Origin: Hyphococcus sp.
GTDB taxonomy: Bacteria; Pseudomonadota; Alphaproteobacteria; Caulobacterales; Parvularculaceae
Assembly: GCA_013002535.1 (NCBI GenBank)
Contig: JABDJK010000053.1
Span: 1-64,000 of the forward strand
Length of the DNA stretch: 64,000 nucleotides
Reading direction: 5' to 3'
Of the stretch, positions 1 through 64,000 are shown piece after piece. The notes beneath the pieces are model-generated. The model was given only the letters and a program-made list of their open reading frames with translations. It was not told the origin of the DNA and did not search any database. Each line of letters opens with the position of its first letter. Position 1 is the first letter of the stretch. Made by a program: the position numbers and the translations under genes.

Positions 1-234
1 GTTGGAATGGCGGCTTCACCGGGGCCGCCTAATTTCACGTTTTAAATTTCTTCGGTTTCGCCGGTTTTTGACGATCCTTGGTCCGGGCCCGGCCTTTGCC
101 CAGGGTGACGACGCAGTGTTGCGATCACTGCGAAAACTCAAGTTTTCTATTTCTAACAAGGTATCTTCAATGCTTTATGGGGCCTCAATGGGCTCAAGAA
201 CGCACGAAACTGAGTGATATGAGCTATTTTAGGT
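1..234. other. Left-edge stretch without a supported gene
   Basis: No reading frame here looks coding: the open frames are short, overlap each other on both strands and show no family signature. Positions about 66-110 hold a GC-rich imperfect inverted sequence (CCTTGGTCCGGGCC followed by GGCCTTTGCCCAGGG) that resembles the dispersed palindromes common between genes in Alphaproteobacteria; this is resemblance only. The stretch directly precedes the tRNA-Trp 3' fragment, so it may be the end of whatever replaced the tRNA 5' half. Confidence 0.4.
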
Positions 235-280
235 CCTCCAAAACCGAGGGTCGTGGGTTCGAGTCCCTCCGCCCCTGCCA
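235..280 (+). other. 3' half of a tRNA-Trp (anticodon CCA), likely integration scar
   Basis: The stretch reads as the anticodon loop CTCCAAA, followed by a variable region, a T-arm with TTCGAGT and an acceptor 3' strand CGCCCCT, then G-CCA. This is what the 3' half of an alphaproteobacterial tRNA-Trp looks like. The upstream 40 bases do not contain the AGGGGCG acceptor strand or a D-arm (GTAGCTCA...), so the gene is not complete. Integrases of genomic islands use tRNA 3' ends as attB and leave exactly such a copy at one end of the element. No integrase is in the window, so an island would lie to the left. A decayed tRNA is the alternative. Confidence 0.65.
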
Positions 281-331
281 TTTCATTTTTATAAATTTGT
301 TTTGCAAATGCTGGAATCCGTATGACTGGCG

Positions 332-360
332 TTTCAGCTTGCGCCAACGCGGTGTAGAAT
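332..360 (+). promoter_or_regulatory. Possible promoter of the iorA-iorB unit
   Basis: A good -10 hexamer TAGAAT lies at 355-360, with a poor -35 TTTCAG at 332-337 and 17 bp between them. A start near 367 would leave a leader of about 22 bases carrying GGGAGGG just before the ATG at 389. The -35 match is weak, so this is tentative. Confidence 0.3.
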
Positions 361-388
361 TGCACCTTTGAAGCCGATGGGAGGGTGA

Positions 389-2542
389 ATGGCGGAGCGG
401 TCATTCGCAAAAGAAGTCGAGGACTTGCGGATCGGCGCCGGCGAGACTTTTCGCGGCGAGGGGATTCTCGCAGTGACGAAGGCGCTTTTGCAGTCCGGCG
501 TATCTTATGTCGGCGGCTACCAGGGCGCGCCGATCTCACATCTGATGGATGTTTTGTCGGATGCACACGATATTCTAGGCGAACTGAATGTGCATTTTGA
601 GGCAAGCGCCAGTGAGGCAGCCGCTGCGGCAATGCTCGCAGCGTCGGTGAATTATCCCTTGCGCGGCGCAGTCACTTGGAAGTCCACCGTCGGCACCAAC
701 GTCGCCTCGGACGCGCTCTCGCAGCTTGCGTCGAGCGGCGTTAAAGGCGGGGCGCTCGTCATCGTGGGCGAGGATTACGGCGAAGGTTCGTCGATTATGC
801 AGGAGCGCACCCACGCCTTCGCGATGAAGTCGCAAATGTGGCTTCTCGATCCGCGTCCAAATTTGCCGTCTATCGTGAGCGCCGTTGAGCGCGGCTTTGA
901 ATTGTCTGAAGCCTCAAACACGCCGGTATTTCTGGAGCTTCGCATTCGTGCTTGCCACGTCTACGGAGCATTTGAAGCAAAAGAAAACGTTTCGCCTTCA
1001 TTTACACTGGCCGATGCCATGGAAAACCCAACGCGGGATTATGGCCGCATCGTTCTGCCGCCGTCGAATTTTTCACATGAAATTGAGAAGATCGAAAACC
1101 GGTGGCCAGCGGCAATCGAATTCATCAAAAAACACAAATTGAATGAATTTCTTGGCGGCCACAAAGGCAAGGCAGGCATTATCGTTCAGGGCGGCATGTA
1201 CAACACGCTTATCCGTGCTCTGGAATTGTTGGGTCTCGCCAACGCATTTGGCGAGACCGATATCCCGATCTATTGCCTCAATGTCACCTATCCGTTGATC
1301 GACGATGAAGTGAAAGGGTTTTGCCTCGACAAAAAAGCCGTTTTGTTGATTGAGGAAGGCCAGCCGGAATATTTGGAACAAGCCGTCAACTCAATCCTGC
1401 GCGGCTCGGATATTCAGACAAAAATAATCGGCAAGACGGTGTTCCCGCGTGCTGGAGAATATACCGCCGATGTTATGCGCGACGGCGTTACTGCATTTTT
1501 GGAACAGCATGCGCCGAAACTTGTGAGAGGCGCACCCTCGAAGGCGCCTGTATTGCTCGCGGAAAGGATGGCTTCAGTCTTTGAGACTGTGCCGCAACGT
1601 CCGGCCGGATTTTGCACGGGCTGTCCTGAACGCCCCGTCTTCTCTGCCATGAAACAAGTGCAGAAAGACGTCGGCGATTTTCACGTCAGCTGCGACATTG
1701 GCTGTCATCTATTTTCGATATTACCTCCGTTTGACATCGGCAACACCACCATGGGCTATGGGTTAGGTTGGTCAGGCGCATCCGCGTTCAACGCCGAGGC
1801 GAAACAACGCACGGTTTCCATGATGGGCGATGGCGGTTTCTGGCATAACGGTTTGACCAGCGGTGTGGGCAACGCCGTCTTTAACAAAAACGATAATGTG
1901 TTGATCATTATCGATAATGGCTACGCCGCCGCAACTGGCGGTCAGGACATTTTATCATCGCGTTCAGCCAACAAGACCAAGGCAACCAATAACCCGATTG
2001 CAAGGGCCGTACGTGGTATGGGCGTCGAGTGGATCAAGGAAGTCCATACCTACAATATCGGCGAGATGAAGAGCGTCCTGAAAGATGCGATGACGACAAA
2101 AGAAAAAGGCCCAAAAGTCATCGTTGCGCAAGGCGAATGCATGCTCAATCGCGAGCGGCGGGAAAAGCCTGTCCGCCATAAGGCCATCGCAGATGGAAAA
2201 CGTATCATCCGAACGCGTTTCGGCGTTGATCCTGACACTTGCACCGGCGATCACGCCTGCATTCGCATTTCCGGCTGCCCATCACTGACATTGCGTGACA
2301 ACCCCGATCCGCTGAAGGACGACCCCGTCGCTTACGTCAACAATGATTGTGTCGGCTGTGGTGTTTGCGGTGAGAATGCGCATTCGGCTGTATTGTGTCC
2401 TTCGTTTTACCAAGCCGACATAATTTTCAACCCGTCATGGTGGGACAAGCTAAAAGCAAATGTCCGCAGCGGCATCATCGGCGCCTTGCAGAAGATGGAC
2501 TATAAGATACGCCAGCGAGTGTCATTCGGAGATGCCAGGTGA
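389..2542 (+). CDS. iorA: Indolepyruvate-type ferredoxin oxidoreductase, alpha (TPP, Fe-S) subunit
   Basis: Oxidatively decarboxylates an aryl 2-oxoacid to the aryl-acyl-CoA, passing electrons to ferredoxin; cytoplasmic, working with the gamma-type subunit encoded by the next gene. The 717-residue product has the IorA order: pyrimidine-binding domain first, a middle domain (about 270-370), then the TPP-binding domain. The latter has the Cys-rich FCTGCPERP motif near 410 and MGDGGFW near 478 with a downstream Asn for the metal. A C-terminal 2[4Fe-4S] ferredoxin domain has cysteine groups starting near 618 (CTGDHAC...GCP) and 653 (CVGCGVC...CP). The start follows GGGAGGG by a few bases. The stop overlaps the GTG start of iorB (GTGA), so the two are translationally coupled. 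The aromatic substrate is inferred from family and neighbours; a branched or other aryl pyruvate is possible. Confidence 0.85.
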   Translation: MAERSFAKEVEDLRIGAGETFRGEGILAVTKALLQSGVSYVGGYQGAPISHLMDVLSDAHDILGELNVHFEASASEAAAAAMLAASVNYPLRGAVTWKSTVGTNVASDALSQLASSGVKGGALVIVGEDYGEGSSIMQERTHAFAMKSQMWLLDPRPNLPSIVSAVERGFELSEASNTPVFLELRIRACHVYGAFEAKENVSPSFTLADAMENPTRDYGRIVLPPSNFSHEIEKIENRWPAAIEFIKKHKLNEFLGGHKGKAGIIVQGGMYNTLIRALELLGLANAFGETDIPIYCLNVTYPLIDDEVKGFCLDKKAVLLIEEGQPEYLEQAVNSILRGSDIQTKIIGKTVFPRAGEYTADVMRDGVTAFLEQHAPKLVRGAPSKAPVLLAERMASVFETVPQRPAGFCTGCPERPVFSAMKQVQKDVGDFHVSCDIGCHLFSILPPFDIGNTTMGYGLGWSGASAFNAEAKQRTVSMMGDGGFWHNGLTSGVGNAVFNKNDNVLIIIDNGYAAATGGQDILSSRSANKTKATNNPIARAVRGMGVEWIKEVHTYNIGEMKSVLKDAMTTKEKGPKVIVAQGECMLNRERREKPVRHKAIADGKRIIRTRFGVDPDTCTGDHACIRISGCPSLTLRDNPDPLKDDPVAYVNNDCVGCGVCGENAHSAVLCPSFYQADIIFNPSWWDKLKANVRSGIIGALQKMDYKIRQRVSFGDAR

Positions 2543-4059
2543 CGGAAGCGCGCGCCATAAAAATCGCCGTAACCGCCATGGGCGGGCAGGGCGGCGGCGT
2601 CCTCGCATCATGGATCGTCAAGCTTGGCGAGCGTGCGGGGTACATCGTGCAATCGACCTCCGTGCCCGGGGTGGCGCAACGGACTGGGGCAACGGTTTAT
2701 TACGTTGAGCTGTTCGCGGAAGCAGCTGCGAACGGAAGAATGCCGGTTATGGCGCTGATGCCTGCGTCGGGCGATGTTGATATCGTCATCGCAGCTGAAT
2801 TCATGGAAGCGGGACGCGCCATCTTGCGTGGGTTCGTCTCTGAACAAACGACGTTAATTGCGTCGTCCCATCGCGAATACGCCATCTCCGAAAAAATTGG
2901 ATTGGGTGACGCGCGCCAGGGCGTCGATGATGTGCGGGACGCAGCGCAGAAAGCCGCCAATCGGTTCATCGAGGCGGATATGGCTGCAGCCGCCGAAGCA
3001 TCCGGCGCGGTTATCAGCGCAGTATTGTTCGGCGCCCTTGCCGGATCGGGCGCGTTAACAATTTCGCGCGAAGTTTTCGAGGAAACAATCAAGTCCGGCG
3101 GCCGCGCTGTTGAGGCAAATCTGCGCGGATTCGCAATCGGCTTTGATTTGGCGACATCCAATACTAAAGCGACCGCCAAACCCGCAGCGGCGTCAGTCCC
3201 CAAAAATCAACCGTCGCATGCGATTTCGCTGCTGTTGGACAGAATGCGTGAAGAACTTCCGCCTGAGACACATGCCATTGTTTGCGAAGGGCTCAAACGC
3301 TGCGTTGATTTTCAGGACGTAAAATATGGCGATGAATATCTGAGTCGGCTGGCGCCGATCGCAGAGGCAGACAAACAATATGGCGACGGACAGAATTTTC
3401 GCTTGACGAAGTTAGCGGCAAAACACCTCGCGCTGTTCATGGCCTATGAAGACGCCATTCGCGTCGCCGATCTGAAAACGCGGAGAAGCCGGTTCGATCG
3501 ATTTCGTGAAGATGTGCGCGCTGAACCGAACCAGATTGTTGTTGTTCATGAATATTTGCATCCTCGTGTGGAGGAGATATGCGATATCCTGCCAGCCGGT
3601 CTTGCGAAAGGAATTCTGAAAGGGAAAACTCGCAAGCGGGTTCTTAAAGCAATTCTTGGCGGCGGCAAGCGTGTGCCGACGACGAAACTTCGTGGATTTT
3701 TGCAATTGTGGTTCTTGTCAAAACTTCGATTTATGCGTCGTCGGTCGTTCCGTTTTCGCATTGAACAAACGCGCATTCAGCAATGGGTAGACTTGATCAC
3801 GGAATTTGCGTCGCAAGACTATAAACTGGCGTGCGAAATTGCGGCTATGCAGCGTTTGCTGAAAGGCTACGGCGACACCCATGCGCGCGGGCTTGCGAAC
3901 TATAATCGTATCATGGCGCGGATCGAGGAAATTGTTCGCCAACCAAACCCTGCAGCGACGTTGTCTGCACTACGCGATGCAGCGTTGAAAGACGAGGAGG
4001 GCGCGGAGCTGGTTTCTGCGATGGACCAGTTACAGCCCGCACAAGACGCTGCGGAGTAG
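2539..4059 (+). CDS. iorB: Indolepyruvate-type ferredoxin oxidoreductase, gamma/beta subunit with DUF6537-like extension
   Basis: Partner subunit of the preceding IorA-like protein. Residues 1-200 form the pyruvate-ferredoxin oxidoreductase gamma domain, with the phosphate/CoA-side glycine motif GGQGGGV near residue 17 and the conserved SVPGVAQRTGAT stretch. The product is 506 residues, far longer than the about 200-residue archaeal IorB. The extra part (about 220-500) is an Arg/Lys-rich helical extension of the kind found in bacterial long-form IorB proteins (DUF6537); its role is not known to me. The GTG start overlaps the iorA stop by four bases. No separate ferredoxin gene follows. The gene ends facing the oppositely oriented monooxygenase operon, with a palindromic repeat between them. 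Confidence 0.8.
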   Translation: MTEARAIKIAVTAMGGQGGGVLASWIVKLGERAGYIVQSTSVPGVAQRTGATVYYVELFAEAAANGRMPVMALMPASGDVDIVIAAEFMEAGRAILRGFVSEQTTLIASSHREYAISEKIGLGDARQGVDDVRDAAQKAANRFIEADMAAAAEASGAVISAVLFGALAGSGALTISREVFEETIKSGGRAVEANLRGFAIGFDLATSNTKATAKPAAASVPKNQPSHAISLLLDRMREELPPETHAIVCEGLKRCVDFQDVKYGDEYLSRLAPIAEADKQYGDGQNFRLTKLAAKHLALFMAYEDAIRVADLKTRRSRFDRFREDVRAEPNQIVVVHEYLHPRVEEICDILPAGLAKGILKGKTRKRVLKAILGGGKRVPTTKLRGFLQLWFLSKLRFMRRRSFRFRIEQTRIQQWVDLITEFASQDYKLACEIAAMQRLLKGYGDTHARGLANYNRIMARIEEIVRQPNPAATLSALRDAALKDEEGAELVSAMDQLQPAQDAAE

Positions 4060-4132
4060 ACCGTCAATTTCGTCGTCGTCGGATTTATTTCGAACAACTC
4101 GGTACAAATTGCAATATCGTTAGTTTTTCTAT

Positions 4133-4212
4133 TGTCATTGCCGAACTTGTTCCGGCAATCCGGACTGAGGCGCTTGTGGCCGTAGATTACCGGGACAAGC
4201 CCGGTAATGACA
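4133..4212. repeat. Two-hairpin dispersed palindrome, copy 1
   Basis: An 80-bp element bounded by TGTCATT (4133-4139) and AATGACA (4206-4212). Inside are hairpin 1, ATTGCCG/CGGCAAT (4137-4143 and 4153-4159), and hairpin 2, ATTACCGGG/CCCGGTAAT (4186-4194 and 4200-4208). Related copies lie at 16690-16767 and 57157-57233. The layout, two REP-like hairpins in opposite orientation, resembles a REPIN. It sits between two convergent units, and hairpin 2 followed by T-rich sequence could also end iorB transcription. Confidence 0.75.
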
Positions 4213-4258
4213 GTTATTTTATTTTTCGCTTTGTGCGCAGCGCGCAAGTGAGGACGCT

Positions 4259-6640
4259 TTACCCGTCGGCCTGCTGATAATGTCGCCGGGTTGGTCGGGC
4301 TTTCAAAGCCAGATCCAACGTCTTTTCGTTTGCTTTCTCAGCCTCGCGGAATAGCTGATATTCGCCGGATTGCAATTGTTTCGGCCAGTTCGCGGCGGCG
4401 TCGCGCACGCCGTAATGCCCAGCTGCGTGGCGCGTCCAGTAGGGATTGTTAAGATGCGGACGGGCAAGGGCGCATAAATCTGCGCGTGACGCAGCGATGA
4501 TCGCATTCACCTGTTCAGGCAAAGTGATATCGCCGACCGCAATCGTCGGGATGCCGACTTTATGTTTGATAAACTCGGCGAAAGGCGTCTGCCACATGCG
4601 GCCATAAACTGGTTTTTGCCATGGCACGGTCTGGCCTGATGAAGCGTGAACAATATCGACCCCTGCGTCTTTGAAGGCACGAGCGATGATTTCGAGTTCA
4701 TCCCAGCCGAGGCCGCCCGGCGCCCAGTCGCTTGAGGAAAGGCGAACGGACATTGGTTTTTCATCCGGCCAGATAGCGCGGATCGCCTCAAAGACTTCAA
4801 GTGGAAACCGCGCGCGCGATAATGCATCGCCGCCATACTCATCGGTACGCTTGTTGGTGAGCGGCGAGAGAAAGCTTGCGAGCAAATATCCGTGAGCGCA
4901 GTGCAACTCGAGCATGTCAAAACCGGCGCGCTCCCCGCGTTCTGCTGCAGCGACAAAACTCTCACGGATGTCGTCCATCTGTGCGGGTGGGAGTTCTTTA
5001 GGCGTCGCCGAGACGCCGTCGAAATAAGGGATGGGTGAGGCAGAATAAATCGGCCAATTGTCATCTTCGAGCGGGATGTCCATCCGGCCTTTTTCGTCAG
5101 CCATGGGTGTTTTCGTGGAGCCCTTGCGGCCGGCATGGCCAAGTTGCAGGGCAATTTTCGAAGCGCTCGTCTCATGAATATTCTCAACGAGGCGTTTCCA
5201 GTCCGCTTCCTGCTCTTCGCTCCAGAGACCGGTGCAGCCGGGCGTGATGCGCGCGTCCGGCGTCGGGCAGGTCATCTCAACAAAAATGAGCCCGGCGCCG
5301 CCGCGCGCGAAGTTTGTGTAATGACCGAAATGCCAGTCGTTGATGTTTCCATCGTTGGCGCTGTATTGCGCCATGGGCGCGACGGCAACGCGGTTGGATA
5401 ATATTAGGCCGCGCAACCCGAATGGCGTAAACATCGGAGTCGGCCGAGCAGCGGCGACATTGCGACCGGTTTCGCGGTGGAAGCGGCCGTAAAACTCATC
5501 TTCGGTTTTATTCACGAAATCATCGTCGCGCAATTTCATGTTGTCCCAGGTGATCGATTTCGCCCGCGACATGATCGAGAAAACAAATTCGTATCGCTCC
5601 TTATCCCAATGCATGGACATATCTTCGAACCAGCGCAGGGAAACGGCGGCATTGTGCTGTGTAATTTCGACGGGCGTTCGGCGTCCTTTTTCGTAAGCGG
5701 CGAACGCGGCGTCGCGATCACTGGGGTTCGCGACGACGGCATCGGACAGCGCGATTGCGCATTCCATGGCGAGCTTTGTGCCGGACCCGATAGACCAGTG
5801 GGCCGTCGCCTTGATATCGCCGAGCATCACGAATTTGTCATGGCTCCAGCGTTCGCAGGCGATCACCGGAAATTTACGCCAGATGGATTTGTTGGTGATG
5901 AGCCCATGGCCTTCTAGATCATCGGCAAAGATCTTTTCAATCTCGCGCGCGGAGTCGTCTTCGCTCATCTCGGCGAACCCCGACGTGTCCCAGCACTCCG
6001 GCGTTGTCTCAATGACCCAGGTCGAGCCGCCTTCTTCATATTGATAGGTATGAGCGCAGAACGGTCCGTGCTCCGTCTGGCGAAAAAAGAAGGTGAACGC
6101 GTCGAGTGGTTTGGTGGAACCGAGCCAGGTGAAATAATTGCGGCGCTCTTCAACGGCGACGCCAAATTCATCAGCATATTTCTCGCGTATGGGGGAGTTG
6201 ATGCCGTTTGCCAGGACGATGATGTCGGAATCTGCGAAACGTTCTTCGAAACTTTCAACGTCGATCATTTGTTCGAAGTGAAGCCCAACACCCTCCTGTT
6301 CGCATCTTGTTTGCAGCAGCTGCAAAAGCGTTTTTCGGGAGCAGCCAGCAAAACCGTTGCCGCCAACGATCGTGCGTTCGTCACGATGCTTTACGACAAT
6401 ATCCGTCCAATAGGCGAAAGAGTCCTTGATCATATCGTAGGATTGCGGATCAGCGCTCAGGAATTCATCCAATGTCTCGTCAGAGAAAACGACGCCGAAG
6501 CCGAATGTATCATCGGCGCGGTTTTGTTCGAAGACGTCAATTAGCGCAGCTGGCAATCGCTTTTTTGTCAGCAATGCGAAATATAACCCACCGGGGCCGC
6601 CGCCGATGACTGTTATTTTAGGCGCGCCGTCAGGCATCAT
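4259..6640 (-). CDS. Bifunctional aminobenzoyl-CoA/salicylyl-CoA monooxygenase-reductase (FAD hydroxylase fused to Old Yellow Enzyme domain)
   Basis: Two flavoenzymes in one 793-residue chain. Residues 1 to about 390 are a class A FAD monooxygenase with GGGPGG near residues 13-18 and a later GD-containing FAD motif (MLGDIKATAHW). Residues about 400 to 780 are an Old Yellow Enzyme/2,4-dienoyl-CoA reductase-type FMN barrel (PMFTPFGLRGL, VAVAPMAQYSA, QLGHAGRKG, ELHCAHGYL). This architecture is that of 2-aminobenzoyl-CoA monooxygenase/reductase, which hydroxylates the CoA-activated ring at C5 and then reduces it without cleaving it; the annotation bifunctional salicylyl-CoA 5-hydroxylase/oxidoreductase is used for the same fusion. 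ATG overlaps the ridA end by 11 bases. It is the last gene of the MarR-controlled operon. The substrate (anthraniloyl versus salicylyl or benzoyl analogue) cannot be told from sequence, and no aryl-CoA ligase is present here. Confidence 0.8.
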   Translation of the reverse strand: MMPDGAPKITVIGGGPGGLYFALLTKKRLPAALIDVFEQNRADDTFGFGVVFSDETLDEFLSADPQSYDMIKDSFAYWTDIVVKHRDERTIVGGNGFAGCSRKTLLQLLQTRCEQEGVGLHFEQMIDVESFEERFADSDIIVLANGINSPIREKYADEFGVAVEERRNYFTWLGSTKPLDAFTFFFRQTEHGPFCAHTYQYEEGGSTWVIETTPECWDTSGFAEMSEDDSAREIEKIFADDLEGHGLITNKSIWRKFPVIACERWSHDKFVMLGDIKATAHWSIGSGTKLAMECAIALSDAVVANPSDRDAAFAAYEKGRRTPVEITQHNAAVSLRWFEDMSMHWDKERYEFVFSIMSRAKSITWDNMKLRDDDFVNKTEDEFYGRFHRETGRNVAAARPTPMFTPFGLRGLILSNRVAVAPMAQYSANDGNINDWHFGHYTNFARGGAGLIFVEMTCPTPDARITPGCTGLWSEEQEADWKRLVENIHETSASKIALQLGHAGRKGSTKTPMADEKGRMDIPLEDDNWPIYSASPIPYFDGVSATPKELPPAQMDDIRESFVAAAERGERAGFDMLELHCAHGYLLASFLSPLTNKRTDEYGGDALSRARFPLEVFEAIRAIWPDEKPMSVRLSSSDWAPGGLGWDELEIIARAFKDAGVDIVHASSGQTVPWQKPVYGRMWQTPFAEFIKHKVGIPTIAVGDITLPEQVNAIIAASRADLCALARPHLNNPYWTRHAAGHYGVRDAAANWPKQLQSGEYQLFREAEKANEKTLDLALKARPTRRHYQQADG

Positions 6641-7040
6641 CGCGCTCCGGAATAACGGCCGTCGTTTCTATTTCGATCTTCGCCTTGTCTTCGACCAGAG
6701 CAGCGACTTCGACCAGCGCCATGCACGGAAAGACTTTGCCCAAAACATCACGCCAGGCGCCGCCGATCTCTTTTGCGTCGTTGAGATATTCGCGCTTCGA
6801 CGTGACGTAACAGGTCATGCGGACAATGTGAGATGGTTCGGCGCCGCCTTCAGCAAGTATTGCTTTGGTGTTCACCAGCGCCTGGCGAAATTGTCCGGCG
6901 AGGTCTTCGTATGGAAATTCTTCTTGCTCGTTCCAGCCGACAACGCCCGCGGTAAAAACCATTCGCCCAGACGCGGCGATGCCGTTGGCGTAGCCTTTCG
7001 GCCGCGGCCAGCCTTCGGGCTGCAATACCTCATGGCTCAT
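6630..7040 (-). CDS. RidA/YjgF family enamine/imine deaminase
   Basis: A 136-residue protein of the RidA (YjgF/YER057c/UK114) family, which hydrolyses reactive enamine or imine intermediates in the cytoplasm. Family features are the N-terminal [17 protein letters not shown] stretch and the later [20 protein letters not shown], where the family Arg that anchors the substrate carboxylate lies. It overlaps the upstream acyl-CoA dehydrogenase by four bases (ATGA) and the downstream monooxygenase-reductase by 11, so translation is coupled. In this setting a role in hydrolysing the cyclic imine or enamine formed when an amino-substituted ring is dearomatised is a reasonable inference; it would favour an aminobenzoyl-CoA rather than a salicylyl-CoA substrate. 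A general housekeeping role cannot be excluded. Confidence 0.8.
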
Positions 7041-8215
7041 GAAGCGGTTCCTTTTTTGAATTGTTCGAGATGTTGGCGCGCGATGACAATCTTTTGAACT
7101 TCCGAGGCGCCTTCATAAATCCTGAGGGCGCGGATCTCGCGATAAAGTTCTTCGACTTTCACGCCTTTTTTGACGCCAAGCCCGCCGAAAAGCTGCACCG
7201 CCCTATCGATCACCTGTTGCGCCTGATCCGTTGCGTAGAGTTTAGCCATCGCTGCCTCACGGGTGACGCGGGTTTTCCTGATGTCCTTGGTCCAGGCCGA
7301 GCGATAAACCAGCAGCGCTGCTGCATCGATATTGAGCGCCATTTCGGCCAGCGACGCCTGCGCCAACGGTAAATCCGACAGCGTCGCGCCGAACATTTCG
7401 CGGGTCAATGCATGTTTAGTCGCTTCGTCGAGGGCGCGTCGGGCAAATCCTAGGGCAGCTGCACCGACGGTCGTGCGAAATATATCGAGGGTTGCGAGGG
7501 CTGCTTTGAACCCCAGGCCATCTTCGCCGATGAGTTGCCCGGCGGGAACGCGGCATTTGTCAAAGGCGAGGGTCCCAAGCGGGTGCGGGGCAATTACATC
7601 AATGCGTTCACTGACGGAAAATCCCGGCGCATCCGCGTTGACGACTATACCGGTGACCCCCGCCTCGGTTCGGGCGAAAACGCAATAGAAGTCGGCGATG
7701 CCGCCATTGGAGATCCAGGTTTTCTCGCCGTTGATTATATAGTCGTCGCCATCCGCCTTCATTGATGTCGTTAGCGCAGCAGCGTCGGAGCCGGCATTTA
7801 TTTCTGAAAGCGCGAATGCCGCAATTTTGTTTCCGGCGGCAACGGCAGGAAGGTAACGTTTCTTGATTTCTTCAGAAGCGAATAAACTGATCGCGCCAGA
7901 CCCAAGCCCCTGCATGGCAAAAGCAAAATCTGCAAGGCCGGAATGGCGTGCGAGCGTCTCGCGAATAATGGCGAGGGAGCGAACATCGAGGGCGTCATGA
8001 GCGCCGCCATACGCCGCCGGGACGCAAAATTTTAACCAGCCAGCTTGGCCCAACGCGGCGACGAGTGCGCGGCAGGTTACATCAACATCGTTATGTGCGC
8101 CGGGCTTTTCTACGATGTCGGGCAGGGTGCTTGCCGCCCAATAATCGAGGTCGAGGGCAAGCTGTTTGTGACGCGGCTCCAAGAACGGCCAGTCGAGATA
8201 GCTCTTGTCCGCCAT
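7037..8215 (-). CDS. Acyl-CoA dehydrogenase
   Basis: FAD-dependent alpha,beta-dehydrogenation of an acyl-CoA, passing electrons to ETF. The 392-residue length is normal. Visible are the N-terminal helical domain, the middle-domain FAD stretch ([15 protein letters not shown] and TWISNGG), and the C-terminal YEGASEVQ motif near residue 372 whose Glu fits the catalytic base of the medium-chain/isovaleryl group. It starts one base after the enoyl-CoA hydratase stop and overlaps ridA by four bases. In the operon it would act on the alicyclic or ring-opened CoA thioester made after ring reduction. The exact substrate is unknown. Confidence 0.85.
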
Positions 8216-8216
8216 A

Positions 8217-9026
8217 TTAATCGCCCTCGAAAACAGGTTTTTCTTTCTTCACGAAAGCATTGTAGGCGCGCTCAAAATCTTTCGTTTGCATGCAAATCGC
8301 TTGGGCCTGGGCCTCGGCTTCTATTGCAGTATCGAGGCTCATATCCCATTCAATATTAAGTTGGTTTTTCGTCATACCGTTGGCGAAATTCGGACCCGAA
8401 GCAATTTTCTGGGCCATCGCCATGGCGTGTTCGTCCAGCTTGTCGGCGTCAACGATCTGATTGAAATAACCCCAGGCGAGACCTTCCTCGGCTGAAAAAC
8501 TGCGGCCAAAATAGAGCAGCTCGCTTGCGCGGCCATGGCCAATAATGCGGGGCAGGATCGCGCAAGCGCCCATATCGGCGCCAGCGAGTCCAACACGATT
8601 GAACAAAAAGGCGGTCTTTGCGTCCGGTGCGGCGTACCGGATGTCCGACGCCATGGCGATGATGGCGCCGGCCCCAGCGCTGATCCCATCGACTGAGGCG
8701 ATGATCGGCTGCGGGCAGTTACGCATCGCTTTGACGAGATCGCCTGTCATTCGCGTGAAATCGAGAAGCTCCGGCATCGACATTTTGGTGAGGGGTCCGA
8801 TGATTTCGTGAACATCGCCGCCGGATGAAAAATTACCGCCGGTCCCGCCAAAGACAACCACCTTCACCTCTTTTACGTAGACGAGCTCGCGAAACATATC
8901 ACGCAGCTCAGCATAGGAACCGAACGTAAGTGGATTTTTTCGTTCCGGTCGGTTAAGCGAAACGCGGGCGACGCCGTCTGCATAGTCCCATTTAGAATGT
9001 TTGGGGGAATAACTTTCGGGCTTCAT
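8217..9026 (-). CDS. Enoyl-CoA hydratase/isomerase family protein
   Basis: A 269-residue crotonase-fold enzyme. The two oxyanion-hole segments are visible: [12 protein letters not shown] near residue 66-77 and [12 protein letters not shown] near 112. [15 protein letters not shown] and [10 protein letters not shown], typical of the C-terminal half of the fold, follow. Two Glu/Asp positions of true hydratases are not obvious in the second segment, so it may be a hydratase, an isomerase or a ring-opening hydrolase. It overlaps the marR stop by four bases and is followed after one base by the acyl-CoA dehydrogenase, giving a beta-oxidation-like step next to the ring-attacking flavoenzyme. Confidence 0.8.
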
Positions 9027-9487
9027 GCGGCGTCCTTTCTTACAACGGAGTCGCGAATGGGCACGCGGATTTTACCGAGAATATTTCTCAGGGTTGTCAG
9101 GTCTTCGCTAGATAAGTCAGCGAGGGCGTTAGAAATATGCCTGCGATTCTGTGCAGCCATCCGATCAAAAACTTTACGGCCTTTACTCGTCAGCCTGAAA
9201 TAGGCAACACGGCCATCATCATCTGCTTTGGTTCGTTTGACGAGGCCGTCTCGAATCAGGGGCGCTGTAACTTGCGTCGTGTTGCCTTCGGTCACCATCA
9301 AGAGTTGCGAAAGCTCGCCGGCGCGGAACCCCGTCTCCGGCGCGCGATCCAATGCCGCCAGAACGTCGAACCGCGATATCGACAATCCGAAATCACTGCG
9401 AAAGTTCGTATCGACAGATTTTTTTAAACTATTCGACGCTTTCAACAGGCCAAGCCAGGCGCGCAGCGCATCCGCTTCCTGGCTCAT
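9023..9487 (-). CDS. MarR family transcriptional regulator
   Basis: A 154-residue winged-helix regulator. The core is about residues 35-100: [46 protein letters not shown] (recognition helix region) and the wing [16 protein letters not shown]. It is the second gene of the operon, overlapping its neighbours by four bases on both sides, so it is made together with the catabolic enzymes. MarR relatives in aryl-CoA degradation clusters usually repress and respond to the CoA thioester. The palindrome AATACTTTAGTATT at 10237-10250, inside the operon promoter, is the likely operator (inference). Confidence 0.85.
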
Positions 9488-10233
9488 GATACGGTCTCGC
9501 CGCCGTCGATGGTGATGGATTGGCCATTAACGGATGCCGCCGCATCACTCGCCAGCCACAACGCGGCGCCAGCAACTTCGCTGGGATCAATCAAGCGGCC
9601 CATTGGATTGCCGCTGACAAAAGCGGCGAGGGCGTCTTTGCGGTTCTTGCCGGTTTTTGCCATGACTTTCTCAAGGGCCTCATCGACCAGCGGGGTGTCG
9701 GTGTATCCAGGGCAGATTGCGTTCGCAGTGACGCCGGTTTTTGAGAGTTCCAGCGCTAGCGTCTTCACCCAGCCGAGGACGCCGTGTTTTGCGGCTGCGT
9801 ATGCGCCGACATAAGAGTATCCTTTCAGCGCCGCCGTAGACGCAACGACAATATAGCGTCCCCATTTTCGCTCAACCATTTGCGGGATTGCGGCGCGGGC
9901 GCAGAGATAAGTGCTGGTCAAATTGACGCTCAGCATTTGATCCCATGTTTCGCGATCAGTCTTTAGGGCCGGCGCCGTGGCGGCGGCGCCCGCATTAGCA
10001 ACGAAGATATCAATGTCGCCAGCTGAGTTGACGCCATCAATGACAGACTGTTCGTCAGTCACGTCTATTTCGACATATTCGTGCCCAGCCGCTTCAAGTT
10101 TTGATTTATTGCGACCGGCGATAATGACTTGGTGCCCGGCGCCGCAAAAATTCTGCGCGATCGCCAGGCCGATGCCTGATCCGCCGCCGGTGACAAACAC
10201 GCGTTTTTGGTTGCTGCGTTCTTGACCGCCCAT
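9484..10233 (-). CDS. Short-chain dehydrogenase/reductase
   Basis: A 249-residue classical SDR using NAD(P)H. It has the nucleotide motif TGGGSGIG at 15-22, the structural NAG motif near 82, the catalytic Ser near 137 and YAAAK near 150-154. Its C-terminal GGETVS end follows NGQSITIDGG. It is the first gene of the operon and probably oxidises or reduces a hydroxyacyl-CoA or ring ketone intermediate; 3-hydroxyacyl-CoA dehydrogenase activity would complete the beta-oxidation set, but this is inference. There is no Shine-Dalgarno sequence in front of the ATG. A promoter with good hexamers places the transcription start on the ATG itself, so the mRNA is probably leaderless. Confidence 0.85.
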   Translation of the reverse strand: MGGQERSNQKRVFVTGGGSGIGLAIAQNFCGAGHQVIIAGRNKSKLEAAGHEYVEIDVTDEQSVIDGVNSAGDIDIFVANAGAAATAPALKTDRETWDQMLSVNLTSTYLCARAAIPQMVERKWGRYIVVASTAALKGYSYVGAYAAAKHGVLGWVKTLALELSKTGVTANAICPGYTDTPLVDEALEKVMAKTGKNRKDALAAFVSGNPMGRLIDPSEVAGAALWLASDAAASVNGQSITIDGGETVS

Positions 10234-10268
10234 ATAAATACTTTAGTATTAAAATAAAAGCTTGTCAA
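10234..10268 (-). promoter_or_regulatory. Leaderless promoter with MarR-type palindromic operator
   Basis: Read on the minus strand there is a perfect -35 TTGACA (10268-10263), a 17-bp spacer, and a -10 TAAAGT (10245-10240). The seventh base after the -10 is the A of the SDR start codon at 10233. The -10 lies in the centre of the palindrome AATACT-TT-AGTATT (10237-10250), so a bound repressor would cover the promoter. The MarR encoded by the second gene of this operon is the natural candidate. Confidence 0.65.
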
Positions 10269-10484
10269 TTGATCTACTATGGGCAGCGCACCCGCCAAAA
10301 GCCCAAGATTGGCGATTTCGTAAAGGATCAGAAAATATCACGGCTGGGCCGCTTGACGGCGGCCCCAAAATCATTACCTAGGCGTCGTCTTCCGACATCT
10401 GAAGGTTCAAGCAGCGTCAAATCGGCGCCCGCTAAACTGTATCTTCCGGTCAACATAGGAGCCCGCCAAGAGGCGGCTATCGAT

Positions 10485-10757
10485 ATGGCGAAAAAAGGCA
10501 AATCCGGCGACACTTCCAAAACGATTGAGGGCAAAGCGTCGGAGAACAAACAGAAAAAGAAAACAAACCCGCTTGAGTTCATTCAACAGGTTCGCGGCGA
10601 GGGCGCAAAAGTGACTTGGACCTCGCGTAACGAAACCATGGTGTCGACTGTCATGGTTTTGATCATGGTCGCGATCATGGCGCTGTTTTTCTTCCTGGTT
10701 GATCAGGTTGCCCGGTTCGGGATCTGCAACATCCTGCCCATTAACTGCGTTGCTTAA
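10485..10757 (+). CDS. secE: Preprotein translocase subunit SecE
   Basis: A 90-residue single-span SecE of the SecYEG translocon. After a Lys-rich start it has the conserved amphipathic segment PLEFIQQVRGEGAKVTWTSR and one membrane helix (about residues 50-73, VSTVMVLIMVAIMALFFFLV) followed by DQVARFG. The open frame continues upstream to 10269 but SecE proteins begin near this ATG, and AAGAGG stands 11 bases before it. It is followed nine bases later by the nusG frame, the classical secE-nusG pair. In most Alphaproteobacteria a tRNA-Trp precedes secE. Here the upstream neighbour is the divergent catabolic operon. Confidence 0.9.
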   Translation: MAKKGKSGDTSKTIEGKASENKQKKKTNPLEFIQQVRGEGAKVTWTSRNETMVSTVMVLIMVAIMALFFFLVDQVARFGICNILPINCVA

Positions 10758-10796
10758 AGATTTAAGATGCAAACCGCACAAATAACGGAACCCAAC

Positions 10797-11327
10797 ATGG
10801 CCGCACAATGGTACATCGTTCACGCTTATTCGAACTTTGAAAAGAAAGTCGCAGAGGCGATTATGATCGGCGCAAAGGACAAAGGTCTTACCGATCTTAT
10901 CGAAGAGATTTTTGTCCCGACCGAAGACGTGACCGAAGTTCGTCGCGGCCGCAAGGTGAATACGGAACGCCGGTTTTTCCCGGGTTATGTTCTTGTGAAT
11001 ATGGTTTTGAATGATGAGACCTATCACCTGATTAAAGCGACGCCGAAAGTGACTGGATTTTTGGGGTCCGGCAGCAAGCCAATGCCGGTGCCGCAAAAGG
11101 AAGTCGATCGAATTCGCGGCGTCATGGAAGAAGGCGAGACACGCCCGCGTTCGACTATTACCTTCGAGATTGGCGAGAATGTCCGCGTAACCGACGGGCC
11201 TTTCGCATCATTTTCGGGTGTTGTTGAAGATGTGGATGAGGAAGCGGAACGCTTGAAGGTCGCCGTGTCAATTTTTGGCCGCTCGACGCCGGTCGAACTG
11301 GAATTCACGCAAGTCGAAAAAACTTAA
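10797..11327 (+). CDS. nusG: Transcription termination/antitermination protein NusG
   Basis: A 176-residue NusG that binds RNA polymerase and links it to Rho or the ribosome. The NGN domain starts WYIVHAYSNFEKKVAEAI and includes RRFFPGYVLVNM. The C-terminal KOW domain starts GENVRVTDGPFASFSGVVE. The chosen ATG at 10797 gives the usual MxxxWYIVHAYS start; an in-frame ATG at 10767 would add ten residues not typical of the family. It follows secE closely. The usual next genes rplK-rplA-rplJ-rplL are absent: a convergent glycosyltransferase begins three bases after the stop. Confidence 0.9.
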   Translation: MAAQWYIVHAYSNFEKKVAEAIMIGAKDKGLTDLIEEIFVPTEDVTEVRRGRKVNTERRFFPGYVLVNMVLNDETYHLIKATPKVTGFLGSGSKPMPVPQKEVDRIRGVMEEGETRPRSTITFEIGENVRVTDGPFASFSGVVEDVDEEAERLKVAVSIFGRSTPVELEFTQVEKT

Positions 11328-11330
11328 GCC

Positions 11331-12209
11331 TCACGCCGCATTGCTTACGGCCAGCGCCGGATTCTCTTGCAGCCGCGCCAGCGTATTTTGATCATAGAAA
11401 TAATAGAGCGGGTGCTTTCGCGGCCGCTGTTGCTCGAGATTATCGCGGGTGTAAATTTCTGAGATCATTTTTGGCATGGCTTCGATGCCATCGCGTTTCA
11501 GGATGCTGTACAAAATCTGTTTTTGAATGTGACGCTCCGAATAGCGCTTCAATCGGCGATCGAATAACCAGAGATCGCGCGCATTGAGCGCCAGCGATTC
11601 AAATTCGAAGGTTGCGTCATCGACGACTACAATATTCTCCCGATGGATGTCGTTTGTCCCGCCAGCAAAATCAGTCAGTAGAATGTATGAGATCAACCCG
11701 TCTTCGCCCTTGGCGCCGACCGGAAAGTAAATTTCCTTGTCGCGAAACGTTTCCAGCGCCCGGTTTGACAGAGCATAGAGATTACCGCTCAGATAGTTTT
11801 TGGTCAGAAGCAACTTCGCCCATTCACGCTGGCTGCGGCCTGACGCCGGCAACGCCGCCGCGCCATATGCGGTTCGGTTTTTTTGAAGGGCGCCATGCAG
11901 TGCTGCGATCGATCCTTCGCTCGCCATTATATCGCCATCACAAAAAACATGAGTATCCGCGGTCGGGGCCAGGCGAAATACATAATCATTCCACGCGCCA
12001 GCTTTATCGGCCATGGAAATGTGATGAACAGTCGTATACGGATTGGCTGACGCAAGCGTATCAGCGACATTAGCTGTGCCGTCAGTTGAGCCATTTTCCA
12101 GAATATGAATTTCATGGTCGAGACCATGGGCGGCATTTACCGCGGCGTTGAAACAATTCGCCAGCAGGCGTTCCTCATTATGAGCGAATATGCAGATCGA
12201 AACAGACAT
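11331..12209 (-). CDS. Family 2 glycosyltransferase (GT-A fold)
   Basis: A 292-residue GT2-type transferase. It has the N-terminal nucleotide-sugar motif SVSICIFAHNEERLL, the ENGSTDGT turn near residue 38-45, and an acidic metal motif CDGDIMAS near 91-97. No membrane helices are apparent. About residues 165-200 contain GEDGLISYILL, resembling the acceptor-side ED motif of GT2 enzymes. It is convergent with nusG and may belong with the MBOAT/SGNH genes that decorate a surface glycan, though it lies about 2 kb from them with two unrelated genes between. Acceptor and sugar are not known. Confidence 0.7.
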   Translation of the reverse strand: MSVSICIFAHNEERLLANCFNAAVNAAHGLDHEIHILENGSTDGTANVADTLASANPYTTVHHISMADKAGAWNDYVFRLAPTADTHVFCDGDIMASEGSIAALHGALQKNRTAYGAAALPASGRSQREWAKLLLTKNYLSGNLYALSNRALETFRDKEIYFPVGAKGEDGLISYILLTDFAGGTNDIHRENIVVVDDATFEFESLALNARDLWLFDRRLKRYSERHIQKQILYSILKRDGIEAMPKMISEIYTRDNLEQQRPRKHPLYYFYDQNTLARLQENPALAVSNAA

Positions 12210-12299
12210 TTTCGGTTATGTGCTGGTTTCCTAAATGACGAAGTATCCAGCGATTTGTTTAATATTATCTATTGGAAAATCGCTTCACGCGGCGGATGT

Positions 12300-12599
12300 T
12301 TACTCGTCGTTATCGTCCTCCGGCGCAGTTCGCCGTATCTGCCGCGCCAACCAGTTTGGTATAATTTCTTCGAGGCGGTCGAGTTTGCGGTCAAGCCAGC
12401 GCCAACGCCTTCGTATCCAACGAACAAAATCGGGCGCAGCAGCTGTTAACAGGAAGAACCCAAGGATAATGAAAACTATGCCAAAGGGGACGGGTGAGGG
12501 CGCGACTATTACGCCAATAATGATCAACAACACCGCGAATGCCGCCACCATAAACTTAAATAGGCTTGCGATAAGCCCAGTACTGTGCCGCTTCGCCAT
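12300..12599 (-). CDS. Small two-helix membrane protein (PGPGW-like)
   Basis: A 99-residue protein with two hydrophobic segments (about 12-30 and 34-52) joined by a short Pro-rich turn APSPVPFG. An Arg/Trp-rich cytoplasmic tail (RWIRRRWRWLDRKLDRLE) follows, with an acidic end. The pattern helix-PxPxPFG-helix-basic tail is that of the PGPGW transmembrane family, of unknown function. The frame stays open upstream to 12878, but that part is antisense to the HD-domain gene and reads as shadow; the ATG at 12599 follows AGCGGGA. Confidence 0.65.
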   Translation of the reverse strand: MAKRHSTGLIASLFKFMVAAFAVLLIIIGVIVAPSPVPFGIVFIILGFFLLTAAAPDFVRWIRRRWRWLDRKLDRLEEIIPNWLARQIRRTAPEDDNDE

Positions 12600-12695
12600 T
12601 TCCCGCTGCCGCCCCTGCTTGATGCGATAATGATGAACCCCTAATCTAAGCGCGACGGAACATCGCGCCAAGTGAAATTCGAAAGGATGCTGTAA

Positions 12696-13292
12696 ATGGG
12701 AGATGAATCGCCGAAGATCGCCAAATTCAAGGCGATGACCGAAGGCACCCAGGAGGATTGGGGGATTATCGCCAGCCATTTTTTGCCCTTCGCTGCGAAT
12801 GGCGGTGAGCGCGTTCTCGATCATCTTCGCATTCTGGACGGCGATTATGGCGGGTTTCCCGTGGACCGGCTTGAGCATTCATTGCAAACCGCGACGCGGG
12901 CGCATCGCGACGGCCGCGATGACGAATATGTCGTATGCGCACTCTTGCATGACATCGGGGATACGCTTGGCGCTTTCAATCATCCGGATATCGCCGCGGC
13001 GATTTTAAAACCTTTTGTATCCGAGAAAAATCACTGGATGGTCCAACATCACGGGATTTTTCAAGGATATTATTTTTTCCACTATCTCGGTATGGATCGT
13101 GATATGCGCGATCAATTCAAGGATCATCCGTATTATGATTATACTCATGAATTTTGCCACGAGTATGATCAAAGGGCCTTTGACAAAGACTATGATTCTT
13201 TGCCGCTGGAATTTTTTGAGCCGATGGTGAAAACGATGTTTTCGTCACCGAAGAATTCGGTCTACGGGCCGGCGACGCAAGCCGCTGAATAG
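12696..13292 (+). CDS. HD-domain protein, possibly an HD-domain mixed-valent diiron oxygenase relative
   Basis: A 198-residue single-domain HD protein. Metal ligands are visible as H84 region EHSLQTATRAH, the HD pair in LLHDIGDT near 90, and later His residues in WMVQHHGIF. The motif order (YGG, then EH, LLHDIG, then HHG) is like that of PhnZ/TmpB oxygenases, which cleave organophosphonates, and of the wider MIOX-like group. The Glu that follows the Tyr in PhnZ is replaced here by Phe (DYGGFP), so the substrate must differ if it is an oxygenase. A phosphohydrolase role is the alternative. It stands alone between two minus-strand units, with AGGAT ahead of the ATG. Confidence 0.65.
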   Translation: MGDESPKIAKFKAMTEGTQEDWGIIASHFLPFAANGGERVLDHLRILDGDYGGFPVDRLEHSLQTATRAHRDGRDDEYVVCALLHDIGDTLGAFNHPDIAAAILKPFVSEKNHWMVQHHGIFQGYYFFHYLGMDRDMRDQFKDHPYYDYTHEFCHEYDQRAFDKDYDSLPLEFFEPMVKTMFSSPKNSVYGPATQAAE

Positions 13293-13307
13293 GCCGCTGC
13301 GGCGCAT

Positions 13308-14351
13308 TTATTTGCACGCCCCTTCGCGGCTGAAAAATTTGCCCGACGCGACGAGTTGTTCAGTAAATCGTTTGGAGGCTTCGGCGGCGCCGTCCGCGTT
13401 TAGATGGGTCGCATCAAGCCAAAATTCGTGATCCGTGGCGATGTCGGCGCCAAGGTCAAATGACGGCGTCTGCAATCGGATCTCAGCGAGCATGTCAACT
13501 GGTGCGGCGGGTTCGCCATAAGCAGGCATGTATGCATATTCAACGTCCCCGCCATGAGCCGCGCCGACACGCTCAATCTTATTTAGATAGATGCGCGCAA
13601 AACGATATTCGGCGAATTTCAAAGGTCCTGGTAAAAAAAACGTCCGGTGTATCTTGGCCGCGCGTTTTTCGCGTAAGAATTCCATGTGTTCGCGAGAGTG
13701 GGTGATGCGGCGGGATTTGATGCGCCCGTCAATGGCGAACATGATTTCCGTAAGATCAAGATTGGGGCCGGCATAGTCTTCCTTATCAAAGCTTTGGCGA
13801 ATTTTTGGACGGTTCAAAACCTTTTCTATGAAGAGTTGGAACTGTCGCCCTGGCAAACGGATGAGGTCGGAAAAATAATTGAGATTTAGGATCAGCGGTG
13901 CGCTCAACACATCTTCGGCGTTAGCGAGAATAATAAAGCCCGGATGCGGGCGGCGCGATTCTACGTCGTTTAATTCGACGACGATTAGCGCCGGCGCCTT
14001 TTGGCGGGCCGCTTCTTTTGCAATGACATAATGCATATTGCGGCCGGTCACAGGAATCGCGAAGTTTGCAACGTGAATGCGGCGACCGGTCGCCTCGCAA
14101 TAAGCACGCTCAATCTGTGGGCCGGAAAGACCGCCCGCCATGCGTGAGGTGCCGATGAGGGCGACGTCAACGGGCGTCTCGTCAAAGTGCAGGCGCTCAT
14201 AGATCCAGTCGGCTTTGCGCGTTGTGACGTTGTCGTGGGCCTGAAAGCGATAATACCGTTCATGAGGCAACATCACTGAACTCGACAAAAGGGCGCCAAG
14301 CATCACGATTGCTGTGAACAAAAAAACGAGGGGTGAGGTTTCGCGGTCCAT
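13308..14351 (-). CDS. SGNH-type protein paired with MBOAT acyltransferase (AlgX/DltD-like)
   Basis: A 347-residue protein with one N-terminal membrane anchor (about 5-25) and a periplasmic SGNH-like domain. The Ser block reads ALIGTSRMAGG and the C-terminal Asp-His block DATHLNADG near residue 325. Such proteins stand next to MBOAT enzymes and complete O-acylation of secreted polysaccharides, as AlgX and AlgJ do for alginate. The MBOAT gene is directly upstream: its TGA is four bases before this ATG. An alternative ATG at 14396 would overlap the MBOAT end by 41 bases and has no ribosome site. Confidence 0.75.
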   Translation of the reverse strand: MDRETSPLVFLFTAIVMLGALLSSSVMLPHERYYRFQAHDNVTTRKADWIYERLHFDETPVDVALIGTSRMAGGLSGPQIERAYCEATGRRIHVANFAIPVTGRNMHYVIAKEAARQKAPALIVVELNDVESRRPHPGFIILANAEDVLSAPLILNLNYFSDLIRLPGRQFQLFIEKVLNRPKIRQSFDKEDYAGPNLDLTEIMFAIDGRIKSRRITHSREHMEFLREKRAAKIHRTFFLPGPLKFAEYRFARIYLNKIERVGAAHGGDVEYAYMPAYGEPAAPVDMLAEIRLQTPSFDLGADIATDHEFWLDATHLNADGAAEASKRFTEQLVASGKFFSREGACK

Positions 14352-14355
14352 GGCG

Positions 14356-15819
14356 TCAAAAATTGAAATAGATGAAAACGGCGGGCTGCCACGCAACGGC
14401 GACGCCGGCTGCGAGCATGATGGCGGTTGCGGTTGCCGCGAGCGGCGTCGGGCGCATGATTTTGTTTGATGGCGCGTCGAGATTAGGCAAGGGTTTATCG
14501 AGGCGATCTGTGTAACCGGTGACCTGCAATGAATTCGGCGCGAAAAGCGCGAGGCCCGACGCGAAAAACATCAGCGCTGCAATTTCGGCATTGAGACTAA
14601 ACGACGTTTGCGCGCCATCGAACAATCCAGTGATAATTGTCATTGCCGTGCCGGTCGTGTCAGCACGGAAAAAGACCCAGGCGAGCATGACAAAGACCAG
14701 GGTGGCGCCGCGTTTTACAACAACACTCGGCAAATCGTTCCAACGGTCAAACGCCGGCGCAAAGGTGCGGAGCGCGTGGTTGGCCGTGATTAACGCCGCG
14801 TGGATTGCGCCCCAAATTACAAACGTCCACGCTGCGCCGTGCCAGACGCCGCCAATCAACATCGTCAGGAAAATATTTCGAAGACGGAACAACTGTCCGC
14901 CGCGGTTGCCGCCGAAACGAATGTAGACATAATCACGAAGGAAATTTGAGAGGGTAATGTGCCAGCGCCGCCAGAATTCAATGATCGACTTTGATTTGTA
15001 TGGCGAGTTGAAATTGATCGGCAGGCGAATGCCGAACATGAGGCCTAGCCCGATCGCCATGTCGCAATAACCGGAGAAATCGAAATAGATCTGTAGGGTG
15101 TAACCGATTATGGCGATCCATGACATGGCCATGGATATGGGTTCACCTGAAGCGGCGGATGTCCAGATCGGGTCGATCGCGCGCGCTATTGGATCGGCGA
15201 TCAGCGATTTCTTGGCGAGCCCCATAGCGAAAATCATCAAACCATAGGCGATGAAATTCAGGTTTACCGGCGACTTCGTGAGGGCGGCAAATTGCGGGCG
15301 TGTGTGGTTATGGTGGACGATAGGCCCGGCGATCAATTGCGGGAAAAATAAAACGAAGAGCGCGTAGTTGCGTGGCCCGCGCTCATACTTTCTCGTGGTG
15401 TAGCAATCGACGATGTAACCGATCTGTTGAAACGTGAAGAACGATATTCCGAGGGGCAGGAGAATATTCAATAGTCGCCAGTCATTGCCGGTAAGCGTCG
15501 CAAGATTGGTTCCCGCGAAATCGAGGTACTTGAAAATAAAGATCAGCAACAGATTGCCGATGATCGCGGTCGCAGCAGCAGTGCGCCGTGCAGGCTTTGT
15601 TTGCAGCGTTGCCGCGGCGCGCCCGAGAGCGAAGTTTCCTGCGATCGACCCAAGCAAAAGCACAAGATGCGCCACTGACCAATAGGCGTAGAAAACAAAT
15701 GATGCGATGAGAAGAAACGTCACTGACGCGCCGAATGCGCCGCGTGATCGCAGGGCGTAAAACCCGAGCAATACCGCCGGTAAAAATACCAACAAGAAAA
15801 TGTACGAACTAAATACCAT
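14356..15819 (-). CDS. MBOAT family O-acyltransferase (AlgI/PatA-like)
   Basis: A 487-residue polytopic inner-membrane enzyme that moves acyl groups, usually acetyl, across the membrane onto a surface glycan or peptidoglycan. Family marks are the N-terminal FSSYIFLLVFLPAV, FFPQLIAGPIVHH, the segment KSIIEFWRRWHITLSNFLRD, and the catalytic-His region IGGVWHGAAW with the essential His near 330. About ten or eleven hydrophobic segments can be counted. The SGNH-like partner follows at once, giving the usual two-gene module; a GT2 gene lies 2 kb further. The decorated polymer cannot be told from the sequence. Confidence 0.88.
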   Translation of the reverse strand: MVFSSYIFLLVFLPAVLLGFYALRSRGAFGASVTFLLIASFVFYAYWSVAHLVLLLGSIAGNFALGRAAATLQTKPARRTAAATAIIGNLLLIFIFKYLDFAGTNLATLTGNDWRLLNILLPLGISFFTFQQIGYIVDCYTTRKYERGPRNYALFVLFFPQLIAGPIVHHNHTRPQFAALTKSPVNLNFIAYGLMIFAMGLAKKSLIADPIARAIDPIWTSAASGEPISMAMSWIAIIGYTLQIYFDFSGYCDMAIGLGLMFGIRLPINFNSPYKSKSIIEFWRRWHITLSNFLRDYVYIRFGGNRGGQLFRLRNIFLTMLIGGVWHGAAWTFVIWGAIHAALITANHALRTFAPAFDRWNDLPSVVVKRGATLVFVMLAWVFFRADTTGTAMTIITGLFDGAQTSFSLNAEIAALMFFASGLALFAPNSLQVTGYTDRLDKPLPNLDAPSNKIMRPTPLAATATAIMLAAGVAVAWQPAVFIYFNF

Positions 15820-15842
15820 ACCACAGGCGCCTGATTGGCGCC

Positions 15843-15868
15843 GATCCGCTCTTCACCTGGCGCGGATC
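15843..15868. other. Inverted repeat upstream of the MBOAT gene
   Basis: GATCCGC (15843-15849) and GCGGATC (15862-15868) form a perfect seven-base inverted repeat 24 bases upstream of the MBOAT start. It could be an operator or a leader hairpin; nothing else supports either. Confidence 0.3.
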
Positions 15869-15944
15869 ATGATGGTTAATGGTCAGTGTTTCGTTAAGGC
15901 AGTGCGGGTCGCGGCGCTTGGATATGTTGCGCGTTTAGATTTCG

Positions 15945-16673
15945 TTAACTGCCGGCGGTGATGCGGCGTGCATAGAAAAACTCATAGTCAGGGCGGCACG
16001 CCTCAGCGATTTCTTCATGGGCGCCGGAGAGGTGGATTTCTCTTTCTAAATAGGGTTGAAAGCCGGTCGATTTCTCGACAGCGTCATACCAGTGCGCCCC
16101 CCAGACGCCATCGCTGTCGCGTCGTCCGGCGGGCCAGTTCAGCATCGCCTCATCAAACCGGATATCCAGGGCGCTGCACAGGGCGCGTAGCATTGCTTTC
16201 GGCGCTTTGAGCATGTCGCTCGCATCGACAACCGGTGTTGGCTGTCCATTCGCTTCGGCGAAATCAAAGATCCGGCGTTGCACCGTCAAGTTGTCGATGA
16301 TCGGCGCCACGTCATCATATTTGTTGGCGTAGGAGGCCACCATAGCGCGGGGATCGCGGATTAACTGAATGATGCGAACGCCTTTCAACCAGTCATCGTC
16401 ATCGTATTTTGCGAAATGAAAGGCGATGTTTTTTTCAAATGAAATATTCTCGCCGTCTGTCGGATTTTTTTCGAGATTGGCAACGACATCTTCGCGCGCA
16501 TGGGGCTGCGTATCCAATATTGCCTGACGCATGGGGTGTTGCGCGCCGCTTTCAGAAAGGTAGGCGGCGTAGAACGGCTCATCATGGACGATGGTGTCTG
16601 CGCGGTTTTCGAACGCGCGCATCATCGTTGTCGATATGTTGCGCGGGCCGGAAAACATGGAAATGCGTATCAT
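15945..16673 (-). CDS. Sulfotransferase-like P-loop protein
   Basis: A 242-residue protein. The N-terminal SGPRNISTTMMRAF (residues 8-21) matches the 5'-phosphosulfate loop of PAPS-dependent sulfotransferases, and LIRDPRAMVASYANKY near 110 matches the 3'-phosphate motif. No signal peptide, so it should be cytosolic. A related P-loop domain is, to my knowledge, fused to a class IV aminotransferase in some plant and algal branched-chain-aminotransferase-like proteins. Here the aminotransferase of that same group lies 0.6 kb upstream on the same strand, which suggests a functional link. Whether it transfers sulfate or acts as a kinase-like or other P-loop enzyme is not known. Confidence 0.65.
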   Translation of the reverse strand: MIRISMFSGPRNISTTMMRAFENRADTIVHDEPFYAAYLSESGAQHPMRQAILDTQPHAREDVVANLEKNPTDGENISFEKNIAFHFAKYDDDDWLKGVRIIQLIRDPRAMVASYANKYDDVAPIIDNLTVQRRIFDFAEANGQPTPVVDASDMLKAPKAMLRALCSALDIRFDEAMLNWPAGRRDSDGVWGAHWYDAVEKSTGFQPYLEREIHLSGAHEEIAEACRPDYEFFYARRITAGS

Positions 16674-16689
16674 AATCTAATTTCTGGAG

Positions 16690-16767
16690 TCATTGTCGGA
16701 CTTGCTCCGACAATCTAGAAAAATGAAATAACGCCGCTGGATTACTGGAACAAGCCCGGTAATGACA
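16690..16767. repeat. Two-hairpin dispersed palindrome, copy 2
   Basis: A 78-bp element starting TCATTGTCGGA and ending CCCGGTAATGACA. It shares the hairpin stems (ATTGTCGGA/TCCGACAAT and ATTACTGG/CCCGGTAAT) and the AGAAAAAT-type linker with the copy at 57157-57233, and the overall plan with 4133-4212. It lies between the sulfotransferase-like gene and the next minus-strand gene. Confidence 0.75.
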
Positions 16768-16793
16768 CAAGAATTAGAATAGACGGGATAGGC

Positions 16794-17228
16794 CTAACGC
16801 AATTTCGCTTTTTTATCAGGCGTCAATTCGATGGTCGGCTGCTTTTCTTTCTGTGGCGCCTTAACCGACGGCACGTCAGCGCCGTAATCCTCAAGCATGT
16901 TGAGAATATATTGCGAAGATGAAATTACTTCCTTCGCGGCGTCGGATTTGCGCTTGGTCATCTCGACCTGGTTTTCCATAGCGTCAACGGCGCGATAGGT
17001 TTTCTCAACTGCCGAATTGAAATCACGCAGAAGCGTTTTCAAGTCCGGGTCATCCCCGGCAAGCTTCGATGCGGCCACATTGTGGAGCCGAGCGACTTCG
17101 CCGCCGAGTTCACCCATTCGCCGGCGCATGCGCTTGCCGAAAATCAAATCGAAAATCATTGCGCCGACGATTAAACCCGCAATCGCCGCAACGCTGCTTA
17201 CCAATACCAGTTGAGTCACCACCTGCAC
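16794..17228 (-). CDS. Membrane-anchored coiled-coil protein of unknown function
   Basis: I do not recognise this 144-residue protein. It has one N-terminal membrane helix (about residues 6-31, QLVLVSSVAAIAGLIVGAMI), then a basic patch KRMRRRMGE. A long helical region with heptad-like spacing (about 38-115) and a charged Lys/Pro-rich tail follow. The layout, a short anchor then a cytoplasmic coiled coil, resembles DUF1043/YhcB-like proteins only in shape. The start is ambiguous: GTG codons at 17228, 17222 and 17219 are all in frame, the last two preceded by CAGGGG at a usable distance. The class IV aminotransferase ends 34 bases upstream on the same strand. Confidence 0.6.
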   Translation of the reverse strand: MQVVTQLVLVSSVAAIAGLIVGAMIFDLIFGKRMRRRMGELGGEVARLHNVAASKLAGDDPDLKTLLRDFNSAVEKTYRAVDAMENQVEMTKRKSDAAKEVISSSQYILNMLEDYGADVPSVKAPQKEKQPTIELTPDKKAKLR

Positions 17229-17262
17229 CCCTGCAAATACCCACCGTTAATATTTTGGCGAA

Positions 17263-18189
17263 TTATCGGCCTTTGGCAACCTCTTCGGCGATATGGGAGA
17301 GATAAAATGACTGCAGTTGTTTGGTTAACGGGCCGATTTTGTCAGAAATTGCCCGGCCATCGACGCTTGCGACGGGGGATACGCCGGCGAAGGTGCCGGT
17401 AATAAAGGCTTCATCGGCGCCATAAACATCATGGAGTGAGAAGTTCTTTTCCTGCGCCGTAACGTCATTTTCGCGGGCAAGGGTAAGTATCGTTGAGCGC
17501 GTAATCCCGCCGAGGCAATAGTCGCCGGTCGAGGTCCAGAGTTCGCCGCCACGCACAATGAAGAAATGCGTTGAGTTGCAAGTGGAGACAAACCCGTGGG
17601 GATCGAGCATCAAAGCCTCATCAGCGCCGGCCTTCGCGGCCTGAATGCAGGCGAGAATGCAATTCAGCTTGGAATGTGAGTTCAGCTTCTGGTCCTGCAC
17701 GTCGGGATAGCCTCGCCGCACGTGAACGGTGAAAAGATTTGCGCCGGCAGTCTTTTCAACGGGGCGTTTAAATTCCGGGATAATGACAATCGTTGGCGGT
17801 GTGATAGTCGCGCGCGGATCCTGATACGGCGTCGCCTTAATCCCGCGCGTACACATCAGACGTATATGGACGCCTTCATGGGCGTCATTCGCGTCGAGGC
17901 AATCATAAAGGCGTTTCGTTAATTCATCCTGTGAGACGTTCATTTCGAAGTCGAGAGTTTTGGCCCCGTCATAAAGCCGCGTCAGATGGCGATCGAGAAA
18001 CGCGATTACGCCTTTACCGTCCGGTCCAGGATAGACGCGCAATCCCTCCCAAACGCCATCACCGAGCACATAACCGGAATCGAATACCGATATTTTGGCC
18101 TGATTGCGTGCGAACAACTCGCCATTGATGTCAATCTGAATAGCGTCATTGCGCGGGTCGCTTTCATAGGCGTGGGTCGAATGTGTCAT
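17263..18189 (-). CDS. Class IV PLP aminotransferase (branched-chain/D-amino-acid aminotransferase-like)
   Basis: A 308-residue PLP enzyme of fold type IV. Visible are SVFDSGYVLGDGVWEGLRVY near 34-53 (arginine that binds the substrate side), DQKLNSHSKLNCILA near 165-180 with the Schiff-base Lys in DQK, and ITRSTILTLA and TGTFAGVSPV for the phosphate. The canonical Glu after the DPHGFVS turn is replaced by a CNSTHFF segment. The sequence resembles the branched-chain-aminotransferase-like group whose eukaryotic members carry a P-loop sulfotransferase-like domain, rather than IlvE or PabC. The amino donor is unknown. Downstream on the same strand lie a coiled-coil membrane protein and the sulfotransferase-like gene. 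Confidence 0.8.
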   Translation of the reverse strand: MTHSTHAYESDPRNDAIQIDINGELFARNQAKISVFDSGYVLGDGVWEGLRVYPGPDGKGVIAFLDRHLTRLYDGAKTLDFEMNVSQDELTKRLYDCLDANDAHEGVHIRLMCTRGIKATPYQDPRATITPPTIVIIPEFKRPVEKTAGANLFTVHVRRGYPDVQDQKLNSHSKLNCILACIQAAKAGADEALMLDPHGFVSTCNSTHFFIVRGGELWTSTGDYCLGGITRSTILTLARENDVTAQEKNFSLHDVYGADEAFITGTFAGVSPVASVDGRAISDKIGPLTKQLQSFYLSHIAEEVAKGR

Positions 18190-18277
18190 CTTTCCGGTTC
18201 CAACTGTTGGCGTTGTTTGCGCAGCGCCATGAATACGGTATCGTTGCGGCGTCTATCAATCCATCGGAGGCTAAAAC

Positions 18278-19795
18278 GTGCGGTTCGCAATAATTCTCTT
18301 CCTGATATCGTTTTTTCCAGCCGTCGCAAACGCAGAGCGGTCTGTCAGTTTCGCTGAAGCGGCCGACTCAGGCGGCGCGTTAATCGCTGCGGTCTCCGAC
18401 GCAGAAAATCTTGGCGATTTGGCCGGCATCCTCGGCGATGAGGCTGTCGAGGATGTCAGGCGAGCAATTGCGGCGAAGGGTTTCGCCGCCGACGTCGGCG
18501 CCACGTTAAGTGTCGTTTCCGGCGCTGAAGAATTTGGCGAGATCCATCTTGTCGGCATTGGCGCGGATGACATGCGCCTTCGCGACTGGGAAAATTTTGG
18601 CGGCCGGGCAGGCGCGCTGGCGAAAACGACAAAAGCAGAGATTGTCTCAGTAGCGGCGTTCGGCGCGAGCAACGAGGCATTGCAACGCGTTGGCGTCGGC
18701 GCGATGCTCGGCGCTTACAGTTTCGACAAGTACAAATCGGACCACGAGCCTGTCACCGGCGCGTTAAACATTATCTCTACTGATTCAGGCGCCGCTACAG
18801 CGGCGTTTGACGCGCGCGGTCGCCACCTGGCCAATGCGGTCATCTGGGTCCGGAATATGCAATCGGAACCCGCCAATATTATCTACCCGGAGGAATTCGT
18901 TCGACGGGCGCGCGCTGAACTGCGCGGTGTTTCGAACATTTCTGTTCAGGTCCTTGATGTAGGCGACATGGAACGCCTTGGGATGGGCGCCATTCTCGGC
19001 GTTGGGCAGGGATCCGACCGTCCGCCGCGCATGATGATTGTACGTTATCAGGGCGGCGGCGACGAAGCGCCGATTGTTTACGCGGGTAAGGGTATCACAT
19101 TCGATACCGGCGGCATTTCGTTGAAACGGAACGCCGGTATGTGGGCGATGAAAGCGGATATGACCGGCGCCGCTGCGGTCATGGGCGCGGTGCAGTCTTT
19201 GGCGAAGTCACACGCGCCGGTGAATATCGTCGCTATCGCGGCGCTTGCGGAAAACATGCCGGGCAGCGGCGCCCAGCGACCCGGCGATGTTGTCAAAACC
19301 ATGTCTGGCAAAACAATTGAAATCATGTCGACCGACGCCGAAGGACGCCTCGTACTCTCCGACGCCGTCTGGTACGCGCAGGAACGCTACAACCCACGAT
19401 TGCTCGTCGATGTTGCAACGCTAACCGGATCTGTCGGTCGCGCGCTCGGCGACGAATATGCCGGGCTCTTCTCCTGGGATGATGGAATTGCTGCGCGCGT
19501 CAAAGCTGCGGGCGAAGCCTCAGGCGATGATGTCTGGCGTTTGCCGCTCCATAAAAAATACAATGAGCAAATTAAGTCCGTAATTGCCGACTTCAAAAAC
19601 GGCTCAACGGGAGCGCCCGGCGCATCCACGGGCGCGGCGTTTATCGGCGCCTTCGTCAAGGAAGAAACACCCTGGGCGCATCTTGATATCGCCGGTATGG
19701 ACTGGCGCGAGGAGGCGACAGCGACCATGCCGCTGGGCGCAAGCGGATTTTCTGTGAGGCTATTGGATCATCTGGCCAGGGATGAAACGGAATAG
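18278..19795 (+). CDS. Exported M17 leucyl aminopeptidase
   Basis: A 505-residue M17 metallopeptidase that removes N-terminal residues from peptides using two metal ions. The metal and catalytic set is intact: GKGITFDTGG near 268-277 (Lys and Asp), MKADM near 289, and STDAEGRLVLSDA near 348-360 (Asp, Glu and catalytic Arg). Unlike cytoplasmic PepA it starts with a signal peptide (residues 1-19, ending VANA), so it should act in the periplasm or outside. The start codon is GTG, chosen because CGGAGG lies seven bases upstream and the signal peptide begins there. It stands alone, divergent from the aminotransferase operon, and converges on the next gene. Confidence 0.88.
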   Translation: MRFAIILFLISFFPAVANAERSVSFAEAADSGGALIAAVSDAENLGDLAGILGDEAVEDVRRAIAAKGFAADVGATLSVVSGAEEFGEIHLVGIGADDMRLRDWENFGGRAGALAKTTKAEIVSVAAFGASNEALQRVGVGAMLGAYSFDKYKSDHEPVTGALNIISTDSGAATAAFDARGRHLANAVIWVRNMQSEPANIIYPEEFVRRARAELRGVSNISVQVLDVGDMERLGMGAILGVGQGSDRPPRMMIVRYQGGGDEAPIVYAGKGITFDTGGISLKRNAGMWAMKADMTGAAAVMGAVQSLAKSHAPVNIVAIAALAENMPGSGAQRPGDVVKTMSGKTIEIMSTDAEGRLVLSDAVWYAQERYNPRLLVDVATLTGSVGRALGDEYAGLFSWDDGIAARVKAAGEASGDDVWRLPLHKKYNEQIKSVIADFKNGSTGAPGASTGAAFIGAFVKEETPWAHLDIAGMDWREEATATMPLGASGFSVRLLDHLARDETE

Positions 19796-19798
19796 GGG

Positions 19799-20446
19799 CT
19801 AAACCTTCCCGCGTATCATCTGCACGCCGACGAAAACAAACCATGCGCCCATTAACGCGATGACGGCCGTCATGCCAGCAACGCTGAGGGCTACCCTGCC
19901 GCTCAGAACGCTGATCGCGATAACAGGTCCGGCGACGAGCCCAAACATGGCAATCAGATTGGTAAGGCCCGTCGGTTTCAATAGCGCGACGGACATCAGG
20001 AATATACCAGCGCCATAGAACGCGGAGCCGCCTTTCGCCAAAACCTGATTTACTGTTCCCGCGAATACGATCTGCGCGCGCAATTGTTCGGCGTCGTCCG
20101 CGAGGCGTTCCGCCAAACCGGATATGATAAATCCGGACGCCAACGGCGCTCCGACCATCATGACCGTTGCGGTCGCGAAGGCGATCATTCCAGCGTTCAC
20201 GGCTGCGTTAGCTGCGCCGAGTGAATGCGCCAGCTGCGATATGCCGAAATAAAAACCGAGGACAAAGACGATCATTGCACCGTGAACGAAGCTATTGACG
20301 CCTGCCTCTGCGGCGATTTCTGCGCTTAAGTTTTTATACCCCGGGTCACCGAGCGTCGGGTGGTGGGTCATGAATAAAAGCGCTGCCAGCGAGCAAAAAA
20401 TGAGAACGCTACCAGCGATTGCAGTTGATGGTTTTGTTTGTTGCAT
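19799..20446 (-). CDS. Six-helix membrane protein of unknown function
   Basis: I do not recognise this protein of about 215 residues. It has roughly six hydrophobic segments (about 9-28, 48-70, 77-100, 115-140, 150-170 and 175-205) with short polar loops and no catalytic motif I can name. It is divergent from the TetR gene, with a 9-bp inverted repeat in the shared control region, so it is probably the target of that regulator. ATG at 20446 is preferred over an in-frame GTG at 20452 because AAAGGG stands eight bases before the ATG. Confidence 0.65.
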   Translation of the reverse strand: MQQTKPSTAIAGSVLIFCSLAALLFMTHHPTLGDPGYKNLSAEIAAEAGVNSFVHGAMIVFVLGFYFGISQLAHSLGAANAAVNAGMIAFATATVMMVGAPLASGFIISGLAERLADDAEQLRAQIVFAGTVNQVLAKGGSAFYGAGIFLMSVALLKPTGLTNLIAMFGLVAGPVIAISVLSGRVALSVAGMTAVIALMGAWFVFVGVQMIRGKV

Positions 20447-20528
20447 TGCCACAGCCCTTTGGAATCCTCATCAAGAAATGCGTCCCGGCGCGCCCGGCGC
20501 CAACAAGCACTTGCGCGCCCATGTGCGC

Positions 20529-20558
20529 TTCCGGACAAATTGGCTATACTGTCCGGAA
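20529..20558. promoter_or_regulatory. Palindromic operator, probably for the adjacent TetR
   Basis: TTCCGGACA (20529-20537) and TGTCCGGAA (20550-20558) form a perfect 9-bp inverted repeat with 12 bases between. A TATACT -10-like hexamer lies at 20545-20550, overlapping the second arm. A third half-site TTTCCGGA follows a few bases on. It lies in the 166-bp control region between the membrane protein and tetR, the usual position for a TetR site. Confidence 0.6.
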
Positions 20559-20612
20559 TTCGTTTCCGGATTTTGCTTATAGGATATGGACTATTGACGA
20601 ACGGGTGTTGAG

Positions 20613-21116
20613 ATGACTGCTCGCGAAACAGACGACCGACGGGTGCGGCGAACGCGGCGCGCGATATTCGATGCCTTTCGCGAACTGGTGTTGTCGCGCC
20701 GGTATGACGAAATCCGAGTAGGCGATATTATCGAGGCCGCCGATGTCGGGAAGTCAACATTCTACGAACATTTCACAAACAAGGACGATGTTCTCCTAAG
20801 CAGCATCGAACCCTTATTCGAGGTTTTGGCGGAGGCTGCTACCGGAGATGTCGTACGCGAGCGATTGTTTTTCGTACTGTCGCACTTCTGGGATCAGCGT
20901 ACGGTGGCTCGGGTGATCTTCGGGCCGGATCTCTATTTCAAATTGTCACGCAAGCTCGCGGACATGATTGAATTTCGCCTTGGAGAAAACAACGACGCGC
21001 CGCAACGCCTCGTCGCCATCGAACGCGCCAACGCGCAACTTAGCGCGATCCGCGCCTGGCTCGCTGGAGAGTTTCAATATGATGTTGAGTCGTTCGCGGA
21101 ATATTTGGCCAAATAG
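20613..21116 (+). CDS. TetR/AcrR family transcriptional regulator
   Basis: A 167-residue repressor. The N-terminal HTH is clear: RRAIFDAFRELVLSRRYDEIRVGDIIEAADVGKSTFYEHFTNKDDVL spans about residues 15-61 and includes the typical STFYEHF recognition helix. The ligand domain is short (about 100 residues) and not assignable. Divergent from the six-helix membrane protein and separated from it by a palindromic operator, so it probably controls that gene and itself. Its 3' end faces the Rieske oxygenase gene 38 bases away. Confidence 0.85.
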   Translation: MTARETDDRRVRRTRRAIFDAFRELVLSRRYDEIRVGDIIEAADVGKSTFYEHFTNKDDVLLSSIEPLFEVLAEAATGDVVRERLFFVLSHFWDQRTVARVIFGPDLYFKLSRKLADMIEFRLGENNDAPQRLVAIERANAQLSAIRAWLAGEFQYDVESFAEYLAK

Positions 21117-21154
21117 AACCCTTGTAGCAGGCAAATGTTGGAACGCCGCGGCTT

Positions 21155-22294
21155 TTATAGCGCTTCCAATCGCTTCGCCAGCTGTTCGTGAAAATGAACA
21201 ATCGCCGGTTCAAAATGTCCGAAATTGAATGCGTCGTTTGCTCCGGAATTTAGACTACGCTGGATTCCGGAAACCGCGGCGATATCCTCCTGCTGACCTG
21301 TTTCGTTAACAAAGGCCACGTCCCGTTTTGCGGCGTCGATGGCGGCATCCCGGCCAGCCTCATCGGTTGATTTGGTCAGATGATAGCTCGTTATTTTTGT
21401 CTGGCTGACACTGAGCGGCTCAATGATCCCGAGCGTTCTGTGATGCGACAGCTCCGCCAGGATCACGTTCGGAAACATATGCGTGACGTAGGTAAGCTTG
21501 TCGGAAACGTCATAGTTTTTTGGGTCGACGTTGGCGAGTTGTTCAATGCGCCGGAACGGGAAGGTGACGCGAGAGTGGGCGCCGCAGAACTCGATCACAT
21601 TCAGATTGTCATAGCCGAACGGATAGAATGTTTCTTTATGCGCCGGTTTAATATGATACCCCTCAAGAAAACTCTCCAGAAAAAGTTTCCAATTGGCCTC
21701 GATAAACTTTTCTGATTCACCGAATACAATCTGATCGTCCTTCAAGACTTGCGGCAGCCCGCTCAACATCGCGTGGGCGCTGGTCTGATCTTCGTCTGGC
21801 GTTTGGTGAACAACGAAAACGATGCCGTTTTGTTCAATGACAGTGATTTCGGCGAGGCCATTCGCCATTTTGTCAATGTCCGGAAATCCGTCTTCATGAG
21901 GAATTCCGAGAAGCGCGCCGTCCAGAGCATAAGACCAACCATGGTAACGACATACAAACGCGCCGGTGCAGCCTTTGCCGATCACCAGTTCCGATCCACG
22001 GTGACGGCATGCATTTTTGAAGGCGCGCGCTTTGCCGTCTTGCCCGCGCACCACAATCAGCGGCGTCTGAGCCGCCTGCCTTGCAATGTAATCACCCGGT
22101 TTGGCGAGAGCGACGGAGGGGCAAAAAGGGGTTGGTCCTGACCGAATGACAGCAAGTTCGCGTTCAAGCCGTTCGGGTGAGCGATAGTTTTCAACGGGCT
22201 CTCGCCACACTTTTGCGCCGCGATCCGTCGTGTTGTTCGCGATGTGTCCCAGAACACACGCGACAACATCTTCGTCCGACTTGAATTTGGTCAC
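21155..22294 (-). CDS. Rieske 2Fe-2S oxygenase, alpha subunit
   Basis: A 379-residue aromatic-ring-hydroxylating or demethylating oxygenase subunit. The Rieske domain has CRH near 91-93 and CRYHGW near 110-115, binding a 2Fe-2S cluster. The catalytic iron site is the HIKPAHKETFYPFGYDN region near 205-220, with two His and a later Asp. No beta subunit or reductase is nearby, so it probably uses reductases encoded elsewhere; single-subunit relatives act on quaternary amines, choline-like compounds or aromatic ethers. The start is GTG with GGGAG nine bases upstream. It follows the gamma-glutamyltransferase gene by 51 bases on the same strand. Confidence 0.8.
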   Translation of the reverse strand: MTKFKSDEDVVACVLGHIANNTTDRGAKVWREPVENYRSPERLERELAVIRSGPTPFCPSVALAKPGDYIARQAAQTPLIVVRGQDGKARAFKNACRHRGSELVIGKGCTGAFVCRYHGWSYALDGALLGIPHEDGFPDIDKMANGLAEITVIEQNGIVFVVHQTPDEDQTSAHAMLSGLPQVLKDDQIVFGESEKFIEANWKLFLESFLEGYHIKPAHKETFYPFGYDNLNVIEFCGAHSRVTFPFRRIEQLANVDPKNYDVSDKLTYVTHMFPNVILAELSHHRTLGIIEPLSVSQTKITSYHLTKSTDEAGRDAAIDAAKRDVAFVNETGQQEDIAAVSGIQRSLNSGANDAFNFGHFEPAIVHFHEQLAKRLEAL

Positions 22295-22345
22295 TTCAAA
22301 TTCTCCCTAATCAAATTCATAACCGGTTGAAAAATACTTCGTCGC

Positions 22346-24085
22346 CTAACATCCGCCATCCGCTGAACAGGCGCCGCCGGCGGGTTGGCGCTCATCCGTA
22401 TAGCCATAATACCAGCCGTCACGCACACGCACGGTTTGGGGTCGCGCCAACCAGTTGAAGGGGATGAGCTCATGACCTTTCGCTTCGAGCAGCGCCTTGG
22501 TGTCATCGCTGAGGCCCGGCTCGTAAAGAATAACGTCAGGCAACCACTGGTGGTGAATGCGCGGCTGGTCGGTCGCGTCGCCGATATTCATTTCCCGGTC
22601 GATGACATTGAGGATGACGTTCAGGACCGCGGTGATGATGCGCGCGCCGCCGGGGGCGCCAGTCGCCATCATCGGATTACCATCCTTGAAAACGAGGGCA
22701 GGCGTCATTGAGCTTAACGGTCGTTTGCCTGGCGCGATGGCGTTCTTCTCGTTGCCAATAAGACCGTAGGAATTGGCGAAGCCAGGCTTGGCGGAAAAAT
22801 CGTCCATCTCATTGTTGAGAAAAATGCCCGTGCCCGGCACGACGATGCGCGAGCCGAAACTTAGATTGATAGTGTAGGTGTTGGAAACCATGTTGCCGTC
22901 CTTGTCGATGACGGAAATCTGCGTCGTCTCCGGGCTTTCCTCAGCAGGTGGATCGCCGGCGCCGATTGCGCTGGATTTGCCTGCGCGCGTACCGATGGTT
23001 GAGGCGAGCGAGACGGCGTAGTTTTTTGAGATCAGTCCCTCGACCGGAACATCGACGAAATCTATATCGCCCAAATGTTCGGCGCGGTCGGCATAAGCGC
23101 GCCGCATAACTTCTGCGAGGAAATGTAAGTATTCGGCGCTATCGCCGGCGGATCTATGGGGCGGGCGTGTCTCCAGCATGTTCAGCATCTGTATCAAGTG
23201 AACGCCGCCGGAACTGGGCGGCGGCATAGAGACGACTTCATAGCCGCGATAGGTTCCGCGCACCGGCTCGCGTTCAATCACTTTGTAATCCGCAAGATCA
23301 TCCATGGTGATGAGCCCGTCATTCGCCGCCATCGCATCAGCGATCGCTTCTGCGACGTCGCCCGCATAGAAGCCCGCACGCCCTTTCTTTGCGATTTTCT
23401 TCAATGTTCGCGCAAGGTCAGGGCGTTTATGGATTTCGCCAGGCAAATAGCCGGCGCCGTTCGGCTTAAATAATTCCGCAAACGCCGCCTCATCTTTGCT
23501 CAATTCCTCGCGATAATCTTCGATCATCGCCGCGAGGAAATACGTCATCGGATATCCCTTGGCGGCGAGGCGGATCGCCGGCGCAATCACTTCGCGGCGC
23601 GACATGGTTCCGTAATTCTCCAGCGCGTATAGCAGCCCCGCGACCGTGCCGGGAACGCCCGCGGCGAGAAGGGTCGTGGTGGCGGCGCCGGGAACAACGT
23701 CTCCATTTTCGTCGAGATACATGTCTGCGCTCGCGGCGGCGGGCGCTGACTCGCGATAATCAATCGCCACGGTTTTGTTTTCATCAGCGAGGTGAACAAG
23801 CATGAACCCGCCGCCGCCAATGTTGCCGGCGCGCGGATAAGTGACCGCCATAGCGAAGGCGGAGGCGACCGCGGCGTCAACAGCGTTGCCGCCTTTGGCC
23901 AGAATTTCCGCGCCGACTTGCGCCGCTATCTTTTCTTCCGCCGCAACCATTCCTTCGCGCCCGGCATTCGGGTGATGCACGACATCGGCGAGCGGGGGGA
24001 CGGCGTACGCTTCAGTGCGCGCAGTTGCCGGCGCAAGAATCGTCAAACTCACTAGCGCCCCGAAGAATAACTTCTGCGTGATCAT
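22346..24085 (-). CDS. ggt: Gamma-glutamyltransferase (glutathione hydrolase), periplasmic
   Basis: An Ntn-hydrolase that splits glutathione and other gamma-glutamyl compounds. The precursor (579 residues from the chosen ATG) has a signal peptide (about 1-21), then EGMVAAEEKIAAQVGAEIL and the GGGFMLVHL segment with the substrate-binding region. The autocleavage site is at PETTQISVID, where the Thr becomes the N-terminus of the small subunit. GKRPLSSMTPALVF follows and fits the oxyanion region. ATG at 24085 is preferred to a GTG at 24106 because AAAGGCG stands just before it and the signal peptide then starts normally. The Rieske oxygenase gene follows. An Asp/His-poor C-terminal end with GGACSADGGC is slightly odd. 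Confidence 0.88.
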   Translation of the reverse strand: MITQKLFFGALVSLTILAPATARTEAYAVPPLADVVHHPNAGREGMVAAEEKIAAQVGAEILAKGGNAVDAAVASAFAMAVTYPRAGNIGGGGFMLVHLADENKTVAIDYRESAPAAASADMYLDENGDVVPGAATTTLLAAGVPGTVAGLLYALENYGTMSRREVIAPAIRLAAKGYPMTYFLAAMIEDYREELSKDEAAFAELFKPNGAGYLPGEIHKRPDLARTLKKIAKKGRAGFYAGDVAEAIADAMAANDGLITMDDLADYKVIEREPVRGTYRGYEVVSMPPPSSGGVHLIQMLNMLETRPPHRSAGDSAEYLHFLAEVMRRAYADRAEHLGDIDFVDVPVEGLISKNYAVSLASTIGTRAGKSSAIGAGDPPAEESPETTQISVIDKDGNMVSNTYTINLSFGSRIVVPGTGIFLNNEMDDFSAKPGFANSYGLIGNEKNAIAPGKRPLSSMTPALVFKDGNPMMATGAPGGARIITAVLNVILNVIDREMNIGDATDQPRIHHQWLPDVILYEPGLSDDTKALLEAKGHELIPFNWLARPQTVRVRDGWYYGYTDERQPAGGACSADGGC

Positions 24086-24154
24086 GCCGTCGCCTTTCTT
24101 TGACACCCGTAGACGCGCGATCGTAGCATGATCTGCAACTCGGAAGGAACAAAC

Positions 24155-24535
24155 ATGGGTGAAACAAAAAAGCAGACCGTAGGGTCAATTGGCTGGCGCG
24201 ACTTGACCGTCGAGAATGCGGATGAAGTACGTGATTTCTATAAGGCGGTCGTCGGCTGGAAAACTGAAGCCGTCGATATGGGCGGCTATAGCGACTACGT
24301 CATGGTCGACGCGAATGGCGAGCATGTCGGCGGCGTTTGTCACGCGCGCGGCGAGAACGCGGATATACCGTCGCAATGGATGCTATATGTTGTCGTAGAG
24401 GACCTTGCCAAAAGCCTGGCCGAAGCGACCGAATGCGGCGGCGAAATCGTTGCGCCGATCCGCGGCCTTATGGGCGGCAAAATGGCGGTTGTCAAAGACC
24501 CCGCCGGCGCGGTTATCGCGCTGTGGGAGGAGTAG
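24155..24535 (+). CDS. VOC (glyoxalase/bleomycin resistance) superfamily protein
   Basis: A 126-residue protein with one VOC repeat pair: GSIGWRDLTVENADEVRDFYKAVVGW at 10-35 and MLYVVVEDLAKSLAEATECGGEIV, then GKMAVVKDPAGAVIALWEE. The last segment and the first strand provide positions for metal ligands but I cannot assign a full set, so enzymatic activity is uncertain. ATG at 24155 is chosen because GGAAGGA lies just upstream; the in-frame ATG at 24128 lacks a ribosome site. Its last 23 bases overlap the 3' end of the convergent amine oxidase gene. Confidence 0.75.
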   Translation: MGETKKQTVGSIGWRDLTVENADEVRDFYKAVVGWKTEAVDMGGYSDYVMVDANGEHVGGVCHARGENADIPSQWMLYVVVEDLAKSLAEATECGGEIVAPIRGLMGGKMAVVKDPAGAVIALWEE

Positions 24536-25670
24536 GGGATAAGAATCGCGCCGCAGACAAAAACTTCGCTTCCGGCGGTAGCGTCGCATCGGTTGCAAGA
24601 TCCGCTAGCAACTGGCCGATAAGCGGCGCGAATTTAAATCCGTGACCGGAAAGACCGACGGCGTAGGAAATGCGTTCGTCTTCCTGAGCGCGATCAATGA
24701 TGAAGTCACCGTCGGGACTACGCTCATAGAGGCAATAGGCGCGCGATAAAACCGCCGCATCAAGGCCGGTTGCGATATCACGGGCAAAGGTAACGATATC
24801 ATTTTCTTCGCTAGAGAAAGCGCGCGCACGATCAGACGGCTCGTTCAAATCCGCGCCGCCGTAATGCGCTCCGATTTTTACGCCGGCGCCGTCAATATCC
24901 GGGAAGCCGTAATACATTTGCCCTGTTTCATCTTCGACGCCAAACGGAGCGCTCGCACGACTATCAGCTAACGACTTCGCCGCGAACCAACAATGCGCTT
25001 TCTCCGCGCATTTGATCGGCGCCGGTGCGTTAAGTTCGAGGTCCGCAAATATGCTGTTAGACCAGGGGCCGGGAGCAATTACGATGCGGTCGACGGATAA
25101 GCGCATCGCGCCGGCGTTTATAGTCATGGCGCCGGCTTGGCGGTGGAGTCCCTTTACTGGCGTACTCCAGTGGAAATGCGCGCCAGCCGCCGCGGCGCCG
25201 AGTTGAAAAGCCGTGAGCGCCTTCTCGGCGAGCAGATAACCTCCATCTTCTTCAAACAGCGCAACCCAGCCGGACTTTAGATTAAGGAACGGTGTCTTGG
25301 CTTTTACGTCGGCTGGTGAAAGCTCCGTTAGCGGTAGGTTATAATCTTTCGCTGCACGTAATATGCCCGAAACGAGGACGCTTTCTGCCGGCCCGGCTTC
25401 CATGAGGCCAGTTCGGCGAAAAACGATATCGCTGCAGGCGTCCTCCAGCGCGTCCCAACCTGCATAAGCCCGGTCTAGCAGGGGCACATAGTCTGGATGT
25501 TCGAAATAGGCTCGCCGAATAAGCCGCGTCGGTCCATGCGAGGCGCCTTCGGCGTGACCACGCGCAAATTTTTCGAAGACATGGACGCGCGCGCCGCGCT
25601 GACTGAGGGCGTATGCAGCGGCCGAGCCGGCAATACCGGCTCCGACAATTGCTACAATAGGCGCGGTCAT
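24513..25670 (-). CDS. FAD-dependent amine oxidase of the monomeric sarcosine/N-methyltryptophan oxidase family
   Basis: A 385-residue DAO-family flavoenzyme. It has GAGIAGSAAAYALSQRG for the ADP part of FAD at 9-25 and GPTRLIRRAYFEHPDYVPL near 47-65. YCLYERSPDGDFIIDR near 310-325 contains the Cys that carries covalent FAD in monomeric sarcosine oxidase. GLSGHGFKFAPLIGQLLADL is near the end. It oxidises a secondary N-methyl or other amino acid, releasing hydrogen peroxide. The frame is open far upstream but the real start is the ATG at 25670, overlapping the haloalkane dehalogenase stop by four bases. The true substrate may therefore be a product related to the dehalogenase; this is inference. 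Confidence 0.8.
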   Translation of the reverse strand: MTAPIVAIVGAGIAGSAAAYALSQRGARVHVFEKFARGHAEGASHGPTRLIRRAYFEHPDYVPLLDRAYAGWDALEDACSDIVFRRTGLMEAGPAESVLVSGILRAAKDYNLPLTELSPADVKAKTPFLNLKSGWVALFEEDGGYLLAEKALTAFQLGAAAAGAHFHWSTPVKGLHRQAGAMTINAGAMRLSVDRIVIAPGPWSNSIFADLELNAPAPIKCAEKAHCWFAAKSLADSRASAPFGVEDETGQMYYGFPDIDGAGVKIGAHYGGADLNEPSDRARAFSSEENDIVTFARDIATGLDAAVLSRAYCLYERSPDGDFIIDRAQEDERISYAVGLSGHGFKFAPLIGQLLADLATDATLPPEAKFLSAARFLSPTPPTAR

Positions 25671-26590
25671 TCTATCCCAAATTTCTCCAGCGCCGCCTTT
25701 GCGACGGGCTCGCCCCATTCCTGGACGAAGTGGCCGGCGTCTTCGAGCTCCATGGGTTCCGGGCAGCCTTTGATCAGCATCCGCATCATTTTCATGACTT
25801 TTGGCCCCAAAACCGGGTCCTGCATGCCGACGGCCATGAAGCTTTCGCCGTTCCAGTCGTTCATCCAGAACTGCCGCGCAGCAAGCGATGTCTCGACCCC
25901 CTCGGCGGAGGCGGGCGTCAGGTCCTTGCCGTCTTCTTTCATCATGACGAGTTCGGGAAAGCGCCGGACGCCGCCTTTGTAGGCCTGATCGGGGAAGGGC
26001 GCGGCGTAGGCGGCGGCTTCCGCGTCCGACAATTTCGGCGTTGCGCGCTGCATTAATGCGGCGACGTCGAGGTCCGGGTTGGCGCGGTTGAAGGCGCGCC
26101 ATTCAGCAAAGCCTTTGCCCGCGTCCTCGCCGCCGGGAAGCCCGGTATTCATGATGATGAGGCGCGTGTAGCGATCCGGCGCCGCCATGGGCAGCGTCAG
26201 CCCCAGAACGCCGCCCCAATCTTGGACCACAAGGCAAACGTCTTTTATGTCGAGTTTCTCAACAAAGGCGAGCAGGGCGTTCCGATGAAAATGATAGGTG
26301 TAGACATCATCGTCGACCGGCTTGTCGGAGCGACCGAAGCCGAACATGTCCACCGCAACGAAGCGATGCCCGGCGCCCCTGAAAACCGGCGCCATCTTGC
26401 GGAAGAGATACGCCCAAGACGGTTCGCCGTGAATGCAAAGAAACGTCACGCCATCTTTTGGCCCTTCATCGACATAGTGCATGCGAAGCCCCTCATAGCC
26501 CGGAAGGTCGTCGACATAGTTCGGCGCATAATCCCAGCCAGGAAGATTTTCAAATCGGTCGTCCGGTGTTCGTTTCGCTTCGATCGCCAT
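25667..26590 (-). CDS. Haloalkane dehalogenase (subfamily I, DhlA-like)
   Basis: A 307-residue alpha/beta hydrolase with every residue of a subfamily I haloalkane dehalogenase. Nucleophile Asp124 is in VVQDWGG, followed by halide-binding Trp125; oxyanion Glu56 is in HGEPSW. A second halide Trp is at 164 (FAEWRAF), the acid Asp258 is in GMQDP, and the base is His287 in DAGHFVQEW. The numbering of the first three is the same as I recall for Xanthobacter DhlA. Reaction: haloalkane plus water to alcohol plus halide. No signal peptide. ATG at 26590 gives the family N-terminus. The gene lies between a MAPEG gene 14 bases upstream and the amine oxidase, probably one operon. Confidence 0.82.
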   Translation of the reverse strand: MAIEAKRTPDDRFENLPGWDYAPNYVDDLPGYEGLRMHYVDEGPKDGVTFLCIHGEPSWAYLFRKMAPVFRGAGHRFVAVDMFGFGRSDKPVDDDVYTYHFHRNALLAFVEKLDIKDVCLVVQDWGGVLGLTLPMAAPDRYTRLIIMNTGLPGGEDAGKGFAEWRAFNRANPDLDVAALMQRATPKLSDAEAAAYAAPFPDQAYKGGVRRFPELVMMKEDGKDLTPASAEGVETSLAARQFWMNDWNGESFMAVGMQDPVLGPKVMKMMRMLIKGCPEPMELEDAGHFVQEWGEPVAKAALEKFGIE

Positions 26591-26604
26591 CACTATAATA
26601 CCTT

Positions 26605-27000
26605 TTACCCGTGTAACCGCACAACCATCATCACGATGCCGGCGAAACCCGCCGCCCATACAAGCGTGCGTAGCGCGGGCAAGCCTATCATATAGGCGGG
26701 CAGATACGCCGCGCGGGCGACTACAAATACAAGCGCGCCAGTGAGCGCAATGCCGTCGGCCTTATCGGTGAGCATTAACAAAAACGCGAGTGGCATGAAA
26801 AAGAACATCGCCTCTTCCATATTGGTTTGCGCCCGGCCGCAACGCGCTGCGCCAATGGAAGCGTCGGCGGCGCCGTCGCGCGGCCCGAGCGCAAAGGCGA
26901 GGAAGTTTGCGTCGCCCTTCGATGCGCTAAGGCGCGTCACCGCGTGCGCGGCGATATAGATGAAATAGAGAAGCAACGTCCAAAGAATGTAGCTGATCAT
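26605..27000 (-). CDS. MAPEG family membrane protein
   Basis: A 131-residue protein with four hydrophobic segments (about 2-20, 50-70, 80-100 and 108-128) in the MAPEG pattern. The segment between helices 1 and 2 contains ALGPRDG and RAQTNMEEAMFFFMPLAF, where RAxxNxxE is the family motif for glutathione or lipid substrate binding. MAPEG proteins are membrane glutathione transferases or peroxidases, but many bacterial members are uncharacterised. ATG at 27000 follows GGAGAA closely. It is the first gene of the presumed operon with the dehalogenase and the amine oxidase, and is divergent from lpdA. Confidence 0.75.
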   Translation of the reverse strand: MISYILWTLLLYFIYIAAHAVTRLSASKGDANFLAFALGPRDGAADASIGAARCGRAQTNMEEAMFFFMPLAFLLMLTDKADGIALTGALVFVVARAAYLPAYMIGLPALRTLVWAAGFAGIVMMVVRLHG

Positions 27001-27100
27001 TTTATTTCTCCATGGTGGAGGGGGCGGGTTTATTTGCCCCCGTTCCCGGCTATAGTCGCTCGAATTGCGGTTCGTTCCAAGCCGCAACAACAGTTCCTGC

Positions 27101-27206
27101 CCTCATCCAGAGGTGCGAGCGGAGCGAGCCTCGAAGGATGGCGGCGGGTGCGGGGGTGCGTCCATCCTTCGAGGCCCGCTTACAGCGGGCGCATCAGGAT
27201 GAGGTT
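27101..27206. repeat. Long imperfect palindrome upstream of lpdA
   Basis: CCTCATCC (27101-27108) pairs with GGATGAGG (27197-27204). Further in, GCCTCGAAGGATGG (27128-27141) pairs with CCATCCTTCGAGGC (27162-27175), a perfect 14-bp inverted repeat. This resembles the ATCCTTCGAGG...CAGGATGAGG repeats seen in many alphaproteobacterial genomes. It would form a large hairpin in the lpdA leader or upstream of its promoter. Confidence 0.7.
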
Positions 27207-27227
27207 ATATGAGAGAGAAAGATACGC

Positions 27228-28643
27228 ATGACTAACCACACTGTAGACCTTGTCGTTATCGGATCGGGGCCCGGGGGCTATGTCGCGGCGATCCGCGCCG
27301 CGCAGCTAGGGATGAAGACGGCGATTGTCGAGCGCGAAGCGCTCGGCGGCGTCTGCCTCAACTGGGGCTGCATCCCGACAAAGGCGCTCCTCAGAACGTC
27401 AGAAGTCTACACCAACATGAAACATGCGGAGGCGTTCGGCCTCAAAGCTGAAAAGATTGGGTTTGACCTCGACGCCGTTGTCAAACGCTCGCGCCAGGTT
27501 GCGGGCAAGCTCTCGGGCGGCATCGGTTTTCTCATGAAGAAGAACAAGATCACCGTCATCGAGGGCGACGCGACGCTGGAAAAAGGCTCGCCAGCCCCGA
27601 CGGTGAACGTCAAAACCAAAGCCGGGTCCGACACGGTGAAAGCGAAACACGTGATCCTCGCCACCGGCGCCCGGGCGCGCACCATCCCGCAAGCAGGGCT
27701 GGAGCCTGACGGCAAGTTCGTCTGGACCGCGAAGGAAGCGATGGTCCCCGATGCGATGCCGAAAAAACTGCTGGTCATTGGCTCCGGCGCCATCGGGATT
27801 GAGTTTGCGAGTTTTTATAATGCGCTGGGCGCTGACGTCACCGTCGTAGAAATGATCGACCGCATCCTGCCGGTCGAAGATGACGAGGTCTCGAAGTTCG
27901 CCGAGAAAGCGTTCAAGAAACAGGGCATGAATATTATGACCGGCGCGCAGGTTGAAAAACTCGACACGTCCGGCGCGATTGCCAACGCCACCATCAAAAA
28001 TTCGAAGGGCAAATCGGAAACGGCGGAGTTCGACCGCGTCATCCTCGCCGTTGGCATTGTCGGCAATACCGAGGGGCTTGGCCTTGACAAGGTCGGCGCG
28101 AAGGTCGACCGCGGCCACATCGTTGTCGATGAATGGCTCTCAACCGGCGTTCCGGGCCTCTATGCGATTGGCGATGTTGTCGGCGCGCCGTGGCTCGCCC
28201 ACAAGGCGTCCCACGAAGGCGTCATTTGTGTAGAGAAGATCGCCGGTGAAAAGGGCGTTCACCCGCTAGCCGTCTCCAACATTCCGGGCTGCACCTATTG
28301 CCAGCCGCAAATCGCTTCCGTCGGGCTGACTGAAGCCAAAGCCAAGGAAGCCGGCCACATGGTCAAGGTCGGGCGCTTTCCGTTCAACGGCAATGGCAAG
28401 GCGATTGCGCTCGGCGAACCCGAAGGCTTTATCAAAACCGTTTTTGACGAAAAAACCGGCGAGCTACTCGGCGCCCATATGATCGGCGCAGAAGTCACGG
28501 AACTGATTCAAGGCTACGTCATCGCGAAGTCCGCCGAACTCGTTGAACAGGACCTGATGCACACGATCTTCCCGCACCCAACGCTGTCAGAAATGATGCA
28601 TGAGAGTGTGCTCGATGCGTATGGCAAGGTTGTGCATACTTAG
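27228..28643 (+). CDS. lpdA: Dihydrolipoyl dehydrogenase (E3)
   Basis: A 471-residue flavoprotein disulfide reductase that reoxidises lipoyl groups of 2-oxoacid dehydrogenase and glycine cleavage complexes with NAD. Marks: FAD motif GSGPGGYVAA near 11-20, redox disulfide GGVCLNWGCIPTK near 41-53, NAD motif GSGAIGIEFASF near 185-196, AIGDVVGAPWLAHKA near 315, and the C-terminal HPHPTLSEMMHE with the catalytic His-Glu pair. It is not next to any E1 or E2 gene, so it probably serves several complexes, or is the last gene of a cluster broken by rearrangement. GAGAGAGAAAG precedes the ATG. Confidence 0.92.
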   Translation: MTNHTVDLVVIGSGPGGYVAAIRAAQLGMKTAIVEREALGGVCLNWGCIPTKALLRTSEVYTNMKHAEAFGLKAEKIGFDLDAVVKRSRQVAGKLSGGIGFLMKKNKITVIEGDATLEKGSPAPTVNVKTKAGSDTVKAKHVILATGARARTIPQAGLEPDGKFVWTAKEAMVPDAMPKKLLVIGSGAIGIEFASFYNALGADVTVVEMIDRILPVEDDEVSKFAEKAFKKQGMNIMTGAQVEKLDTSGAIANATIKNSKGKSETAEFDRVILAVGIVGNTEGLGLDKVGAKVDRGHIVVDEWLSTGVPGLYAIGDVVGAPWLAHKASHEGVICVEKIAGEKGVHPLAVSNIPGCTYCQPQIASVGLTEAKAKEAGHMVKVGRFPFNGNGKAIALGEPEGFIKTVFDEKTGELLGAHMIGAEVTELIQGYVIAKSAELVEQDLMHTIFPHPTLSEMMHESVLDAYGKVVHT

Positions 28644-29586
28644 GATTCATCACTTTTAGGTAGTCTGTAAGCGGCAGTGTATCGTGTGCGACCCGGAACA
28701 AGAAGTCTCCACAAATTATGATTGATGGTGGGTACGTTTGAGTGGTTCTAAGGGCAATCCAGTGATGAACGAGATTGCCGGGCCGGATATGTTTGAGCCG
28801 CCTTGCGATTCTTATATTTTCTGCATATGTTTTAACTAAAGTGCCGCTCATTCCCGCGCAGGCGCGCATCCATCACAATATGAAAATGACGGGCGAATCC
28901 CCGGCGTTATTTTTTCAACTGGTTCCCGTTGATGGTCCAATGGCGAGCGTCATCCCGTGTGCTGCGCGGCGGCGGATTTCCGGTTGAATTAAGCAAACGC
29001 AGCGTCGCGAAAGAATCTTTTTCAGAAATATTTCGTGAGATATCGCGCGCCATGCAACATTACTCAACCTCGGCACGAAATTGGATTACGGGTTTCTAGT
29101 CCTCGAAGAACCTCACCATCGCGAATCTCGTTTGTTTCCGCGATTTCGGGTCCCATCCCGAATTCGCGCGGAACAAACTGGTGGATAGTTATCCTCATAG
29201 GTTCACGGCGTTGCACTGACGGTCATGAGAAATTTAGATTGCCATCAGTTCGCTTACCTCTCCCCGACGGGAAGAGGGAACAAGTTGCGCTTTCTTCGTG
29301 CGCACACTGGAAGACGAAAACCATCGCCAGACCACAAAATGGATTGGTTTACGCCGCGAAACCTCTGTCCGCTGAATACCGTGAAAACCATCAGCAACTT
29401 CGCGCATTTGAACGCGAAGACCAGACCAGATTCGGCTGTGGGCCAGCAAATTCGCCGGACAGGAAAAGTCGAAAAAATTTTTATCGGTTGCGCGCTGGCG
29501 CCGTAGTTTCGGCGTAGCGCAGCCCTTCCGCCTTGTTGATCGGCGCTCCGCGTGATATAATCACATTTCACTCGGGGAGGGGGCCG
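28644..29586. other. Gene-poor stretch between lpdA and the TorF-type porin
   Basis: No convincing gene in about 940 bases. Short open frames at 28519-28869 (minus) and 29225-29506 (plus) show no family pattern, and the second contains a CTCTCCCCGACGGGAAGAGGG palindromic piece typical of spacer DNA. A fragment CATTCCCGCGCAGGCG near 28850 resembles a common dispersed repeat. A large hairpin lies at 29130-29178. This may be the remains of an old insertion or decayed genes. Confidence 0.5.
29130..29178. repeat. Long hairpin in the lpdA-porin spacer
   Basis: GTTTGTTTCCGCG at 29130-29142 and CGCGGAACAAAC at 29167-29178 form the outer stem. ATTTCGGG at 29143-29150 and CCCGAATT at 29157-29164 form the inner stem, with TCCCAT as loop. 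About 20 of 22 positions can pair. No T-run follows, so it is not an obvious terminator. Confidence 0.6.
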
Positions 29587-30471
29587 ATGGCGTTGCGATC
29601 GGCGGGCGTTGTGGGGCGTTTGCACAGGTTGATTTGGGTTTGGCTCGCCATGGCGGTTGCCGCATTGGCGCCGAAAGAGGCGCGCGCGCAAGGCTGGCCG
29701 CTGTCCGGCGACGGCACTCCGTTCACGTTGACCGGGACGCTCGGCGTCGATTCCGTCAGCGCGTTTCGTGGAGTCAAGAGCACAAAGCTCAATCCTTCCG
29801 TTTTCGGAGCAGTAGAGCTCGAGCGCGGCGATGTCTTTGCCGGCGTATTCACCAACCCGACGTCTATCGCGGGCGAGGTGCGTCCTCTCGCGGTGACCTA
29901 TGTCGGCTATAGTCCAAGGGTTGGCAAATTCGATCTTGGCGCTGGCGCGCGGTATTACGCGTTCATTGCGTCGAGCGATTTCAGTTTCGATCTCGATGAT
30001 GACGGCGTTATCGACCACACCGGCAAGAAGGGATTCTCCGAAGTGTTCGCCAGCGTGTCGCGCAATGTTGGCGCGTTGAATTTTCGCGCGCGGGCGTTCT
30101 ATGCGCCGAATGTTTTCGCGGAGACCGGCGGTGCGCTCTATCTGAATGGCCGCGTCAAGGCGCCGCTCGGGGCGGGCTTTGATATTCAGGGAGACTTCGG
30201 CGTCAGCGAGTTTGAACGCGAGCAATTCAACGATGAATATATCGACTATGGCGTCAGTGTATATAAATCCGTGCGCGGGTTCGATTTGTATTTACGCTAC
30301 TCCAATACGACCGGGCTTGCCGGCACGGATGATCGGCTGGTGGCGTTCGGTATTGAGCGCTCTTGGTCATTCAGTCCGGAGGCGGACCGTCGCGAACGCA
30401 TGCGCCGCAAAATCCTCAATCGCGATTGGAGCGGCGACAAGGCGCTGTTCGGGTTTCCGGCGACGTACTGA
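29587..30471 (+). CDS. TorF family putative outer-membrane porin
   Basis: A 294-residue precursor with a signal peptide (about 1-34, ending EARA). Its sequence alternates as in a beta barrel, with aromatic strand ends. The start of the mature part, TGTLGVDSVSAFRGVKSTKLNPSVFGAVEL, fits the N-terminus of the TorF/TIGR02001 family (a fold in which xFRG is strongly conserved), and ends of strands such as TYVGYSPRVGKFDLGAG follow. The function within the family is unknown. ATG at 29587 is preferred to an earlier frame start at 29533 because GGGAGG stands just before it and the signal peptide then begins with a normal basic stretch. It is a single gene. Confidence 0.72.
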   Translation: MALRSAGVVGRLHRLIWVWLAMAVAALAPKEARAQGWPLSGDGTPFTLTGTLGVDSVSAFRGVKSTKLNPSVFGAVELERGDVFAGVFTNPTSIAGEVRPLAVTYVGYSPRVGKFDLGAGARYYAFIASSDFSFDLDDDGVIDHTGKKGFSEVFASVSRNVGALNFRARAFYAPNVFAETGGALYLNGRVKAPLGAGFDIQGDFGVSEFEREQFNDEYIDYGVSVYKSVRGFDLYLRYSNTTGLAGTDDRLVAFGIERSWSFSPEADRRERMRRKILNRDWSGDKALFGFPATY

Positions 30472-30673
30472 CGGATAACGGGGTCGTGCGCGGCGCCGGA
30501 CCTGGTTAGAAGGGCGGGTGGCTGCGCCGGCGCGCGCGCCCTGTGTCGCTGCGCCGGAAACCTAGCCGGCAACAATTTTTAAGGATGCGAGGAATCGCAC
30601 ATTCTTGCGGTGATTATAGGCATATTAATCCAGCAGAGCGCCAGACGCGGCGCATTCTACGGAAGAGAGAACT

Positions 30674-31147
30674 ATGATTTCCGACCGAACGTCAGGTTTT
30701 TTTGCGTTGGTAAAACGGTTTTGCATGCTTATCGCGGCTGCATTATAAGCGCTTGCAAGCGCGCTTGCGATATCTATCAATATCGATCCGCAAGCGTACG
30801 CTCACCGCTATCAAATCTTCGGGCAAACCGGCGCGCTCTTCGGCCCACAAACTGATGATCTCGCGCCAGGCACATATGCGTTTCGTTTTGGCCACAGCAA
30901 CAATGTCGTTTTCACCGTTGATGCCGCGGGCAACGTTACCGCAACAAACCCCGGTGCGTTCGTCACGGGGCTTCAAAGCATTATGTTCAACAATATGTCG
31001 TTTACGATTGACCCGGGTGACTTCGAACTAAATTCGAATGATCGTTGGGTCATTCGCTTTGTTCAGACATTTGGGTCTGGAGCAGGGAAAATCGGTCTGC
31101 GTGCAAGTTGGTGTGTCCAAGAAACGAAAGGGAACTGCTATCGATAG
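30674..31147 (+). pseudogene. Small secreted protein gene interrupted by one in-frame TAA
   Basis: One frame reads through 158 codons from an ATG at 30674, preceded by GGAAGAGAG, to TAG at 31145, with a single TAA at 30746-30748 (codon 25). Before it is MISDRTSGFFALVKRFCML plus IAAAL; after it come ALASALAISINIDPQAYA and then a Gly/Phe/Asn-rich domain (YQIFGQTGALFGP, TYAFRFGHSNNVVFTVD, FVTGLQSIMFNNMSF) ending in KGNCYR. The stop falls in the hydrophobic core of a signal peptide. No start codon follows it soon enough to make the mature domain. A Leu codon TTA to TAA change would explain it; a sequencing error is the alternative. The family is not recognised. Confidence 0.6.
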
Positions 31148-31200
31148 CGGTCATTCATTCATATCAACACCATAACATATTTAGTAGCGCCATCGGAGGT

Positions 31201-31707
31201 CTAATAACTGACCTTTAGGCCAATCACGATTTTTGGCGGCTGCGGATAGCCCGGCATGATGTTCTTCATTTTGCGGGCGTCGGTGCGGAAGTTTGGCGCG
31301 GGGCTTTGTAAGCCGGACGCTGTGCCCGGCCCGGCGTTCGATTTGATGGCGGAGAGCTGAAACTTCATACCGCCGTGCTTAACCGCCAGGCGTTCGGTGA
31401 AGTTGACGCTACTGTCGTCTATGCGCGCTTCAAGCGGGTAATAGGCGAGAGTGTGCTCAGCATCGGAAAGTCGGACAACGGTCGCGGCTGCTGCTGCGCC
31501 AGCAACTGCGCCAAGGACTTTCTTGGCGACGCCGATTTTTTTGTCGGCAGGTGCAAATCGCGAGAAGTCAAAGTCACCGATAGATTGAGGCGACAAGATT
31601 TCAATTGCCGCTGGCGTCGTCAGAATTTCCTGCGCCGTAAATTCTCCCGGTGCGCCGGCCATCATCTGTAAGGCGCCCAATATGGCGCCCGCTATGCTAA
31701 ATGACAT
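31201..31707 (-). CDS. Hypothetical protein, Ala/Gly-rich centre
   Basis: I do not recognise this 168-residue protein. Residues 1-20 are hydrophobic without a clear signal peptidase site. A second short hydrophobic run AVAGAAAAATVVRL lies near 68-81. The rest is mixed and ends with beta-like KIVIGLKVSY. The frame continues upstream to 31842, but that part is Arg-rich and AAGGGCGGA precedes the ATG at 31707. It may be a membrane-associated or exported protein. Both neighbouring small genes encode exported or anchored proteins. Confidence 0.5.
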   Translation of the reverse strand: MSFSIAGAILGALQMMAGAPGEFTAQEILTTPAAIEILSPQSIGDFDFSRFAPADKKIGVAKKVLGAVAGAAAAATVVRLSDAEHTLAYYPLEARIDDSSVNFTERLAVKHGGMKFQLSAIKSNAGPGTASGLQSPAPNFRTDARKMKNIMPGYPQPPKIVIGLKVSY

Positions 31708-31884
31708 TGGTCCGCCCTTTTCGCCCAATTGCAAAACCTGTCTACGCAACAGGGTTAAAACTGGCGGCGAAACGTGGTTAAATCCGGGCAAGGTTTTGCT
31801 GATTTTACGATGAAAAAAGGCGCGAGTTTCCGCGCGCCTCATTCTCGCCGCAATGGCAGTCGGCGTTTGAAGTGTTAGCCGCCG

Positions 31885-32352
31885 TTACAAAAATTGAATA
31901 CGTGCGCGGTTTGAACAATGCCGCCTAGCAAGGCGACGCATTCTTTTGTGTGAGATGTAGCGGCGGTCATAACCTTTGGCGACCGCCGAACAGACAAGCT
32001 GTTCACGACCGGATCTGGTGTAATATATCTCTTCAACGATCACGACATAGGCGTCGTATCGGGTTGGAAATTCTCGCCGGAACACAACGCGGCTGTGCGG
32101 TCTGTGTCGGCGATAACCGCGGTCGTAGCCACGATCATAGCCTTGTCTCCGGCGATAAGATCGATCGCCGCGATAAGCGCCGGCGCGATGATACTCGTCC
32201 TTGTCGTAATAGTCGTAGTAATTTGCGTCATGGGACCGATGATCGTGGTCCGAGCGACAATAGTCCGGTTGATAGGATGCGCTGGCTTGCGCACCTGCGA
32301 ACAAACTGATGCCGAGTACCGTCGCGATAGCAGTCTTGATGAGTGAGTTCAT
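31885..32352 (-). CDS. Exported Tyr/Arg/His/Asp-rich small protein
   Basis: A 155-residue precursor with a clear signal peptide (1-23, ending AQASA). The mature part begins with about 65 residues very rich in Tyr, Asp, His and Arg (HDHRSHDANYYDYYDK, then RGYDRGYDRGYRRHRPHSR), which suggests disorder or metal/polyanion binding. A folded tail (YDAYVVIVEEIYYTRSGREQ...KRMRRLARRHCSN) follows. Three Cys in the mature part could form disulfides. The second of two adjacent ATGs is chosen because GGAGG is five to six bases ahead of it. Family unknown to me; short exported proteins with an RGYDRGY-like spacer are common in Alphaproteobacteria. Confidence 0.65.
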   Translation of the reverse strand: MNSLIKTAIATVLGISLFAGAQASASYQPDYCRSDHDHRSHDANYYDYYDKDEYHRAGAYRGDRSYRRRQGYDRGYDRGYRRHRPHSRVVFRREFPTRYDAYVVIVEEIYYTRSGREQLVCSAVAKGYDRRYISHKRMRRLARRHCSNRARIQFL

Positions 32353-32469
32353 CATTTCCTCCGTGCTTGCCCCAGCCGAAGGTTGATGAATCACTAATTG
32401 CGCGGGAAATGCGGCCAAAGTAGCGCGCGGCGCGCCCAAATGCCGTCACATTTTAAAAATGGCGGCCCG

Positions 32470-32685
32470 TTAGCCTTCGATGGTCTCGTTGGATGGGCCG
32501 TCTTCTTCGCCGCCCATAAAACCGCCAATAAGATCGCCAGCTTCCGCGATTGCGCCATCGACTGAATTCATCAGCATTTCTGGCGCCCCATATTTTGCGC
32601 CGCCATACCAGCCGGCCATTAAAACGACCGCTGGAACCAGCATATTTTTCGGCAACGCGCCAAGAAGTCTCGTCAGCATACCCAT
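32470..32685 (-). CDS. Small single-span membrane protein
   Basis: A 71-residue protein with one hydrophobic segment (about 10-27, LPKNMLVPAVVLMAGWYGG) and an acidic tail (GGEEDGPSNETIEG). ACGGGG stands just upstream of the ATG. No family is recognised. Base use agrees with the neighbours, which is the main support for coding. Confidence 0.5.
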   Translation of the reverse strand: MGMLTRLLGALPKNMLVPAVVLMAGWYGGAKYGAPEMLMNSVDGAIAEAGDLIGGFMGGEEDGPSNETIEG

Positions 32686-32855
32686 GATAATACCCCGTTT
32701 AAATTCGATAACATGTACCCCAGCGTGTCTATATCACGGAAATATGGATTTGCGCCATATTTAGAATGACGATCGCCGTCCCCGCTTTAACCGCCGGAAA
32801 AAATCGGGTAAAAACAAAATGCTGTGGAACACACCAGAAAATTGGAGGCGGCTTT

Positions 32856-33313
32856 ATGGCATCCAGAAGAAATGCGTCACGCAAAATTGACGCGCCTGTT
32901 GAGCGTGTATTCAAGGCCGTTACAGACGTGAATGAATTTCACAAAGCCGCGCCGCATATCACCCATGTTGAAGTGCTGGAAGGAACGACGCCCGGGGTCG
33001 GTTACAAATTCCGCGAGACTCGTTCCATGAATGGGCGCGAGTCGACCACTGACCTTAAATCACGGAATACAAAGATAATGAATACGCGCGCTTTATAACA
33101 GATCAAGGCGGCGCCGTTTGGGATACGCTATACACCGTATCGTCTAGTGACGCAGGGACGGAACTCAGTCTGGAAATGGAATGCCGCCCGCACAAATTTA
33201 TGGCTAAAATGATGACGCCGTTAATTATGGGAATGGTCGGTAAAGCGATGGAAACCGATATGGATGCGATAAAAGATTATTGTGAAGGCCGAAAAATAAC
33301 TGACGCATCATGA
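32856..33313 (+). pseudogene. SRPBCC (START-like) family gene with a one-base frameshift
   Basis: GGAGG precedes ATG at 32856. The first frame gives SRKIDAPVERVFKAVTDVNEFHKAAPHITHVEVLEGT, the usual start of SRPBCC lipid/ligand-binding proteins, up to ESTTDLK, then stops at 33096. The other frame continues from EYKDNEYARFITDQGGAVWDT through LTLEMECRPHKF-like text to MGMVGKAMETDMDAIKDYCEG, the C-terminal helix of the same family. One extra A in the run at 33057-33059 would join the parts as DLKITEYKDN in a 152-residue protein. Hence a single-base deletion in an A-run. Either a recent pseudogene or a homopolymer sequencing error. Confidence 0.75.
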
Positions 33314-33423
33314 TCGCTGCATTCTGCATCCGATTTATACTATAATTATGGACCGCTATTTGCTTCCGTTTCGGGAAAAATGTCGTAACACTGTGTAGGG
33401 GCGCGAAACGGGAGTGTTGGTGA

Positions 33424-34029
33424 TTGTTTGAGTTAACACCAAATTCGCGATCAATTTTTGACCCGCTCTTGGTGCACGAGAAATTGCTTCTCCGGCCGCC
33501 GACGGTGCGCGAGTATCCTCAATGGCGCGATCTGCGGGAAGAAAGCCGAGAGCACCTTACCGAATGGGAACAGGATTGGGCGCCGATTGACGCCAGTCTG
33601 TCCAGTTATAAACGCCGGCTAAAGATATTCGAACGTGAAAAACGCCGAAAAACGGGTCTGGCCCTTCATGTCTTTGAAAGAGACACAGACCGTCTCGTAG
33701 GCGGCGCCACATTAACGAATATACGCTACGGCGCGGCGCAAGCCTGCGTCCTCGGCTACTGGATCGGAAAACCCTTCACTTGCAAAGGCTACGGCGCGGC
33801 GACTGCTGCAGCTGTCAGCAGCCATGCAATCAACGCGATTGGCCTTAATCGTGTTGAAGCGGCATGCCAGCCGGGCAATATCGCATCGAAAAAAGTTCTT
33901 GAGCGCTGTGGGTTCGTGAAAGAGGGCGTGGCCGAGGATTATCTAAGGATCAATGGCGAATGGCGGGCCCATGAACTACACGCGCTAACCGCGAGAAATT
34001 TCCATATTTCGGATCCTAAGGCCCATTAG
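33424..34029 (+). CDS. rimJ: GNAT acetyltransferase, RimJ/RimL type
   Basis: A 201-residue N-acetyltransferase that uses acetyl-CoA; RimJ acetylates the N-terminus of ribosomal protein S5. The GNAT fold is seen as GLALHVFERDTDRLVGGATL, the acetyl-CoA motif GYWIGKPFTCKGYGAATAAA near 118-137, and HRVEAACQPGN-like RVEAACQPGNIASKKVLERCGFVKEG. The start is TTG, in frame and preceded by GGGAG about nine bases upstream; it gives the N-terminus expected for alphaproteobacterial RimJ (FELTPNSRS then HEKLLLRPP). The specific protein target is inferred from the family and could differ. Confidence 0.78.
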   Translation: MFELTPNSRSIFDPLLVHEKLLLRPPTVREYPQWRDLREESREHLTEWEQDWAPIDASLSSYKRRLKIFEREKRRKTGLALHVFERDTDRLVGGATLTNIRYGAAQACVLGYWIGKPFTCKGYGAATAAAVSSHAINAIGLNRVEAACQPGNIASKKVLERCGFVKEGVAEDYLRINGEWRAHELHALTARNFHISDPKAH

Positions 34030-34221
34030 GTCAATTTTTTGCGCAATTTCCCAATTTGCGCCTTGCGATATTGTCACATACACGTGATGATGATGGCGGG
34101 AATGCGCTGCTATTTCTGAAATTTAGCGCGACTGGGGGCAGGCGTCCGTTACGGGCGAAAAGATCGGTGAACTGTAGCTGATCGTCGCAAATTTTCAGGA
34201 CAATTTCGGCGCAAGTCGTGC

Positions 34222-36423
34222 ATGGGTCAGAGTATAGTTGGTCGGGGTTTATTTATGATCAGTATTGTTGCGGCAGCGGTCGCTGATGGAGTTTCGGTAT
34301 CAGCGGCGCCAGCGATGGAACTTGGGCGCGGTGCAATTGTCGGGGCATTAATTGTAGCTTCTGCGTTTCTCGCCGGATACGCAGCGCTTCGTCGTAGCAG
34401 CATTGCTGTTTGTGCATTGATGCTGGTCCTTGGCGCGACAGCGTTGGAGATGTCCTGGTTGGGTTTTTTCCAAACGACAAGCGCAGAAATGATCATTTTG
34501 CTGCTTGGATTATTCGCAGCCGCAGCGCTCGTTTTCCTTTCTACAACTGTTAGCGCCGCCAAATACAACCCGGTGATCGGTGGCGTATTGTTTACTGCTG
34601 CGCTCGTCGTAGGCGGTATGGGATTTCTAAATCTTGTTGGGCGGGTTGACGTTACGCCGGCGATGCGAATGGCGGTTATCGCCCTTGGCGGCGGCGCCGT
34701 TCTTTTGACAGTTAGTCAGGCGTTTCGCGGCGATGCTGCCGCGCGCATGATTTTCCCCGGCGTTGCACTGATGGCCGCAGCGCCACTGGTCGGGCCGATG
34801 GTGGGTGTAGATGCAGCCGCTTTTACCTTGGCGCCGCACGGTTTGTTTACCGTCGGCGTTCTTGCGGCAAGCTTTGTTGCGATAACTGAAGCGGCGGGCA
34901 TCGCGAGAAGCCACGCGACTATGCATGCGATGGACGGTACGGGAGAGCAACATTTTGCGTCATCGCATCATTTTCAGAATTCGCATCGGAAAGGCCCCGC
35001 GCGCATTGAAACGAATAGCCAGCTTGCGCGGGTTCTCGACTACGCTGGCGTCGGTATTCTCGATTGGAATTTTGACGACGTCGAACAAACAGAAATGTTG
35101 CCGGAATTGCTAGGCGCTGATTCTTCTGCCCCATTTACGCCGGAAGCGTTACGCGAGTTTATCCATGAGGATGATCTTGCAGCGTTTGAATCGAACATTG
35201 TCGCGCCAACCGATGGAAAGTTTGATGTACCCATTAAGTTATTCGACGGAAGAACGGTTCGTATGCGCGGTGTACGAGCGTCAGACGTCGATGAAACGGT
35301 TCTAGAGCGCCTTGTCCTATTCGTCGAAGGCGCTCCATCCCATGCGATGCCGACCAAAAATAATGGCGTCGATGGCGCCACGGTTCAAAAAGCAACCGCC
35401 GCCGCTATTGTTCCCGCTTCGATTGGCGCTGACGGCGCGCGCTTTATCGACGCTCTGGATAACGGCGATATTGTTGCAGCATTTCAGCCGATTGTAGAGC
35501 TCGGTGGAAAAAAACAAATCGTCGGTTATGAAGCGCTCGCGCGTTGGCGCGATCAAAAAGACGGCAATGATGAAGGGCCAGAAACATTTGTTCGCACAGC
35601 GAATGCTGTCGGAAAGGGCGCCGAGTTAACAAATTTGATGCTGGCGCAATCCGCTGCCCATCTCGCAGAACGAATCGAAGCTGGTGAGTCCAAGGACGCG
35701 TTTGTCGCGATGAATGTATCGTGGAACCAGATGCGCGACAAAGATTTCGCAAAAATGGTCGCCCGCACCATCAAAGAGTATTCGCTCCCGAAAAAATCCA
35801 TGGTGATAGAATTAACTGAGGGAGACGCCGTTACTGACGACGTTGAAGCGAGCCGAGTGTTTAAATCTCTCCGTGATGCTGGCGCTGCGCTTGCGTTTGA
35901 CGATTTTGGCGCTGGATTTTCGTGCCTTTCCAATCTGCGCAAATATGACTTCGATTTTCTGAAGGTTGATAAATCTTACGCTAACGATTTGGCGTCTGGC
36001 GGCGATGGTGCGAAAATTGTGGGTGCGTTGGCCGGTCTTGGCAACGATCTTGGACTCAAAGTTATTGTCGAAGGCATTGAGAATAAAAAGTCAGCCGATG
36101 CGGCATTGAAGCTCGGTTGCACTTATGGTCAAGGCTACGCATTAGGCAAACCGATCCAGCAGTCATGCAAGAAAGAAAACAAGATTTTATTCGGGCGTCG
36201 GGCAAAAGCAAATATAGACAATTCTGAAACGCTAGCATTACGCGCTGAGGAAAAGATCGACGAGATTTCACAGAATATGGACGAGGCGGTCATTGAACTC
36301 TCCAATCCTGAACCGCCGAATGACGACGTGGTGACGGAAACGATCGCGGAAAATTCTGACGAAGCGGCGCATGCTAGCCGTAAGGGTTCGAGTTGGCTCT
36401 GGCGACGCAGCGGTCTGCGATAG
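34222..36423 (+). CDS. Membrane-anchored EAL-domain cyclic-di-GMP phosphodiesterase with PAS-like domain
   Basis: A 733-residue protein. Residues about 12-225 hold some seven hydrophobic segments (a membrane sensor). About 265-380 look PAS-like (DYAGVGILDWNFDD). About 405-650 form an EAL domain. The EAL residues for metal binding and catalysis are present: YEALARW, NVSWN, IELTE, DDFGAG, LKVDKS, VEGIEN and GQGYALGKP. A Glu/Asp-rich tail follows. There is no GGDEF domain, so it should only break down c-di-GMP, responding to a membrane or PAS signal. An alternative ATG at 34255 has better spacing from GTCGGGG than the one at 34222. Alone between rimJ and the convergent yqgE. Confidence 0.82.
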   Translation: MGQSIVGRGLFMISIVAAAVADGVSVSAAPAMELGRGAIVGALIVASAFLAGYAALRRSSIAVCALMLVLGATALEMSWLGFFQTTSAEMIILLLGLFAAAALVFLSTTVSAAKYNPVIGGVLFTAALVVGGMGFLNLVGRVDVTPAMRMAVIALGGGAVLLTVSQAFRGDAAARMIFPGVALMAAAPLVGPMVGVDAAAFTLAPHGLFTVGVLAASFVAITEAAGIARSHATMHAMDGTGEQHFASSHHFQNSHRKGPARIETNSQLARVLDYAGVGILDWNFDDVEQTEMLPELLGADSSAPFTPEALREFIHEDDLAAFESNIVAPTDGKFDVPIKLFDGRTVRMRGVRASDVDETVLERLVLFVEGAPSHAMPTKNNGVDGATVQKATAAAIVPASIGADGARFIDALDNGDIVAAFQPIVELGGKKQIVGYEALARWRDQKDGNDEGPETFVRTANAVGKGAELTNLMLAQSAAHLAERIEAGESKDAFVAMNVSWNQMRDKDFAKMVARTIKEYSLPKKSMVIELTEGDAVTDDVEASRVFKSLRDAGAALAFDDFGAGFSCLSNLRKYDFDFLKVDKSYANDLASGGDGAKIVGALAGLGNDLGLKVIVEGIENKKSADAALKLGCTYGQGYALGKPIQQSCKKENKILFGRRAKANIDNSETLALRAEEKIDEISQNMDEAVIELSNPEPPNDDVVTETIAENSDEAAHASRKGSSWLWRRSGLR

Positions 36424-36427
36424 GACC

Positions 36428-37054
36428 CTAGTTTAACGGTTGATCGTCATCTCTGACCGCGGCCCATTCCGGTGAAAACATGGCGCTGGATACGCCGAGT
36501 TTCTTTAACGCGCGGTTCCATGCCGATGACTCAGCGCCTTCAAATATGATCGCTTCATCCAGCGAGCAATGCAGCCAGGCATTCATGGCGATTTCCTGTT
36601 CAAGTTGCCCTGCGCCCCAACCAGCGTGACCAATTGCCAATAAGTAGCGTTCTGGTTGGTTGTTCGGAGGCTCTTTTCCGCCAATATCCACTAAAATTTC
36701 TTTGGTCGCCGTTAGTCCAATCTGATCGTTGATGACGAGTGTCGTGTCTGCTTTATAATCCAGCGTATGAATGACAAGCCCACGCTCAGTCTGGACCGGA
36801 CCACCGAAGAAAATTGGCGTTTCGTCTGCCTGTTGACCCGGTTTAATTTCGAGCTGTTCTAAAAGATCGATGAGGTGCAGATCATCAATTCGTTTATTGA
36901 CGATAACGCCCATGGCGTGATCGCGATCGTGCGAACAAATGAAGACAACCGCGCGCTCAAAGCGCGGGTCGGTCATGTTTGGCATCGCAATCAAAAGCTG
37001 ACCGTTCAGAAAGTCTTGGCCGTTTTCGCTTGCGGATTTACCTTCGTCTCCCAT
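36428..37054 (-). CDS. YqgE/AlgH family protein (DUF179)
   Basis: A 208-residue member of the YqgE/AlgH family, of unknown biochemical role. Marks are FLNGQLLIAMPNMTDPRFERAVVFICSHDRDHAMGVIVNK at about 15-55, then FFGGPVQTERGLVIHT, and AIGHAGWGAGQLEQEIAMNAW. In some organisms this gene is cotranscribed with ruvX; that partner is not here. It is divergent from the peroxiredoxin gene, with about 100 bases between, and ends five bases from the EAL gene. Confidence 0.85.
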   Translation of the reverse strand: MGDEGKSASENGQDFLNGQLLIAMPNMTDPRFERAVVFICSHDRDHAMGVIVNKRIDDLHLIDLLEQLEIKPGQQADETPIFFGGPVQTERGLVIHTLDYKADTTLVINDQIGLTATKEILVDIGGKEPPNNQPERYLLAIGHAGWGAGQLEQEIAMNAWLHCSLDEAIIFEGAESSAWNRALKKLGVSSAMFSPEWAAVRDDDQPLN

Positions 37055-37160
37055 ATGAAGGAAATCTTATTCCCGCTCGAGAGTACGCGCAAGTTTGCCA
37101 ATTCACCAAACGTCGGGGCATATCGCACCGCAAAACGCAAAAATAATTTAGGAGATATCT

Positions 37161-37643
37161 ATGACCATATCGAAGGGTGACAAAATTCCAGCAGTGGATG
37201 TTATGCTGGCGACAAATGACGGTCCAGAACAAGTGTCAACAACCGAATTGCTTGGCTCTGGCAAAATTGCGCTGTTTTCGCTACCTGGCGCTTTCACCCC
37301 AACATGCTCAGCAAAACATTTGCCAGGCTTTGTTGAAAAGGCCAGTGCTTTGAAAGCAAAGGGCGTCGATAAGATCGTCTGTATGTCAGTTAATGATGCG
37401 TTTGTCATGGACGCCTGGGCAAAAGATCAAAACGTCAACGGCGCGGTTGAGATGCTTGCTGACGGGAATGGTGATTTCGCTCGCGCGCTTGGTTTGACCA
37501 TGGATGGCAAAGGATTTGGGATGGGTGAGCGCGCACAGCGTTTTTCAGCTATAATCGATAACGGCGTGGTTGCCGAGTTAAACGTCGAAGCGCCGGGCGC
37601 ATTCGAAGTCTCAAGCGTCGAACATATGCTTGGCCAACTTTAG
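37161..37643 (+). CDS. Peroxiredoxin, Prx5/atypical 2-Cys type
   Basis: A 160-residue thiol peroxidase reducing hydrogen peroxide and organic hydroperoxides. The peroxidatic Cys is in PGAFTPTCSAKHLPGF near 49, with the family TPTCS motif and Arg from FGMGERAQRF. No obvious second catalytic Cys near the end, so recycling is probably by glutathione/glutaredoxin or by the thioredoxin system in 1-Cys fashion. GGAG lies eight bases before the ATG. Divergent from yqgE. Confidence 0.85.
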   Translation: MTISKGDKIPAVDVMLATNDGPEQVSTTELLGSGKIALFSLPGAFTPTCSAKHLPGFVEKASALKAKGVDKIVCMSVNDAFVMDAWAKDQNVNGAVEMLADGNGDFARALGLTMDGKGFGMGERAQRFSAIIDNGVVAELNVEAPGAFEVSSVEHMLGQL

Positions 37644-37652
37644 TTTTCAGGG

Positions 37653-38084
37653 TTAGAATTGCGCGGACGCGGCGCCTCGTCGGGCGAGTTCGTCCGCGCG
37701 TTCATTTCCGGCATCACCTGCGTGACCTTTTACCCATTTCCACTCGATCTCGCGGCCTGCCGATAATTCATCAAGCATTTGCCATAGGTCTTGATTCTTG
37801 ACCGGCTTTTTAGATGCGGTTTTCCAGCCGTTTCGTTTCCAATCATGGATCCATGTCGTAATCCCGTTCTTTACATATTGGCTGTCAGTATGGATTAAGA
37901 TTGACGGCGCGCATGCTGTTGCTTTCAGCGCTTCAATAACAGCCATCATTTCCATGCGGTTGTTGGTGGTTTCGCTTTCGCCGCCATAAATCTCGGTTTC
38001 ACCGCCGGCGTCCAGAATTAAAACACCCCATCCGCCCGGTCCCGGATTTCCTGAACAGGCGCCGTCCGTATAAATTTCGATCAT
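37653..38084 (-). CDS. rnhA: Ribonuclease HI
   Basis: A 143-residue RNase HI that cuts the RNA strand of RNA-DNA hybrids. The metal-binding carboxylates are present: [11 protein letters not shown] (Asp7), [13 protein letters not shown] (Glu), IHTDSQYV (Asp) and [15 protein letters not shown] (Asp, His). It follows ispH by 18 bases on the same strand, an ispH-rnhA pair also seen in other Alphaproteobacteria. Confidence 0.92.
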
Positions 38085-38102
38085 TGAAATCTCTTCTCGC
38101 GT

Positions 38103-39071
38103 CTAACCAGCTAACCGCATTGGCAATTTAAACGCGATATCCTCGCGCGCTGTTTCAATGGTTTCAATAACAAGCCGATAGCGCTGCGCAAGAGCGGTGA
38201 GAAAGTTTTCGACGAGGCTCTCCGGCGCCGATGCGCCGGCGCTCAAACCCATCGTTCGGAAATTTTTGATCTTATCAAAATCGAAAGATTGGGCGTCGTC
38301 AATCAGCATAGCGTCGCTTGCGCCGGCCGAGAGAGCAACATCGACAAGGCGTTTAGAATTTGACGATGTTTGCGAGCCGATCACCACAAATATTTCTACG
38401 TTAGGCGCGATGTGTTTCACAGCGGTTTGACGGTTTGTCGTTGCGTAACAAATATCTTCTTTTTTTGGTCCGCTAATCTCCGGAAACCGATTTTGCAACG
38501 CATTGATAATAGCGCGTGCATCTTCCACCGAAAGCGTTGTCTGGGTGACGTAGGCCTTGGGGCCAATTTTCGGTGGTAACTTCGCAACATCATCAACGGT
38601 TTCTACGAGCGTTGTCGCGCCGTCGGGCGCTTGACCGATGGTCCCAATGACTTCCGGGTGGTTGGCGTGTCCGACGATGTAAATGTGCTTGCCTTGCGCG
38701 GCGTTTCGCCTGGTTTGATTATGGACCTTCAACACAAGCGGGCATGTGGCGTCGATTTTCAGAAGATTTCGCGCCTCGGCGTCATCGTGGGCCGCGCGTG
38801 GCGCTCCATGCGCGGAAAATACTATTGGACGACTTGGATCGGCTTCAGATAAATCTTCAATGAAAATTGCCCCCATTGTGGCCAACCGCTCGACGACGTG
38901 ACGGTTGTGGACGATTTCATGGCGCACATAAACCGGGGCGCCAAACCTTGCCAGCGCCTTCTCGACGGTTTTAATTGCGCGCTCGACGCCAGCGCAAAAT
39001 CCACGTGGTGACGCCAGCATCACCGTGAGTGACGGTAAGTTCTCGTTCCTTAATGTCGCCGCCTGGGTCAT
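38103..39071 (-). CDS. ispH: 4-hydroxy-3-methylbut-2-enyl diphosphate reductase
   Basis: The last enzyme of the MEP isoprenoid pathway: it makes isopentenyl and dimethylallyl diphosphate using a Fe-S cluster. The 322-residue product shows the three cluster Cys in RGFCAGVERAI, DATCPLVLKVH and EDICYATTNRQ, and the TTNRQ motif. HGAPRA and VIGSQTSSNSKRL bind the diphosphate. Start at ATG 39071, on the strand opposite the lipoprotein-argS unit. rnhA follows. Confidence 0.93.
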   Translation of the reverse strand: MTQAATLRNENLPSLTVMLASPRGFCAGVERAIKTVEKALARFGAPVYVRHEIVHNRHVVERLATMGAIFIEDLSEADPSRPIVFSAHGAPRAAHDDAEARNLLKIDATCPLVLKVHNQTRRNAAQGKHIYIVGHANHPEVIGTIGQAPDGATTLVETVDDVAKLPPKIGPKAYVTQTTLSVEDARAIINALQNRFPEISGPKKEDICYATTNRQTAVKHIAPNVEIFVVIGSQTSSNSKRLVDVALSAGASDAMLIDDAQSFDFDKIKNFRTMGLSAGASAPESLVENFLTALAQRYRLVIETIETAREDIAFKLPMRLAG

Positions 39072-39214
39072 TATTCTTCGGTCCGTGTTCGCGTCGGCGT
39101 TGCGCTGTCGCCTGTGAAACGCTACGAAACCAATAATCTGTTAACACGGCGTCAGCAGGGCGTTCATTTGGCGGTAAAAAGGCATTACCAGTTGAGATAT
39201 AAGGGTTTATTGTA

Positions 39215-39772
39215 ATGAACAAAAGGATTGCCGGCGTACTTTTCGCCGCAGGCCTATTGGTCGCGGGTTGTGCCGGCTTCAGCAAGGAGGCGCAGAAACG
39301 CAATCCCGCGCCATGCCCAAGTACAGTCGCGTTGATTGACGCGGCTCGTGTGATTGAGTTCGATGGCGAGGAACGCTTGGATGATATCGCTTACACTGCT
39401 GAAATCACCAATGTGTCGTCACAGTGCCGATATTTTGCAGACAATCCAATCGACGCCACGGTCGAAATTGACTTTGCATTTGGCAAAGGGCCTAAAGGCG
39501 CCGACGGCGAGAAGTATTTCAAGTATTTTGTAGCCGTGACACGTAAAGATCTTGAAGTTATTGGTAAAAATGAATTCGTAATCCCTGTGGAATTCGGCGA
39601 AAAACGCACCATCGTTGTGAAGTCAGACGAAATCGACAAAATCGTTATTCCCCGAAAAGACGAGGAAATTTCCGGCGCCAATTTCGAAATTGTTGTCGGA
39701 TTTGAATTGACGCCGGAACAGGCGATTTTCAACCGTTCTGGAAAAAGTCTGAAGTTTCCCGATATCCAATGA
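39215..39772 (+). CDS. Conserved lipoprotein of unknown function
   Basis: A 185-residue precursor with a lipobox: residues 1-18 are hydrophobic (RIAGVLFAAGLLVAGC) and Cys19 is the lipid site. The mature part has two more Cys (PAPCPST and SSQCRYF) and a beta-rich pattern, such as DDIAYTAEITNVSSQ and KRTIVVKSDEIDKIVIP, which suggests an Ig-like or lipocalin-like fold. The family is not recognised. It overlaps argS by four bases (ATGA), so it is translated with it; shared control is likely, but a link in function is not apparent. Confidence 0.7.
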   Translation: MNKRIAGVLFAAGLLVAGCAGFSKEAQKRNPAPCPSTVALIDAARVIEFDGEERLDDIAYTAEITNVSSQCRYFADNPIDATVEIDFAFGKGPKGADGEKYFKYFVAVTRKDLEVIGKNEFVIPVEFGEKRTIVVKSDEIDKIVIPRKDEEISGANFEIVVGFELTPEQAIFNRSGKSLKFPDIQ

Positions 39773-41532
39773 CGTTGCTTGACAATCTGTCGGCTATCGT
39801 AGGCGATGCGTTTGCTGCGGCCGATCTCGATCGCGCCCTAGGCGCGGTAAAACCGGCCGATAGGCCGGACCTCGCACAATTCCAAAGTAATGGCGCCCTT
39901 GCGGCAGCGAAGGCGGCCAAAGAAAATCCGCGCGCAATCGCGGAAAAGATAATTGAAAAACTGTTGGGCCATGAAGCGTTTGATCGCCTAACTGTTGCTG
40001 GGCCGGGTTTCATAAATATCAATTTGACGAAAGACTATCTGAAGGCTGGACTTGGCGCGATTTCCAATGATGCAGATGTTGGAGCCTGGCGCGCGTCCGA
40101 TCCGGAAAAGATCGTCATTGATTACGGCGGACCAAATGTCGCGAAACCACTCCATGTCGGGCATTTGCGCGCGGCGATTATCGGCGAGAGCCTGAAACGA
40201 ATTTTCCGCGCGGCGGGCAACGAAGTCATTGGCGACGTTCATCTCGGCGATTGGGGGCTGCAGATGGGGCAGCTTATTTCGGAAATGGCGTTGCGGTCTC
40301 CGGCGCTGGCATATTTTGATGCCAATAACAAAGGGCCATTCCCAAAAGAGCCGCCAATTTCAATCGCGGACCTTGAAGAGATGTACCCGGCGGCGTCCGC
40401 GGCTTGCAAAGCAGACGAGGCAAGAGCGGGTCTCGCGCGCAAAGCGACAAAAGAGCTGCAGGCGGGGCGACCAGGTTACCGTGCGCTGTGGCGGCATTTC
40501 GTTGATTTGTCGGTGGACGCAATGCGCGTTGACTACGACGATCTCGGGGTCGAGTTTGATCTCTGGAAGGGCGAGGCGGACGCAGACGCTTACATCCCGG
40601 AGCTCACCGATGATTTGCGCAATCGCGGAATTCTGGAGCATTCAGACGGTGCTGAAATCATCCGCGTGGCGCGCGATGACGATAAAAAAGAACTCCCGCC
40701 GATTATCTTTTTGAATTCTGAGGGCGCGGTTGGATACCACGCAACAGATGTGGCGACGATTGTAGACCGTCAACGCAATATTGCACCAGATCGGATGCTC
40801 TATGTTGTCGACGCGCGTCAGCGCCTGCACTTCGAACAAGTGTTCCGTGCAGTCGAAAAAGCCGGGTATTTCGAAGAAGCGCGTTTGGAACACCTCTGGT
40901 TCGGAACCATGAATGGCAAGGACGGGAAGCCGTTCAAGACGCGCGAAGGCGGCACGCTGAAACTGCGCGACTTCATCAATATGGTGACTGAGCGCGCTAT
41001 CGATAGATTAAGAGAAAACGGTTTTGCTGACGGGTACAGCTCGGAAGAGACGTCCAAGGTAGCTCAATTAGTGGGGATTGCGGCGCTAAAATTCGCCGAC
41101 TTATCAAACCCGCGCACCAGCGACTATATCTTTGATCTAGACCGCTTCATGGCTTTTGAGGGAAAAACGGGACCATATCTCCTTTATGCATCGGTGCGGA
41201 TTAAATCGGTACTGGATAAGGCCGCAGCGGCCGGACTAAAACCTGCGGGAGATTTCGTGCTGGAGGAATCGGAAGAAACCGATCTTGCTTTGGCGCTCTT
41301 GGCGTTTGGCGATGCGCACAAATCAGCAATCGAAAAACGCATGCCGCATATTTTGTGTGACCACGCCTATCGGCTCGCGCAGAGCTTTTCGAAATTCTAT
41401 GCCGCTTGTCCAATTGTCAGCGCGCCTGAGGTCCGCCTCCAAACGGCCCGCTTGGCCTTGGCGAAACTGACAGGCGCGCAGCTGAAAATCGTTCTTGATC
41501 TTCTCGGGTTAGAGGCGCCGGAACGCATGTAG
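39769..41532 (+). CDS. argS: Arginyl-tRNA synthetase
   Basis: Class I synthetase attaching arginine to tRNA-Arg. The 587-residue length is normal. Visible are the N-terminal Add-1 domain (1-80), the PNVAKPLHVGHLRAAIIGESL stretch with HVGH as HIGH signature near 121, the degenerate KMSKS loop (FKTREGGTLKLRDF, typical for ArgS), and a C-terminal DALR domain ending with AQLKIVLDLLGLEAPERM. The ATG overlaps the lipoprotein stop. Confidence 0.95.
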   Translation: MTLLDNLSAIVGDAFAAADLDRALGAVKPADRPDLAQFQSNGALAAAKAAKENPRAIAEKIIEKLLGHEAFDRLTVAGPGFININLTKDYLKAGLGAISNDADVGAWRASDPEKIVIDYGGPNVAKPLHVGHLRAAIIGESLKRIFRAAGNEVIGDVHLGDWGLQMGQLISEMALRSPALAYFDANNKGPFPKEPPISIADLEEMYPAASAACKADEARAGLARKATKELQAGRPGYRALWRHFVDLSVDAMRVDYDDLGVEFDLWKGEADADAYIPELTDDLRNRGILEHSDGAEIIRVARDDDKKELPPIIFLNSEGAVGYHATDVATIVDRQRNIAPDRMLYVVDARQRLHFEQVFRAVEKAGYFEEARLEHLWFGTMNGKDGKPFKTREGGTLKLRDFINMVTERAIDRLRENGFADGYSSEETSKVAQLVGIAALKFADLSNPRTSDYIFDLDRFMAFEGKTGPYLLYASVRIKSVLDKAAAAGLKPAGDFVLEESEETDLALALLAFGDAHKSAIEKRMPHILCDHAYRLAQSFSKFYAACPIVSAPEVRLQTARLALAKLTGAQLKIVLDLLGLEAPERM

Positions 41533-41823
41533 CTGTTGCATTTCTTCAACAGGAAACGAATTAGTTTTAGCGGTATAATTTTCGTTTGAGCGCAGGCAGC
41601 GCGGCGAGCGCCCGGGCGCAGTCTAAACCATTGCGTTACAAACAGAAAAATTCCCCATCAGCGTTTTGCGCAGGGTGCGTCCTGGCGCCTCACCGCAGCG
41701 CAAAATTTCCATTTCCGTTTGTCATTATAGTGTCATCCAAGGTACCTAAACCGCGTCGCGTAAGAGTAGCGCAAGCGCCTTGGGGGCGTCGGCGCTTAAC
41801 CAACCAAATTCGGGGTATGAAAC

Positions 41824-44800
41824 ATGAAATTGATGAAGACGCTCTCTGCTGGGGCGGCTGCGATCGCACTGACGACTGCCTTCGCTACTGTCATTACCGC
41901 GCCTGCCATGGCGCAATCGACGACCGGCGCAATTCGCGGAACCGTGGTAGATTCCAGCGGCAATCCTGTAGCTGGCGCTAATGTTACGATCACAGATCGA
42001 ACAACCGGCGCGACGACGACAGCGACAACGGGCGCTAGCGGAGCTTACTCAGCGCGCGGCCTTTCGGTCGGCGGCGACTATGCGGTTCGCGTAACCTCAA
42101 GTGAATACGGCGCCCAAACAGTTGAGGATGTGCGTCTTTCAGTTGGCGACACAACTTCGGTTCCATTCGTATTGAGCGCAGCGACTGCGGGCGGCGATGA
42201 GATCATTGTTACTTCAAGCCGCTCGACTGTTTCGGAAGTCGCTTCCGGGCCTTCCGCGGTTTTCAGCGCGCAAGATTTGGCATTCCTTCCGGCGCTCAAT
42301 CGCGATATAAAAGATGTCATTCGTCTCGATCCACGCATCAACATTGATGAATCATTTGAGCGCGGTATCCGCTGCGTCGGTTCGAACGAACGCTTTAACT
42401 CGTTGACGGTTGACGGTGTTCGTCAAAACGATGACTTCGGCCTCAACAACAATGGATTCCCGACACAACGATTGCCGTTCCCATTTGACGCCGTTGAACA
42501 AGTTGCGGTCGAGATCGCGCCAGTTGATGTTGAATATGGCGGGTTCACGGGTTGCAACATCAACGCTGTTACAAAAACCGGCGGCAATGAATTCCACGGC
42601 CGCTTGTTTGTTGATTACAATTTCGCGGGGCTACACGGCAACTCGCTCGAAGGCGACCCGGTATCAAAGCCTGAAACAGACGAAAAATCCTATGGCGCCG
42701 TGATAACCGGGCCGATCATTCCAGATCGACTGTTCTTCACTGCGGCGTATGAAAAATTCTCAGGCTCTGATACGACGAATACTGGTCCTGCAGGTTCCGC
42801 CTTCGCGTCGACAGTCGACGAAGTCACGCAAGCGGATATTGACCGTATCACCAGTATCATGAATTCGGTGTATGGCTTCGACCCGCTTGGTATCCCAACG
42901 AGTTCGGACGTCCAAGACGAACGTTTTTACATAAAGTTGAACGGTTATCTGAACGAAAACCATCGTTTTGAGCTCGCTTATCAAGACACGTTCGGCGACA
43001 ACGTTGTTCCGCAAAATACAAGCTCTTCACGCGGCGAACTCTCGCTGGCGTCAAACTGGTACCGCCGATCGGAAGACCTTGAAGCCTATTCAGGCCGCTT
43101 GTTCTCGGAATGGACCGACCAACTATCCACGGAACTTCGCGTATCTTACCAGGACCGTATTACTGGTCAGAACTCTCTAAACGGCACAGACTTCGCGCAA
43201 TTTGAAATCGGCACGCCAGGCGGCGGTTCGGTGTTCGTTGGTCCGGACAATTTCCGTCACGGCAATCGCCTTGAAGTAAACGTTTGGAACTTTAAGGCGA
43301 AAGCTGAGTACGCAGCGGGCGATCATCTGTTCAAGATCGGTTATGAACGCGACATTTTTGATGTGTTCAACCAGTTCGTTCCGTTCTCGGAAGGCGATGT
43401 ATCCTTCGATTCAATTGACGATCTGGAACTGCAGATGCCGTCGTCGATCTTTTACCTGAACGCCGGCACGAATAACAAGGATGACGGCGCAGCGACATTC
43501 AAGCGTACAATCAACACGATTTACGCGCAAAACGATTGGACGCCGCGTGACGATTTCACGATGGTCACGGGCCTTCGATTTGACTGGTACAGTCAGGGCA
43601 ATGCGCCGGAATTCAACCCGTTAATTGAAACGCGTTTTGGCGTTGCAAACAATGAAACGTTCGACGGACTTTCATTGATCCAACCGCGCATTGGTTTCGA
43701 GTACGACGTGAATGATCGTTTGTCGCTGAGTGCTGGCGCGGGACGGTTCTCCGGCGGGGATCCCTCAGTGTGGCTTTCAAACAGCTTCTCAAATACTGGT
43801 TTGATCACCGGAACGTCATTCTCCGCCGATCCGGCTGTTATCAACGGTTTCGACGGCTTTACGCTGCCGGCGGCAATGCAGGCGGAGGTTACAGCCTCAG
43901 CCGCAGCAGGTACGGGACAGGTCGCGCTCGTGGATCCAGACTATAAACTTTCGTCGATCTGGCGCTTTAGTCTTGGCGGCGAATACTATGCCGACCTTTC
44001 TTCAATCGGTTTGGGTGATGACTGGAGCTTCGGTGTAGATTTCCTCTATACGATCCAGGAAAACCCGAACATCTGGCAAAATCTCGATCTTGGTCAGATT
44101 GGCACCGCACCGGATGGTCGTCCGATCTACAATTCTCAGTTTGGTTATCGCAACAGCGGTGTCCTGATGCTGACGAATTCAGATCTTAAGCCGGAAACGT
44201 TTGTACTATCCGGTTACGTCAATAAAAGCTGGGAATGGGATCGCTTGCGCTCCGACTTCTACGCCGGCTATGCGCACACTAGCGCAGAAGACGTAAATCC
44301 GGCTACGAGTTCTACACAGCAGTCGAACTTCGAAAACGTTGCGGCAATCGATTACAACAACCCGATCATCGCGCGTTCGAACTACGGACTGGAACATGCG
44401 TTCACCATGCGTTGGGATCTCGCATACGAATTTATTCGTGACTATGAGACCCGGCTATCTTTTGTGGGCCAGCTAAACAGTGGCAAGCCGTTTAGCTACA
44501 CCTATGACACTAATGGCGGATCCGATGCGATCGCAGGCGGGGCAAACCTCTTCGGTGATAGTGACGATTCTGAACGTCGTTCTCAAATCTATGTGCCAAC
44601 AGGAATGAGCGACCCGTTGGTCGATCTCTCGATGTTGTCTACGGCGCAAATCAACGAGCTTTTCAATTTCTTTGAGAGCTCGGGCCTCAACGAATTCGCT
44701 GGATCAATCGCTCCTCGGAATGGGTTTGAATCCGATTGGTGGGGTAAGTTGGATTTGCGTTTCGAGCAGCAACTACCAGGCATTCCGGGAATCTTCGAGG

Positions 44801-45045
44801 ACGATCGTCTGCGCTTTATCATCGATATCGATAACTTTACGAACCTCCTGAATGATGATTGGGGGGTCTATCGTGAAGTGACGTTTGGCGGGTCGGGCCA
44901 CAACGCCGCAATCATCGAATCGGAGATTTCTGCTGATGGATCGCAGTTTGTAATCACCGATACGAATATTGAAGCTGCGGATCAGGATCGCATCTTCGGC
45001 GCTTCCGTCTGGGAAATAAACTTCGGTCTTCGATACGATTTCTAG
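41824..45045 (+). CDS. TonB-dependent outer-membrane receptor with N-terminal carboxypeptidase-like regulatory domain (Oar-like)
   Basis: A 1073-residue precursor. There is a signal peptide (about 1-30, ending PAMA), then a carboxypeptidase-regulatory-like beta-sandwich (about 35-115: GAIRGTVVDSSGNPVAGANVTI) and a plug (TLTVDGVRQNDDFGLNNNG-like text with RDIKDVIRLDPRI near 160). A large barrel follows and ends with the aromatic terminus FGLRYDF. The Oar-like plan often transports oligopeptides, glycans or siderophores; the substrate is unknown here. It lies alone between argS and the riboflavin operon and ends in a strong terminator. It is preceded by about 290 bases of non-coding DNA, in which no promoter stands out. 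Confidence 0.88.
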   Translation: MKLMKTLSAGAAAIALTTAFATVITAPAMAQSTTGAIRGTVVDSSGNPVAGANVTITDRTTGATTTATTGASGAYSARGLSVGGDYAVRVTSSEYGAQTVEDVRLSVGDTTSVPFVLSAATAGGDEIIVTSSRSTVSEVASGPSAVFSAQDLAFLPALNRDIKDVIRLDPRINIDESFERGIRCVGSNERFNSLTVDGVRQNDDFGLNNNGFPTQRLPFPFDAVEQVAVEIAPVDVEYGGFTGCNINAVTKTGGNEFHGRLFVDYNFAGLHGNSLEGDPVSKPETDEKSYGAVITGPIIPDRLFFTAAYEKFSGSDTTNTGPAGSAFASTVDEVTQADIDRITSIMNSVYGFDPLGIPTSSDVQDERFYIKLNGYLNENHRFELAYQDTFGDNVVPQNTSSSRGELSLASNWYRRSEDLEAYSGRLFSEWTDQLSTELRVSYQDRITGQNSLNGTDFAQFEIGTPGGGSVFVGPDNFRHGNRLEVNVWNFKAKAEYAAGDHLFKIGYERDIFDVFNQFVPFSEGDVSFDSIDDLELQMPSSIFYLNAGTNNKDDGAATFKRTINTIYAQNDWTPRDDFTMVTGLRFDWYSQGNAPEFNPLIETRFGVANNETFDGLSLIQPRIGFEYDVNDRLSLSAGAGRFSGGDPSVWLSNSFSNTGLITGTSFSADPAVINGFDGFTLPAAMQAEVTASAAAGTGQVALVDPDYKLSSIWRFSLGGEYYADLSSIGLGDDWSFGVDFLYTIQENPNIWQNLDLGQIGTAPDGRPIYNSQFGYRNSGVLMLTNSDLKPETFVLSGYVNKSWEWDRLRSDFYAGYAHTSAEDVNPATSSTQQSNFENVAAIDYNNPIIARSNYGLEHAFTMRWDLAYEFIRDYETRLSFVGQLNSGKPFSYTYDTNGGSDAIAGGANLFGDSDDSERRSQIYVPTGMSDPLVDLSMLSTAQINELFNFFESSGLNEFAGSIAPRNGFESDWWGKLDLRFEQQLPGIPGIFEDDRLRFIIDIDNFTNLLNDDWGVYREVTFGGSGHNAAIIESEISADGSQFVITDTNIEAADQDRIFGASVWEINFGLRYDF

Positions 45046-45067
45046 ACGCGATATAATTAAGATATCG

Positions 45068-45096
45068 AAAAGGGCGGCTCTCGGGCCGCCCTTTTT
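45068..45096 (+). terminator. Rho-independent terminator of the TonB receptor gene
   Basis: Stem GGGCGGC/GCCGCCC (45072-45078 and 45085-45091) with a six-base loop TCTCGG, flanked by AAAA and followed by TTTTT. Lies 27 bases after the stop codon. Confidence 0.88.
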
Positions 45097-45103
45097 CTAT
45101 TCA

Positions 45104-45336
45104 ATCAAAAACCACAACCTTCGGTGGAGGATTGGACGAGTTATACATTGTGGGTAAGTGACCTCCACGCTTGGACCATTGCAGTGGTTTTCAAACCAAG
45201 CATGGAGGTTTTATGGACTACAGGACAAGGACAGCGATTACGCCGATTTGTTCAAACCAAACTCCTAACTATCCCTAACAAAACCACTTCCAGTGGTTTA
45301 AATGAAACGCTACAAACCTCCACTTCTGGTGGAGGT
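45104..45336. repeat. Cluster of nested hairpins built from ACCTCCAC and ACCACT motifs
   Basis: Four hairpins occur in 230 bases. (1) CCAC/GTGG at 45112-45127. (2) ACCTCCA-c-GCTTGG (45161-45174) with CCAAGC-a-TGGAGGT (45196-45209), 13 of 14 pairs, and ACCA/TGGT nested in its loop. (3) AAACCACT-tcc-AGTGGTTT (45281-45299), perfect. (4) ACCTCCAC-ttctg-GTGGAGGT (45316-45336), perfect. The octamer ACCTCCAC or its complement, exact or with an end mismatch, appears five times in alternating orientation. It lies after the TonB terminator and directly before the 3' end of the convergent folE-type gene. No gene, no spacer-repeat regularity of a CRISPR. Confidence 0.6.
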
Positions 45337-45364
45337 CAATGACTTGTGCGAAAGTTCTTGCGGC

Positions 45365-46192
45365 TTACTTTCCAATGAGCCGCATGAAGCGCTCCTCGGC
45401 TTTTGTGTCGGTTTGGAATTCACCAGTGACGGCACGGGTGACGCAGGCAACGCCAGTCTTGTGGATGCCCCGGGTGGAAATGCATTGGTGTTCGGCTTCC
45501 AGGAGCACAGCCACGCCGCGTGGCTGGAGCGCCGTCTCAATCGCGTTAGCGATCTGGTTGGTCAGGGTCTCCTGGCTTTGGAGGCGTCGCGCAAATGCAT
45601 CAACAACGCGCGCCAGCTTTGAAATGCCGACAACTCGCGCGCCCGGGAGATAAGCGACATGAGCGGTGCCGATCATCGGTTGAATGTGATGCTCGCAATG
45701 GCTTTCAAATCGAATATCGCGCATTAGGACGATATCCTGATAACCTTCGACTTCCTCGAAGGTGCGCGAGAGGATGGATACCGGATCATCCGCGTATCCG
45801 GCGAGAAATTCCTGATAAGCGTCAACGAAGCGCCGCGGCGTATCGACGAGGCCCTCTCGTGAGGGATTCTCGCCGAAATAGGAAAGCAGTGTCCGGACGG
45901 CCTGTTCGGCTTGATTACGGGTTGTCCGGTTAGGGATTTGCGTTTCTATTCCAAGCAGATCGTCGGCTGAGATTCCTAATGCATGTGAAAATTCAGCTAC
46001 AACCGTCCATTGGGTGACACGCAATCCGGATTCAATCTTTTTTACAGTATCAAGGCTCTTGTTTGTTTTATTGGCCAATTCAGCCTGAGTCATTCCTATC
46101 GCTTCTCGCGCCCGTTTGACTGCAGTGCCGATTTTGATTTCTTGCAAAGAGGAATTTTCTACAAAAACTGTTTCTACGATTTCGGCAGTCAC
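45365..46192 (-). CDS. folE: GTP cyclohydrolase I with N-terminal XRE-type HTH domain
   Basis: Two domains in one 275-residue chain. Residues 19-81 form a Cro/C1-type helix-turn-helix (AVKRAREAIGMTQAELANK then TVKKIESGLRVTQWTVV and ALGISADDLLG). Residues about 93-275 form GTP cyclohydrolase I, which makes 7,8-dihydroneopterin triphosphate from GTP. The zinc ligands are present (Cys166 and His169 in SHCEHHIQP, Cys237 in EAEHQCIST), as are SKLARVVDAFARRLQSQE and LQPRGVAVLLEAEH. FolE is normally about 190-220 residues without an HTH. GTG start, next to the ribH stop, with AGGAGG spaced six bases: translation is coupled to ribH. It is the last gene of a riboflavin operon with an FMN riboswitch. 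The HTH makes autoregulation or a moonlighting DNA-binding role possible (inference). Confidence 0.88.
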   Translation of the reverse strand: MTAEIVETVFVENSSLQEIKIGTAVKRAREAIGMTQAELANKTNKSLDTVKKIESGLRVTQWTVVAEFSHALGISADDLLGIETQIPNRTTRNQAEQAVRTLLSYFGENPSREGLVDTPRRFVDAYQEFLAGYADDPVSILSRTFEEVEGYQDIVLMRDIRFESHCEHHIQPMIGTAHVAYLPGARVVGISKLARVVDAFARRLQSQETLTNQIANAIETALQPRGVAVLLEAEHQCISTRGIHKTGVACVTRAVTGEFQTDTKAEERFMRLIGK

Positions 46193-46666
46193 TTACGCCT
46201 CCTCAATTGAACGGCAGAGATTGATGGTCTCGAGGCAGGCGAGGGCGGCTTCCTCGCCCTTGTTGCCGGCTTTCGTGCCAGCGCGCTCAATTGCCTGCTC
46301 GATCGTGTCCACAGTCAACACGCCAAACGAAATTGGAACGCCGGTATCGCGCGCGGCGGTTGCCAGACCGGTTGCGGCTTCGCCCGCGACGTAATCGAAA
46401 TGCGGTGTTGCGCCGCGAATGACGCAGCCTAGGGCAACAACGCCGTGATAGCGGCCGGTGGCCGCCAGCTTGCGGGCAATGAATGGAACTTCATAAGCGC
46501 CGGGCGCCGTTGCCAAATCAATTGCGTTCTCGTCAACACCGCAGCGGGCAAGGGCGCCACGGGCGCCTGAAACGAGTTTGTCAACGACCATCTCATTCCA
46601 GCGGGTCGCGACGATAGCAAGTCGAAGCCCCGCGCCGTTCATGGAGCCGGTAAATTCTTGAGCCAT
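46193..46666 (-). CDS. ribH: 6,7-dimethyl-8-ribityllumazine synthase
   Basis: The penultimate riboflavin enzyme, joining the ribityl pyrimidine to dihydroxybutanone phosphate; usually forms capsids or pentamers. The 157-residue product shows RLAIVATRWNEMVVDKLVSGA (phosphate site), PGAYEVPFIARKLA, ALGCVIRGATPHFDYVAGE with the catalytic His, and GVLTVDTIEQAIERAG. It is followed with no gap by the XRE-folE GTG codon, where in most Alphaproteobacteria nusB would follow. Eleven bases separate it from ribB. Confidence 0.93.
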   Translation of the reverse strand: MAQEFTGSMNGAGLRLAIVATRWNEMVVDKLVSGARGALARCGVDENAIDLATAPGAYEVPFIARKLAATGRYHGVVALGCVIRGATPHFDYVAGEAATGLATAARDTGVPISFGVLTVDTIEQAIERAGTKAGNKGEEAALACLETINLCRSIEEA

Positions 46667-46677
46667 AATTACCGCTC

Positions 46678-47325
46678 CTAACTCGCCGCGCGAAGCGCGC
46701 CGTTTATTTCAATCTCGCGCCGATATTTTTGAATCGCTTCGACCGAAATGATTTTCGTATTGTGACGCGCCGCAAATTCTTCCAGATCAGGCAGGCGCGC
46801 CATAGTGCCGTCATCGTTCATCACCTCGCAAAGCATCGCCGCTGGCGTTAGGCCGGCGAGACTTGCAAGATCAACGCATGCTTCGGTCTGACCGTCTCGC
46901 TCCAGAACACCGCCTTCTTTGGCGCGCAAGGGAAAAGTGTGGCCGGGCGTGACGATGTCGGCCCGCGTCGATTTCGGATCGATGAGCGTGCGGATGGTGT
47001 GGGCGCGGTCGTTGGCCGAGATGCCCGTGGAAACGCCTTCCGCCGCTTCAACGGAAAGGGTAAATCGCGTGCCGAACCCGGAACGATTGTCCGCGTCTGG
47101 CACCATCAATGGCAATTCAAACTTATTGAGAATTTCCGGGGCGAGGGCGCAACAGATTAGCCCGCGCCCTTCCTTCGCGAAGAAGTTCACCATTTCTGGG
47201 GTTACGAAATCCGCCGCAATAGTAAGGTCGCCCTCGTTTTCGCGGTCCTCGTCATCGACGATGATAACAATTTCACCTTCTGCGTAAGCTTTTATGGCGT
47301 CCGGCATCGATGCAATGGGCATCAT
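46678..47325 (-). CDS. ribB: 3,4-dihydroxy-2-butanone 4-phosphate synthase (RibB alone)
   Basis: Converts ribulose 5-phosphate to dihydroxybutanone phosphate and formate. Family marks: EIVIIVDDEDRENEGDLTIAA (metal Glu), FFAKEGRGLICCAL, STGISANDRAHTI and TPGHTFPLRAKEGGVLERDGQTEA. At 215 residues it is only the RibB part; the GTP cyclohydrolase II domain (RibA) often fused C-terminally in bacteria is missing, and no ribA gene is in the operon. Overlaps ribE by four bases. Confidence 0.92.
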   Translation of the reverse strand: MMPIASMPDAIKAYAEGEIVIIVDDEDRENEGDLTIAADFVTPEMVNFFAKEGRGLICCALAPEILNKFELPLMVPDADNRSGFGTRFTLSVEAAEGVSTGISANDRAHTIRTLIDPKSTRADIVTPGHTFPLRAKEGGVLERDGQTEACVDLASLAGLTPAAMLCEVMNDDGTMARLPDLEEFAARHNTKIISVEAIQKYRREIEINGALRAAS

Positions 47326-47948
47326 TGCGCTCCTTCTTTTTGTAATTTACTGACTGCGGCGGCCGGCGATATCAAACGCTCGGCGTATTTCGCTAGAATA
47401 TCGGTCTCGAGATTAACGGTGTCCCCGGCGGCTTTTTTCGACAGAATGGCTTTGCTTTGGGAATAATCGATCAACGTAAAATTGAACCAATCCGTCCCCG
47501 TATCAACAACGGTGAGAGACGTCCCGTCGACAGCTATAAACCCCTTGTTGACGATGTATTTCATCAACTCCGGCCCGGTCTGAATCGTTATCCAGAGCGC
47601 GTCGCGATCGGGGCGGACGGATTCGACGACGCCGATGCCGTCAACGTGGCCTTGAACGAAATGTCCGCCGAGGCGCGTTGTCGGTAAAAGTGCGCGTTCG
47701 AGATTGACCGGATCGCCTGCGGACAGCGCACCAAGATTAGTTTTGTTCAGCGTCTCCGGCGCAAGACCGACGGTGAATTCTTCTGTAGAGAACCCTGTGA
47801 CCGTTAGGCAAACCCCGTTGATCGCGATCGAGTCGCCTTCATTGACGTCGAGCAGAACGGTCTCGGCGCGCACTGACAGATTGAAATAATCGCCCTCCGC
47901 GCCAACTGCAGCAACATTTCCGATTTCTTCGACGAGGCCGGTAAACAT
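47322..47948 (-). CDS. ribE: Riboflavin synthase, alpha subunit
   Basis: Dismutates two dimethyl-ribityllumazines to riboflavin. The 208-residue product has two tandem lumazine-binding barrels, each beginning with the typical pattern: MFTGLVEEIGNVAAV with CLTV near 48-51 (GDSIAINGVCLTV), and GGHFVQGHVDGIG with GTSLTVVDTG near 144. The N-terminal MFTGLVEE is the family signature. ATG overlaps the ribD stop (TAATG) and its end overlaps ribB. Confidence 0.94.
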   Translation of the reverse strand: MFTGLVEEIGNVAAVGAEGDYFNLSVRAETVLLDVNEGDSIAINGVCLTVTGFSTEEFTVGLAPETLNKTNLGALSAGDPVNLERALLPTTRLGGHFVQGHVDGIGVVESVRPDRDALWITIQTGPELMKYIVNKGFIAVDGTSLTVVDTGTDWFNFTLIDYSQSKAILSKKAAGDTVNLETDILAKYAERLISPAAAVSKLQKEGAQ

Positions 47949-49045
47949 TACGCACCCTCCTTGCGACGGAGGCCGCGCCAGTGTTGATCTCCATCTTTCT
48001 CAGCCAAGCGCTCGAATGAAAATCTGTTCGAGTCGGCCAGGACTTCAACGCCAGTACCGCCAAATGCGGGTTTGCCGCCGCCGATCAGCTTTGGCGCAAT
48101 GAAGAGGTGCAGTTCATCAATCAAGTCGGCGTCAAAGAAGGCGCCGATGAGCTGACCGCCGCCCTCTACCATGAGAGTAACCCGCTCGCGCTCGCGCAGA
48201 TAATCCAGAAGGTCGGACAGTGAGACGCGCCCATCTTCGTCGGGTAGAACGGCTATTTCGACGCCCATCTCCTTGAACGCGACGAGGCGGCTCTGCGACG
48301 CACTTTTTGTCGTTGCGAGGAGGGCGCCCCGGCCGCTACGTTCCCAGACCTTGGCGCCGATTGGCGTACGCGCGGTTGAATCGACGACGACGCGCAGCGG
48401 ATACTGTACCTCGTTGCCGTTGCGTGCAGTCAATGCCGGGTCGTCGTTAACAACCGTCTCGGCGCCAACAATAACGGCGTCGGCTTCGGCGCGGAGCGCA
48501 TGGCCGGCGGCGCGGGCTTCTTCGCCTGTGATCCACTGGCTTTCGCCCGATGATGTCGCGATGCGGCCGTCGAGGCTCATGGCGGACTTTGCGATAACGT
48601 AGGGACGGCCCATTTCAACGCTGCGAAACCAACCGCGATTGATATAGCGAGCTTGCGTCTCGCAAACGCCGCTTACGACCTCTATGCCCGCTGCGCACAA
48701 AGAGTCACCGCCGCCAGCCGCGAGCGGATTTGGATCCGCGACAGCAAAAACGACTTTGGCGACGCCTGCCTCGAGCAGCGCCTCCGCGCATGGTCCAGTT
48801 CGACCTGTATGATTGCATGGCTCCAGCGTGACATAGGCAGTCGCGCCTTTAGCTTTTACGCCAGCCGATTTTAAAGCCATTATTTCAGCGTGTTCGGTTC
48901 CGGGGCCTTCATGCCAGCCCTCGCCGATAATTGCTGCGGTCGAATCAGTGACAACGCATCCCACGACAGGATTAGGCGAGACCCGGCCCGACGCGATTTG
49001 CGCAAGCGCCAGGGCGCGCATCATCATCCGCTCGTGCTGATCCAT
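47948..49045 (-). CDS. ribD: Bifunctional diaminohydroxyphosphoribosylaminopyrimidine deaminase / aminouracil reductase
   Basis: Second and third steps of riboflavin synthesis. The deaminase domain (1-145) has the zinc motifs HAEIMALK near 54 and LEPCNHTGRTGPCAEAL near 79-95. The reductase domain (about 150-365) begins with RPYVIAKSAMSLDGRIAT and includes VIVGAETVVNDDP for NADPH. The start at 49045 fits the family N-terminus (MDQHERMMMRALALA) with GGAA four bases ahead. An upstream ATG at 49066 is also open and sits in the U-tract of the riboswitch terminator. First gene of the operon. Confidence 0.92.
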   Translation of the reverse strand: MDQHERMMMRALALAQIASGRVSPNPVVGCVVTDSTAAIIGEGWHEGPGTEHAEIMALKSAGVKAKGATAYVTLEPCNHTGRTGPCAEALLEAGVAKVVFAVADPNPLAAGGGDSLCAAGIEVVSGVCETQARYINRGWFRSVEMGRPYVIAKSAMSLDGRIATSSGESQWITGEEARAAGHALRAEADAVIVGAETVVNDDPALTARNGNEVQYPLRVVVDSTARTPIGAKVWERSGRGALLATTKSASQSRLVAFKEMGVEIAVLPDEDGRVSLSDLLDYLRERERVTLMVEGGGQLIGAFFDADLIDELHLFIAPKLIGGGKPAFGGTGVEVLADSNRFSFERLAEKDGDQHWRGLRRKEGA

Positions 49046-49064
49046 ATTTTCCGGGCGTTCGCCC

Positions 49065-49100
49065 ATAAAAATAGCCCCGATCCAAAAACGGTTTCGGGGC
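49065..49100 (-). terminator. Intrinsic terminator of the FMN riboswitch expression platform
   Basis: On the minus strand GCCCCGA (49100-49094) pairs with TCGGGGC (49080-49074) over a 13-base loop, followed by TATTTTTAT. The upstream alternative ATG of ribD (49066-49064) lies directly in or after this U-tract. The position between the FMN aptamer and ribD is that of a riboswitch-controlled terminator; GGGG of the 3' stem could also serve as a ribosome site for that ATG, which would give translational control too. Confidence 0.75.
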
Positions 49101-49172
49101 GTCAAAACAAACTCGAATTGAATACACTTAGGGCGTCGAACCCACGGTATTCAAAGCGTAATTTGCCCAAAT

Positions 49173-49310
<138 letters not shown>

Positions 49311-49343
49311 ATTTAAGTCGCAAGATTACTCCTGCTGGGAGGG

Positions 49344-49372
49344 AATATAGCAATTGCGACGCGCCCTCGCAA
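49344..49372 (-). promoter_or_regulatory. Promoter of the riboflavin operon
   Basis: On the minus strand -35 TTGCGA (49372-49367) and -10 TATATT (49349-49344) are separated by 17 bases. A start near 49337 would place the RFN aptamer some 27 bases into the transcript, the usual distance. Confidence 0.65.
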
Positions 49373-49551
49373 TATTCTTTGGCGCCCGCGATGAAACGCA
49401 ACAATGGCGCGACGAACCGTGCCTTGAGGTCATTCGCACCCTTGTTTCAGGATTGTGTCTGTACGACATTGCGCAACACGAACTAGGGGCTGGCGACGGG
49501 TTCCAGCGCACGGGGTGTTAGATCAACCAAAACCTAAAGGAGCCGCGAAAC

Positions 49552-51801
49552 ATGCGGAAAATGACCATTGTATCGACCATTGCCATGATGGCGGCGTTAA
49601 GCGCCTGTGGACAGGGCGGCGACGCCACAGACAGCGATGCTGCAGACACATCTGACGCTGCGACCGCGGCGCCAGCCGAGACGGATGTTCTCGCGGGACT
49701 CGGCGCGCCGGAAACCGATAATGAGGCGGCGTCGAAATTGCTATCAGAATATGACGGTCCCTATGGCGGGGTTCCACATTTTGATAAGGCTGACCTGTCT
49801 GGTTTGAAAGACGCCCTTGAAGCCGGAATGGCGCACAACCTTCTCGAAGTCGAAGCGATCGCCAATAACGAAGCGCCGCCGACTTTTGAGAATACGATTG
49901 TCGCTTTGGAGAAAACCGGCGACGGTCTTGGCCGTGTCTTCACATACTGGGGCATATGGTCGTCGAACATGTCGACACCGGAGTTTCGTGAAATACAGGG
50001 CGAGATGGCGCCGAAGCTCTCGGAGTTCTTCACCAAGATTACGCAGAATGAAAAATTGTTTGATCGCGTTCGCGCTGTTTACGAGAGCGATGAAACCAAA
50101 GGTCGCTCGCCCGAAGTACAAAGACTTGTCTGGTTGATCTATGATCAGTTTGCGTCGAACGGCGCTACGCTGGAAGGCGAAGCTAAAGAACGTTATGGCG
50201 AAATCAATAAACGCCTCGCAGAACTTCATACGAAGTTTGCGAACAATGTTCTTGCCGACGAAGAAAATTACGTCACTTATATCACCGAAGATCAGTTAAG
50301 CGGTTTGCCTCAATCATTTGTAGACGCAGCAGCAGCGGCGGCGACAGAGCGCGAACGCGAGGGCGAATACGCAATCCTCAATACGCGTTCCTCAATGGAC
50401 CCTTTCCTTACATTTTCCGACGAGCGGGATCTGCGCAAAACTGTCTGGGAAACTTATTATAGCCGCGGCGACAATGGCGATGAATATGATAACAATGCCC
50501 TCATCGCTGAAATCCTGCGGCTGCGTCATGAACGCGTTGGTCTGCTTGGCTATGAGAATTACGCATCATGGCGCCTCGAAAACCGTATGGCGAAGAAGCC
50601 TGAAAATGCGCTCGATTTAATGGAGGCGGTCTGGCCGGCCGCGACAGCCCGCGTTGCCGAAGAAGTCGCGGAGATGCAGGAAATCGCCAACGCCGAAGGG
50701 GCAGGGATCACCATCGAGCCCTGGGATTATCGCTATTATATGGAGAAGCTGCGTCAGGCGAAATACGATCTCGACTCTGATGAAGTCAAACAATATCTCC
50801 AGCTTGATCGCCTGCGTGAAGCCATGTTCTTTGTTGCAGGTGAGTTGTTCAACTTCAACTTCACACCGGTGCCAGAAGGCTCGGTGCCGGTTTTCCACGA
50901 AGACGTTAATGTTTGGGAGGTGATGGACAAAACGTCAGGCGATCACGTGGGGCTTTGGTATCTTGATCCCTTTGCCCGACGCGGTAAACGCTCCGGCGCA
51001 TGGGCGACGTCGTATCGAAGCCACGACACGTATACGGGCGAGAAGAACACACCGCTGTCGTCGAACAATTCTAACTTCATTAAAGGCGCTGAGGGTGAGC
51101 CGGTTCTTGTGTCGTGGGACGACGCAACAACTTTCTTTCATGAATTTGGTCATGCACTCCACACGCTGTCATCGCGTGCGGAATATCCAACTCTAAATGG
51201 CGGTGTGCGCGACTATACCGAATTCCAGTCGCAACTTCTAGAGCGCTGGGTTTCAACTGACGAGGTTATGAATAACTATCTTATTCATCATGAAACTGGC
51301 GAGCCGATGCCGCAGGAATTGCGCGAAAAGATAAAGGCTGCGTCGACCTTTAAACAGGGCTTTGACACGACCGAATATCTCGCGTCTGCACTTGTCGATA
51401 TGCGTTATCATACGGTTGATCCGACCGGAATTGATCCTGATCAGTTCGAGCGTGATGTCCTCGCGGAACTTGGGATGCCGGACGAATTGCCGATGCGTCA
51501 CCGCAGTCCACATTTCGGACACATCTTCTCTGGCGAGGGATATTCAGCCGGGTATTACGGTTACATGTGGGCAGACGTTTTGACGTCGGACGCGGCCGAA
51601 GCGTTTAAGGAAGCGCCCGGCGGTTTCTACGATGAAGACGTTGCGAAGAAACTCGTCGACTATCTGTTTGCGCCGCGCAACTCCATCGACCCGGCAGTGG
51701 CGTATCGAAAATTTCGCGGCCGCGATGCCGAGATTGACGCGCTAATGCGTGATCGCGGTTTCCCAGTTCCGGGTGAAGGTGGCGGCGACGCCGGAGACTA
51801 A
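49552..51801 (+). CDS. M3 family peptidyl-dipeptidase (Dcp-like) lipoprotein
   Basis: A 749-residue zinc metallopeptidase of the thimet/Dcp family that trims short peptides. The start is a lipoprotein signal with lipobox ALSAC (Cys about 19), then an Ala/Asp/Thr-rich linker, so it is anchored at the envelope rather than cytoplasmic as in E. coli. Zinc motif HEFGHALH lies near 530 with a third ligand Glu about 25 residues later (DYTEFQSQLLE). Substrate residues HxxYSAGYYGYMW are near the end (GEGYSAGYYGYMWADV). GGAG precedes the ATG. Single gene with its own terminator. Confidence 0.9.
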   Translation: MRKMTIVSTIAMMAALSACGQGGDATDSDAADTSDAATAAPAETDVLAGLGAPETDNEAASKLLSEYDGPYGGVPHFDKADLSGLKDALEAGMAHNLLEVEAIANNEAPPTFENTIVALEKTGDGLGRVFTYWGIWSSNMSTPEFREIQGEMAPKLSEFFTKITQNEKLFDRVRAVYESDETKGRSPEVQRLVWLIYDQFASNGATLEGEAKERYGEINKRLAELHTKFANNVLADEENYVTYITEDQLSGLPQSFVDAAAAAATEREREGEYAILNTRSSMDPFLTFSDERDLRKTVWETYYSRGDNGDEYDNNALIAEILRLRHERVGLLGYENYASWRLENRMAKKPENALDLMEAVWPAATARVAEEVAEMQEIANAEGAGITIEPWDYRYYMEKLRQAKYDLDSDEVKQYLQLDRLREAMFFVAGELFNFNFTPVPEGSVPVFHEDVNVWEVMDKTSGDHVGLWYLDPFARRGKRSGAWATSYRSHDTYTGEKNTPLSSNNSNFIKGAEGEPVLVSWDDATTFFHEFGHALHTLSSRAEYPTLNGGVRDYTEFQSQLLERWVSTDEVMNNYLIHHETGEPMPQELREKIKAASTFKQGFDTTEYLASALVDMRYHTVDPTGIDPDQFERDVLAELGMPDELPMRHRSPHFGHIFSGEGYSAGYYGYMWADVLTSDAAEAFKEAPGGFYDEDVAKKLVDYLFAPRNSIDPAVAYRKFRGRDAEIDALMRDRGFPVPGEGGGDAGD

Positions 51802-51824
51802 GACCGAATGTAGAAAACTGCAGG

Positions 51825-51853
51825 AGCCGCGGCGCATTCTCGCCGCGGCTTTT
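51825..51853. terminator. Terminator between the M3 peptidase and msrA genes
   Basis: Perfect 10-bp stem AGCCGCGGCG/CGCCGCGGCT (51825-51834 and 51841-51850) with loop CATTCT, then TTTT on the plus strand. It ends directly beside the msrA stop, so it can act for both convergent genes, more strongly for the M3 gene. Confidence 0.8.
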
Positions 51854-52459
51854 CTATTTGCCCCAAACGGCCTTCACGCGGCGATCGCGGCCGCATGATT
51901 GCCGATAGAATTTATAACGCACCGGGTTCTTCTTGTAATAATCCTGATGGTAATCCTCCGCGATCCAGAATTTCGCGGCCGGCCTGAGCGGCGTAACGAC
52001 CGGTTGGCCAAGCTCCGCCTTTGCAGCAGCTTTCGCCGCTTCAGCGTCGCGTTTCTGTTCGTCGCCTTGGTAGAATATCGCGGTCGTATAAGCATATCCG
52101 CGATCGCAAAATTGTCCTCCGTCGTCAAGCGGATCGATGTGGCGGAAGAAGTAGTCCATCAATTCGCGGTAGGAGATGATCGATGGATCGAATGGAATTC
52201 GCGCGGCCTCTATGTGGCCTTTGTGATTGCGGTATGTCGGGTTTTGTAAGTCGCCGCCGGTATAGCCGGAGACAACGTCGCCAACGCCTTTGAGTTTTTC
52301 AAAATCCGATTCAACGCACCAGAAACATCCGCCCGCGACAATCGCGGCGGCGCTGTAGATGTAAACTTCCGCTGACGCGTCCTCAGCTGGTTTGTCGGCG
52401 CGCAAGGTCGCTGCGCTGAGCAAAATGGCAAACCCAATAAATAACAACGATCTTAACAT
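51854..52459 (-). CDS. msrA: Exported peptide-methionine (S)-S-oxide reductase
   Basis: Repairs methionine sulfoxide (S form) in proteins. The catalytic motif GGCFWCVE is near residues 43-50; Glu and Tyr/His positions for substrate (GHIEAARIPFDP, DYHQDYY) are present. A signal peptide (about 1-21, ending LRA) places it in the periplasm, unlike the common cytoplasmic form. Two further Cys (QFCDRGYAYT and RQSCGRD) may act as resolving residues. The gene is convergent with the M3 lipoprotein peptidase. Confidence 0.9.
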   Translation of the reverse strand: MLRSLLFIGFAILLSAATLRADKPAEDASAEVYIYSAAAIVAGGCFWCVESDFEKLKGVGDVVSGYTGGDLQNPTYRNHKGHIEAARIPFDPSIISYRELMDYFFRHIDPLDDGGQFCDRGYAYTTAIFYQGDEQKRDAEAAKAAAKAELGQPVVTPLRPAAKFWIAEDYHQDYYKKNPVRYKFYRQSCGRDRRVKAVWGK

Positions 52460-52618
52460 GCTTCCGTCCCTGTTTGAGACGCTAGATAGTCGAACTGTAT
52501 TTAATGTCCATCGGGGGAGTGGCTAGCTCAACCAGTCGTGATCCGACTTCCGCAAAACATTACAATTTCAACTAATTTCTTACCGGACTTTTACATTTTG
52601 TGAAGTAAATCCGACCTC

Positions 52619-53233
52619 ATGAGCGAGAGAATTCCAGCGAGCGCGATCGGATTGATTGCCGCCGTGTTGCTTATGATTTCGGCGGCGCCGGCGTCAGCGG
52701 CAACTACGGTGTTTGGCGCCTCCGTCTTTTCAGAAACTGGCGTTACGGGGGCCGGTCTTTCGCTGGGCGTGGCTGATGGGGCGGGCTCGGTGATCAGCGG
52801 CGGCGGCGTACTTGTGCTTGAATTTTCTGCTCCGGTGGTGGGCGACAATATTTTACTAACAACACTGAATTCGGGCTTTTTAAACATCGCGACAGTGGCC
52901 ATCGGGCACGTTGTTGGCGGCACGGCGACATTCAGCGCAGCGGTTCCATTCGTTGAGGTTACTGGTGGTGATTTCGCGTTTGATTTATCTGGCGATTGCG
53001 CTACGATTTCGGCGACGGGATGTAGTCTGCTTCGTATTTCAACTACAACAGCGCTTTTCTCACCGGGCTTAAGTCTTGACGGTGTCAGCGGCGTTTCGGG
53101 CGCTCCTGAACCAGGCACATGGGCGCTTTTGATTATCGGTTTTGTATTGGTTGCAGGACGCCTAAAGGCTGTACGCCGGGAAACAGGCATCGAAGCATCG
53201 CGTAGTGATGTACGCACAATCGCTGCTTGTTGA
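52619..53233 (+). CDS. PEPxxW-CTERM sorting-domain protein, paralogue 1
   Basis: A 204-residue exported protein. There is a signal peptide (about 1-28, ending ASA) and a Gly/Val/Ser-rich beta domain. The C-terminal sorting tail is APEPGTWALL, a hydrophobic helix, then RLKAVRR with 17 extra residues. PEP-CTERM tails are recognised by exosortase and used in extracellular polymer-associated export. It is closely similar to the next gene: both have TxFGxSV, a CxxxSATGCSLLR motif with two Cys (near 124-133), and LDGVSGVSxAPEP. No exosortase in the window. The start has a weak ribosome site. Confidence 0.78.
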   Translation: MSERIPASAIGLIAAVLLMISAAPASAATTVFGASVFSETGVTGAGLSLGVADGAGSVISGGGVLVLEFSAPVVGDNILLTTLNSGFLNIATVAIGHVVGGTATFSAAVPFVEVTGGDFAFDLSGDCATISATGCSLLRISTTTALFSPGLSLDGVSGVSGAPEPGTWALLIIGFVLVAGRLKAVRRETGIEASRSDVRTIAAC

Positions 53234-53381
53234 ACAATTCCTTAATTGCATTTAACGCGAATATCGTGTGATCGATAAAATTGTTCCGGTGTTGAAAAGC
53301 GCCTGTTAACGTCTCCTTCATATCAATAAACGGATTGCGGGGGCAGATGCCCGAATTGCGCATTGAGCCCAGGAGAAGACC

Positions 53382-54002
53382 ATGTCGATCAGAAGGTCGC
53401 ATAGAATGAAAAGCATATTTCATGCCGCCATTGCGGCAATTGCTGCGATGTCGCTTTCGGCACAATCGGCGAACGCGGCCATCACCATTTTCGGTTCGAG
53501 CGTTCATAGCGAATCGGGCGTAACAGGATCGTCCGCGGCTCTTGGCGTCCCAGACGCGACTGGCGCGACGGTTGGTAGCAGCGGCGAGCTTGTTCTTCAA
53601 TTTCTACAACCGCTAACTGGCGCTGGGATTTCCTTCGACATCCTGCCTGTGGCCGGTATTAACGTGATCGCCGTTTCAATCGGCGAAGTTGTTGGCGGTA
53701 TTGCGACGTTTTCGGCGACATCGTTCATTCATCTTGACGACGGTCTTGGCGCCAGCGTCGCGGTAGCCGATCTGTCGGCTGCATGCGCGTCGGTGTCAGC
53801 AACGGGATGTTCACTCCTTCGTTTTCAAAATGTCCTCGCCGTCGGATCACCGGGGTTCGCGCTTGACGGCGTCAGCGGCGTTTCCAACGCGCCGGAACCT
53901 GCCGTCTGGTCGTTAATGATTCTTGGTTTTGCCTTCACAGCGTGGCGATTGAAAGCTGAACGGCGGAGAGATCCGGCGGCATTATTGGCCGCACACGGCT
54001 AA
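53382..54002 (+). CDS. PEPxxW-CTERM sorting-domain protein, paralogue 2
   Basis: A 206-residue tandem paralogue of the preceding gene, with signal peptide (about 1-31, ending NAA), the same CxSVSATGCSLLR Cys pair near 134-142 and an APEPAVWSLMILGFAF tail followed by RLKAERRR. GGAGA precedes the ATG by five bases. The two mature domains are clearly homologous but well diverged, so the duplication is old. Likely cell-surface or matrix proteins in the same system; the function is unknown. Confidence 0.8.
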   Translation: MSIRRSHRMKSIFHAAIAAIAAMSLSAQSANAAITIFGSSVHSESGVTGSSAALGVPDATGATVGSSGELVLQFLQPLTGAGISFDILPVAGINVIAVSIGEVVGGIATFSATSFIHLDDGLGASVAVADLSAACASVSATGCSLLRFQNVLAVGSPGFALDGVSGVSNAPEPAVWSLMILGFAFTAWRLKAERRRDPAALLAAHG

Positions 54003-54027
54003 CCAGACAATAATTCACAACAGCTTA

Positions 54028-54059
54028 AACGCCGCCGTCTGGAAACAGGCGACGGCGTT
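54028..54059. other. Hairpin downstream of the PEP-CTERM pair
   Basis: CGCCGTC (54033-54039) and GACGGCG (54051-54057) form a seven-base stem, with an alternative outer pairing AACGCCG/CGGCGTT (54028-54034 and 54053-54059). No T-run follows, so termination is uncertain. Confidence 0.35.
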
Positions 54060-54173
54060 GCGATTCCATTCGAAACAGGGCAATCGAAATAAACGAAGTG
54101 CTCAACATCGGGATTGCGCCTGCGTCGACGGTAGCAATCGACCGACAAGAATAATTAGAAAGAGGAACTATCA

Positions 54174-56309
54174 ATGGCTTTACGAAACCGGTTTCCTTCG
54201 GCCAAAGAAATTGCGCCGCCGGTTGTGGAAAAGCGCCCCGTCGAAATCGAACAACACGGCATCAAGCGGACCGACAATTATCAATGGCTGCGCGATGACA
54301 ATTGGCAGGATGTCTTGCGCGACCCGTCGAAATTGCGAGCCAATATTCGCACCGCCCTTGAGGCCGAAAACGCGTATTATGAAGCGCTGACCAATGACCT
54401 GAATGACCTTCGCAATATCTTGCTGTCGGAGATGCGCGGGCGCACCAAAGAAGACGACTCGAGCGTGCCGTCGAAAGACGGGCCCTGGCGCTATTCGGTA
54501 AAGTATCGAACCGGCGGCGAATTCCCGGTCTATGTTCGAACGCCCGCCGATGGCGGCGCTGAACAGGTTTTGATTGACGGCGACGCAGAGAGTGCGGGCT
54601 CAGAATTTTATTCTGTGCGCGGCGTCAGTCAAAGCCCCGACCATAGATTGATTGCCTACGCGGAAGACCGGCTTGGGTCGGAATATTATACCATCAAGGT
54701 CCGCAACGCTGAGACCGGCGAAAATCTCGCAGACGAAATCGCCAGCGCTGACGGCGGCGGCGTCGCCTGGGCGTCAGATTCTTCCGGATTTTTCTACATT
54801 GAACGCGATGACAGTCAGCGTCCGCTGCGGGCTAAATATCACTTCCTCGGCGACGACCCCGCGAAAGATAGACTTGTCTATGAGGAAACCGAAGACGGAT
54901 TTTTCCTCGATATTTACAAAAGCCAAAACGGCGATTTTGTATTCATTCACTCGGAAAGCCAAATTACAAGTGAGGTTCAATTTATTGCGGCCAATGACCC
55001 GACTGCGGCGCCGAAACTTATTGCGGCTCGTGAAAATGGTGTCGAATATTCGCTAGAACAGCATGGCGACGAATTCCTGATCCGCACGAACGCCGACGAC
55101 GCGGTAGATTTTAAAATTGTTCGCGCCCCGGTTTCGTCGCCGTCGCGCGAAAACTGGTCCGATTGGATCGCGCATGAGGCAGGTGTCTATATTGCAGCAT
55201 TCGTTCCCTATAAAAATTACTTCGTGCGTTACGAGCGACGTAATGCTAAACCAAGCATCGTGATTTCCGACTATAATGGTGACAGCCACGAAATCTCGTT
55301 CGATGAGGCAGCGTATTCGCTTGGGCTTCGCACGGGGCATGAATTTGACACCGACACGGTTCGGTTTGTTTATGAGTCCCCGTCGACGCCGGAACAAACC
55401 TACGATTACAACATGGCGACGCGCGAACGCAGGCTGTTGAAAACCCGGGAAGTCCCAAGCGGTCATGACGCGTCGCTCTATGTCGTTGAGCGGGTTGATG
55501 CGCCGGCGGCGGACGGCGCTAAAATTCCGGTAATGGTTTTGCGGTTGAAATCGACGCAGCTCGATGGGTCGGCGCCGGCGATGCTTTATGGATATGGCTC
55601 TTACGGAGCGACCATACCCGACAGCTTTTCCCCAAACATTCTTTCGCTCGTTGACCGCGGTGTTGTATACGCGATCGCCCATATTCGCGGCGGCGCAGCC
55701 AAAGGCCGGCAATGGTATCTCGATGGAAAGCTCGACAAGAAAATGAACAGCTTCAGTGATTTCAACGCAGCCGCTGACACGCTGATCGCGAAGAAATATA
55801 CGTCGGAGAAAAACATTGTAATATACGGGGGGAGCGCTGGCGGTCTTTTGGTCGCCGCGGCAGTCAATATGAAGCCCGAACTCTATGCCGGCGTTCTCGC
55901 GGCGGTGCCGTTTATTGACGTTATCAATACAATCTCCGACGGCGACCTGCCGTTGACGCCGCCCGAATGGGAAGAATGGGGGAATCCTATAACTGGTGTG
56001 GAAGAATATGAATGGATTGCAGAATATTCGCCTTATGAAAACATTCAATACGCCGAGTATCCGCCGATCATGGCGACCGCGGGTCTCACGGACTATCGTG
56101 TGACCTATTGGGAGCCGGCAAAATGGGTTGCGCGCCTGCGTGAAGACGCGAAAGGTGGTCCTTTCACGCTGCGCATCAACATGGACGCTGGTCATGGCGG
56201 GTCTGCGGCGCGTTTCCAGCGCATGGAAGAGCGCGCGCATCTTTATGCATTTGCCTTGAAAACAGTCGGTTTGGAGAATGCAAAGCCGGTAAGCCACGAC
56301 AGAAAGTAG
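54174..56309 (+). CDS. S9A prolyl-oligopeptidase family peptidase (oligopeptidase B-like)
   Basis: A 711-residue serine peptidase with an N-terminal seven-bladed propeller domain (about 70-400) and a C-terminal alpha/beta hydrolase domain. The triad is visible: Ser in GGSAGGLL near 550, Asp in GLTDYRV near 638, His in DAGHGGSA near 675. The segment YGYGSYGATIPDSFSP, then IAHIRGGAAKGRQWYLDGKLDKK, is typical of oligopeptidase B, which cuts after Arg or Lys in short peptides. No signal peptide, so cytoplasmic. AGGAA precedes the ATG. Confidence 0.88.
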   Translation: MALRNRFPSAKEIAPPVVEKRPVEIEQHGIKRTDNYQWLRDDNWQDVLRDPSKLRANIRTALEAENAYYEALTNDLNDLRNILLSEMRGRTKEDDSSVPSKDGPWRYSVKYRTGGEFPVYVRTPADGGAEQVLIDGDAESAGSEFYSVRGVSQSPDHRLIAYAEDRLGSEYYTIKVRNAETGENLADEIASADGGGVAWASDSSGFFYIERDDSQRPLRAKYHFLGDDPAKDRLVYEETEDGFFLDIYKSQNGDFVFIHSESQITSEVQFIAANDPTAAPKLIAARENGVEYSLEQHGDEFLIRTNADDAVDFKIVRAPVSSPSRENWSDWIAHEAGVYIAAFVPYKNYFVRYERRNAKPSIVISDYNGDSHEISFDEAAYSLGLRTGHEFDTDTVRFVYESPSTPEQTYDYNMATRERRLLKTREVPSGHDASLYVVERVDAPAADGAKIPVMVLRLKSTQLDGSAPAMLYGYGSYGATIPDSFSPNILSLVDRGVVYAIAHIRGGAAKGRQWYLDGKLDKKMNSFSDFNAAADTLIAKKYTSEKNIVIYGGSAGGLLVAAAVNMKPELYAGVLAAVPFIDVINTISDGDLPLTPPEWEEWGNPITGVEEYEWIAEYSPYENIQYAEYPPIMATAGLTDYRVTYWEPAKWVARLREDAKGGPFTLRINMDAGHGGSAARFQRMEERAHLYAFALKTVGLENAKPVSHDRK

Positions 56310-56387
56310 ACGCCTGGCGTTCATTGCGAATTGCAAAGCTCACCCAAGGCGGTGCGCGGACAAATGTTTCCTGCGCTTTTTTGGCGA

Positions 56388-56977
56388 TTATTCTGCCGGA
56401 TCAGCCTTGATCAAAGCGGTGAGCGGAGCCGCACCGGTATTCTTGTCGGCGAGCGCGGTCGCAATCGCCGCCTCAAACGTTTCCTTATCGAGATAGTCAT
56501 CCTCGAGGATATCTTCGTAATTTGCGAAATGGTCCGGCGCGCCGGCCGCTTTTCCACCGCGGGTTTTCGCGGAGGCTGGTTGCGCGCATCTGGAACGCCG
56601 GCGTGCGATTGCACCGCTGTTTTCGTTGACGTTTGCAGATGGGCGCCGCTGCGGTGAAATCTTTCAAAGAGATTATGCGCCCTGGCTGCCCGCGTCATTG
56701 TCGCGACATGGCTTTTAAATTCAACGCCTTGATCGTTTCCTTTTCTTTCCCGCGCGGTGACGGCGGTTTCGCAGGCTTCCGCCGCGATATCGAGCGTAAG
56801 CAGGGAGAGCGGCTTGTATCGTTTTGCGAGGGTGCGCTCGAATTCATCGTCATCTGATATGTTTCGGACACAAGGGTCCACGACAGCATTTTTTGGGGCG
56901 CCAGCCCACATGAGGATAAGGAGCCGAACTTTGTTGCGGCGCAGTAAAGCCGTTAACCGCGAATACTCAACGAACAC
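56388..56977 (-). pseudogene. Frameshifted gene of unknown function
   Basis: On the minus strand one frame from a GTG at 56977 gives a coding-like stretch (LTALLRRNKVRLLILMWAG, DEFERTLAKRYKPLSLL, VEFKSHVATMTRAARAHN), then turns Arg/Pro-rich. The last part is coding-like in the frame one base earlier (NVNENSGAIARRRS, GAPDHFANYEDILEDDYLDK, ALADKNTGAAPLTALIKAD) and ends with TAA at 56388-56390. The total is two bases more than a multiple of three, consistent with one lost base between about 56550 and 56675. Which frame is right in the middle is not certain and I do not recognise the family. Confidence 0.45.
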
Positions 56978-57289
56978 GCCCTTTCATGAGGCGAGTTCCT
57001 GAGCGTGATTTTCCGCGTCGATTGAGAATAGTAACGCGCGGCGCAACATTGGATATTTAGAGATGTAAATTTACGGGGGAAAATCTCGGTTGGTTAATTC
57101 GCCGAAGATTTATGGTGAAGCTAAGGCGTTTAAAGGAAGCAAGGTTTATTGTTTCTTGTTATTACCGGGCATGTTCCTGTAATCCAGAAAAATTCGATAT
57201 TACTGGATTACCGGAATAAATCCGGCAACGACAGTCGTTGAATTAGCGCCAGCCACTCAACTGCCAGTCCTGGCGCCATGTCGTTCGCA
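56978..57289. other. Intergenic stretch containing dispersed repeat copy 3
   Basis: No gene in 312 bases. The right half contains the two-hairpin repeat (listed separately); the left part shows nothing I can name. Confidence 0.5.
57157..57233. repeat. Two-hairpin dispersed palindrome, copy 3
   Basis: A 77-bp element beginning TTGTTATTACCGGGC and ending CCGGCAACGACA. Hairpin stems are ATTACCGGGC/CCTGTAAT (imperfect) and GATTACCGG/CCGGCAAC (imperfect). The linker CCAGAAAAATTCGAT matches the CTAGAAAAATGAA of copy 2. It is the most diverged copy relative to 4133-4212. Confidence 0.65.
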
Positions 57290-59623
57290 TTACGACCGCT
57301 TGCGCGGTTTCGCATTTGACTTTCGCTTGCGTTTTTTCTTGCGCTCGCGCGGATAAGCGCCGTCGCCTTTTTTCGTTTTCCTGTTCGAATTGTACGACGC
57401 TTTTTTTGCCGGCTTTTTCTTTTGTTTCTTCTGTGCGGGGAGGGGATCGCTCAACATTTCAAAGCGAAGGGCGCCCGTAAGCGGTATAGCCTCGACGAGC
57501 TTGACTTCTACTTCCTGACCAAGGCGGTAGACGCCGCCTGTTCGGTCACCGACAATGGCGTGGTCGCCGTCATTGAAGCGGAAATATTCATTACCAATGG
57601 TGCGCATGGGAATGAACCCATCGGCGCCGGACTCGTCGAGCATGACAAACAGACCAAACTTCGTGACGCCGCGAATGCGTGCGGGAAAGGTAACGCCAAC
57701 GCGTGTTTCGAGGTAAGCGGTAAGGTATCGGTCTGATGCGTCGCGTTCCGCGGCCATGGAACGGCGCTCTAGATCAGAGATGTCCTCGGCAATGTCCGCG
57801 AGGATCACCGCCTCTTTTTTGGATTGCCCGCCTTCGCCGAGCTTGCAGGCAGACACCAGCGCACGGTGGACGATCAGATCGGCATATCGCCGGATGGGCG
57901 AGGTAAAATGCGCATAGCGCGGTAGGTTTAAGCCGAAATGGCCGAGATTTTCCGTCGAATAAATCGCCTGCCGCTGCGAACGCAAAACGACTTCCGAGAC
58001 CATTTGTTTTTCGTCGCGTTCCTCAGCGATTTTCAAAAGCTGATTAAAATTCGCCGGCCTTACCGAGCCGCCTTTGGTGACTTTGTAGTCCAGTGTCTCC
58101 AAATATTTTCGAATATCATCGAGCTTGTCCGGGTCCGGTTGATCATGGATGCGGTAGACAAAATTCATGCGCGCACGCTCTAAGGTCTCAGCCGCCGCGA
58201 CATTGGCGAGGATCATGAATTCTTCGATGACTTTATGCGCGTCGAAACGTTCGCGTTTAACGACTTTTTCAACGTCACCATTCTTATCGAGGATGATTTT
58301 TCGTTCAGGGAGATCGAGATCGAGCGGGGCGCGTTTCGCACGCTCTGTCGTACGGGCGCGATAGGCGCTGTAGAGGTTTTTGACGCTTGCGGTAATTTCA
58401 GCATTCGCCTTGGCGCCATCTTCGATGGCCTGGGCTTCTTCGTAAGAGAGTTTTGCCGCCGAGCGCATGATGGCGCGGATGAAACGATGGCTTTTCTTAA
58501 CGCCCCCGGATGTGATGATCATTTCAACAGCGAGGCAGGGCCGGTCTTCACCCTCGCGCAAGGAACACAGATCGTTGGACAAGCGCTCCGGCAACATCGG
58601 CACGACGCGATCAGGCAGATAAGTCGAGTTGCCGCGTTTCACGGCTTCTTTATCGAGGGCATCGCCGGGGCGAACGAAGTAGCTGACGTCGGCGATCGCG
58701 ACGATGACGCGATGCCCGCCCGGGTTTTTCGGATCGCTATCCGGTTCGGCGAAACAAGCATCGTCATGGTCTTTGGCGTCCGCCGGGTCGATGGTGAACA
58801 GCGGCGTATTGCGCAAATCCGTACGGTCGCCGAGCGACGGCAGCTTTCGGCTATTTGCTTCTTTCTGGACTTCTGGCGGGAATTCCGTCGGGATCGCGTG
58901 ATTGGCGAGAGCAATCGTCGAAAACGCATTGTGGTCGTCAATATGCCCGGCGATGGAGCGGACACGGGCGCGGCGCGGGCCGTACCCGCGCGCGTTTTTC
59001 GTCTCTAACCAAACCAGATCGCCGTCTTTTGCGTCACCGTCGTCGGAGCGTTCGATTATGAATTCGCCCTTGGTCTTGCGCTCTACGGGATCAGCTGACC
59101 CGCCGCCGCCGCGTTTCTTTCGGAAAACGGCGAGAAACTTGTGAGCGCCTTTGCCAATGGCCTTGAGGATGTCAGCATCATAGGAATTGTCTCCGGCGGG
59201 TTTCAATCGCGCGAGGACGCGGTCGCCGACGCCGGGAACGGGTTTTACCTTTTCGGCCTTCTTTGCGGAAATCCGGATGAATACCCCGCCGACATCTTCA
59301 GGATCGCCGACGGCTTCGCATAACAAATCGCCGTCATCATCGACTTCCACAATGTCGATGGGCATCACCGGGGGCAGCGCGCCCGTCGCTTTTATCCGCT
59401 TGCCGGTCGGCCGCTTGATGGAACCATCCGCCTCCATTTCTTTCAGCAAGGCGCGCAAAGCTGTTCTCTCCGCACCCTTTATGCCGAAATGGCGAGCAAT
59501 CATCCGGCGGTCGGACTCGTAACCGGCGTCCTCCAAAAACGAAAGAATATCTTTCTTTGACGGTAAGGCGCCCTGACGCGCTTTTTTAGTCGCTCTTTTC
59601 TTGGTCGTTTTCTTTTTGGCCAA
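57290..59623 (-). CDS. rnr: Ribonuclease R
   Basis: A 3'-5' exoribonuclease that degrades structured RNA. The 777-residue protein has a basic N-terminus with an HTH-like winged domain (KKDILSFLEDAGYESDRRMIARHFGI), cold-shock domains, and the RNB domain with FTIDPADAKDHDDACF near 273-288 (metal Asp residues). Also visible are GNSTYLPDRVVPMLPERLSNDLCSL and a C-terminal S1 domain (GVTFPARIRGVTKFGLFVML). The tail is very Lys/Arg-rich (about 730-777). It lies downstream of topA on the same strand, a common alphaproteobacterial order, but with an M23 gene and broken genes in between. Confidence 0.93.
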   Translation of the reverse strand: MAKKKTTKKRATKKARQGALPSKKDILSFLEDAGYESDRRMIARHFGIKGAERTALRALLKEMEADGSIKRPTGKRIKATGALPPVMPIDIVEVDDDGDLLCEAVGDPEDVGGVFIRISAKKAEKVKPVPGVGDRVLARLKPAGDNSYDADILKAIGKGAHKFLAVFRKKRGGGGSADPVERKTKGEFIIERSDDGDAKDGDLVWLETKNARGYGPRRARVRSIAGHIDDHNAFSTIALANHAIPTEFPPEVQKEANSRKLPSLGDRTDLRNTPLFTIDPADAKDHDDACFAEPDSDPKNPGGHRVIVAIADVSYFVRPGDALDKEAVKRGNSTYLPDRVVPMLPERLSNDLCSLREGEDRPCLAVEMIITSGGVKKSHRFIRAIMRSAAKLSYEEAQAIEDGAKANAEITASVKNLYSAYRARTTERAKRAPLDLDLPERKIILDKNGDVEKVVKRERFDAHKVIEEFMILANVAAAETLERARMNFVYRIHDQPDPDKLDDIRKYLETLDYKVTKGGSVRPANFNQLLKIAEERDEKQMVSEVVLRSQRQAIYSTENLGHFGLNLPRYAHFTSPIRRYADLIVHRALVSACKLGEGGQSKKEAVILADIAEDISDLERRSMAAERDASDRYLTAYLETRVGVTFPARIRGVTKFGLFVMLDESGADGFIPMRTIGNEYFRFNDGDHAIVGDRTGGVYRLGQEVEVKLVEAIPLTGALRFEMLSDPLPAQKKQKKKPAKKASYNSNRKTKKGDGAYPRERKKKRKRKSNAKPRKRS

Positions 59624-59706
59624 ATCGATCCCCGGCGCCTGAAAGCATGACTAACAGTTTCAGGCGTAACAGGTTCCGTTGATGGAGGGTAGGGCCGCGC
59701 GAGCGA

Positions 59707-60342
59707 TTAAAAACTTGCAGCGAGCGGGTTTCGCGGGCGCCCGTCGACGAGGATTTCATAGTGCAGATGGACTGCCGTGGCGTTCCCGGTGGCGCCGGTA
59801 AAGCCGATGAGATCACCCTCGCGGATGCGGTCGCCTACCCGGAGGTTTTGCGCAAATGAAGACAAATGCGCGTAGCGGCTTTTGATTCGATTGCTGTGCG
59901 CAATTTCGATTACGCGCCCATACCCGCGCATGGTTGCGGCAAAATTCACCCGGCCGTCGCCTGCCGCATAAATTGGTGTCGGCGTGCGGGTGTACAGATC
60001 GACGCCGTTATGGTGGCTGCTGGCGCCGCCGCGGCGCGGGCCGAACCCGGACGATAGGCATGCATCGACAGGAGCCGTCGCCAGGGTAACACCATGAACT
60101 CGCGAGTAGGGACGATAATTTACAAGCCGGCGATTTGCGTCTGCGCCGGGGGCATTGGAAACATGCATGCCCGGGCAAACCTGCAATGGCAGAGCAGCAC
60201 GCTGATCTTTGTCGACGCGAGTTTGTTCCGGGATATTCAGTGTAACAATTTTTGATGAGTCGACTGATTGCTGCGGCGCAGTCGCGCAACCGGCAAAAAC
60301 AAGAGACACTCCGATACAAACAAAAAGACGCAAAAAACGCAT
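59707..60342 (-). CDS. M23 (LytM-type) peptidase lipoprotein
   Basis: A 211-residue envelope protein. It has a lipobox signal (LVFAGC, Cys about 18), a linker, and an M23 domain with zinc ligands in SSHHNGVDLYT (His, Asp) near 123-133 and HLHYEI near 193. M23 enzymes cut peptidoglycan cross-bridges or, when degenerate, activate amidases; here both motifs are intact, so it is likely an active endopeptidase. ATG at 60342 is preferred to a TTG at 60348. Its start is 171 bases from the nearest upstream broken gene. Confidence 0.85.
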   Translation of the reverse strand: MRFLRLFVCIGVSLVFAGCATAPQQSVDSSKIVTLNIPEQTRVDKDQRAALPLQVCPGMHVSNAPGADANRRLVNYRPYSRVHGVTLATAPVDACLSSGFGPRRGGASSHHNGVDLYTRTPTPIYAAGDGRVNFAATMRGYGRVIEIAHSNRIKSRYAHLSSFAQNLRVGDRIREGDLIGFTGATGNATAVHLHYEILVDGRPRNPLAASF

Positions 60343-60513
60343 GACCAACGCAACCAGTAAACCTTACGGGATGGTCACGTTACGCCAATGAAAAATACCA
60401 ATGCGTAAATCGGGTTCGGAGAATTTTATCGACTTTGCGCGGCAAGTTTTTGATTGTTTGGCGGATAGAAGTGCCGCCGTGCGGTTCGCGAAGAGAATTT
60501 TTGATGTTTGTGC

Positions 60514-60885
60514 TTATTCGGTTTCGTCGAGATCAAAATAATGGTGACCCAGTTTCGCTGAAATCGCCAGGACTTCCGGATTGTCCTTGCGAAACTCGAT
60601 CTGGCCGCCTTCGAAGACTTCCCATTATTCATCGACGCGGATCGGCTGCCCGGATGCCGCATTCAATGCTGTTCGGATCCTGTTTTCCGCAGGCGCGGTC
60701 GTCACAATCCATATAAGCGCGAACCGATCATCGCCGAACTCGGCTTCAAATTTTCGCTGGAACCCGGCATATTCCATACCAAAGCAATTGATTTGCGTTT
60801 GTTTTGACGGTGCGTTCGGCAACCAGATATTTTCGATCTCTTCGACATTGATGAACCGGCATTGCGCCTCGAATTGAGGCTTCAA
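60514..60885 (-). pseudogene. Unknown gene interrupted by an in-frame TAA
   Basis: On the minus strand one frame runs from a TTG at 60885 to TAA at 60514-60516, with a single TAA at 60625-60627. Before it: QFEAQCRFINVEEIENIWLP, then GFQRKFEAEFGDDRFALIW and ASGQPIRVDE. After it, without a frame change: WEVFEGGQIEFRKDNPEVLA and KLGHHYFDLDETE. Both parts have the composition of real protein. The start codon is uncertain (TTG overlapping the previous stop), so the N-terminus may also be damaged. Family not recognised. Confidence 0.5.
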
Positions 60886-61294
60886 TACGGGTTATGCCAG
60901 TGAAATCGATTTGGGTGCGGCGCGTCTTCCCGCAAAAGCCAGACCGCATCGGCGTTTTTGTCTGTAATCAGCGCCCCTGATCAAACACTTTGAACTGGAG
61001 GTAATCCATAGGCTCGTCTGTGCGCGGAGATACCAGTGCGGCGATGGCGCCGCCGCGCAATTCGACTGCCGCAAATTTGTCGTCGGCAATAACAAACACC
61101 GAGCGATCGATGAGACCTTTCGGTGTACGCGGCCCGGCGCAGGAAATGTGACTTACGTCATTTTGTGCGAGCGGAAATTGCGCAGAATCGGCATCAATCT
61201 CTATGACCGTTTCGCAACTCTGCGACAATGCTGACAGGAATTCATCGCGGTTTTCAGTGAAGGCAATGGCGCGTGGATCCTTGGGATTATCCAC
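60882..61294 (-). pseudogene. Unknown gene with a one-base frameshift in a G-run
   Basis: On the minus strand a GTG at 61294 opens DPRAIAFTENRDEFLSALSQ, then ETVIEIDADSAQFPL, DRSVFVIADDKFAAVELRGG and DYLQFKVFDQG, then stops at once. The frame one base earlier continues GALITDKNADAVWLLRE then DAPHPNRFHWHNPY to TGA at 60882-60884. One more G in the GGGG run (near 60974-60977) restores a 137-residue frame. The product family is not known to me. It is the gene just downstream of topA. Confidence 0.6.
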
Positions 61295-61435
61295 GCCCGC
61301 GACGCAAGCCGTCGCAAATAATTATGCTATTGTAATACCACGATAGAAAAGCGCCTTCATGAGGCCAGTATAGATTGTCGCAATAAGCCGAACAACAAGC
61401 GTCCATCATGAGAATCGGCGGTTCGTCGCGGCCCC

Positions 61436-64000
61436 CTAAGCATTCGCTTTTTTTGCTATCTTTTTCTTCGTCGCCTTTTTCTTTGCCGCCGTTTTTTTAG
61501 CGGGCGCCTTCTTGGCCGGTTTCTTTTTCGCTGGCGACTGTTTCTTCGCTGTTTTTTTCTTTGCAGCTTTCTTCTTGGTCGCCTTCTTTTTGCGCGGCTT
61601 TTTCTTTTCTTTCTCGGCGATCAATTCGACTGCGCGTTCCAACGTAACATTTTCCGGATCTAGGCCGTTCGGCAGCGTCGCGTTCGTTTTCTGGTGTTTG
61701 ATGTATGGCCCGTAGCGCCCGTCCATGACATTGACGGGATCGCCAGTTTCCGGGTGAGCGCCGAGTTCCTTCAGCGCCTTCGCCTGGCGGCGTCCGCGCG
61801 GATTGGCGATTTTTTCGGCAATTAATGTTACAGCGCGGTTGAGGCCAACTTCAAAAAGCTCATCGACATTGGCGAGGCTTGCATAGGTTTTGCCATGTTT
61901 CACGTAAGGACCGAAACGACCGAGGCCGGCGACGATCATTTCGCCGTCTTCCGGGTGCTGACCAACATCGCGCGGCAGGGAAAGCAGCATCAAAGCTTTC
62001 TCCATATCGATATCGGCGGGGTCCCAGCCTTTCGGAAGTCCGGCGCGTCTTGGCTTTTCTTTCGTGCCCTTTTCCTGTTCGCCGATCTGAAGATAAGGTC
62101 CGAAACGTCCTGTTTTCAATGCAATATCGAGCCCAGTCTCAGGGTCTTTACCAAGTATCTTGTCACCGGTTTCGGCGGGGTCCTCCCCTTCGCCGAGGGC
62201 AGCCAATTGGCGCGTGTGGTTGCAGTCAGGATAGTTGGAACAGCCGATAAAGGCGCCGTAGCGGCCGGTTTTCAGGGATAGCCGCCCGTCGTCGCAAGCC
62301 GGGCATTTGCGCGGATCGGAGCCGTCTTCTTTTGCCGGGAAGATGAGCGGGCCGAGGCTTTCATTCAGCGCGTCCAGAACTTCGGAAATCCGCAATTCGC
62401 CGATATCTTCGACGGCGGCGTGAAATTCGGTCCAGAAATTTCGCAAAAAGACTTTCCAGTCAGCATCACCGGCGGAAATTTCATCGAGTGTTTCTTCGAG
62501 GTTCGCTGTGAAGTCGTACTCGACATATTTGTGGAAATAATTTTCCAGAAATGCGACGACAATTCGGCCTTTGGAATCCGGAATAAACCGGTTGCGGTCC
62601 ATGTTGACATAGCCGCGATCGCGCAACGTCGAGAGGATCGACGCATATGTCGAGGGCCGACCGATGCCGAGTTCTTCAAGTCTTTTAACAAGACTGGCTT
62701 CAGAAAAGCGCGGCGGCGGCTGGGTGAAATGCTGATCCGCATTGACGTCGGAAATGACGGCATTCTCGCCGACTTTTAGCTTGGGCAGAACGCCGCCATT
62801 TTCATCAGCGTCCGGATCATCGCGGCCTTCTTCATAAAGCGCGAGGAAGCCGTCAAACAAAATGACGGAGCCTGTCGCGCGCAGACCGGTTTTCTTGTCG
62901 GCGGATGCAAGATCGATGGTCGTATTTTCGAGGCGCGCTGAGGCCATCTGGCTCGCAATGGCGCGTTTCCAGATTAGTTCGTAGAGTTTGTGCTGGTCGG
63001 AATCGAGACCTCGAATAGATTCTGGCGAGCGCATGAAAGCTGTCGGGCGGATCGCTTCATGTGCCTCCTGTGCATTCTTGGCTTTTGATTTATAGGCGCG
63101 CGGTTTTTCTGGCACATATTTGTCGCCAAACTTGCTGCCGATGGATTTGCGCGCATCGCCGATGGCTTCCGGCGCCATATCAACGCCGTCGGTCCGCATG
63201 TAAGTAATAAGTCCGGTTGTGTCGCCGCCAATGTCGATGCCCTCATATAGGGTCTGCGCGGTACGCATCGTGCGCTGGGCATTGAACCCAAGCTTTCGCG
63301 CCGCCTCCTGTTGAAGGGTTGAGGTCGTAAACGGCGGCGGCGGATTGCGGCTCGAGGGTTTTGCCTCAACGGCCTCTACCGTGAAGGTTCCGTTTTCGAC
63401 TGCGCGTTTTGCCGCAATCGCATCATCTTCGTTGGCAAGCGAGAATTTTTTTAGCTTTTCGCCTTCATGAACTACGAGACGCGTATCAAACTGTGCGCCG
63501 CTCGCCGTGGCTTGCGCTTTGACCGACCAGTATTCAACTGGAACGAAAGTTTCGATTTCCAGCTCGCGCTCGCAAATCAATCGCAAAGCGACAGATTGAA
63601 CGCGGCCGGCAGACCGTGCGCCGGGAAGTTTGCGCCATAAAACCGGCGAGAGTGTAAAACCGACGAGGTAGTCCAATGCGCGGCGAGCAAGATACGCATC
63701 GACCAGATCAGAATCGACTTCACGCGGGTGCGCCATCGCTTCCTGAACGGCGGCCTTGGTGATGGCGTTGAATGCGACGCGATCAATGCGAACGCCTTTT
63801 AAGGCTTTTTTCTGTGCTAGCGCTTCGAGCAAATGCCACGAAATCGCCTCGCCCTCGCGATCCGGGTCAGTCGCCAGCACCAGACGGTCGGCGCCTTTTA
63901 CGGCGGCGGCAATTTCATTAACGCGCTTTTTCGAACCCGCGTCGAGTTCCCAGATCATGGCGAAATCATTGTCGGGATCGACTGAGCCATTTTTGGACGG
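61436..64000 (-). CDS. topA: DNA topoisomerase I (N-terminus beyond the window)
   Basis: Relaxes negative supercoils. The frame is open to the right edge, so the first about 60 residues (start of the TOPRIM domain) are missing. Visible: LATDPDREGEAISWHLLEAL (TOPRIM acidic triad), GRVQSVALRLICERE, active-site Tyr in GLITYMRTDG, then HEAIRPT. One C-terminal zinc finger (CPACDDGRLSLK...CSNYPDC) and three GRFGPY-type C-terminal repeats follow. A long Lys/Ala-rich tail (about 60 residues) ends the protein. Such tails aid DNA and RNA polymerase contacts in other bacteria. The gene order topA then rnr is kept, with insertions. Confidence 0.95.
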   Translation of the reverse strand, partial: PSKNGSVDPDNDFAMIWELDAGSKKRVNEIAAAVKGADRLVLATDPDREGEAISWHLLEALAQKKALKGVRIDRVAFNAITKAAVQEAMAHPREVDSDLVDAYLARRALDYLVGFTLSPVLWRKLPGARSAGRVQSVALRLICERELEIETFVPVEYWSVKAQATASGAQFDTRLVVHEGEKLKKFSLANEDDAIAAKRAVENGTFTVEAVEAKPSSRNPPPPFTTSTLQQEAARKLGFNAQRTMRTAQTLYEGIDIGGDTTGLITYMRTDGVDMAPEAIGDARKSIGSKFGDKYVPEKPRAYKSKAKNAQEAHEAIRPTAFMRSPESIRGLDSDQHKLYELIWKRAIASQMASARLENTTIDLASADKKTGLRATGSVILFDGFLALYEEGRDDPDADENGGVLPKLKVGENAVISDVNADQHFTQPPPRFSEASLVKRLEELGIGRPSTYASILSTLRDRGYVNMDRNRFIPDSKGRIVVAFLENYFHKYVEYDFTANLEETLDEISAGDADWKVFLRNFWTEFHAAVEDIGELRISEVLDALNESLGPLIFPAKEDGSDPRKCPACDDGRLSLKTGRYGAFIGCSNYPDCNHTRQLAALGEGEDPAETGDKILGKDPETGLDIALKTGRFGPYLQIGEQEKGTKEKPRRAGLPKGWDPADIDMEKALMLLSLPRDVGQHPEDGEMIVAGLGRFGPYVKHGKTYASLANVDELFEVGLNRAVTLIAEKIANPRGRRQAKALKELGAHPETGDPVNVMDGRYGPYIKHQKTNATLPNGLDPENVTLERAVELIAEKEKKKPRKKKATKKKAAKKKTAKKQSPAKKKPAKKAPAKKTAAKKKATKKKIAKKANA

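Follow-up and report, generated by a model that had tools for sequence, protein, structure and literature searches.

The six-gene catabolic operon on the minus strand of the window (i.e. the whole stretch of 64,000 nucleotides of Hyphococcus sp. DNA that was analysed) is quite probably repressed by the MarR-family regulator that it encodes, through a dyad lying over the -10 hexamer of its promoter, with the SDR-family dehydrogenase at its head being made from a leaderless mRNA. The MarR binding, the repression, the inducer, the exact start and the leaderless translation are what we infer here from sequence comparison. The gene order is SDR, MarR, enoyl-CoA hydratase, acyl-CoA dehydrogenase, Rid protein and two-domain flavoprotein, with gene ends that overlap or adjoin throughout; the four genes after MarR each have a Shine-Dalgarno sequence (SD), unlike SDR and MarR:

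9484..10233, minus strand: SDR-family dehydrogenase, first gene, without SD
9023..9487, minus strand: MarR-family regulator, probable repressor; its ATG overlaps the SDR stop (ATGA, 9484-9487), without SD
8217..9026, minus strand: enoyl-CoA hydratase family protein, above the NF006107 cut-off (466.7 bits, cut-off 330); SD AAGGA
7037..8215, minus strand: acyl-CoA dehydrogenase; SD GAGG
6630..7040, minus strand: Rid-family (enamine/imine deaminase-like) protein; SD AAGGA
4259..6640, minus strand: two-domain flavoprotein, salicylyl-CoA 5-hydroxylase/oxidoreductase-like, below the NF006101 cut-off (981.4 bits, cut-off 1078); SD GGAG

That the operon encodes a MarR, as an earlier note on this DNA had stated, is borne out by the winged-helix domain of the second gene (PF12802, 35.6 bits with a cut-off of 27; PF01047, 28.0 bits with a cut-off of 24.6), and among MarR proteins of solved structure 3boq is the closest in sequence (E 9.9e-28). 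Judging from the gene set and from the enzymology of such proteins, the operon likely degrades an aromatic CoA thioester such as 2-aminobenzoyl-CoA. Indolepyruvate-oxidoreductase genes (389-4059, plus strand) converge on it from its far end, while secE and nusG (10269-11327) are divergent from it; the secE frame is listed from a TTG (10269), which probably makes it too long, and an ATG at 10485 is a better fit.

The control region is compact, and its features are as follows:

10263..10268, minus strand: -35 hexamer TTGACA (sequence read, promoter scan and family comparison)
10240..10245, minus strand: -10 hexamer TAAAGT; the right arm of the operator begins with these six bases
10233, minus strand: predicted transcription start on the A of the SDR ATG (promoter geometry and homologue comparison)
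10238..10257, minus strand: conserved operator dyad TTATTTTA-ATAC-TAAAGTAT, consensus TTAnTTTA-N4-TAAAnTAA, axis 10247.5 (family and class comparison)
10237..10250, no strand assigned: palindrome AATACT-TT-AGTATT, axis 10243.5, perfect in this genome only (1 of 18)

On the minus strand TTGACA (10268-10263) is followed by a 17-nt spacer, TAAAGT (10245-10240), six bases and the ATG at 10233, which is the geometry that the earlier note had described; with a start 7 nt past the -10, the predicted transcript begins on the A of the SDR ATG. This promoter scores 10/12, the top of 14 promoter-like sites in a scan of 4000-20000, a number of sites that is no excess over shuffles (mean 11.5, sd 3.1). The absence of an SD before the SDR ATG also held up (no match of at least 4 nt was found), so that the gene combines a missing SD with a -10 ending 6 nt before its start codon.

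For comparison, we searched for the MarR in 60 related genomes (18 matched at E <= 1e-15, the window's own included), in a species-genome collection (16 loci, where most of the named neighbours are MAGs of Marinicaulis, Parvularculaceae and Robiginitomaculum), in 398 genomes of the order (68 matched at E <= 1e-30) and in 385 genomes of the class (67 matched at E <= 1e-28), with 40 class-level loci being chosen from 70 listed places. In total 110 loci were taken, of which 12 were set aside because the upstream region ran off the contig or no partner gene was present, leaving 98; per locus the best site within about 330 bp upstream was used. Removing five loci with a site of more than 5 mismatches and four without a usable start left 89 for the analysis of start codons. 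An SD was counted when at least 4 nt of AAGGAGGTG lay 4-12 nt from the start, and the start codon was chosen by a fixed rule, which favours an SD-bearing start where one is present and thus works against the leaderless reading.

Nevertheless, by this rule none of the 28 loci with a start 8-19 nt from the operator axis has an SD, nor do the two at 20-25 nt, compared to 30/37 at 26-59 nt and 13/22 at 60 nt and beyond. For L006 (counted at 26-59 nt) and L011 the rule had used a distal copy of the dyad; taken by hand from the proximal copy, both starts lie at 15 nt and are without SD, which makes 0/30 near-start loci. Other genes of the same 30 loci do have SDs (hydratase 17/17, dehydrogenase 17/18, Rid 15/23). 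Of the 30 near-start loci, 18 have a promoter with a -10 that ends 4-9 nt ahead of the start, versus 0 of 31 SD-led ones (window's family 7/9, the other two near-start groups 6/12 and 5/9); in shuffles the same rule is passed by 5.3%, 1.6% and 0.3% for the three near-start groups in order, and by 2.7% for the SD-led group. A promoter passing this simple rule is missing in 12 of the 30. Within the window's family, nine members have a near start codon, and eight of them keep TTGAC at the -35 position, the ninth (L135) having TTGCC. Following these comparisons with homologous operons, the first gene, SDR, is very probably leaderless, as the earlier note had proposed.

The three near-start groups differ in register: the window's family has its -10 in the right arm of the dyad, in group f4/g22 the flavoprotein ATG lies 1-3 nt past the site, and in group f3/g11 the site runs with its last bases into the ATG. 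At nine loci before the flavoprotein gene (L093, L094, L096-L099, L102, L136 and L137), the ATG overlaps the operator's last bases in all nine (e.g. AAATATG), with a possible -10 in the operator centre and no SD.

That SDR is not leaderless, being translated either from a leadered mRNA of an upstream promoter or from a GTG at codon 12, is unlikely. A precedent for the former exists in Zymomonas mobilis, where, in the sections of the study used here, roughly one in two leaderless transcription units (52) was accompanied by a leadered one whose promoter lay upstream (PMC7566282). For SDR, however, an SD is absent at both the ATG and the codon-12 GTG, no better minus-strand promoter lies upstream, and a start at codon 12 would cut nearly all residues ahead of the Rossmann glycine motif. 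In the nine f4/g22 loci, moreover, a GGGPA motif a few residues into the protein fixes the start, which nonetheless lies 11-13 nt from the axis, again without SD.

The leaderless state does not extend to all relatives. A clear state could be given to 63 loci (30 leaderless, 33 SD-led), with those of L006, L011, L022, L024 and L088 set by hand from the promoter-proximal site, and 58 entered a hydratase tree, five being without a usable hydratase. On this tree the label needs 4 changes versus 19.8 in shuffles, and at least three of the four are forced by well-supported branches, in a quick tree of which 19 of the 55 inner branches are weakly supported. The window's family itself holds both states (L022 and L024 SD-led, L006 and L011 leaderless). 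It thus seems that the start mode has changed at least three times.

The predicted operator is more widespread. At no more than 2/14 mismatches, the dyad is found upstream of the first gene in 41/62 order-level and 23/36 class-level clusters, compared to 0 of 1240 dinucleotide shuffles for the order and about 0.3% of 720 for the class; at no more than 3/14 these become 52/62 and 27/36, with 1% and 3.6% in shuffles. No site at this threshold was found in 10/62 order-level and 9/36 class-level clusters. By sequence, the operator is common among relatives, and the missing leader belongs to only some of them. The dyad tracks the operon's first gene, standing before SDR here and, in other families, before the gene for the flavoprotein. 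Five loci (L083-L086 and L134) have the cluster divided into two units; each unit carries a MarR and a dyad of its own (up to 3 mismatches), and the dyad on the SDR side is flanked by SDR and by divergent indolepyruvate-oxidoreductase genes, which share it. L135 (4016-4647) keeps the dyad, while the only MarR detected there is of a different type (40% identity) and divergently placed, so that co-occurrence alone does not settle which type of MarR binds. Likewise, we infer the connection of this MarR with this dyad from position and co-occurrence.

A palindromic site overlapping the promoter would fit a MarR repressor, and the family supports a predicted operator that overlaps the -10 of this MarR-encoding catabolic operon. 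The SDR upstream regions of the family carry one block (e.g. TTGAC-n-TTATTTTAATACTAAAATAA), which in several loci ends a few bases before the ATG. Since the -10 lies within the right arm and promoters are often AT-rich, this block could in principle be promoter and spacer only, with no operator in it. This is very improbable, because the left arm, which lies inside the spacer, is conserved too, because the register to the -10 varies between families while the dyad stays, and because a second dyad copy occurs 35-54 bp upstream of the promoter-proximal one in 11 of 18 family loci (L142, L026, L006, L022, L008, L024, L011, L139, L087, L088 and L089). In the window no second copy was found, the best match in about 10259-10480 having 6/14 mismatches. 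The axes of the tandem copies are 41-44 bp apart in seven loci, 54 bp in one and 35 bp in three; no single helical repeat fits these distances, and helical phasing of tandem operators was rejected on them.

To fix the exact position of the dyad, 18 promoters of family f1, selected by hand among loci that have a promoter-proximal site, were scored for complementarity about each possible axis. A single peak stands at the centre of TTATTTTA-N4-TAAAnTAA, with a mean of 6.94 of 8 arm pairs and a perfect dyad in 7 of the 18, whereas neighbouring axes average about 3.3/8. The earlier note had placed the operator on a perfect palindrome centred on the -10, and that palindrome does exist: AATACTTTAGTATT at 10237-10250 has perfect arms AATACT/AGTATT around TT, it overlaps the -10, and its axis (10243.5) and the -10 centre (10242.5) are about 1 bp apart. 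The conserved dyad, however, has its axis at 10247.5, i.e. 4 bp further from the gene. In the window both axes give 6/8 pairs (the palindrome's over longer arms), so the window alone is unable to separate them. That MarR recognises AATACT-TT-AGTATT is scarcely credible despite its perfect 6-bp arms and its uniqueness in the genome, because in the family these arms are perfect in 1 of 18 promoters (that of the window), the axis averages 2.83/8, near background, and the palindrome results from the match between the conserved centre, ATAC, and its mirror GTAT in the variant right arm TAAAGTAT that this genome has.

The search of the genome with the 14-mer, which had been suggested for defining a regulon, returned a single place: AATACTWWAGTATT is found once in the whole 3.44-Mb assembly. 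At no more than 3 mismatches the window has 4 matches versus 2.3 expected, and the 14-mer by itself is weak evidence. The refined operator likewise occurs once in the genome at no more than 1 mismatch, so no regulon is defined, and one based on the 14-mer was rejected. At no more than 2 mismatches there are six places, a reversed-pattern control being commoner (6 vs 33 per strand). The five besides the operator (L144-L148) all have 2 mismatches: those of L145, L146 and L148 are inside ORFs, that of L144 is past the 3' end of a 110-aa ORF, and that of L147 is 18 nt before a possible 181-aa ORF, yet inside an opposite ORF. At the indolepyruvate-oxidoreductase promoter of the window no site was found (best 5/14 mismatches). 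An aryl-CoA ligase gene under the same operator, given earlier as an example of a regulon member, was rejected as well: TIGR02262 (a benzoate-CoA-ligase profile with its cut-off) gave 11 matches, none above the cut-off and none on the contig of the window.

The preferred reading, of an autorepressed operon with a leaderless first gene, would then work as follows. A MarR dimer would sit on the dyad (10238-10257) and, with the -10 within the right arm, would bar RNA polymerase from the promoter of all six genes, its own included. A metabolite of the pathway, most likely an aromatic CoA thioester or its parent acid, would free MarR, upon which a leaderless mRNA would be transcribed from the A of the SDR ATG onward and SDR translated from it. 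As MarR lacks an SD and its ATG overlaps the SDR stop, and as the leaderless SDR start would be the sole ribosome entry ahead of it, MarR is probably translated by coupling to SDR, with the four later genes using their own SDs. It is a further and distinctly unlikely idea that selection holds the start codon against the operator in three alphaproteobacterial families (one with ATG overlap), such that repressor, polymerase and ribosome share about 25 bp, and that, as MarR would be translated solely through coupling to the leaderless SDR, MarR supply and operon output both follow the capacity for leaderless (70S) translation; if true, this would give a catabolic switch a translation-state input.

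With respect to known systems, the two-domain flavoprotein together with CoA-type beta-oxidation enzymes presumably resembles 2-aminobenzoyl-CoA monooxygenase/reductase clusters, from which the operon differs in that the NF006101 score of its flavoprotein falls short of the cut-off and a cognate ligase above its cut-off was not found. The operator does not appear in the titles and abstract openings on MarR or regulator with 2-aminobenzoyl-CoA, salicylyl-CoA 5-hydroxylase, 2-aminobenzoate-CoA ligase, anthraniloyl-CoA monooxygenase or leaderless, which is not proof that it is unpublished.

MarR_73 (IadR) of the Variovorax auxin-degradation locus is likewise a MarR repressor of an aromatic catabolic locus and leaves the DNA once its substrate is bound; its locus and enzymes differ, and the sections of that paper used here mention neither leaderless transcripts nor this dyad (PMC9613470). 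CrtR of Corynebacterium glutamicum is MarR-type, its own gene is reported as leaderless and autoregulation is discussed, but there, in the part of the source drawn on, the regulator gene itself is leaderless and divergent, whereas here SDR is predicted to be leaderless and MarR is second in the operon (PMC5401885). The cI genes of phages lambda and PY54 and cro of PY54 have repressor-controlled promoters with mRNAs that begin at the AUG (by RACE in PY54), as far as the excerpted account goes, although this is a phage switch and its repressors are unrelated (PMC4488713). In Zymomonas mobilis, of the same class, leaderless starts (there a leader of <=5 nt) are ordinary, with 119 of 2,675 TSS-gene pairs, and are not tied to this operon in the consulted text (PMC7566282).

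Neither MarR repressors that control aromatic catabolism nor alphaproteobacterial leaderless genes are therefore new. What seems worth following is the combination of a class-wide operator with a recurring change of start mode, leaderless or SD-led, within a single promoter type: a specific operator, TTAnTTTA-N4-TAAAnTAA, is offered for a MarR-regulated, aromatic-type operon across the class, and the homologous promoters, which share this operator and are by prediction either leaderless or SD-led, form a natural series useful for asking why leaderless genes are kept.
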